Shown piece by piece: positions 1 through 29,423 of a stretch of 29,423 nucleotides of DNA (position 1 is its first letter; each line of letters starts with the position of its first letter). The stretch is taken from the NCBI GenBank assembly GCA_947259685.1, contig CAMYNC010000033.1:23297-52719 (forward strand), given 5' to 3'. The translations under genes and the position numbers were made by a program. A model generated the notes under the pieces. That model was given only the letters and a program-made list of their open reading frames with translations, ran no database searches and was not told the origin of the DNA. This DNA comes from an uncultured Desulfuromonadales bacterium (lineage in GTDB: Bacteria > Desulfobacterota > Desulfuromonadia > Desulfuromonadales > Geopsychrobacteraceae).

Positions 1-197
1 AACAATGGATCCGCAAAGGTCTCTGGTTTAGCCTGCTGCCGAGCGCGGTGATGCTCTTTTACGTCTTTCCCAACCTCAAAGCCAAAGGACTGGCCGGTCT
101 CGACCTGGGCAACCTGACTCCCGGCTTTGTATTGCTGGCCAACCTGGTCTGGGGCAGTTTCACCGGCTTCTTCACCCGCCTGCTCTGGGGCCGCTAA
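1..197 (+). CDS. C-terminal fragment of an unidentified membrane protein (cut by window edge)
   Basis: The frame that ends at the TAA at 195-197 is open to the left edge of the window and gives about 64 residues. It has two hydrophobic segments, one around GLWFSLLPSAVMLFYVFP and one around FVLLANLVWGSFTGFF, so it is probably the last part of an integral membrane protein. I do not recognise the family. The next gene starts only 4 bases after the stop, so the two are probably co-transcribed. Confidence 0.55.
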   Translation, partial: QWIRKGLWFSLLPSAVMLFYVFPNLKAKGLAGLDLGNLTPGFVLLANLVWGSFTGFFTRLLWGR

Positions 198-201
198 GCT
201 G

Positions 202-690
202 ATGCCAAGGCGTCTGATCTGCCTGCTAATCTGCCTGCTGCTGACCGCCTCTCCAGCTCTGGCAGAGCTTGGTGGACGGGTCAGCTGGATCTACGACGGT
301 GATACCTTACTGGTCGAAGGGGTTGGCAAAGTCCGGCTGCTCGGGATCGACGTTCCTGAATATAAGCAAAGCCAGCGGGACCAGTTTTACCGCAAGCGGT
401 TCGGGATTTCCTCAAAACAGTTGCGGAAAATTGCCCGTCAGGCCACCAAATTTAATATTCGCCAGGCCAAAGGCAAGCGCTTACGGCTAGAAACCGAACC
501 GAACGCCTATGACCGGCATGGTCGGCTGCTCGCCTATGCCTACCTGCCCGACGGACAACTGCTGAACGCCCTGTTGCTGGAAGCAGGTCTGGCTACGGTC
601 TTTCGGCGCTTCGATTTTGACTTGAAAGAAGAATTTTTCGAGTTGGAGGATAAGGCTCGGACCGCAGGAAAAGGGCTCTGGAAGGAGTAA
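202..690 (+). CDS. Secreted thermonuclease (staphylococcal nuclease-like, SNase domain)
   Basis: The product is 162 residues. Residues 1-21 form a Sec signal peptide (MPRRL, a hydrophobic core, then SPALA before ELGG), so the enzyme should act in the periplasm or outside the cell. The rest is one SNase domain: DGDTLLV at about residue 32, VRLLGIDVPE at about 43-52 and DRHGRLLAY at about 107-115. These supply the Asp, Arg, Glu and Arg expected of the Ca-dependent phosphodiesterase family. The reading frame extends upstream to 127, but that extension overlaps the previous gene and precedes the signal peptide, so I chose the ATG at 202. The shadow-free domain and the normal single-domain length make the family call firm. 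The physiological substrate, DNA or RNA, is unknown. Confidence 0.85.
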   Translation: MPRRLICLLICLLLTASPALAELGGRVSWIYDGDTLLVEGVGKVRLLGIDVPEYKQSQRDQFYRKRFGISSKQLRKIARQATKFNIRQAKGKRLRLETEPNAYDRHGRLLAYAYLPDGQLLNALLLEAGLATVFRRFDFDLKEEFFELEDKARTAGKGLWKE

Positions 691-763
691 CCAATAGACC
701 CTGCTGGGCGTTTCCGGCGCTACCGATTTCTGCTATCAGCAATTCTCATCAGGAGCCAGCGCC

Positions 764-1903
764 ATGCAATTCATGGAAAACTTCAATAAATATTTCGAGC
801 TGCTCGATCAAACCGTACTGGGTCTGAGCCTTGGCCGGCTGGTCGCTGCCTTTACGCTGCTTTTTCTCGCCCTGCTGCTGAAAAAGATCTTTGCGCGCCT
901 GCTGGCGACCAGCATCTTCAAAGCCGCCCAGAAAACCTCCAGTGACATGGATGATGCGCTGCTGAAAAGCCTGACCAAACCGGCCGAATTTCTGCTGCTG
1001 GTCGGTGGCTGCTATCTGGCGGTCGAAATCCTGCAAATGCCGAGCGAACCGCACAACCTTGACGGGCTGGCGCGCAACCTGGTGAAAGTGCTGTTCACCT
1101 TCAACCTGGCCTGGTTCTGCTACAACCTGGTGGCGCTGATCACCACCTGGCTGGGGCACTGGGCCGGGCAGACCGAATCGACCCTGGACGATCATCTGCT
1201 GCCGTTTATCCGCAAAACCCTGCGGGTCTTCATCGTTTTCTTGGCAATCCTGATGCTGGTGCAAAACCTCGGCTACTCCATTTCCGGCCTGCTCGCCTCC
1301 CTCGGTCTGGGTGGCCTGGCGGTCGCCCTGGCGGCCAAGGACAGCCTGTCGAATATCTTCGGCTCGATCATGATCCTGCTCGACCGGCCGTTTATGATCG
1401 GCGACTGGGTCAAGGCCGGCGATATGGAAGGCACCATCGAAGAGATCGGCTTCCGCTCAACCCGCATCCGTACTTTTTCCAAAACCCTGATTACCGTACC
1501 GAACAGCGTGCTGATGAACATGTCGATCGACAATTACAGCCGGATGCCGAAACGAAGGATCAAGATGGCCGTCGGCGTCAGCTACGCGGCCTCCCCGGCA
1601 CAGCTGCAACAGGCGGTGAAAAATATCCGCCAGATGTTGCAAGAGCATCCCGCCATCAACCAGGATTTCTTCCTGGTCAATTTCACCGACTTCGGCGCCT
1701 CGTCCCTGGATATCCTGATCTACTGCTTTACCAGCAGTACCATCTGGAACGAATACCTTGAAGCCCGTCAGGACATCTGCTTGAAGATCATGCAGATTCT
1801 CGAAGAGCTGGGTTTGGAGATTGCTTTCCCAAGCCGTTCGGTCTATCTGCACTCAACAGATGCGGAACAACCTCCTCTCGTTGAGCAAACATCCCCGAGC
1901 TAA
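764..1903 (+). CDS. MscS-family mechanosensitive ion channel
   Basis: This 379-residue inner-membrane protein has hydrophobic segments near residues 20-40, 68-86, 100-125 and 145-166. A Gly/Ala-rich pore helix (LLASLGLGGLAVALAAKDSL) follows at about 173-192. The cytosolic beta-domain then begins with RPFMIGDWV, the standard MscS signature. Length and the extra N-terminal helices resemble the larger MscS-like proteins (YbdG/YnaI type) rather than E. coli MscS itself. AGGAG lies 8 bases before the ATG at 764, which supports this start; another ATG nine bases on is less well placed. A stem-loop with a T-run follows at 1965, so transcription probably ends there. The expected role is relief of turgor on osmotic downshift. 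Confidence 0.9.
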   Translation: MQFMENFNKYFELLDQTVLGLSLGRLVAAFTLLFLALLLKKIFARLLATSIFKAAQKTSSDMDDALLKSLTKPAEFLLLVGGCYLAVEILQMPSEPHNLDGLARNLVKVLFTFNLAWFCYNLVALITTWLGHWAGQTESTLDDHLLPFIRKTLRVFIVFLAILMLVQNLGYSISGLLASLGLGGLAVALAAKDSLSNIFGSIMILLDRPFMIGDWVKAGDMEGTIEEIGFRSTRIRTFSKTLITVPNSVLMNMSIDNYSRMPKRRIKMAVGVSYAASPAQLQQAVKNIRQMLQEHPAINQDFFLVNFTDFGASSLDILIYCFTSSTIWNEYLEARQDICLKIMQILEELGLEIAFPSRSVYLHSTDAEQPPLVEQTSPS

Positions 1904-1964
1904 GCGAAAACTATTATTTTTGCTTGCTTTTTTTGGCCATTTCCTTGCATAACTAATGAAGAAG

Positions 1965-1986
1965 AACGGCAACTTGCCGTTTTTTC
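1965..1986 (+). terminator. Rho-independent terminator of the MscS gene
   Basis: The arms AACGGC and GCCGTT enclose a 5-base loop and are followed by a run of T residues. The element lies about 60 bases after the channel gene stop and before the next gene. Confidence 0.7.
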
Positions 1987-2079
1987 TTTCGAGGGGGAAA
2001 GCTGCCGTAGCCATTTTGCGTAGCTTTTTGCGATTTCACTGAACTCATGTTCTTCGTACTTCTGAAATGAGGTTGTGTA

Positions 2080-3225
2080 ATGCCCCTCCACCACGTCGAA
2101 GCCATCCTGGCCAGCTGCCGCCAGGATGACCAAGTCCTGCTCCGTTCGATTAATGGTCTCCAGCAAAAACATGGCGACCTGGTTTATCCGGCTCTCATCC
2201 AAACCCTGCTAAATATCGACCTGGATGTTGATACCGCCAAAAGTTACTGGCGCCAGGCGCTCGCATCACAGCGACAAACCAGCAGTTTCAGAAGTTTGCG
2301 CGCTATCCTCTTTGATCAGCTCTACACCCAGACCAACCACCTGCAGGATCCGCGAGTCATCGATGCCCAGCAGCTGGAACAATTGCAGCACAATGCCGTC
2401 ACCGATGGTCTGACCTGCCTCTTCAACCAGACCCACTTCAAGCGGGAACTGGAAAAGTTGGTATTTCAGTCGACCGACCAGCCCGAGGCGGTCTTTTCTC
2501 TGCTGTTGTTCGACCTGGACCACTTCAAACAGTTTAATGATCGCTGCGGGCATTTGCGCGGCGATCGGGCCTTAAGCGAAGTGGGCCAGATCATCAGCTC
2601 ACTGGTTCCGAGCGATGCGCTGCCGGCCCGCTACGGCGGTGAAGAATTTGCCGTGATTCTGCCAAACACCAGCCTGGCCCAGGCGATCATTCTGGCGGAT
2701 AAAATCAGGTTGCGCGTCGAGCAGACCCGCTTCGATGGCGAAGACCGCCTTGACAAAGGCAACCTGACCATCAGCGGCGGGGTCGCCAGCTATCCTGCCG
2801 CCGGCAGCTCCATGGTCGCGCTGATCGCCCATGCTGACAGCAAACTTTACGATGCAAAAATCACCCGCAACAGCATTTCACCGCGCCCCTCCGATTCGCG
2901 CGGCATCATCCGCCATGCCTTTCGCAGTATCGTTGAAGTTCTCGATCAGCAGTCGGGACAATACACCCATTCTTTGAGCGCCGATATCAGCTACACCGGC
3001 ATGTTATTGAAGAGTCAACTGACTGCGGTCGTCGGCAGCACCCTTCAGCTGCGCTTCCCCTTCCCCTTCTGGCCCGATAATCACAGCGCTGCCGGCCAGG
3101 TTCGGCATGTCCGCAATCACGATGCCCGCGGCGCTTACCTGATCGGGATTGAGTTTACCCAGCCACAGGTCGATTTTATCGAGAAGATCCTGCCGGGCGA
3201 ACTCTACAGTGCCACTGGGCTCTAA
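2080..3225 (+). CDS. Diguanylate cyclase: GGDEF domain with C-terminal PilZ domain
   Basis: The product is 381 residues with no signal peptide or membrane segment. Residues 1-105 are helical and unrecognised. Residues about 110-265 are a GGDEF domain: DGLTCLFNQTHF, then FDLDHFKQFND, then the active-site loop YGGEEF near residue 186. The intact GGEEF predicts c-di-GMP synthesis from GTP. The usual inhibitory RxxD site just upstream is absent (VPSD in its place, with altered spacing). From about residue 275 there is a PilZ domain with both c-di-GMP-binding signatures, RHAFR and DISYTG. One polypeptide could therefore make and sense c-di-GMP. GAGG precedes the ATG by 8 bases. It is a single gene, preceded by a terminator and followed directly by an inverted repeat. 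Confidence 0.88.
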   Translation: MPLHHVEAILASCRQDDQVLLRSINGLQQKHGDLVYPALIQTLLNIDLDVDTAKSYWRQALASQRQTSSFRSLRAILFDQLYTQTNHLQDPRVIDAQQLEQLQHNAVTDGLTCLFNQTHFKRELEKLVFQSTDQPEAVFSLLLFDLDHFKQFNDRCGHLRGDRALSEVGQIISSLVPSDALPARYGGEEFAVILPNTSLAQAIILADKIRLRVEQTRFDGEDRLDKGNLTISGGVASYPAAGSSMVALIAHADSKLYDAKITRNSISPRPSDSRGIIRHAFRSIVEVLDQQSGQYTHSLSADISYTGMLLKSQLTAVVGSTLQLRFPFPFWPDNHSAAGQVRHVRNHDARGAYLIGIEFTQPQVDFIEKILPGELYSATGL

Positions 3226-3255
3226 CCTGAATCAGTGAATATCCACTGATTCAGG
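3226..3255 (+). terminator. Inverted repeat immediately after the GGDEF-PilZ gene
   Basis: The 12-base arms CCTGAATCAGTG and CACTGATTCAGG enclose a 6-base loop. The repeat begins at the base after the TAA. There is no clear T-run after it, so it may be a weak or factor-dependent terminator or an mRNA 3'-end stabiliser. Confidence 0.5.
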
Positions 3256-3341
3256 TCTAAAGTAAGAAACTGCTTGCTTGTCAGCCCAGCGTCCCTCGGT
3301 TAAACTCTGGGTCATTCAACACCCACATCATGGAGGGCATT

Positions 3342-4469
3342 ATGGCGGCGGAAGTCTGGTTTGCCGATTTACGTTCGGGCAATCGTGAAAACCTGTTCGA
3401 CAAACTTGAGCGGTTGCTCGATTCTGCCGGGCTGGCCAGAGTTGTCAACTCCGGGGAGTTGACCGCCATCAAGCTGCATTTCGGTGAAAAAGGCGGCCAT
3501 GCCTACATCCGCCCGGTATTTATCCGCAAAATTGTCGAGCAGGTCAAAGCCCTGGGCGGCAAACCTTTCCTCACCGACTCCAACACCCTTTACCCCGGCG
3601 AACGCAAAGAAGCGGTCTCAGCGCTCTCCTGTGGCATCGAAAACGGTTTCGCCTATGCGGTGGTCGGCGCACCATTGATCATGGCCGATGGGCTGCGGGG
3701 CAGCTCTTCACGCCGGGTGCAGGTTGAGGGTGTACTGCTCAGTTCCGCCGATATCGGTCTGGAAATACTCGAAGCAGATGTACTGCTGACTGTCAGTCAC
3801 TTCAAGTGTCATGAACTGACCGGTTTCGGCGGGGCGATCAAAAACCTGGCGATGGGTTGTTCCAGCCGGGCCGGCAAACTGGAGCAGCACTCCACGGTGG
3901 CCCCGCAGGTCGCCGAGAGTTTCTGCAACCTCTGCCATGACTGTCTGAAAGCCTGCGCCCATGATGCAATCAGCTTCATGGAAAGCTCGGCAAAAATCGA
4001 TCCGGATAAGTGTACCGGTTGCAGCCGCTGCATCACCATCTGTGAACAAAAAGCGATTCAGATTCAGTGGAATGAGGAAGCCGGCAAGGTGATGCGCAAA
4101 ATGGCCGAATACGCACAGGGCGCGCTGACCGGCAAAACAGGCAAACAGCTCTACGTCAACTTTATCACCCAAGTCAGCCCCTCCTGCGATTGCTACGGCC
4201 ACTCAGACGCGGCAATCGTGCCCGACATCGGCATCCTGATCAGTCAGGACCCGGTCGCCATCGATCAGGCCTGCGCCGACCTGGTCAACCAGGCCCAAGG
4301 GTTGCCCGATACCGCTCTGGCCAGTGGCCATGAGTCGGGCGGGGACAAGTTTCGCGGCGTGCATCCACAGATTGATTGGGAAACGACCCTGGAGCATGGC
4401 GAAAAGATCGGCTTGGGGGAGCGGAAATACACCTTGAAGCGGTTGGAGCCGAAGGGACAGAGCTGGTAA
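3342..4469 (+). CDS. DUF362 domain protein with two [4Fe-4S] clusters
   Basis: The product is 375 residues and cytoplasmic (no signal peptide). It has the DUF362 layout: a TAIKLHFGEKGG segment near residue 45, TDSNTLYPGER near 82, and SHFKCHELTGFGGAIKNLAMGC near 150. A ferredoxin-like insert at about 195-240 carries two CX2CX2CX3C motifs (CNLCHDCLKAC and CTGCSRCITIC), each expected to bind one [4Fe-4S] cluster. The C-terminal part DIGILISQDPVAIDQA is typical of the family. I prefer the ATG at 3342 because GGAGG lies just before it; an in-frame ATG at 3330 lies upstream of that Shine-Dalgarno sequence. The reaction catalysed by these proteins is not established; electron transfer or a redox-linked role is likely. 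The gene is convergent with resB. Confidence 0.85.
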   Translation: MAAEVWFADLRSGNRENLFDKLERLLDSAGLARVVNSGELTAIKLHFGEKGGHAYIRPVFIRKIVEQVKALGGKPFLTDSNTLYPGERKEAVSALSCGIENGFAYAVVGAPLIMADGLRGSSSRRVQVEGVLLSSADIGLEILEADVLLTVSHFKCHELTGFGGAIKNLAMGCSSRAGKLEQHSTVAPQVAESFCNLCHDCLKACAHDAISFMESSAKIDPDKCTGCSRCITICEQKAIQIQWNEEAGKVMRKMAEYAQGALTGKTGKQLYVNFITQVSPSCDCYGHSDAAIVPDIGILISQDPVAIDQACADLVNQAQGLPDTALASGHESGGDKFRGVHPQIDWETTLEHGEKIGLGERKYTLKRLEPKGQSW

Positions 4470-4538
4470 GAGCGGGAGGCTGAGTAACGCAATAGGTTTA
4501 CTCATTAGCAACAATCTTCAACGGTCGCGATAAACAAT

Positions 4539-4560
4539 CCCCTCTCCCTCAGGGAGAAGG
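4539..4560. repeat. Short intergenic palindromic repeat between convergent genes
   Basis: The sequence CCCTCTCCCTCAGGGAGAAGG is a fragment of a palindromic intergenic repeat common in proteobacteria. A second damaged copy lies at 22001-22080. Here it sits between the 3' ends of the DUF362 gene and resB and could act as a bidirectional stem-loop. Confidence 0.45.
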
Positions 4561-4571
4561 AACCAGCAGAA

Positions 4572-5771
4572 TCATTCTTCTGCCAGCTGTCTTTTCAATT
4601 CCCGCCATTGCCGCTCACCCAGCTCACCCCGCCAGCCCTTAAGCGGGACCAGGCACAGCTGCGCCCCTCCCAGCTTGATGCCGAGCGCCCGGTGGCGCAG
4701 TAAAAAAACCATCCCGAAGCCGATCATCAATAACCCGCAAGCTGCCCAGACCAGCACCTCGCCTGGATCTTTCGAGAGCTGAAAACCGACACTCCAGCGG
4801 CCCTGCTCGTCGCGGTTGTGGGCGATCTGGTAAAAACTGACCCCCCGATAGGTCAGCGGTTCATTCACGCGGATCAATCCCTGCTGCATCAAATTCCCGT
4901 TTTCCAGCACTGAGACCGCCGTTTCGGTCTGCTTGAGCAGCGGATCGCGAAACTCGACATTGAGCATGCGAAAGCCGGGATTGGGTTGCAATCCGAACTG
5001 TTCGAACTGCTCCCCGATCAGGTACTGGCCAAGCAGATTCCCAGCATGATAGACATCCATCGTCAACCGCCGCGCGTTCGGATCAAAACCACCCAGCTGT
5101 ACGCGAAAATCGGTCCCCGGCACGCTGAATGCTTCGTTATCGTAATGCATCAACTGGCCGATGCGACGACCGCTCGCAGCATCGGTCAGCTCAAAGCGTA
5201 GTTGAATCGGATAATAGCGCGGCTGAAAACGATCGACGCGAAAGCTGAAACCCAAATCAAGCTCCCGCTGAGCATTCCAGTCGAAATAGCGCTGATTCGG
5301 TTGCTGCAAGTAAGTATTCAGGGTGCCGACAAACCCGGTTTCCCCCCAAATCGCCCCGAGCATGACCAGTAGCACCGCCAGATGGACCAGCACCACTCCC
5401 CAACGCCCGCAACTCTGCTTTTCCGCCAACAGCAGCTGATCCTGCTCATAGAGTCTGAAACCGGCAGCCTGCAGACGGGATTTAAGCTGAGAGAATTCGA
5501 CAGGGAGCAACAGGGTATCGTCAAGCGCCTGTTGGGAGTCCAGATCGGCAAACAAGCGAGTTCGCGACTGCCATTTCTGCGGCAGATTTTTCAAGGTGCA
5601 GCAGAGCAGATTGAGGGCCAGCAAGCCGAGTAAGGCGCGGAACCAGATGCTCTGGTAGAAAATTTCGTAATGCCCCGGCTGGGCCGGCTTGAAGGTCCCA
5701 CCGATGGCCAGAACTGCCAGCAGCAGCAGCAGACCGAGGCTGAGCTGTAAAGAGCTGAAAAATCGCAGCAT
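4572..5771 (-). CDS. resB: ResB/Ccs1-family cytochrome c maturation protein (System II)
   Basis: The product is 399 residues. Hydrophobic segments lie near residues 5-26, 42-62, 123-143 and 340-362, with a large periplasmic domain between the third and fourth; this is the ResB/Ccs1 topology. Recognisable blocks are SLQLSLGLLLLLAVLAIGGT, the YQSIWFRALLGLLALNLLCCTLKN segment and VHLAVLLVMLGAIWG. In System II, ResB works with ResC/CcsA to deliver heme to CXXCH motifs outside the membrane. No ResC/CcsA gene is visible in this window. The ATG overlaps the ancestral stop of the upstream gene (TGATG), which implies translational coupling. Its position downstream of a roughly 99-heme cytochrome cassette suggests it serves that cytochrome, but this is inference. 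Confidence 0.85.
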   Translation of the reverse strand: MLRFFSSLQLSLGLLLLLAVLAIGGTFKPAQPGHYEIFYQSIWFRALLGLLALNLLCCTLKNLPQKWQSRTRLFADLDSQQALDDTLLLPVEFSQLKSRLQAAGFRLYEQDQLLLAEKQSCGRWGVVLVHLAVLLVMLGAIWGETGFVGTLNTYLQQPNQRYFDWNAQRELDLGFSFRVDRFQPRYYPIQLRFELTDAASGRRIGQLMHYDNEAFSVPGTDFRVQLGGFDPNARRLTMDVYHAGNLLGQYLIGEQFEQFGLQPNPGFRMLNVEFRDPLLKQTETAVSVLENGNLMQQGLIRVNEPLTYRGVSFYQIAHNRDEQGRWSVGFQLSKDPGEVLVWAACGLLMIGFGMVFLLRHRALGIKLGGAQLCLVPLKGWRGELGERQWRELKRQLAEE

Positions 5772-6592
5772 CAGCGCTCGTCGATACGGGGCCGACCGGT
5801 GGCCGGAGCATTTCTCATCTGCATGATTTCCGGAATTTCGCGCACCTGGATCTTCAACCCTGCAACCACCTGCCCCGGTTAGATCTGCAGTGGCGACGGC
5901 GCATTACCACCTAACACGCCGACGTGATCACCCGGGTCGGGACGCCCGCCGCGATAGGTTTTGCGGGCCCGCAAATAAATAGTCCCGGGCGTTGCCAGGG
6001 GCAATTGGAAACGACCATCGCTGCCACTGCGGGCCGATACCGCCAAGGGTGAAGTGGTCACCTCCGGATCGGCAAAAGCGAACACCAGCAGTCCGGCCAC
6101 CGGCTTCCCCTGCAGATCTACCAACTGGCCGCTGACCCCCATTTCAATCTGCTCATTCATGCCGGTAAACTCCCAGCCGGCAGCATGTTGACCGCCATCA
6201 GTCAGCTGATTGGCTGCCAAACTGACTCGTACCGCCTTGCCTTCCAGGTCGGGTGTCATAAAAACCAGATCCCCCGGTCGCGGCGGGCCCATCACTGGTC
6301 CGGGAGTCTTGCGCAGAATGGCACCGATGAAATATTCACCTGCTGGTGCCGCCAGCTCGAACACCCCGTCAGTCTTCAGGGGCGAGACAGAGACCGGGAT
6401 CACGGTGTATTTACGTGGATCGGGGATCTGTTCATCATCCGCCCGCCAGAGAACGGCAATGCCCTTGCAGGGCGCCTCGCCCTGACAATCGATCCGCCCT
6501 TGGACCCGGCCCAGCGGCACATCTTTGGCAATACTCTGAAAAGGAGAGAAAAGCAGCAACAGGAAGAGACTGATGAGAATGCGCATGGTCAT
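5771..6592 (-). pseudogene. Carboxypeptidase regulatory-like secreted protein interrupted by an in-frame TAA
   Basis: From the ATG at 6592 (GGAAAG just upstream) the frame encodes a signal peptide (MTMRILISLF...FQSIAK) and then two carboxypeptidase-regulatory-like beta repeats: VQGRIDCQGEAPCKGIAVLW...GEYFIGAI and GQLVDLQGKPVAGLLVFAF...TIYLRAR. It stops at a TAA at 5879-5881. The same frame continues without a shift for another 35 codons (PGQVVAGLKIQVREIPE...RIDER) to a TGA at 5771-5773 that overlaps the resB ATG. The segment SPLQI-stop-PGQVVAGLKIQV aligns with SSIRLEDGQKLTDIRIQV at the end of the paralogue at 20870-21916, where the stop position is Glu. A single G-to-T change (GAA to TAA) explains it. 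It may be a real nonsense mutation, a readthrough site or a base-call error. A longer frame from a TTG at 6637 overlaps the upstream terminator and is less likely. Confidence 0.75.
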
Positions 6593-6635
6593 GACTTTCC
6601 GATCGGTAAATGGTTTCTCTTTTCGCATTGTAGAC

Positions 6636-6676
6636 AAAAAAAAAGCTGAGGCAAAGTATTCTTAGCCCCAGCTCAG
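6636..6676 (-). terminator. Rho-independent terminator after the cassette A small cytochrome
   Basis: Read on the minus strand, AGCTGGGGC and GCCTCAGCT form a stem (one internal mismatch) followed by nine T residues. It lies 30 bases after the small cytochrome stop. It ends the giant cytochrome / peptide / small cytochrome transcript before the downstream regulatory-domain gene and resB. Confidence 0.8.
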
Positions 6677-6706
6677 AAATTTATCGTAACCAACAGGTCA
6701 AAAATA

Positions 6707-7036
6707 CTAGTTGTGACAGAAGGTGCAAGCCTTCTTTTTTGCCACCTTCATTTTCGCGTGGCAGTTGCGACAGCTCTTGTGCATCGCCCGTTTCATGCTC
6801 GGCGCTTTCGGGTGCACACCGTGACAATCGCGACAGGTTCCGGTACCGACACCCATGTGATGGCAGCTCTTGCAATCAGGGACTCTCTGTTCATGTGCGC
6901 CATGAGAAAATTCCACAGCCGATTTTTGCGGCGAATCGAAACGGATGTGATCCGGCCCCTTGCGTTTAGCAACCACCGGTGAGGCCAGCGCAGCCACCAC
7001 CGCAATGGCTAAAGCAATCATTAGTAACTTTTTCAT
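6707..7036 (-). CDS. Small periplasmic tetraheme cytochrome c (c3/c7 family), cassette A
   Basis: The product is 109 residues with a signal peptide of about 23 residues (MKKLLMIALAIAVVAALASPVVA). The mature part has four CXXCH motifs (CKSCH, CRDCH, CRNCH, CTFCH). Extra histidines are placed as axial ligands in the class III pattern (FSHGAHEQ before heme 1, CKSCHH, AMHKSC). The expected role is soluble periplasmic electron transfer between inner-membrane donors and outer-membrane or extracellular cytochromes. GGAGGAG lies just before the ATG. It is the last gene of cassette A, after the 18-codon micro-ORF and a GC stem-loop. The paralogue at 15023-15421 has only three CXXCH motifs and a different tail. 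The family call is firm; the partner is inferred from position. Confidence 0.88.
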   Translation of the reverse strand: MKKLLMIALAIAVVAALASPVVAKRKGPDHIRFDSPQKSAVEFSHGAHEQRVPDCKSCHHMGVGTGTCRDCHGVHPKAPSMKRAMHKSCRNCHAKMKVAKKKACTFCHN

Positions 7037-7104
7037 CTTCTCCTCCTCTTGGGGTCCAGAGATATTCGGTTGTATAGGTAATTCGTTGCTTCTTCAGTAC
7101 AATG

Positions 7105-7126
7105 CGGGCCGGGGTAACCCGGCCCG
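7105..7126 (-). promoter_or_regulatory. GC stem-loop between micropeptide and small cytochrome, cassette A
   Basis: The 9-base arms CGGGCCGGG and CCCGGCCCG enclose a 4-base loop. It lies 11 bases after the micro-ORF stop and about 70 bases before the small cytochrome start. No T-run follows on the minus strand, so it is more likely an mRNA-stabilising or processing element, or an attenuator, than a full terminator. A matching stem occurs at 15499-15518. Confidence 0.55.
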
Positions 7127-7136
7127 TTGCTACGGC

Positions 7137-7193
7137 TTAGCAGGGATGAACGTTGCTGCTCCCCAGCACTTTCGGCTTCAGGTACTTCTTCAT
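7137..7193 (-). CDS. 18-residue micropeptide, copy A (GSSNVHPC family)
   Basis: The micro-ORF encodes MKKYLKPKVLGSSNVHPC and ends in TAA. AAAGGAG sits 7 bases before the ATG, a very good ribosome-binding site. It lies 65 bases after the giant cytochrome stop, between two GC stem-loops. Two other copies occur (15531-15587, 26973-27029), each after a large multiheme cytochrome. Against copy B there is one synonymous change (AAG/AAA) and one Leu-to-Val change. The peptide has a basic, Pro-containing head and an invariant GSSNVHPC tail with a C-terminal Cys. It has no signal peptide or hydrophobic helix. I do not know its function; a RiPP-like precursor or a cytochrome assembly or regulatory peptide are possibilities. 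Conservation at three loci makes chance very unlikely. Confidence 0.8.
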   Translation of the reverse strand: MKKYLKPKVLGSSNVHPC

Positions 7194-7224
7194 CGCAGTT
7201 CTCCTTTTATGCTCAGGTTGGTGA

Positions 7225-7244
7225 CCGCCGGGCAAACCCGGCGG
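7225..7244 (-). promoter_or_regulatory. GC stem-loop between giant cytochrome A and micropeptide
   Basis: The 8-base arms CCGCCGGG and CCCGGCGG enclose a 4-base loop. It lies 14 bases after the giant gene stop and 31 bases before the micro-ORF start. No T-run follows. Its counterpart is the perfect palindrome at 15615-15642. It may stabilise the 3' end of the long cytochrome message or tune expression of the downstream genes relative to it. Confidence 0.55.
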
Positions 7245-7258
7245 CATTCATTTGGAAT

Positions 7259-10200
7259 TTATTTACCGACCGCGATGGTGGCCCCATCTGGCACTTCGAC
7301 CGATGTTCCGCCCGGGATACTGCTACTGCTCGACTTGGTCAGGTAAAACCCATCGAAGCGCAGGCCATTCTCACGCGCCCAGACATTGATGGTATGTTCA
7401 CCGGTCGAGTTGATGCTGATCCGCATTGGTCGCGGTCCACTATTGTAGCGATCCCTGGCCCAACGGTAACCGCTGGAGGTCGAGAAGTTAGCGTTGCCGA
7501 CCTGACTTCCGTTCAGGCCATACCAGAGTGAGTTATCACCGCTGCTGCCATTGCTGTTGGCGCGGAACCAGATGTAGTAGGTACCAGTTTCGTTGAAGTC
7601 CAGCTTATAGCTCACCGAGGTTCCGCCGGGGTTGCTCATATTGTTTTCATCGGCTCGTAAATACTTCTCGCCGCTGGCCGAGGAGCTGTTCTGGACCGAG
7701 AAGTTACTCCCCAGGTCGCTGAAGTTTTCCGCTTCAACGTAGCTCCCATCTGGGTTCACATTGCTGGCCGCAGAGCCGCCGCCGGACTGGTTACAGAGGC
7801 TGCCGATGTAGGTGGCTTCTGCCAACTGGTAGGTCGCCTGATCGATGTAACTGCTCGTCAGATGCATCATCCAGTTCGGATTATCGCAGGAAACCTGAGC
7901 ACTGTTGTCATTATGGCAGTTGGTGCAGCTATTCAGATCACCGCTGGTGTAATCGGCTGGAGCCGAGAAGCCAGGCACCTGGTAGGCCTTACCGTTGTGC
8001 TCGATCGTGTACATGTTGAAGTTGACACTCGGGTTGCGCCAGTTACGGCCTCCCTCATCGCCACGATCCTCGCCGTTCGGACTGATATTTTCGCGGATCT
8101 CCTCGCGATTGCCGTTATTGGTCCACTGCGACCACCAGATGGCGAACTTGCCTTTGCCGCCGACCATCCGAGTGTAGCCGACCGGACCGCTCGGCTTGGC
8201 ATGGTAGGGATCCTGATTGTGACAGGCGGCACAGACGGCGAAGTTCTGGATCGGGCCGCCCTTGTTGTGCTGGTAAGCGCCATGACATTCACGGCAGGCG
8301 GCCTGCGCCGGGCGGTCCTGGGCCGAAGCCGGAACCACATGGCAGTGCGCACAATCGCCCACCTGAGCCCATTGGCTGTCGTGGTGGGGAGTGCTGGCAT
8401 GACAATTGGCACAGACATCCGGGCTATTCACCGACTGGTGGCAAGCGCCACAATCACCACCCAGATTGGTCAGCGGGCCAGCGTGGTGAACCTCGGGGAT
8501 GCTCTGCCCGCCACCAGAGTGGCAGGCCTCGCAGTTAGCCCCATTCAGCTGAATGCTGCTGTGGCAGGCGGCACAGTTCGATGCGCTATAAGCATCGGTA
8601 GCGTGATGGCCCGGATCGCTGTGGCAAGTGGCGCAGATAATCCCGGCAGCTTCCGCACCGGTGTGACAGTCGGCGCACAGGCCGATGCTGTAGGTCTGGG
8701 TGCTATGGTGGGTTGCTGAAGTCCCCGCCGGGGCTATGTTGCCATCATGGCAGCTACCGCAATCATCCTGGGCAACCTCAGCGCCACTGTGACAGACAGT
8801 ACACTGCCCGGTCTGACCGGCAATGGTCATTTCGTGGTGCTGAACCTGGATCGGCGGCATCCCCTCCTTACTGTGACAGAGGGTGCAATCCAGCTCAGCA
8901 GTATTGACCGCACTATGGCAATCGGTGCAGGCCGCCGTTTGTGCGAAACCGCTGTTATGGTGACGCTCGCCGATCTGTGGCGCATTCGGATCGACGTGGC
9001 AGCCGGCACAGTCGAGCAGGGCCGATTCGGCGCCGGCGTGACAACTAGTGCACAGCCCGTCGGTCGCCGGAGCGGTGGCATGGTGCATGGCGGAGCTGCC
9101 ATTTTTGACCGGCTGCGCTTCATGACAGCTGGCACAGTTCAGGTTCGCCGCAGCGACCGTCGCATGGCAACTGGTGCAGTTGCCCGCGGTCGCCGCGCTG
9201 CTGAGGTGGTGCATCGTGGCCCGACCATCCTTGCCTGGCTGGCCGGCATGGCAGCTGGCGCAGTCAAGCTCAGCTTGAGCAACGCTGTGGCAGGCGCTAC
9301 AGTTGCCTGCCTGACCGGCCGGCGAGATTTCATGATGCCGGCTGGCAATCGTCGGGGCATTGGCACCGCTGGTATGGCAGCTGTTGCAATCGTTGCCGGT
9401 CACCAGCTGAGCGAAGGTTTTCGCCGCATGGCAGGCGGCGCAGTTATCGGCCGCATAGTTGGCGCTGGCATGGTGCATCGCCGCGCTGCCAGTCTTCGCC
9501 TGGCCAGCATGGCAGGTCGCGCAGTCGAGATCGCCGACCTGGTCGATCCCTTGGTGACAGCTGACACAGTCGCCAGCGGCGTAGCCTGAGGCCTGGTGGT
9601 GGATCGCCGAACTGCCGACCCGGGCGACACTGCCGTCGTGACAGAGCTGGCAATTATCCACCGCGTCGCTGCCGCCGAGATGACAGGCAGTACAGTTGCC
9701 CGCCTGACCAGCCGCCGAGATTTCATGGTGCCGGGCGGCTACGGTTGGGGCGTTGGCGCCGGTGGTGTGGCAAGTCGCGCAGTCATTGCCGGCGACCAGC
9801 TGATTGAAGGTTTTCGCTGCGTGGCAGGCGGCGCAGTTATCCGCGGCATAATTCGCCGTGGCGTGGTGCATTGCGGTCCGACCATCTTTCGCCTGGCCGG
9901 CGTGGCAGCTGGCGCAGTCAAGGCTGGCGGCAGCAATACCGGTATGACAGGCGGTACAGTTGTCATTGAGCGCGTTGCCGGTGGCATGGTGCAGGGTCTT
10001 GATCGCCGGCTCACCATTCCCTTCATGGCAGGCGGCACAATTATCGACCACCTGCTCGGCACCCGTATGGCAGCTGGCGCAGGGGCCGGCCGCTGCGGCC
10101 TGGCTGGCATGGTGCATCGCCGGGCTGCCGTTTTTCTCCGGCTGATCGGCATGACAGGCCTCGCAGCCACTGACCACCACGTTCAGATGGCAGGCGGCGC

Positions 10201-13200
10201 AGTTATCGGCGGCATAGTTCTGGTTTGTGTGGTGCATCGCCGGGCTGCCGTCCAGTGGCGCACCGTTGCGCTGCTGTTGCGCGTGACAGCTGGCACAGTC
10301 GAGGCTAGCCTGGCTGATGCCGCTATGGCAGCTGGCACACTGGTCGGCTGTCGCCGGAGCGGTCGCATGGTGGGTCGCCGAGCTACCGGCTGGCGCGATG
10401 CCGCCGTCGTGGCAGAGTTCACAGTTGTTCACCGCATCGCTCCCGCCGACATGGCAGACCGTGCAATCGCCGGACTGACCGGCCGCCGAGATCTCATGGT
10501 GGCGGACGGCAACCGTTGGGGCGTTGGCGCCGGTGGTGTGGCAGGTGGCGCAATCATCATTGGCCACCAGCTGGGCAAAGGTCTTGCCCTCATGGCAGGC
10601 GGCGCAGTTATCAGCCGCGTAGTCCGGCGTTGCATGGTGCATCGCCGGGCTGCCATCCTTGGCGGTCTGGCCGTTCTGAGCAACAGTGCTGTGACAGGTC
10701 GCACAGTCGAGACCACCGGTCAGCTGATCGATTCCAGCGTGACAGCTGGCGCAGTTGTTGCCGGTGTAGCCCGCCGTCAGGTGGTGCGTCGCCGAAGTGC
10801 CGTTGCGGGCGACAGTGCCGTCGTGACAAGCTTCGCAGTTGTTGACCACCACCTCAGCACCACTGTGGCAGCTGGCACAGGGCCCGCTGGTGGCGGTCTG
10901 GCTGGCGTGGTGCATCGCCGGGCTGCCGTTTTTCACCGGCTGGTCGGCATGGCAGGCTTCGCAGCCGGTGCCGCCGATGGCGACATTGACATGACAGGCG
11001 GCACAGTTATCCGCGGCATAGTTGGCAGTCGCATGGTGCATCGCCGGGCTGCCATCCTTGCCTTTATCAGCGTGGCAGTTGGCGCAATCGAGAGCCAGCG
11101 GATCGATCGCTTCGATGCCGCTATGGCAATCGCCGCACTGATTGGCCGTCGCCGTGGCGGTCGCGTGGTGCATCGCCGGGCTGCCGTCCTTGCTCTTATC
11201 GGCGTGACAGCTGGCGCAATCGAGAGCCAGCGGATCGATCGCTTCGATCCCATTGTGGCAGGCCCCGCAGTTGTTATTGGCGTAGTTCGGCGTGGCATGG
11301 TGCAGTTGCGGCACCGAGGCGTTGTTCACCGTGCCGGTGTGACAGGTCTCGCATTGGCTCTCGGTCGGCTTGTTCACCCCGTAAACGCCGGTCACCGGAT
11401 CGGGCCCCAGGGTATGGCAGTCGAGACATCCTAAGCCATAGTTCTGGCTGGTCGAGGTGGCGTGATGGAGATTATCGGCCCCGGCCGGCCACCAGTCGCC
11501 ATGACAGCTGCTGCAGCCGGTGGTGGCTTGAATCGAAGCATGGCAGCTGTTGCAGGAGACGCTGTTATTGGTGGCAACATTGTGGTGCCGGTTTCTAGCC
11601 GTCAGATCCGCACCCCAGGACGCGCCGTCGTGGCAGGAGGCGCAGTCGGCCACCGGCTCAAGGCTGGCATGGCAGCTGGTGCAATCCAGGTTATTGTTGA
11701 CCCGCACCACATCATGGTGCTGTCCCGCCGCCGAACCGGCCGCCCAGCTGCTGCTGGTGTGGCAGCTGGCGCAGTCGGCCACTTGAGGCAGATCGGCATG
11801 ACAGGTCTGGCAGGCCAGGTTCTGGTTGCTGGTCAGCTGATCGTGATGGGCTTGGCGCGGCGCGTCACTGTGGCAACTTTCGCATTGGGCGGTTTCATCG
11901 CCACCGATGGCGCCATGGCAGGATGAACAGTCGAGGGAGCCGTCCAGGCGGATCTGCTCATGATGCTGAGCGACGGCGCTGCCTTCGGACCAGAAGCCGC
12001 TATCGTGGCAAGCCTGGCAGCTATCTTTGGGCTGCAGTGTCGCATGACAGACCGAGCAGTCGATATTCTGGTCAACCCGGATCTGATCGTGGTGCTGATC
12101 GATGGCTGAGCCGGTCGTCCAGCTGCCGGCGTCGTGGCACTGCTCGCAGCTGGTGATGTCAGCGCTGGCGCCATGACAGGTGCCGCAGTCCATACCGAAC
12201 TGGACCATCGCATGGTGCGGAGCCCGGGCGTCGCCGCTCTGGTGGCAGCCGTCGCAGTCGGCGACCGGTGCCATGCCGCCGTGACAGGCGTTACAGTCGG
12301 CGCTTAATGCCCCACGAATCTCCTCATGGTGCTGATTAAGGGCGCTTCCGGCACTCCAGAAATTTTCGTCATGACAGGAAAAGCAATCGCTCTTCGGATC
12401 GATGCTGGTGTGACAGCTGGCGCAGAGGCTCATGTCGCCGCCAGCCACCGCATGGTGGTCGCTGCGTGCGTCGGCACTCCAGCTGGCTGCGTCATGGCAG
12501 CTTTCACAGCTCGCCGCCACCGGCAGATCAACATGGCAGGTCTGGCAGAGCAGGTCCGGATTGCTGGTCAACTGATCGTGGTGGGCCTGGCGCGGCGCGG
12601 CGCTGTGGCAGCTCTCGCATTGGGCGCTTTCGTCCCCGGCGATGGTTCCATGGCAGCTGCTGCAGGACAGGTTATTATTCACCCGCACCAGATCATGGTG
12701 CTGGTTCAAGGCACTGCCAGCGCTCCAGAAGGCTTGATCGTGGCAGGAGAAGCAATCACTTTTCGGCTCGATCCCGGCGTGGCAATCAGCGCAGCGACTG
12801 AGGTCACCGCCAACCAGGGCGTGATGATCGCTGCGGGCATCGGCTGCCCAGGAGCCGGCATCGTGACACTGCTCGCAGCTGCTGATGTCGGCTTCGACAC
12901 CATGACAGGTGCCGCAGTCCATACCGAACTGCACCAGCGCATGGTGCTCCGGGCGGGCGTCGCCGCGCACGTGGCAGCCATCGCAGTCGGCCACCGGCGC
13001 CATGCCGCTATGGCAGGAGTTGCAATCGCCACCCTGCTGGCTGGCCACCAGATCATGATGCTGGTTCAGGGCGCTGCCGCTGCTCCAGAAGGCCTGGTTA
13101 TGGCAGTCCTGGCAGCCGTCGGTCGGCACCAGGCTGGCGTGACAGACCGAACAGTCGAGACTTTGATCGACCCGAACGCCGTTGTGGTGCTGATCGATCG

Positions 13201-14431
13201 CCGAACCTTGCGCCCAGCTGGTCGGGTTGTGGCAATCTTCGCAGCTATTAATGTCGGCGCCGGCGCCATGGCAGGTACCGCAGTCCATGCCGAACTGGAC
13301 CATCAGGTGGTGAGCCTCGCGGGCATCGCCACGCACATGGCAGCTATTACAGCTGTTATCAAAGACGATACCGGTATGACAACTGGAGCAATCGGCGGCA
13401 TTGGCGACCGCGATTTCATGGTGCCGATCCCTTGGAGTTGCCGGGTTGCCCTCGGCATCCAGTCCCCAGTAACCGGCATCGTGGCAGCTGGCACAACCAG
13501 GCACAGCACCGGCATCGGCGTGGCAGGTCGAACAGTTCAGGCTAGTGTCAGCGATAGCCATATCATGGTGCCTGGTGCGGTTTTCTTCGCCAGGGGCATG
13601 ACAGTCCTGGCAGCTGGTGAGGTCATCGATATTAAGCGCAATGGAGGTATGACAGACCGCGCAGTCGATGCTGACACTGGCAGCAATCTCATGATGGCGG
13701 TCCTTGGCTTCGCCTTGATGGCAGTCATGGCAATCGGCAGGTGCCGGCGCGTTAGTATGACAACTTTCACAGGCCGTACCGTTGAGTGCCGCGTTGGCAT
13801 GGTGGCCGCCGCGGGCATCGCCGTTAGTGCCCCAGAAGGCGCTATCGTGGCAACTTTCACAGCCAGTCACCGGTTGGATGTTGGCATGGCAGGACTGGCA
13901 GTCGAAATTATTAGTCTCAGCAACGGCGTGGTGCTGATTACGGATGCTGCCGGTGTGGCAGTCGAGGCAACCGGTCAGCGCATCCATAGTCGTGTGGCAG
14001 CTGTTACAGGCGATCGGGTCGATGATCTCTGGTGTGCGCGGATCATCGTCAATCGCCACATGGTGTGGGGCACGGATCATCCCCAGATGGCAGTTTAGGC
14101 AATCGGCAAGGTCACCGACATCGGTATGGCACTGGGCGCAGTTGCCGCCGGTGGCGGCAGCGGTCTCATGGTGGGCATTCTGCTGCGGCACGAAGTTGTG
14201 GCACTGAGAGCAATCACCACTGGTGATCACCCCCGCATGGCACTGATTGCAGAGTCCCTGGCTGTAGGCATCCGACTGGTGATGACCAGCTGCGACGTTG
14301 TCACCATGACATGAAGAGCATTCACCCGCAGCAAAACTCTTTACCGGCAACAACGCGAGACAAATCAGAATCGCGAGCAACAAAACGCTTTGCAGCATCT
14401 GTTTTCTCATATCTACAGCCGGGTATTCCAT
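7259..14431 (-). CDS. Giant secreted multiheme cytochrome c (about 99 CXXCH) with C-terminal jelly-roll domain
   Basis: The product is 2390 residues. AAGGAGG lies 9 bases before the ATG at 14431; the frame runs 24 codons further upstream, but only this start has a ribosome site next to a signal peptide (hydrophobic core MLQSVLLLAILICLALLP, cleavage near SFAA). By hand I count 99 CXXCH motifs from residue 38 on, about one per 24 residues, interspersed with HH pairs that probably give distal axial ligands. The array has two halves joined near residue 980 by a GDWWPAG segment: about 47 motifs before, 52 after. The first half repeats blocks such as FGMDCGTCHG...SCEQCHDAGSW; the second repeats DGSPAMHHAT...DNCAACH. 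A Gly/Ser linker leads to a jelly-roll-like domain (about 2229-2367) with YVEAENF, TGTYYIWFRA and EHTINVWARENGLRFDGFYLT, resembling CBM6/CBM35-type modules. The expected role is long-range extracellular electron transfer; anchoring to glycan is inference. Confidence 0.92.
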   Translation of the reverse strand: MEYPAVDMRKQMLQSVLLLAILICLALLPVKSFAAGECSSCHGDNVAAGHHQSDAYSQGLCNQCHAGVITSGDCSQCHNFVPQQNAHHETAAATGGNCAQCHTDVGDLADCLNCHLGMIRAPHHVAIDDDPRTPEIIDPIACNSCHTTMDALTGCLDCHTGSIRNQHHAVAETNNFDCQSCHANIQPVTGCESCHDSAFWGTNGDARGGHHANAALNGTACESCHTNAPAPADCHDCHQGEAKDRHHEIAASVSIDCAVCHTSIALNIDDLTSCQDCHAPGEENRTRHHDMAIADTSLNCSTCHADAGAVPGCASCHDAGYWGLDAEGNPATPRDRHHEIAVANAADCSSCHTGIVFDNSCNSCHVRGDAREAHHLMVQFGMDCGTCHGAGADINSCEDCHNPTSWAQGSAIDQHHNGVRVDQSLDCSVCHASLVPTDGCQDCHNQAFWSSGSALNQHHDLVASQQGGDCNSCHSGMAPVADCDGCHVRGDARPEHHALVQFGMDCGTCHGVEADISSCEQCHDAGSWAADARSDHHALVGGDLSRCADCHAGIEPKSDCFSCHDQAFWSAGSALNQHHDLVRVNNNLSCSSCHGTIAGDESAQCESCHSAAPRQAHHDQLTSNPDLLCQTCHVDLPVAASCESCHDAASWSADARSDHHAVAGGDMSLCASCHTSIDPKSDCFSCHDENFWSAGSALNQHHEEIRGALSADCNACHGGMAPVADCDGCHQSGDARAPHHAMVQFGMDCGTCHGASADITSCEQCHDAGSWTTGSAIDQHHDQIRVDQNIDCSVCHATLQPKDSCQACHDSGFWSEGSAVAQHHEQIRLDGSLDCSSCHGAIGGDETAQCESCHSDAPRQAHHDQLTSNQNLACQTCHADLPQVADCASCHTSSSWAAGSAAGQHHDVVRVNNNLDCTSCHASLEPVADCASCHDGASWGADLTARNRHHNVATNNSVSCNSCHASIQATTGCSSCHGDWWPAGADNLHHATSTSQNYGLGCLDCHTLGPDPVTGVYGVNKPTESQCETCHTGTVNNASVPQLHHATPNYANNNCGACHNGIEAIDPLALDCASCHADKSKDGSPAMHHATATATANQCGDCHSGIEAIDPLALDCANCHADKGKDGSPAMHHATANYAADNCAACHVNVAIGGTGCEACHADQPVKNGSPAMHHASQTATSGPCASCHSGAEVVVNNCEACHDGTVARNGTSATHHLTAGYTGNNCASCHAGIDQLTGGLDCATCHSTVAQNGQTAKDGSPAMHHATPDYAADNCAACHEGKTFAQLVANDDCATCHTTGANAPTVAVRHHEISAAGQSGDCTVCHVGGSDAVNNCELCHDGGIAPAGSSATHHATAPATADQCASCHSGISQASLDCASCHAQQQRNGAPLDGSPAMHHTNQNYAADNCAACHLNVVVSGCEACHADQPEKNGSPAMHHASQAAAAGPCASCHTGAEQVVDNCAACHEGNGEPAIKTLHHATGNALNDNCTACHTGIAAASLDCASCHAGQAKDGRTAMHHATANYAADNCAACHAAKTFNQLVAGNDCATCHTTGANAPTVAARHHEISAAGQAGNCTACHLGGSDAVDNCQLCHDGSVARVGSSAIHHQASGYAAGDCVSCHQGIDQVGDLDCATCHAGQAKTGSAAMHHASANYAADNCAACHAAKTFAQLVTGNDCNSCHTSGANAPTIASRHHEISPAGQAGNCSACHSVAQAELDCASCHAGQPGKDGRATMHHLSSAATAGNCTSCHATVAAANLNCASCHEAQPVKNGSSAMHHATAPATDGLCTSCHAGAESALLDCAGCHVDPNAPQIGERHHNSGFAQTAACTDCHSAVNTAELDCTLCHSKEGMPPIQVQHHEMTIAGQTGQCTVCHSGAEVAQDDCGSCHDGNIAPAGTSATHHSTQTYSIGLCADCHTGAEAAGIICATCHSDPGHHATDAYSASNCAACHSSIQLNGANCEACHSGGGQSIPEVHHAGPLTNLGGDCGACHQSVNSPDVCANCHASTPHHDSQWAQVGDCAHCHVVPASAQDRPAQAACRECHGAYQHNKGGPIQNFAVCAACHNQDPYHAKPSGPVGYTRMVGGKGKFAIWWSQWTNNGNREEIRENISPNGEDRGDEGGRNWRNPSVNFNMYTIEHNGKAYQVPGFSAPADYTSGDLNSCTNCHNDNSAQVSCDNPNWMMHLTSSYIDQATYQLAEATYIGSLCNQSGGGSAASNVNPDGSYVEAENFSDLGSNFSVQNSSSASGEKYLRADENNMSNPGGTSVSYKLDFNETGTYYIWFRANSNGSSGDNSLWYGLNGSQVGNANFSTSSGYRWARDRYNSGPRPMRISINSTGEHTINVWARENGLRFDGFYLTKSSSSSIPGGTSVEVPDGATIAVGK
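10100..11190. repeat. Near-identical DNA repeats inside giant cytochrome A
   Basis: The string GGTGCATCGCCGGGCTGCC recurs near 10112, 10231, 10638, 10913, 11037 and 11169. It encodes the GSPAMHH element of the second heme array. Flanking sequence such as TGGCAGGCGGCGCAGTTATC also recurs. The copies are nearly identical at synonymous positions, which points to recent tandem duplication or gene conversion inside the gene. Cassette B shows weaker copies near 18112 and 18216. These are coding repeats, not an intergenic array. Confidence 0.75.
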
Positions 14432-14553
14432 GCGAACCGCCTCCTTCGATGTTTGACTTGGCATTTGGCGAAAACCTGTTGGCAACAACTTGACTTCTTG
14501 CATTAATTAAAGTGATATCGGCCACTTGGCCACTTACACAGACGCATCTGAAG

Positions 14554-14570
14554 AGCAAAACTTACGCCCA
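14554..14570 (-). promoter_or_regulatory. Candidate sigma-54 promoter of cassette A
   Basis: The minus strand reads TGGGCGTAAGTTTTGCT, with GG and GC exactly 10 bases apart, as in -24/-12 promoters, and a good TTGCT box. The -24 box is imperfect. It lies about 123 bases before the giant gene start, close to the spacing of the better match upstream of cassette B. Confidence 0.35.
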
Positions 14571-14677
14571 GTTTTTTTTATCAAGCTTGTTATTTGTTTC
14601 GCTGTGGCTGATTTTTGAAATAAATCCAGGCACTCCGCGGCAAACATTAATTTCCCCAAGATGAAAAAGGACCAAGA

Positions 14678-14693
14678 ATGTGTAAATGCACAG
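14678..14693 (-). promoter_or_regulatory. Shared dyad upstream of cassette A (possible activator site)
   Basis: The plus strand reads ATGTGTAAATGCACAG, an imperfect dyad around AAAT. The block AAATGCACAGT is identical upstream of cassette B (20709-20724). It lies about 110 bases above the candidate sigma-54 promoter, a normal distance for an enhancer-binding-protein site. The rest of 14504-15022 holds this promoter region, a terminator and a cytochrome-tail remnant. Confidence 0.4.
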
Positions 14694-14880
14694 TTAATTT
14701 TCGGTGATTTTACGTGGCCATGCCGGTGTTTAAACGTGGAGGGCTTTTTTTCGCGGGAAGACAGGGTTTGAAGAGGAAAATATAGAGCCCCTTATCAGCG
14801 CCTCAACGAACCAGAGACGCGGCCAAGGCCGATAGCAGCAGGCATTCTGGCTTAAAAACTGCTGCCACATTAATAGACAT

Positions 14881-14919
14881 AAAAAAAGGGCTGAAACAAA
14901 CATCAGCTTGTTCAGCCCT
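14881..14919 (-). terminator. Rho-independent terminator of cassette B
   Basis: On the minus strand AGGGCTGAA and TTCAGCCCT form a 9-base stem followed by seven or more T residues. It lies about 100 bases after the stop of the small cytochrome at 15023, and 30 bases after the cytochrome-tail remnant at 14950-14970. Confidence 0.8.
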
Positions 14920-14949
14920 GAAAAGAACTACCCGAAGGCAGTATTTCAA

Positions 14950-14970
14950 CTACTTATGACAGAAAGAAGA
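14950..14970 (-). pseudogene. Probable remnant of a cytochrome C-terminus (SSFCHK stop)
   Basis: The minus strand here reads SSFCHK then TAG. This matches the layout of CTFCHN-stop that ends the paralogous small cytochrome at 6707, with the first Cys of the CXXCH changed to Ser. It lies downstream of the present stop of the cassette B small cytochrome and upstream of its terminator, as expected if that gene once extended this far and carried a fourth heme. The match is short, so the call is tentative. Confidence 0.35.
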
Positions 14971-15022
14971 CCGCCTTCTGCAACGGTCTCTTTCGCGGTG
15001 CTCTATCCATTATTAGCTCTGC

Positions 15023-15421
15023 TTACCTACGATCGCGGCATACCCCTCTCCATCTGCTCCAGGAACAGTCAGAATCAGCGCGACAGCTGTCCTTATCGCT
15101 GTAGTCAGAGCAGCTGGCTACTGGAGCTGGAGCTGGAGTAGACGCATGGCATGTTTCACAGTTCTTGGCCAAGGCATCGGCCAGCGCAGGAGCAACAGCG
15201 GTTCTGCCATGACAGCCGTCACAGGAACCGTTACCGACGCCCATATGATGGCAGCTTTTACAGCCGTTGACATTCGCCTGGTGTAGCGCATGATCAAAAG
15301 TTACCGAGCCTTTTCCGGTGATATCCAAGTTGATGGTTGCCGGTGCCTTCAAAGCCACTGCCGGCAGGGCAAAGGCAGCAACCAGTCCCAGAATCAGCGC
15401 CAGGACAAGTAATTTCTTCAT
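15023..15421 (-). CDS. Small periplasmic triheme cytochrome c (c3/c7 family) with Cys-rich tail, cassette B
   Basis: The product is 132 residues with a signal peptide (MKKLLVLALILGLVAAFALPAVA). Three CXXCH motifs follow (CKSCH, CDGCH, CETCH), in register with the first three of the paralogue at 6707 (shared NGCKSCHHMGVGNGSCDGCHG-like block). After the third heme comes an Ala/Pro linker and a tail with four cysteines in a CX8CX5CX8C pattern around DKDSC and CSWSRW. That looks like a disulfide mini-domain, not a heme site. GAGGAGG lies just before the ATG. It is the last gene of cassette B. The expected role is periplasmic electron transfer; the tail may mediate binding. A remnant of the expected fourth-heme C-terminus appears downstream, so the present tail may be a replacement. 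Confidence 0.85.
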   Translation of the reverse strand: MKKLLVLALILGLVAAFALPAVALKAPATINLDITGKGSVTFDHALHQANVNGCKSCHHMGVGNGSCDGCHGRTAVAPALADALAKNCETCHASTPAPAPVASCSDYSDKDSCRADSDCSWSRWRGVCRDRR

Positions 15422-15498
15422 CGTTTCCTCCTCTGTAAAGCCAGAGTTTGTGTTTTTATGTCTGAGATCAGTAAAGATCGATTTTACTGGTGAAGAAA

Positions 15499-15518
15499 GG
15501 GCCGGGAAAACCCGGCCC
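15499..15518 (-). promoter_or_regulatory. GC stem-loop between micropeptide and small cytochrome, cassette B
   Basis: The 8-base arms GGGCCGGG and CCCGGCCC enclose a 4-base loop, followed on the minus strand by TTTCTTC. It lies 12 bases after the micro-ORF stop. The short pyrimidine run could give partial termination and so reduce expression of the small cytochrome. It corresponds to 7105-7126. Confidence 0.55.
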
Positions 15519-15530
15519 GCTCTGGTTGAC

Positions 15531-15587
15531 TTAGCAGGGATGAACGTTGCTGCTCCCTACCACTTTCGGCTTCAGGTACTTTTTCAT
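15531..15587 (-). CDS. 18-residue micropeptide, copy B (GSSNVHPC family)
   Basis: The micro-ORF encodes MKKYLKPKVVGSSNVHPC and ends in TAA. AAAGGAG sits 7 bases before the ATG. It lies 65 bases after the stop of giant cytochrome B, with a perfect GC palindrome between them, and about 110 bases before the small cytochrome. Position and spacing match copy A closely. The stretch from the ribosome site through the stop is nearly identical in the two copies. Confidence 0.8.
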   Translation of the reverse strand: MKKYLKPKVVGSSNVHPC

Positions 15588-15614
15588 CTCAGTTCTCCTT
15601 TTATGTTCAGGGTT

Positions 15615-15642
15615 GTTGCCGCCGGGCATGCCCGGCGGCAAC
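15615..15642 (-). promoter_or_regulatory. Perfect 28-base GC palindrome between giant cytochrome B and micropeptide
   Basis: The sequence from 15615 to 15642 equals its own reverse complement (it begins GTTGCCGCCGGGC). It begins 10 bases after the giant gene stop. The core matches the stem at 7225-7244. No T-run follows, so an mRNA-stabilising or processing role is more likely than full termination. Confidence 0.6.
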
Positions 15643-15652
15643 GCTTCAGGGT

Positions 15653-18600
15653 TTATTTTCCAGTAGCGGTGGTTGCGTTGGTCGGGACACCGACCGTGCT
15701 GCCACCCGGGATGCTGCTGTTGTTCGACTTGGTCAGGTAGAAGCCATCATAGCGCAGGCCGTTTTCACGTGACCAGACGTTGATGCGGTGTTCACCGGTG
15801 GAGTTGATGGTGATCCGCATCGGGCTCGGACCACTGTTGTAGCGATCCTTGGTCCAACGGTAACCGCTGCTGGTCGAGAAGTCGGCGTCACCAAGCCGGT
15901 TGCCATTCAACCCGTACCACATCGAGTTATCGCCGCTGCTACCGTTACTGTTGCCGCGGAACCAGATGTAGTAGGTCCCGGTTTCGCTGAAGTCCAGCTT
16001 GTACTCAACCGAAGTCCCACCCTGACTGCTGGTGTTATTGACATCGGCCCGCAGGTACTTATCGCCGTTGGCAGAGGAGCTGTTCTGGACTGAGAAGTTA
16101 TTGCCCAGGCTGCTGTAGGCTTCTGCCTCAACGTAGGTGCCGCTGCTATTGACAGTGCTGGCACCACCGCTGCCAGAACCACCACTGCTGGTCCCACCGC
16201 CGGTATTACTGTAATCGGCTGGCGGCGAGAATCCCGGCACCTGGTAGGTCTTGCCATTGTTGCTGATGGTGTACATCTGGAAGCTGATTTTCGGGTTACG
16301 ATATTTGTAGCCACCCTCATCGTCCATGTCCTCACCATTCGGGCTGACGTTCTCACGGATCTCCTCATCACCACCGTTAGTCATCTGGTTCCAGAACAGG
16401 TTGAAGGAGCCCTTACCACCGACCATCCGATTATACCCCGGAGGTCCAGAGGGTTTCGGGTGGAAGGCCACGGTGTCGTGACAGGCGGCACAGGCGCCAT
16501 AGTTCTGGATCGGGCCACCCTTATCGTGCTGATAAGCGCCGTGACATTCGCGACAGGCGGCCTGGGCCGGACGATCCTGCGCCGAGGCAGGAACAGTGTG
16601 GCAGTGGGCGCAATCGCCAACCTGGGCGAACTGGCTATCGTGGTGCGGACTGCTGGTGTGGCAGTTGGAGCAAACATTCGGCGCGCTGACGGCATTATGG
16701 CAAACGCCGCAGTCACCACCCACCTGGCTCAACGGACCGCTGTGGTGGATTTCCGGAATCGTCTGGCCGCTGGCCCCAGTATGGCAGGACTCGCAGTTCG
16801 CGGCATTCAACTGAATGTCGGTGTGACAGAAACCGCAGTTATCACCCACATAAGCCGGTTGCTCATGGTGCGGCGGATCGACGTGACAGCTGGCACAAAC
16901 GATCCCTTCCGCCTGGGCACCCTCGTGACAGTCAGTACAGAGACCGATCTGCGCGGTATCAGTGGCATGGTGCATTTCCGGGCTGCCGTTTTTCACCGGC
17001 TGACTTTCGTGACAGATGGCGCAGTTGCCGCTATCGATACTGGTGCCGGCATGGCAGACGTTACAGTCGTTGATCATTCCCGCAGCAGTCATTTCGTGGT
17101 GCAGGACTTCAATCGTCGGGCTATCGCCCTTGGTGTGACAGGTGGCACAATCCAGCTCAGCAGTATCCACCACATGGCAGGCACCGCAGTCGGACGCCAG
17201 GATATTTCCGGAATCGCTGTGGTGACGCTCGGCGATCACCGTCGGCGCGTTCGGATCAACGTGACAGCCGGCACAATCCATCAATTCCGAAGCGGCACCG
17301 GCGTGGCAATGGGAACAATCATCGTTGGTAAAGAATGCAGTGCCGTGGTGCATCTCTTTGCTGCCGTTTTTCACCGGCTGAGACGCATGGCAGGACTCGC
17401 AGTTGAGGTTATTGACATTCACCGATGCGTGGCAATCGGTACAGTTACCAGCGGCGGCCGAGGCGGTCGCATGGTGCATCGGGGCTTTACCGTCCAGTTC
17501 CGGCTGACTGGCGTGACAGGTAGCGCAGTCAAGCTCTGCCTGATCGACTACGTGGCAGGCGCCGCAGTTCCCGCTGGTTGCCGGAGTGGTGCTGTGGTGA
17601 CGATCGGCCAGCAGGTCCGGGTTGCCACCGGTGTGGCAGGTGAAACATTCGTTGCTGGCGACCAGTTGATCAAAGGTCTTCGCGTTGTGACAAGCTGAGC
17701 AGTTCTCAGCTGCGAAGGCCGGGTTAGCATGGTGGGTCGCCGAATTACCTGGGCGGGCCGCGCCATTGTCCATGTGACAGCTCTCACAGCTGAGGCCGCC
17801 GGCGACTTGATCGATCCCTTCGTGGCAGCTGGCGCAATCGCTAGAAGCCTGGTGGTGGGTTGCCGAGGTACCAGCGCGGGCAACGCCGCCGTCGTGACAG
17901 AGTTCGCAGTTATTCAGCGCGGTATTGGCGCCGGTATGACAATCGCTGCAGCTGTTGGCAGCTTGGGCGAAGTCACTGGTGTGGTGCATCACCGGGCTAC
18001 CGTTCTTGACCGGCTGATCGGCGTGGCAAGCTTCGCAGCTGTCGCCGGAGAAGGTGACGTTCTGGTGGCAAGCCGCGCAGTTATCATTGGTGTAGTTCTG
18101 GTTAGCGTGGTGCATCGCCGGGCTGCCGTTCTTGTTCTGCGGAGCATGGCAGGTGGCACAGTCGAGGCTGGCCTGGGTAATGCCGCTGTGGCAGTCGTTA
18201 CAGACCGTCGAGGCGGCGTGGTGCATCGCCGGGCCGCCATCTTTCGACTGGTCGGCATGACAGGTAGCGCAGTCGAGAGCGCCGGCATTGATCCCGTCGA
18301 TCCCTTGATGGCAGGCGCCGCAGTCGTTGTCTGCATATTTCTGCGTTGCATGGTGAATCTGCGGTACGCTCGCCTGATTCACGGTGCCGGTATGGCAGGC
18401 CTCACAGGCCGCTTCGCTCGGCTTATTGACGCCATAGACCCCGGTGATCGGATCGGGACCCAACTCATGACAATCGAGGCAGCCGAAACCGAAGCCCTGG
18501 CTGGTCGAGGTTTCATGATGCAGGTTCGAGCTTCCTGCCGGCCACCAGTCGCCGTGACAGCTGTTACACCCGGTGGTTGCCTGGATCGAGGTGTGGCAGG

Positions 18601-20503
18601 TGTTACAGGAGATGCTGTTATCGGTCGCCACGTTGTGGTGACGATTCCGGGGGTTCTGGTCGGCACCCCAGAAGGCCGTGTCGTGACAGCTTTCGCAGTC
18701 AGCGATCGGATCGAGGCTGCTGTGGCAGGTGGTACAATCGATGTTCTGGTTAACACGAACATCGTCATGGTGTTGATTCAGAGCATTACCGGCAGTCCAG
18801 GTGCTGGAAGTGTGGCAGCTTTCGCAGTTGCTTACCACCGGCAGATCGGCGTGACAGGTCTGGCAGTCAAGATTCGGGTTGGCGGCCAGCTGATCGTGGT
18901 GAGCCTGACGATCTGCTCCGCTGTGGCAGCTCTGGCACTGGGCGCTTTCATCGCCAGCAATCGGTCCGTGACAGGCCGAGCAGGCAATATTGCCGTTGCT
19001 GCGAACCACATCGTGGTGCTGGTCAAGGGCGCTGCCAGCGCGGCCGTTGCTGTTCCAGAAGCCATCGTCGTGACAGGCAAAGCAATCGGCTTTCGGCACC
19101 AGGGTGGCGTGGCAGGTGGAGCAATCGATATTCTGATCAACGCGGATCACATTGTGGTGCTGATCAATCGCCGAACCTTCGCTCCACTTGCTGTCGTGGC
19201 ACTGCTCACAGTTATTGATATCGGCGCTGGCGCCGTGACAGATGCCGCAGTCCATGCCGTAGGTGGCAGCAAACTCGTGGTGAGTCGGACGGGCTTCGCC
19301 GCGGGTGTGGCAGCTGCTGCAGGTGCTGTCGAAGACGATGGTGGTGTGACAGCTGGTACAGTCGATATTGTTATTTCCGGCGATCTCATGGTGACGGTCA
19401 CGTGGCTGGATCTGGTTACCGTTAGCATCTAGGCCCCAGTAAGCGGCATCGTGGCAGAGCGCGCAATCGGGGACGTCCGGGGCATCGGCATGGCAGGTCG
19501 AACAACCGATCTCCGGATTGCTGATCGCCATATCGTGGTGCGCGGTGCGATTCGGCATCCCGGGAGTGTGGCAGTCCTGGCAATCGGTGCTAGCGTCGAT
19601 GCTGACCTCAATGGCGGTGTGGCAGACCCCGCACTCGATGCTGACGCTGCTTGCGATTTCGTGGTGACGGTCTTTGGCTTCGCCTGAATGACAGTCGTGG
19701 CAGTCGTTCGGCGGAGTAAAACCGGTGTGGCAGCTGGTGCAGTTACCGCTCTGGGCGTCCGCGCTCTGGTGATGCCGGTTGCGGGCATTCATGTCGGCGC
19801 CCCAGAAAGCCGCGTCATGGCAGCTCAAGCAGTCATCGGTATTCGGTGTATCGGTATGGCAGTTATCGCAGGAAAAGCCCTGTGCATCGATTTGGGCGTG
19901 ATGCTGGTTCTTGATGTTGCCATCGTGGCAGGTAGTACAATCTTCCACCACGACCATGGTGCTGTGGCAATCGGTACAGGTAATCTCGTCACCCACTTCC
20001 GGGGTCCGCGGATCGTCCTGTTGTGCCATATGGTGAGGGTTCTGAATCTTGCCCTGGTGGCAGCTCAGACATTCAGACAGTTCACCCACATCCGAGTGGC
20101 AGTGAGTACAGTCTCCAGCAAGCGCCGGGGCTGACTCATGGTGCTTGTTGTCCTGCGGCACAAAGTTGTGGCAAACCGAGCAGTCGTTGCCGGTAGTCAC
20201 GCCAACGTGACACTGGTTACACAGCCCCTGCTGGTAAGCATCCGACTCATGGTGCTTATCGGCAACGTTCGGGCCGTGACATTCGGCGCAGTCGCTCGGG
20301 GTCAACTCTTCAAAAGCGGTTGACTGAGTGGTTGCAGTCGCAGATTCGGCGGTTTGTTGAGAAGTGTATGACGAATAGTTACTGTAACTCCTCTCGTCAT
20401 CATCCCCAGCCCAGACTGTCAGCGGCGCGGCCAAACAGAGCGCGACGCAGAACAGCAGGCAGCAGAGCAGGTGCTTGGCCATCGTGTTCCCTCGTTCTTC
20501 CAT
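15653..20503 (-). CDS. Giant secreted multiheme cytochrome c (about 62 CXXCH) with C-terminal jelly-roll domain
   Basis: The product is 1616 residues. GGAGG lies 8 bases before the ATG at 20503, and the resulting N-terminus (MEERGNTMAKHL...) mirrors the start of giant A (MEYPAVDMRKQ...). An ATG at 20482 is an alternative. A signal peptide ends near VWAGD; a Ser/Thr-rich spacer then leads to the first CXXCH at residue 72. I count 62 CXXCH motifs by hand: 29 up to the GDWWPAG hinge near residue 650 and 33 after it. HH pairs recur between motifs. Segments on both sides of the hinge and the end of the array (PASAQDRPAQAACRECHGAY) are almost identical to giant A, but B has fewer repeat blocks. A GGGTSSGGSGSGG linker leads to the same jelly-roll domain (about 1455-1593) with YVEAEAY, TGTYYIWFRG and EHRINVWSRENGLRYDGFYLT. 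It is expected to be extracellular. Confidence 0.92.
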   Translation of the reverse strand: MEERGNTMAKHLLCCLLFCVALCLAAPLTVWAGDDDERSYSNYSSYTSQQTAESATATTQSTAFEELTPSDCAECHGPNVADKHHESDAYQQGLCNQCHVGVTTGNDCSVCHNFVPQDNKHHESAPALAGDCTHCHSDVGELSECLSCHQGKIQNPHHMAQQDDPRTPEVGDEITCTDCHSTMVVVEDCTTCHDGNIKNQHHAQIDAQGFSCDNCHTDTPNTDDCLSCHDAAFWGADMNARNRHHQSADAQSGNCTSCHTGFTPPNDCHDCHSGEAKDRHHEIASSVSIECGVCHTAIEVSIDASTDCQDCHTPGMPNRTAHHDMAISNPEIGCSTCHADAPDVPDCALCHDAAYWGLDANGNQIQPRDRHHEIAGNNNIDCTSCHTTIVFDSTCSSCHTRGEARPTHHEFAATYGMDCGICHGASADINNCEQCHDSKWSEGSAIDQHHNVIRVDQNIDCSTCHATLVPKADCFACHDDGFWNSNGRAGSALDQHHDVVRSNGNIACSACHGPIAGDESAQCQSCHSGADRQAHHDQLAANPNLDCQTCHADLPVVSNCESCHTSSTWTAGNALNQHHDDVRVNQNIDCTTCHSSLDPIADCESCHDTAFWGADQNPRNRHHNVATDNSISCNTCHTSIQATTGCNSCHGDWWPAGSSNLHHETSTSQGFGFGCLDCHELGPDPITGVYGVNKPSEAACEACHTGTVNQASVPQIHHATQKYADNDCGACHQGIDGINAGALDCATCHADQSKDGGPAMHHAASTVCNDCHSGITQASLDCATCHAPQNKNGSPAMHHANQNYTNDNCAACHQNVTFSGDSCEACHADQPVKNGSPVMHHTSDFAQAANSCSDCHTGANTALNNCELCHDGGVARAGTSATHHQASSDCASCHEGIDQVAGGLSCESCHMDNGAARPGNSATHHANPAFAAENCSACHNAKTFDQLVASNECFTCHTGGNPDLLADRHHSTTPATSGNCGACHVVDQAELDCATCHASQPELDGKAPMHHATASAAAGNCTDCHASVNVNNLNCESCHASQPVKNGSKEMHHGTAFFTNDDCSHCHAGAASELMDCAGCHVDPNAPTVIAERHHSDSGNILASDCGACHVVDTAELDCATCHTKGDSPTIEVLHHEMTAAGMINDCNVCHAGTSIDSGNCAICHESQPVKNGSPEMHHATDTAQIGLCTDCHEGAQAEGIVCASCHVDPPHHEQPAYVGDNCGFCHTDIQLNAANCESCHTGASGQTIPEIHHSGPLSQVGGDCGVCHNAVSAPNVCSNCHTSSPHHDSQFAQVGDCAHCHTVPASAQDRPAQAACRECHGAYQHDKGGPIQNYGACAACHDTVAFHPKPSGPPGYNRMVGGKGSFNLFWNQMTNGGDEEIRENVSPNGEDMDDEGGYKYRNPKISFQMYTISNNGKTYQVPGFSPPADYSNTGGGTSSGGSGSGGASTVNSSGTYVEAEAYSSLGNNFSVQNSSSANGDKYLRADVNNTSSQGGTSVEYKLDFSETGTYYIWFRGNSNGSSGDNSMWYGLNGNRLGDADFSTSSGYRWTKDRYNSGPSPMRITINSTGEHRINVWSRENGLRYDGFYLTKSNNSSIPGGSTVGVPTNATTATGK

Positions 20504-20644
20504 AGATAATGCCTCCATAAGTTTTCGGTCCATTCTTAGCTTTTATTATTTAAACTTCTTTTTTATTCTTGCAGTTTTCAAAAAACTTAGTGTTTTTAAA
20601 GAGTTTCAAAGTCAAAACAGATCATTCACGGAACGGTCATAATC

Positions 20645-20661
20645 AGCAAAAACCAGGCCAA
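20645..20661 (-). promoter_or_regulatory. Candidate sigma-54 promoter of cassette B
   Basis: The minus strand reads TTGGCCTGGTTTTTGCT, close to the -24/-12 consensus (TGGC near -24, TTGCT near -12, GG and GC 10 bases apart). It lies about 142 bases before the giant gene start. A second, weaker GG-N10-GC match is at 20682-20697. The rest of 20534-20869 is AT-rich and holds no gene. Confidence 0.5.
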
Positions 20662-20708
20662 CAAATTCTGACGATTTTTGTCGCATTTCGCGGGCCAACA
20701 ACAGAGAC

Positions 20709-20724
20709 CTGCGCAAATGCACAG
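20709..20724 (-). promoter_or_regulatory. Shared dyad upstream of cassette B (possible activator site)
   Basis: The plus strand reads CTGCGCAAATGCACAG, a dyad CTG(C/T)GC-AAAT-GCACAG. It shares AAATGCACAGT with the site at 14678-14693. It lies about 50 bases above the candidate sigma-54 promoter. Confidence 0.4.
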
Positions 20725-20823
20725 TCGTCAAAAAGGTTAAATTAAGCTAAGGCATTTTCTGTGGATGGGCAGTTTTTGGAGACGGGAAATAACACTGTTA
20801 AATGGCAATCAGGCGTGGTGATA

Positions 20824-20841
20824 TCGCCAGAAGGCTGGCGA
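20824..20841 (-). terminator. Stem-loop after the regulatory-domain gene at 20870
   Basis: The 7-base arms TCGCCAG and CTGGCGA enclose an AAGG loop, 28 bases after the stop on the minus strand. There is no T-run. It probably separates this gene from the promoter region of cassette B. Confidence 0.45.
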
Positions 20842-20869
20842 AATGGCAAGATCAAGTCATTCCAGAGGG

Positions 20870-21916
20870 TTACTCGACCGGTTCGACCTGAATCCTGATA
20901 TCGGTCAGCTTCTGGCCATCTTCCAGGCGGATCGAGCTGTCGCGGGTTTGCTGGTAGCGCCCATAGAGTTCACCGGGGGCCGGCGGACCGCCTAGGTTAT
21001 TTCGCGCCGACAGGAAATAAACCCCGCCCTGCGGAAAGGAGAGGATAAACTGACCATCGGCAGCGGAAGGTTGGGAAACATACAGCGGGCGATTCAGCAT
21101 CATCGAATCGGTATAGAGCAGCACCCGGACCCCGGCGACCGGCTCACCCTGGAGATCGACCACCCGGCCGGAGATGCTGGTATCACCAAAAATCTCATCG
21201 GCCAGCCGGCTGACCTTTTCCGGCACCTCGACCATGGCCATCGAAACCCTGGCAACCTCCCCCTCGCGGATCAACAGCGGGTTGGCCGGGTAATAGCCGA
21301 AAAAGTCACCGGCTTGCAGTGGGCCCTGAAAAGCACCGCTGTTGCGCTTGCGGGCTACCAGATAGTAAGTGCCCGGCTGCAATGGCGCTTCAAAAACCCC
21401 CTCCTCGTCGGTCGGCGCGGTCATCCCCAACCCCATCCCTTTGAGCTGGGTGTTCAGGTCGGTGTAGATCGTCACGATCGCCCCGGCCAGCGGTTCACCG
21501 TTGAAGCTGAGCTGTCCAAAGATGCCGGTTGCCACCCGTGGTTCGACCTCTGGCGAGGCAGGATGGCGATCGACCAGCGACAGATTCATCCCTTCGATCC
21601 CCTCCGCGACGACCGTCACCGGATTGCGACCATAAAAGGAGTAGAGTTCTTCTCCGACAGCAATGAAGTAATAGGTCCCGACCGGCAACTTGAGCCGGAA
21701 CAAACCATCTTCGGCGGTCAGGTTCGACTGGTAGGGAGCCTCACCACGCAGATGCAGATTGTCGACCGGGTAGGCGAGCACCTGCACCTCGGCAACTGGG
21801 GTCTTCTCGACACCAACGGTCAGCTTACCGCTGACACTGGTCAGCTCAGCGGCCTGACAATTCAGTGCCAGTAAAAACCACAACAGGCCAGCTAAGAAAA
21901 TTAATAGACTTTTCAT
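20870..21916 (-). CDS. Secreted protein with three carboxypeptidase regulatory-like repeats
   Basis: The product is 348 residues with a signal peptide (MKSLLIFLAGLLWFLLALNCQA). Three beta-sandwich repeats of the CarboxypepD_reg type follow: about residues 27-112 (VSGKLTVGVEKTPVAEVQVLAY...GTYYFIAVG), 130-215 (IFGQLSFNGEPLAGAIVTIY...GTYYLVARK) and 249-345 (ISGRVVDLQGEPVAGVRVLLY...GVYFLSARN). Each has the V.G.V.G.P..G..V.Y pattern and a GxYYLxAR edge. No catalytic domain is present, so a structural or binding role outside the membrane is likely. It is a paralogue of the interrupted gene at 5771-6592; one copy therefore flanks each side of the twin cytochrome cassettes. GGAAAG precedes the ATG. 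An intact C-terminus here (EDGQKLTDIRIQVEPVE) shows what the interrupted copy has lost. Confidence 0.82.
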   Translation of the reverse strand: MKSLLIFLAGLLWFLLALNCQAAELTSVSGKLTVGVEKTPVAEVQVLAYPVDNLHLRGEAPYQSNLTAEDGLFRLKLPVGTYYFIAVGEELYSFYGRNPVTVVAEGIEGMNLSLVDRHPASPEVEPRVATGIFGQLSFNGEPLAGAIVTIYTDLNTQLKGMGLGMTAPTDEEGVFEAPLQPGTYYLVARKRNSGAFQGPLQAGDFFGYYPANPLLIREGEVARVSMAMVEVPEKVSRLADEIFGDTSISGRVVDLQGEPVAGVRVLLYTDSMMLNRPLYVSQPSAADGQFILSFPQGGVYFLSARNNLGGPPAPGELYGRYQQTRDSSIRLEDGQKLTDIRIQVEPVE

Positions 21917-22000
21917 TTCTGTTCTTTCCGAACCTTTTTAGAGAAAAAGCACTATAAACACACTGAAATAGCTGCAATCTTCAGCTGTCGAGAATAACCG

Positions 22001-22080
22001 TCCCCCCTCCCTGTGGGAGAGGGTCAGGGTGAGGGGAATCTTCAGGGTTATTGCCTCCCATATCCCCTCATCCGGCCTGA
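22001..22080. repeat. Damaged copies of a common intergenic palindromic repeat
   Basis: CCCTCCCTGTGGGAGAGGG followed by TCAGGGTGAGGGG, then CCCCTCATCCGGCCTGA about 30 bases later, are parts of a palindromic repeat widespread between proteobacterial genes. It sits between two minus-strand genes. A related fragment is at 4539-4560. Confidence 0.5.
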
Positions 22081-22085
22081 CTTCG

Positions 22086-22688
22086 CTAAGCGCCAGGCAG
22101 CAAAAAGGTCACCGTACCCTTGGCTTGCTCTACAATATACTCTGTTTCAATCTCTGCTAGCGCCTTGCTCCGCTCCACGCTGATAAATGGCTGCCCCTTG
22201 CCATTCTGCAGGTATGCGACCTCAGCATTCAAGGGAAAGCTCCAGAGACGGTAGCCCGACTTGCCCGCCACCAGCGCCAGGTAGACAGCAAACCCTTCAC
22301 TCACCGATTCAGCCATATAGTCGGAGTTGAACAGATACTCGCCACCATCCAGCTCTTGAATCGATGCCGGCCAGTGTCGATAAACCAGCTGGTAGCTGTC
22401 AACCACATTCTGAATGCTTTCCACGGCGGCTATCGCTGCTTGCTGCTGAACCTTCTGCCTTTGCTGAACAATCAATTTTATCTGTTTACCGGCCTGCTGG
22501 GCTGCCGGGGTGGATGGAAAATCGCTGATCAGCTGTCGGTAGAGCACCTCTGCGTCAGCAGCTCCCGCGGCTTTTTCAAGTTGATAAGTTTGATCGAACC
22601 TGGCCTGGGCTTCATCTTCACGACTACTGCACCCCACAAGACCAGCGCAGAAGAATAGAATCAATAGAAAAGCATGAATATGTGGCAA
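22086..22688 (-). CDS. Lipoprotein of unknown function
   Basis: The product is 200 residues. The N-terminus MPHIHAFLLILFFCAGLVGC is a lipoprotein signal with lipobox LVGC (Cys about residue 20). Residues 25-100 are helical and Gln/Ala-rich, with a TPR-like stretch (AEVLYRQLISDFPSTPAAQQAGKQI). The C-terminal half is a mixed region with no family I recognise. It lies on the minus strand, divergent from the lipoprotein genes starting at 22974. It should be membrane-anchored on the periplasmic side. Confidence 0.7.
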   Translation of the reverse strand: MPHIHAFLLILFFCAGLVGCSSREDEAQARFDQTYQLEKAAGAADAEVLYRQLISDFPSTPAAQQAGKQIKLIVQQRQKVQQQAAIAAVESIQNVVDSYQLVYRHWPASIQELDGGEYLFNSDYMAESVSEGFAVYLALVAGKSGYRLWSFPLNAEVAYLQNGKGQPFISVERSKALAEIETEYIVEQAKGTVTFLLPGA

Positions 22689-22742
22689 AGTTTAAACCCT
22701 TTCGGTCGCAAACCTTCGGCCTCCATAAGGATGGTCCATCCC

Positions 22743-22816
22743 ACATCCTACCTTAATGCTAGCTAATCATAAAGAAAAATTTATTGGCCCCAACATCCTA
22801 CCTTACATAGGATGTT
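22743..22816. repeat. Direct repeat and stem-loop in a divergent intergenic region
   Basis: ACATCCTACCTTA occurs at 22743-22755 and again at 22793-22805, 50 bases apart. The second copy forms one arm of a stem (AACATCCTA / TAGGATGTT, 22792-22816). The region 22689-22973 lies between divergent genes, so this could be an operator, but nothing identifies the protein that would bind. I see no gene there. Confidence 0.35.
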
Positions 22817-22973
22817 CATCCATACTGGTTTCCATAGCGCGCGAAGCGAACTTTCAACATGCCAAAACCATAAATATTTCTCATCTTCTCTCTGGCGTTT
22901 TTTCTGCTACTTGCCTAGAATATGAAAATTGTTTCAAGACTCATCACAAACCAGCTCTTTCGAGGAGGCCGAT

Positions 22974-24197
22974 ATGGCTCGGGCGCTATCCCCGTTCAGA
23001 CTTATCCTTCTGTATGTCCTCACGGCCTTGCTCTTTAGTGGCTGTCAGACAACAGCTCCAACCCAAACGCCGCGCCGGTCCGTAACCGGCCAACCGGCCG
23101 CCGCGGCCCCGCAAGCAGAAAAAGCGACCGAAATCGATGTCGCCAGACAGGCGACCGCAGCAGCTGACTATTCGCGGGCCGTCCAGCAGTTTGAGCAGCA
23201 CCTGAAAAAGAATGCAGAGCTGCCGGAACCCGCCTACTACGAGTACGGATTGGCACTGAGCAGGACCAACCAATATGACAAGGCGATCGAGCAGCTGAAC
23301 TATTACCTTGAAAACGTCGGTCGCCATGGCAACAACTTCTATCCGGCGCTGGAAGAACGTAACCGCGCCCAAGAAAACCGCGCCAAAAAAGCCGAACTTG
23401 AGGCCCAAATCGCAGCAAAAGAAAAGGCCCTCAGTCAAAGCAGCGGTTCCCTTGAGCACAGCTGGCAACAGGTGCAGGAGCAGCTGGCCAGCCGACCAGC
23501 AACCCTGGTTGAGCCAACAACCGGAATGGAAATGATCCTCGTGGAAGGTGGCTGTTTTCAAATGGGGGACCGGTTCGGCGCTGGCCGGGAGAGTGAGCGC
23601 CTGGTGCAGCAGATCTGCGTCAAAGACTTCTACCTCGGCAAATACGAGGTGACCCAGGGGCAATGGAGCAAACTGATGGGTTATAATCCTGCAGAGTCCT
23701 CAACAGGTGACAACTTTCCCGTGGAAACCGTCAACTGGACCCAGGCGGTTGAGTTTACCAAAAAACTGGGCGGCGCCCAAGGGGGCTACCGTCTGCCGAC
23801 CGAAGCCGAATGGGAATACGCCGCCCGCAGTGGTGGACTCAAACAGGTGTACAGTGGCGGCGATCAGGTGAACGAGGTCGCCTGGCATGAGGATAACTCC
23901 AGCGGCACCTCTCAACCGGTCGGCCAGAAGCAACCGAACGGACTGGGACTCTACGATATGTCGGGTAACGTCTATGAATGGTGCATCGATTCAGTCAGCG
24001 TCACCAACTACGTCACCCAGGAGGATCTGGAAGAACCGGTCGCAGTCATTCATGAAGAGAAGGTCCGCCGCGGTGGCAGCTGGGACAGCGAACCCCTCTA
24101 CAGCCGCACCGCATACCGCTCCCCCAGAGAACCCGAGTATCGCTCCGCCTACACCGGCTTCCGCCTGGCCCTGCCGGCACCGGCGGCGGGGCAATAA
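22974..24197 (+). CDS. Lipoprotein with C-terminal formylglycine-generating-enzyme-like (sulfatase-modifying factor) domain
   Basis: The product is 407 residues. AGGAGG lies 5 bases before the ATG at 22974; the frame begins further upstream at 22929 without a ribosome site. The signal ends in lipobox LFSGC. Residues about 50-125 hold TPR-like helices (ARQATAAADYSRAVQQFEQHL, YYEYGLALSRTNQYDKAIEQL), followed by a charged Lys/Ala/Glu coiled coil. Residues about 185-400 are an FGE-sulfatase/SUMF1-type domain: MILVEGGCFQMGD, LGKYEVTQGQWSKLMG, FPVETVNWTQAVEF, YRLPTEAEWEYAAR, LGLYDMSGNVYEWC, RRGGSWDSE and TGFRLALP. The paired cysteines of true formylglycine-generating enzymes are absent near RRGGSW...YR, so it is probably a structural or binding member rather than a sulfatase activator. 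Confidence 0.85.
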   Translation: MARALSPFRLILLYVLTALLFSGCQTTAPTQTPRRSVTGQPAAAAPQAEKATEIDVARQATAAADYSRAVQQFEQHLKKNAELPEPAYYEYGLALSRTNQYDKAIEQLNYYLENVGRHGNNFYPALEERNRAQENRAKKAELEAQIAAKEKALSQSSGSLEHSWQQVQEQLASRPATLVEPTTGMEMILVEGGCFQMGDRFGAGRESERLVQQICVKDFYLGKYEVTQGQWSKLMGYNPAESSTGDNFPVETVNWTQAVEFTKKLGGAQGGYRLPTEAEWEYAARSGGLKQVYSGGDQVNEVAWHEDNSSGTSQPVGQKQPNGLGLYDMSGNVYEWCIDSVSVTNYVTQEDLEEPVAVIHEEKVRRGGSWDSEPLYSRTAYRSPREPEYRSAYTGFRLALPAPAAGQ

Positions 24198-24218
24198 ACA
24201 ACCGGGCAATGCAAACCC

Positions 24219-24361
24219 GGGCGAGATGTATCTCGCCCCTACAGCGTTTGACCCATCGACCCGTAGGGGCGCCATACATAGGTCATTGTAGGGGCGCCAT
24301 ACATGGCGCCCGCGAGCATGAAACGAATCAATAATTTGCAGGGGCGACCCGGTGGGTCGCC
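24219..24361. repeat. Cluster of four REP-type palindromes
   Basis: There are four units with the head GTAGGGGCG followed by a palindrome. They lie at 24219-24242 (minus orientation), 24263-24280 (plus, right arm lost), 24288-24311 (plus) and 24338-24361 (plus, head GCAGGGGCG). The first two are paired head to head with a 20-base spacer, as in the pairs at 26421-26490 and 26831-26901. They lie between two lipoprotein genes and match the units around the transposase gene at 26512. Confidence 0.8.
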
Positions 24362-24384
24362 TGTTTCCCAAAAAGGACCACCGA

Positions 24385-25740
24385 ATGCGCCACCTTCTCC
24401 TCCTCAGCCTCCTGCTCTGCCTGCTCTGCGGCTGCGAGCAAGCTCCCCCACAACCTGCAGACACACCAGCGCCGGCCGAAAGCAAACCGGCCACCACCGC
24501 CGCAGCCCCGCTCGGCACAGGACTGCTCAACCAGCCGAGCGAGCCGATCCTGCTTGAGCTGCCGAGCGAAGCCCTGCCCTACTGGCGCACTGAGCAACAA
24601 AGCAAACCGGCGCTGGTGCTGTTCTCTTTTGACCCGCTGCTCAAGCCGATCGACAGCAGTCTGCGCGAGCGCGCCCGCGAGTTGGCCCTTTCCGGTAGCG
24701 CAGAGCAGCTGCGCCAACACGGCAGTTACAATGTCGCTGAACCTTTAATCCTGCCAATCCAAACCGTCACGGCGGCTCTCGACGCCAACATGTTCTCCAA
24801 AATCTACTGGATCTTCCCCTCCAAAGCACAAGTGGAACAACTCGACCTGGCGCGCTTCCGCAGCCAGATGGAAGAGCAGGGTTTCTTAACCGCTGAAGAG
24901 ATCGCCAGCCTCAATCTCAACGCCGGCCACTTTACCGGTCAGGTCCGCGGCATCCCTTTTGAAGCGATCCATTATCAACAACTTAGGGACATCAGCGGGC
25001 CGCTTGTGTTACATATCGATATGAGCTTCTTCCGCGGCCTCTACGACAACGAAATCAAATCTCCGCTTTACGGACTGCTGCGCGATACCGTCGACAGCCT
25101 GCGCGGCCTCAACTGGCAGCCGCTGACCACCAGCCTCTCCTACTCGACCCTCGAAGGGGCGACCTCTCTCGATGTGCGCTTCATGATCAGTAACCTGGCT
25201 GAGATGATCCGCAACCCGGCCATGCTGGAAACCGACATGCCGAAAGCCTGGCAGGTGCGCAGCGAAGCCCTGTATGCCGGGGATATGTACAGCGAATCGA
25301 AGAAGATTGAACTCTCGCAGCAGATCGCGCAACTGGCGCCGGAAAGCGCCGCTGCCCATTATGATCGTTTTCAGGCACTGTTTTTGAGCAAAAAGATCGA
25401 GCCGGCCCTACAGGCACTGCATCAAGCGGTCAAGCTCGATCCCGGCTATGGCGCAGCCTATATTCAGCTGGCGCAGATGGCGGTGGAAGATAAGGATATC
25501 GAAACCGCGCTAGAATTGCTCGAGCGAGCCGCACCACTGTTTCCGGACAATCCGTTTATTCAACTCCAGCAGGCCCACCTGCTCACCCTGACTGGCCAGG
25601 TGAAGGCTGCCAAAGACCAGCTCGCCAAGCTGCCGCAAACCTGGTCACCGCTATACCACCACCAGGTTCCCGCTGCCATTGCCGATTTACAACAAAAGTT
25701 AACCCTCCCAGCAGCCAATAAGGAGCAGACCATTGAATAA
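24385..25740 (+). CDS. Lipoprotein with C-terminal TPR region, function unknown
   Basis: The product is 451 residues from the ATG at 24385, with AAGGA about 8 bases upstream; the frame extends to 24352 only through a REP element. The signal MRHLLLLSLLLCLLCGC ends in a lipobox. A Pro/Ala-rich linker follows. Residues about 50-300 form a mixed domain I do not recognise (FDPLLKPIDSSLRERARELALSG, FRGLYDNEIKSPLYGLLRDT). Residues about 310-445 look like three or four TPR units (AHYDRFQALFLSKKIEPALQALHQAVKLDPGYGAAYIQLAQM, then ETALELLERAAPLFPDNPF). It is translationally coupled to the next gene, with an 8-base overlap. A role in a periplasmic complex is likely. Confidence 0.75.
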   Translation: MRHLLLLSLLLCLLCGCEQAPPQPADTPAPAESKPATTAAAPLGTGLLNQPSEPILLELPSEALPYWRTEQQSKPALVLFSFDPLLKPIDSSLRERARELALSGSAEQLRQHGSYNVAEPLILPIQTVTAALDANMFSKIYWIFPSKAQVEQLDLARFRSQMEEQGFLTAEEIASLNLNAGHFTGQVRGIPFEAIHYQQLRDISGPLVLHIDMSFFRGLYDNEIKSPLYGLLRDTVDSLRGLNWQPLTTSLSYSTLEGATSLDVRFMISNLAEMIRNPAMLETDMPKAWQVRSEALYAGDMYSESKKIELSQQIAQLAPESAAAHYDRFQALFLSKKIEPALQALHQAVKLDPGYGAAYIQLAQMAVEDKDIETALELLERAAPLFPDNPFIQLQQAHLLTLTGQVKAAKDQLAKLPQTWSPLYHHQVPAAIADLQQKLTLPAANKEQTIE

Positions 25741-26416
25741 AATTGAATCCCTTGGCCCCTACCTGATCCTGCTGATTGCACTGATTCTGCTGGCGATCCC
25801 TCCCCACAGCGACTTGCAACTTTCCGAGGGAAAAGCAGCGAAGAGCACTGAAACGCCACCGAGCCCCCCTCTGCTGGAAACCTTTCAAGGCTCACCGCAG
25901 CTCTCCCTATTTCCCCGCCTGGGCGACTACCGTCCCGAAGATGGCGAAGAACGGCTGCTGTTCTGGCGTTCTTACCGCGATCACCTGCTGCGAATCTCCG
26001 GCGTGGTGAAAGAAAATACCGTCCTCGGCAATAAGGTTTTCAGCTTCCGCGGCATCAAAAGCATCGACTCGGTCGGCCACTTCGCCCCCCTGGCGGTCAA
26101 GCCGAGCACCAACTACCGGCTGCGTCTGAAGCTCAACGCCATGCTGCCCGAAAAAGCCAGCACCGGGGTCGGTATTCTGCAGTTCAATAAATTTCTCTGG
26201 CTCGGCGAGCAGTACCCGGAAAGTTTGCAGAAGGAGATCTTCGTCGGCAGCAACGAACTGCTGCGGGTTCGTAAAACCAACGGCTGGCAGGAATTCGACC
26301 TGCAATTCACCAGCGGCCCGGAAACCCAAATGGTTCACCTGGTGTTGTTCCGTGAAGGCCCGGCCAGTGATCGGGTTCCGGTGATGGTGGATAATATTTC
26401 GGTGGAGGGGAATTGA
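25733..26416 (+). CDS. Membrane-anchored beta-sandwich protein, function unknown (TTG start)
   Basis: The product is 227 residues. The TTG start at 25733 is supported by AAGGAG 7 bases upstream and by its overlap with the previous stop. One N-terminal transmembrane segment (YLILLIALILLAIPP) anchors it. The periplasmic part, about 55-225, has the strand pattern of carbohydrate-binding-like folds: NYRLRLKLNAMLPEKASTGVGILQF, NGWQEFDLQF and a final VPVMVDNISVEG. The last motif resembles the end of CBM4/9-type modules. I cannot name the family. It probably works with the lipoprotein encoded upstream. Confidence 0.7.
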   Translation: MNKIESLGPYLILLIALILLAIPPHSDLQLSEGKAAKSTETPPSPPLLETFQGSPQLSLFPRLGDYRPEDGEERLLFWRSYRDHLLRISGVVKENTVLGNKVFSFRGIKSIDSVGHFAPLAVKPSTNYRLRLKLNAMLPEKASTGVGILQFNKFLWLGEQYPESLQKEIFVGSNELLRVRKTNGWQEFDLQFTSGPETQMVHLVLFREGPASDRVPVMVDNISVEGN

Positions 26417-26420
26417 TTAC

Positions 26421-26490
26421 GGGCGTGCCAGCGGCACGCCCCTACGTCCACCATTGATACAATTTGTAGGGGCGTCCCGATGGGACGCCC
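26421..26490. repeat. Head-to-head REP pair (BIME-like) upstream of the transposase gene
   Basis: Unit 26421-26445 (minus orientation, arms around GGGCGTGCC / GGCACGCCC) and unit 26466-26490 (plus, GTAGGGGCGTCCC / GGGACGCCC) are separated by 20 bases. Such paired REP units are the usual mobile form acted on by REP-associated tyrosine transposases. Confidence 0.8.
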
Positions 26491-26511
26491 GCATCCTGAG
26501 GGGGAATTCCA

Positions 26512-26880
26512 ATGTCAACCAACGACCGGCCAAACCGGCAATCCACCCGATTGCGCGGCTTCGATTACCGCAGCGCCGGCGCCTATTTCATCACTATTTG
26601 TTCCTACCAGCGGGAAAGTCTTTTCGGCGAGATATTTGATGGAGAGATGCGGCTGAATGTGATCGGCGAGATCATCGCTGAAGAATGGCAAAGAACCGGT
26701 GAAATCCGTGACAACGTGTCGATCGATCAATTCGTGGTGATGCCAAATCATTTTCACGGGATCATTTTTCTCCACGACCTAGGGGCGTCCCGATGGGACG
26801 CCAGATCAACGGCCGAACCGAACCAGGATCGGGCGTGCCGGCGGCACGCCCCTACGCGAATGTTTGAATGTATTTTGTAG
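26512..26880 (+). pseudogene. Truncated REP-associated tyrosine transposase (RAYT, IS200-like Y1 fold)
   Basis: The frame encodes 122 residues. The first 89 are RAYT: RLRGFDYRSAGAYFITICSYQR, a LNVIGEIIAEEWQ helix, then IDQFVVMPNHFHGIIF with the HUH metal-binding motif (HFH). At about residue 90 the frame runs into a REP unit (GASRWDA is translated palindrome) and ends inside another REP unit. The second half of the family, with the catalytic Tyr helix, is missing, and I do not find it downstream before 26930. The protein should be inactive. Its neighbourhood is full of REP units, so an intact RAYT elsewhere or a former activity of this one explains them. Translation of the last 33 residues is not meaningful. 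Confidence 0.8.
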
Positions 26881-26901
26881 GGGCGGCCCGATGGGACGCC
26901 C
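26779..26901. repeat. Three REP units inside and after the truncated transposase
   Basis: Units lie at 26779-26802 (plus, last base lost), 26831-26855 (minus) and 26877-26901 (plus, one arm with mismatches). The last two are head to head with a 21-base spacer. The first interrupts the RAYT reading frame just after the HUH segment. Confidence 0.8.
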
Positions 26902-26929
26902 GCATCTCATCCGCCCTAACCTCAACCAA

Positions 26930-26967
26930 AACACCAAGGGCCGCTCGATTGAGCGGCCCTTGGTGTT
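26930..26967 (-). terminator. Strong stem-loop after micropeptide copy C
   Basis: Perfect 17-base arms (AACACCAAGGGCCGCTC and its complement) enclose a 4-base loop, with a total of four T residues at the end of the stem on the minus strand. It lies 5 bases after the micro-ORF stop. The micro-ORF is therefore the last gene of the third cytochrome transcript. Confidence 0.75.
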
Positions 26968-26972
26968 CCTGG

Positions 26973-27029
26973 TCAGCAGGGATGCACGTTGCTGCTCCCT
27001 ACCAGTTTCGGTTTCACATATCTCTTCAT
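26973..27029 (-). CDS. 18-residue micropeptide, copy C (GSSNVHPC family)
   Basis: The micro-ORF encodes MKRYVKPKLVGSSNVHPC and ends in TGA. AAGGAG sits 7 bases before the ATG. It starts 24 bases after the stop of the third large cytochrome, with no stem-loop between, and is followed at once by a terminator. Compared with copies A and B the changes are conservative (K/R, L/V, V/L) or synonymous (TAC/TAT, AAG/AAA, GTT/GTG), the pattern expected of a selected peptide. There is no small cytochrome after it, so it is not just a leader for that gene. Confidence 0.8.
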   Translation of the reverse strand: MKRYVKPKLVGSSNVHPC

Positions 27030-27053
27030 CGTTCTGCTCCTTTTCAGGTTGGC

Positions 27054-29423
27054 TTACTGTGCCGGCGCCAGCTTATGCCAGCCGGTGCTGGTGCTCTCCT
27101 TGCGGTGACAGTTCATCGCCCACTTGGCAGATGGAGTTCCGGAGCCCTGTGCATAGGTCGAAACGTTCTTGTCCAGGCAGTTGGTGATCAGCAGCGCCGG
27201 CAGGCCGGTTGCGTGCGGGCTGTGGCACTTGGAACAGCTGAAGCTGTGCGCTCGGCCGCTGCCGCTGCCGTCGGTCCCGATCGCCGCAGTCTGGGTGGCG
27301 GTGGTGCTGCCGTAGTACCAGACACTGTACTCGGCCGGCTTGGAGCTGGCATCGGTCATCGAGGCACCACCGTACCAACCACTGACGTACCAACTCGGGC
27401 TATTGGTGTCCCAGGCGCCATCCATGCCATTTTTGTACGGTCCGTTATCGTAACGCTTGCCGTATTCACTGGTGTTTATACCGACCCCTCCCTGGTTGCC
27501 CATCCCCTCGTCGTTGGCCGGTTCGCCGCGGCGGGCATCGAAGATATTGCGCGCGTTGGCGTGGGCCGCCCCTTCGGCGCCGAGGGTCGCGTTGGCGTGA
27601 CCGTTGACCTGGTCGCTGCGCCACATGGTGGTGTTGGTATAGACCGCCTTGCCGGTGAAGCTGCCGCTGTTGGGATAGTAGTCCATGTTGTTGACATCGC
27701 TGCCGTGGCAGGCGACGCAGAGTCCGGAGTTCTCCTCGAGGCTGTCGAAGTCGGCGTCATCGGTCGGCCGGCCGCTGTTGGCGTCGATAAAGAAGCCGCC
27801 CTTCAACTTCGAGGTGTTCGAAGCGGAGAACAGACGCGGCGTCGAGACGGTTCCGAAGGTCGCGCCATTCGAATCATAGGTGTTGTCATCGGCGGAGTTG
27901 TAGGTCGATTCGTAGGTTGACAACGGCGGCAGATCGGGCGCGTAAGGGTTACCCATCCAGCTACCACGCAGGAATGGGCGCCCGGTCTGGGTTTCGTTGA
28001 TGCCGGCGCCCACATCGGCAAACGCCTTGTTCAGATCGTGGACATCGTGACAGTAAGTACAGCGGATATCTCCCGAACCTTCCTGGGCCGCAGGCACTAC
28101 TACGCCACTGCCGTTGATGGAGGTCGCCACCGAGGAGACCTGGCCGCTGGCGGTAAAGTTAACCGAGTGCACCGAGGTGATCCGCCGGCTGAGGCGATAA
28201 TCAGGGTTCTGGGCTGTGGTGTGCTGGTAAGCATCACGCCGGTAGTTACCCCAGCCGCTGCTGTTGACCCATTTGCTGGTTGCAGAAGAGGCCGGGTAAT
28301 TGCCACTAGTGTGATTACTGGTGTGCAGGTAACCGTAGTTGAAGGAGCCGCCAGCCGGGTCGGCGTACCAGCCGTGACCGTCGGCGGTGACGTTGGTCTG
28401 GGTGTTGCTTTCCAGGGCCAGCTTGGTTTCCGGCCAGCTGCTGCCGTTGGTGTCGGCGTTGTAGCCCCACTCGTTGACTTCGGTATCGGCTCCATGACAG
28501 TTCCAACAGATATCCGCCTCGGTGCTGCCGGAGGTACTGGTGCCGCCCAGATGGATGCCGCCGGTCACCGGGAACTGCAGGCCGAGCTTGTAGGCCATGT
28601 TGTCGGTCTCGGTGACGCCGGTGGTGCCGGGGTTATCCCAGCTGGTCGGCGGCTCGGGGATGGTGACACTGCCCCCTTCGTGATAGGGGTGACACTTCTT
28701 GCACTGGGCGTCCCAGTCGGTGGAGCTGCTGAAGCTGTCGCCCTTGTTGATCTTCAGGTGCGAACCGTAACCGGAGGCATACATTCCCGCCCCTTCGTTA
28801 TCCGGGTCGACCACTGCCGGACCGAGATAGGGCGCCATATGGCAGGCCTCGCAGGTCAGCTTGGCCACCGAGCCCCAGATGCCTGGCGTACTCGCCTCGT
28901 GGCAGAGGCTGGTACAGGTCTGGGTGCTGCCGTCATAGGTCATGCCGCCGAAATCGACGTAATCGCTCGGATCGATAGCACCGCTGCCACTGGCGGAGCC
29001 GATATGCCCCGGATGGTCGCCGGTGTTGGCGCTACCACCGTGACAGCTTTCGCACTTGTTGATGAAGGTGTTGACCATCGTGGTGCTGATCCCAGGCGCC
29101 GGATCGACATGCTCGTCGTGGTTGCCGGTGGCCGGGGCGGCGTTGGTCAGATCGCCATCGTCGCTGCCGTTGTTGTGGCAGGTGGTGCAGGTCGCCGGCA
29201 CACCGCTGTTCCACTGCGGGGTCTCGGTGCCGTAGTGGCAGGCGACGTTGGTGCAGGTTCCGTAGCCGTCATAGAGCTCGCTCGGTGCGAACTTACCGGT
29301 CTCGCCGGAGACCGAGCCCTTGTACATGGCCGCGGTGCCGCTGTCGTCGCTCGGCGCGCCGGTCAAGTCCCAACCCACTGAGCCGTTAACATGGCCATTG
29401 GCGCCCGGCAGGGGATTGATGGT
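27054..29423 (-). CDS. Large multiheme cytochrome with CX4CH...CX2CH motif (5' end outside window)
   Basis: The frame is open to the right edge and gives 790 residues; the true start and signal peptide lie outside. A GTG at 29378 is internal. I see eight canonical CXXCH motifs (CTTCH, CESCH, CEACH, CKKCH, CWNCH, CTYCH, CVACH, CSKCH), one CX3CH (CTSLCH) and one CX4CH (CTNVACH, about residue 57). The pair CTNVACH...CTTCH is the Geobacter-type CxxxxCH...CXXCH domain. The long low-heme stretches (about 28-110 residues) are rich in Asn, Ser, Thr and Gly. The C-terminus has CSKCHSPHATGLPALLITNC and then AMNCHRKE...GWHKLAPAQ, an ending I associate with secreted Geobacter-lineage cytochromes. It is unrelated in layout to the two giants (no HH arrays, no jelly roll), yet it too is followed by the micropeptide gene. 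It is expected to be extracellular or on the outer surface. Confidence 0.85.
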   Translation of the reverse strand, partial: TINPLPGANGHVNGSVGWDLTGAPSDDSGTAAMYKGSVSGETGKFAPSELYDGYGTCTNVACHYGTETPQWNSGVPATCTTCHNNGSDDGDLTNAAPATGNHDEHVDPAPGISTTMVNTFINKCESCHGGSANTGDHPGHIGSASGSGAIDPSDYVDFGGMTYDGSTQTCTSLCHEASTPGIWGSVAKLTCEACHMAPYLGPAVVDPDNEGAGMYASGYGSHLKINKGDSFSSSTDWDAQCKKCHPYHEGGSVTIPEPPTSWDNPGTTGVTETDNMAYKLGLQFPVTGGIHLGGTSTSGSTEADICWNCHGADTEVNEWGYNADTNGSSWPETKLALESNTQTNVTADGHGWYADPAGGSFNYGYLHTSNHTSGNYPASSATSKWVNSSGWGNYRRDAYQHTTAQNPDYRLSRRITSVHSVNFTASGQVSSVATSINGSGVVVPAAQEGSGDIRCTYCHDVHDLNKAFADVGAGINETQTGRPFLRGSWMGNPYAPDLPPLSTYESTYNSADDNTYDSNGATFGTVSTPRLFSASNTSKLKGGFFIDANSGRPTDDADFDSLEENSGLCVACHGSDVNNMDYYPNSGSFTGKAVYTNTTMWRSDQVNGHANATLGAEGAAHANARNIFDARRGEPANDEGMGNQGGVGINTSEYGKRYDNGPYKNGMDGAWDTNSPSWYVSGWYGGASMTDASSKPAEYSVWYYGSTTATQTAAIGTDGSGSGRAHSFSCSKCHSPHATGLPALLITNCLDKNVSTYAQGSGTPSAKWAMNCHRKESTSTGWHKLAPAQ

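Follow-up and report, generated by a model that had tools for sequence, protein, structure and literature searches.

Micropeptide genes behind the cytochromes of the window

The window, by which we mean the whole stretch of 29,423 nucleotides analyzed here, contains three multiheme cytochrome genes that are each followed by a very short gene on the same strand (Table 1). An initial annotation had placed three minus-strand ORFs of 18 codons at these sites, each with a Shine-Dalgarno sequence 7 bases before the ATG, and all three are found exactly there: 7 bases lie between AAAAGGAG and the ATG in every copy. The distance from the cytochrome stop to the start of the micro-ORF, given earlier as 24 to 65 bases, was measured as 65, 65 and 24 bases for copies 1, 2 and 3, respectively. 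Hairpins downstream of the three copies yield folding z values of -2.9 to -9.7. No promoter-like site is seen at positions 6800-7400, and Rfam gives no match within the window.

Table 1. Features of the window, with positions counted from its first nucleotide
Feature	Position	Strand	Basis
DUF362/ferredoxin protein	3330..4469	+	annotation
ResB-like cytochrome c biogenesis protein	4572..5771	-	annotation
Carboxypeptidase-regulatory-like domain protein, 30.8 bits (just below cut-off 32.3)	5879..6637	-	profile match
Small cytochrome c3/c7, downstream neighbor of copy 1	6707..7036	-	annotation
GC-rich hairpin, directly 3' of copy 1 stop	7097..7133	-	folding z
Putative precursor-peptide gene copy 1, 18 codons, MKKYLKPKVLGSSNVHPC	7137..7193	-	sequence reading; family of 196 members
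Shine-Dalgarno AAAAGGAG of copy 1	7201..7208	-	sequence reading
Hairpin in gap between cytochrome stop and copy 1	7224..7245	-	folding
Giant multiheme cytochrome, 2414 aa, 99 CxxCH, upstream partner of copy 1	7259..14503	-	motif count
Small cytochrome c3/c7, downstream neighbor of copy 2	15023..15421	-	annotation
Hairpin, directly 3' of copy 2 stop	15494..15523	-	folding
Putative precursor-peptide gene copy 2, 18 codons, MKKYLKPKVVGSSNVHPC	15531..15587	-	sequence reading
Shine-Dalgarno AAAAGGAG of copy 2	15595..15602	-	sequence reading
Giant multiheme cytochrome, 1626 aa, 62 CxxCH, upstream partner of copy 2	15653..20533	-	motif count
Two TPR/lipoprotein-like genes, convergent with copy 3	24352..26416	+	annotation
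Strong terminator-like hairpin, -39.4 kcal/mol, directly 3' of copy 3 stop	26926..26972	-	folding
Putative precursor-peptide gene copy 3, 18 codons, MKRYVKPKLVGSSNVHPC	26973..27029	-	sequence reading
Shine-Dalgarno AAAAGGAG of copy 3	27037..27044	-	sequence reading
CxxxxCH/CxxCH-type multiheme cytochrome (TIGR01904 domain), upstream partner of copy 3	27054..29423	-	domain match

The cytochrome ahead of copy 3 is a frame of 789 codons, incomplete at the edge of the window, with 8 CxxCH motifs in the visible part. It belongs to a similarity cluster (cluster 1) together with cytochromes that adjoin the peptide in a second order (the order of genome G185, 141 genomes, taken to be Geobacterales). 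Other neighbors recur as well. Carboxypeptidase-regulatory-like proteins are found near peptides elsewhere (cluster 4) and at the operon of the GeoRSP radical SAM system in L269, a locus of the second order; this operon also includes ResB-like and NosD-like proteins, the former as in the window. Judged by eye, a protein adjoining the peptide in L269 resembles the DUF362/ferredoxin protein of the window, and resemblers of the two TPR/lipoprotein-like proteins flank other peptide copies that lie away from GeoRSP genes (clusters 5 and 6). None of the annotated window proteins was recognized as belonging to GeoRSP or as any other radical SAM protein, in agreement with the initial annotation.

Two further observations concern the window itself. 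Long frames run opposite to the giant cytochromes (e.g. 9596-11434 on the plus strand, 612 codons), and these look like an effect of composition rather than genes. Also, a 21-base repeat, CGTCCCATCGGG[A/C]CGCCCCTA, is present 3' of copy 3 in three near-identical copies on the minus strand (26467-26487, 26780-26800 and 26878-26898) where 0 are expected by chance; probably it is a dispersed intergenic repeat.

A large family of conserved micropeptides

Ordinary gene callers would be expected to skip genes this short. The pattern x-G-S/T-S/T-N-V-H-P-C-stop, which leaves the leader free, was run on one genome per species (GTDB r220) and gave 79 matches in 76 stretches. A Y.KP leader precedes the tail in all 79, far beyond chance. 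This tail search and the tabulation of flanking genes had both been suggested by the initial annotation; cytochromes and radical SAM/SPASM proteins are indeed found next to the matches. By title the records are Desulfuromonadales, Desulfuromonadaceae, 'Deltaproteobacteria', Malonomonas, Geopsychrobacter, Geoalkalibacter and Desulfuromonas, with the exception of one Thermodesulfovibrionia record (GTTNVHPC) and one 'Phycisphaerae' bin. The peptide neighbors in the latter (L019, JAABXR010000011.1) match those of a Desulfuromonadales locus (L021), and its title is probably a binning error. We also considered that the peptide could be the C-terminal tail of longer proteins. This was rejected for the 79 matches, as the longer frames look like read-through upstream and the Shine-Dalgarno sequence belongs to the start of the 18-mer.

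The reverse search, with only the leader specified, was applied to the 277 genomes of the class. Besides the exact-tail matches it returned 34 matches (counted by hand), of which 25 are 18-codon ORFs preceded by a Shine-Dalgarno sequence and 9 are not. All 25 end in H-P-C, with cores that include GSGNVHPC, GSGSIHPC, ASSNVHPC and GSSDVHPC. In the second order the peptide takes forms of 17-20 residues, most commonly MKK[RQ]xYxKP[RK]VVGSA[DN]VHPC. One search for these forms gave 28 matches, 17 with a leader and 11 chance-like (reversed control: 9); another gave 38 matches (reversed control: 0), one of which, L237, lacks both a stop codon at that place and a peptide. The cores GSAVVHPC, GSAAVHPC and GAAVVHPC were added by a profile (A1) made from 25 members. 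This profile matches 31 of 395 sampled genomes from the phylum of genome G029 (taken as Nitrospirota), and each of the 29 Nitrospirota loci returned contains a peptide ending in HPC.

Taken together, 335 loci and the window hold 196 distinct ORFs of 17-20 residues with a Y..P-type leader, all ending in H-P-C: 116 have 18 residues, 57 have 20, 22 have 19 and one has 17. Members were defined by a Y/N..P leader and a Shine-Dalgarno sequence of at least 4 bases with the tail left free (201 ORFs without the Shine-Dalgarno filter). Since H-P-C patterns had served to select part of the loci, the pairing of leader and tail is more fairly judged from the 79/79 and 25/25 counts and from the profile matches. 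The micro-ORFs of the window thus belong to a large conserved micropeptide gene family, as had been proposed. The claim that the last eight residues are invariant does not hold across this family, in which H-P-C alone is invariant. A Shine-Dalgarno sequence of at least 4 bases precedes 169 of the 170 instances whose surroundings were tabulated.

Some loci (L071, L197 and L270) carry two peptide genes, among them a variant in L197 with the Y replaced (MKKNLKP...) and a GNAVVHPC core in L270. In two genomes from the phylum of G029 (G542 and G602) there are 12 and 9 weaker peptide matches per genome, which may reflect an expansion in which cores have diverged, for instance to GSACVHPC (L333).

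Selection on the encoded protein

The initial annotation had regarded a lack of homologues outside the window, or a disrupted frame, as evidence against a gene. Instead, the homologues that make up the family vary synonymously at every core codon. The serine seven residues from the end is encoded by TCN in 39 of 39 copies adjoining the putative maturase genes described below, against AGY in 78 of 78 other 18-mers (in the 53 forms of other length: TCN 30, AGY 18, non-serine 5). TCN and AGY cannot be interchanged by one silent change, which implies two old lineages that kept the same serine. Judged from these codons, the peptide gene is selected as a protein.

The same data bear on the idea that the conserved element is really DNA or RNA, such as a terminator or processing site, and that the reading frame is incidental. 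The strong hairpin 3' of the ORF would fit this idea. The hairpin lies outside the ORF, however, and neither the silent changes at every core position nor the TCN/AGY split would be expected from a conserved nucleotide element. With frame, start and Shine-Dalgarno sequence kept and no Rfam match in the window, we consider the chance of such an element next to negligible.

Copies outside the GeoRSP operon most often follow cytochromes

The 170 instances occur in several contexts: 39 adjoin GeoRSP genes, 72 have a multiheme cytochrome upstream, 14 lie behind FG-GAP proteins, 4 between HD-domain and Bax-inhibitor-like genes, 2 next to YedE and 4 at an edge, and 35 fall in other contexts that are unassigned, many of them with only 1.5 kb of flank. 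Thus, of the 131 instances away from the GeoRSP enzymes (referred to as satellites), 72 lie behind a multiheme cytochrome. When loci of 4 kb or more are considered, the ORF directly upstream of the satellite has at least 5 CxxCH motifs in 42 of 65 cases; among the remaining ORFs of these loci 17 of 400 have as many. The layout of cytochrome and then peptide is also seen in the second order (L266, L268-L270, L272-L276), and in 11 of the 29 Nitrospirota loci a related cytochrome lies upstream on the same strand. The pairing with cytochromes described for the window is thus a recurrent arrangement, but not a strict one: the peptide occurs away from cytochromes too. A recurrent exception is seen in L019, L021, L033 and L039, where it sits between the HD-domain and Bax-inhibitor-like genes with no cytochrome ahead.

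The median upstream gap of the cytochrome and FG-GAP satellites is 65 bases. Strong folding is seen in the 55 bases 3' of the stop for 71 cytochrome satellites (mean z -5.1, with 87% of them below -2); among the 39 operon copies 59% are below -2. No strong folding is found in the 5' gap of the satellites (mean z -0.85), so the hairpins upstream of window copies 1 and 2 are not a general feature of the family and were dropped as such. Given the cytochrome upstream, the hairpin downstream and the unfolded gap in between, a satellite peptide is most simply explained as the last cistron of the cytochrome transcript.

Association with the GeoRSP enzymes

The enzyme next to the peptide is GeoRSP_rSAM (TIGR04303, radical SAM/SPASM), which is accompanied by the GeoRSP PqqD (TIGR04302) and SPASM (TIGR04304) proteins. 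All 39 instances that adjoin GeoRSP_rSAM or its SPASM partner are 18-mers from Desulfuromonadales; no such adjacency is seen for the 53 peptides of other lengths (17, 19 or 20 residues) in the set of 170. Scores were compared for a Desulfuromonadales (L040), a second-order (L269) and a Nitrospirota locus (L199), in that order. TIGR04303 gives 445, 615 and 576 bits (cut-off 400) and TIGR04302 gives 100.3, 164.8 and 156.2 bits (cut-off 100). The SPASM partner reaches 94, 339 and 291 bits with TIGR04304 (cut-off 300), which is still the best model in L040. The CxxxCxxC motif is present in 81 and the SPASM motif in 75 of 82 rSAM sequences, a set picked by similarity that includes some more distant radical SAM proteins; CxxxCxxC is absent from all 73 SPASM partner sequences. 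In the Nitrospirota locus L330 the order is PqqD-rSAM-peptide, with no SPASM partner within 1.5 kb downstream (the SPASM match there lies inside the rSAM gene).

Nothing was found between the rSAM and SPASM genes in 18 GeoRSP operons, 12 from the second order and 6 from Desulfuromonadales, the latter chosen because the patterns gave no peptide there. Around the second-order operons a screen for 5-mers shared among short ORFs yielded pieces of the enzyme genes, on either strand. Another target for the second-order GeoRSP was considered and dropped, as the forms of 17-20 residues were found elsewhere in those genomes.

Peptide and enzyme also occur in the same genomes. With one profile each (enzyme E<=1e-60, peptide E<=1e-3), the enzyme is detected in 87 of the 277 genomes of the class (81 above the cut-off) and the peptide in 96. 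Both are present in 85, the enzyme only in 2, the peptide only in 11 and neither in 179. Hence the peptide is found in 85 of 87 genomes with the enzyme, against 11 of 190 without it (Fisher p 3.8e-56, a statistic that ignores shared ancestry). The GeoRSP_rSAM model gives no match at E<=1e-60 in 14 named control genomes. The two genomes with GeoRSP in which the profile finds no peptide are G185 and G229. The eleven peptide-bearing genomes without GeoRSP_rSAM at E<=1e-60 are G011, G016, G026, G033, G035, G152, G155, G159, G239, G242 and G249; on recheck G016 has an enzyme fragment at a contig end, and G011, G026, G033, G035, G159 and G242 have weaker radical SAM proteins only. The association has predictive value as well: the profile finds the peptide in 16 of 18 enzyme-positive genomes where the DNA patterns had failed and which contributed no row to it, against 0 of 8 enzyme-negative control genomes (best E 1.47).

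Adjacency, co-occurrence, successful prediction by the profile and the leader motif together make it very probable that this family supplies the precursors of the GeoRSP system. An unmodified micropeptide could be imagined instead, the C-terminal His-Pro-Cys of which binds heme or a metal and helps to load or fold the adjoining cytochrome, with an indirect link to GeoRSP. His and Cys are natural ligands of heme and metals, many satellites lie behind multiheme cytochromes, and the ResB-like and NosD-like proteins in the L269 operon would suit such a role. Yet this leaves the 39 of 170 copies at the GeoRSP enzymes and the tight co-occurrence without a reason, as well as a leader-type Y..P motif and a PqqD-type protein in the same operon. 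It also does not account for the copies behind FG-GAP proteins or those between HD-domain and Bax-inhibitor-like genes. We judge it very unlikely.

Some operon contents point elsewhere. The L040 operon encodes a putative selenium transporter of the YedE type (393 bits, cut-off 200) together with a member of the cysteine-desulfurase family (437 bits, cut-off 377). There are also two loci in which the peptide adjoins a TPR-YedE pair, L263 (genome G159) and L265 (genome G146); in L263 it sits behind a rhodanese-domain protein, and G159 has no GeoRSP_rSAM above the cut-off. It might be argued from the L040 operon and the G159 arrangement that the GeoRSP product acts in the handling of sulfur or selenium and not with cytochromes, its C-terminal Cys carrying S or Se. 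However, the satellites behind cytochromes would then be left unexplained, and genes of this kind may only supply Fe-S clusters or simply be neighbors. A role of this type is therefore improbable in our view, but not negligibly so.

Proposed mechanism

We propose, with a probability of roughly 0.85, that the micro-ORFs encode RiPP precursors modified by the GeoRSP system, i.e. by a PqqD-family leader binder, a radical SAM/SPASM enzyme and a SPASM-only partner. Residues 1-10 (MKKYxKPxVV) would act as the leader and residues 11-18 (GSSNVHPC and variants) as the core. The PqqD-type protein presumably grips the leader through Y..P.[VI], which fits a [Y/W]xxPx[L/V/I/F/A] motif that, according to the available text of PMC13381572, is bound by the PqqD-like RREs of lasso peptides and needed by an LPP leader. 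The radical SAM enzyme would then act on the invariant C-terminal His-Pro-Cys. Each genome would have a single maturase locus that serves several unlinked copies; in Desulfuromonadales this locus usually includes a peptide copy itself. Most of these copies would form the last gene of multiheme cytochrome operons, so that the peptide is made along with the cytochrome.

The invariant, free H-P-C end suggests that the chemistry takes place there. In this respect mycofactocin offers a precedent: MftC decarboxylates and cyclises the C-terminal Val-Tyr of the 31-residue MftA (available text of PMC7491314). By analogy, the reaction at the C-terminal Cys is perhaps an oxidative decarboxylation or a cross-linking. 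What the product does is more weakly indicated; it might help to assemble or tune extracellular cytochromes, or act as a redox cofactor. The most far-reaching version is put forward tentatively, as we hold it to be somewhat less probable than its opposite: cytochrome operons would bring their own 17-20-residue precursors, a single GeoRSP set would modify the His-Pro-Cys of all of them, and the result would be a new class of peptide-derived redox cofactor or cross-linking ligand that is part of, or needed for, extracellular multiheme-cytochrome conduits.

A secreted antimicrobial or signaling peptide made by GeoRSP would also be compatible with several copies per genome, and many RRE/rSAM RiPPs are antimicrobials. 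Bacteriocin cores, however, are usually variable, whereas the present core is almost constant across two phyla. The gene often lies in cytochrome operons, and no immunity gene or dedicated exporter was recognized among the annotated operon proteins (nor was a leader protease). A secreted product of this kind thus has only a slim chance of being correct.

The peptides are very probably a new substrate family for an orphan radical SAM system, and their link to multiheme cytochromes is striking. Although the GeoRSP enzymes have been named, we know of no annotated target for them, and no description of their substrate was found in the literature searched. The peptide is a candidate for this substrate and, with 17-20 residues, is easily synthesized or expressed. 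To our knowledge such peptides would be among the shortest precursors of rSAM RiPPs. For a cofactor-type system it is unusual to have one maturase and several precursors located in cytochrome operons. Should the product be linked to cytochromes, extracellular electron transfer in bacteria of the Geobacter type and in Nitrospirota would have a small-molecule component that had not been suspected.

Comparison with known systems

GeoRSP itself is among the closest known systems, as these very enzymes adjoin the peptide and both rSAM and PqqD score above their cut-offs in the three loci compared; the difference is that the models (TIGR04302, TIGR04303, TIGR04304) name enzymes only. Mycofactocin (MftA/MftB/MftC) shares a short precursor with a strongly conserved C-terminal core, a chaperone and an rSAM/SPASM enzyme. 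Mycofactocin was itself discovered through a short ORF that shares a cluster with a radical SAM gene and whose C-terminus is very conserved (available text of PMC3023750). Among named peptide maturases MftC comes nearest to the rSAM proteins of L040 (193.5 bits over the full length) and L269 (172.5 bits). With 159.6 bits in L199, all three scores are below the cut-off of the model (TIGR03962, 265), and the heme b synthase AhbD scores slightly higher (202.5 bits in L040, 177.5 in L269). The present peptides differ from mycofactocin in a core ending in His-Pro-Cys, a precursor of 17-20 residues and several unlinked copies, many in cytochrome operons.

PQQ biosynthesis (PqqA/PqqD/PqqE) differs in several respects. 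The PqqE model gives 122 bits against a cut-off of 381, the GeoRSP SPASM partner lacks CxxxCxxC throughout, and the peptide is without the Glu-Tyr pair that PqqA carries. Leaders of lasso peptides and LPPs have the YxxPx[L/V/I/F/A] motif and a PqqD-like RRE in common with the present system (available text of PMC13381572). Here, however, neither a lasso cyclase nor a leader protease is found among the 9 annotated proteins of the L040 operon, and the core has 8 residues. Geobacter and Pelobacter are named in the lasso-peptide section of a 2014 RiPP survey of anaerobes (available text of PMC4289311). The available text of a 2026 survey of Geobacter multiheme cytochromes mentions neither radical SAM, small proteins nor open reading frames (PMC12977616). 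Within the literature searched the strings SNVHPC, TIGR04280 and TIGR04303 are absent, and GeoRSP and NVHPC appear only in papers that are unrelated by title; 'geopeptide' leads, by titles, mostly to Bacillus lipopeptides and marine products.

The initial annotation had tentatively connected the peptide with the geopeptide maturase (TIGR04280), a radical SAM/SPASM enzyme named for a short peptide in related bacteria. The notion of a radical SAM substrate has become very probable, but the enzyme next to the peptide is GeoRSP_rSAM. TIGR04280 is a different enzyme family; of 37 genomes with the peptide, a single one (G029) has a match above the cut-off, and there the enzyme is on contig C216 and the two peptide matches are on C186. 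What speaks for it as the maturase is the resemblance in name, and we find this assignment hardly credible. Just upstream of the sole TIGR04280 enzyme above the cut-off lies a short ORF, MVKKEKKKIVVLDKGVKNAAGPMGMCCHGAFLYMRR (L077, 1330-1440, plus strand). It is one of many short ORFs there and perhaps, as a guess, the real geopeptide precursor.
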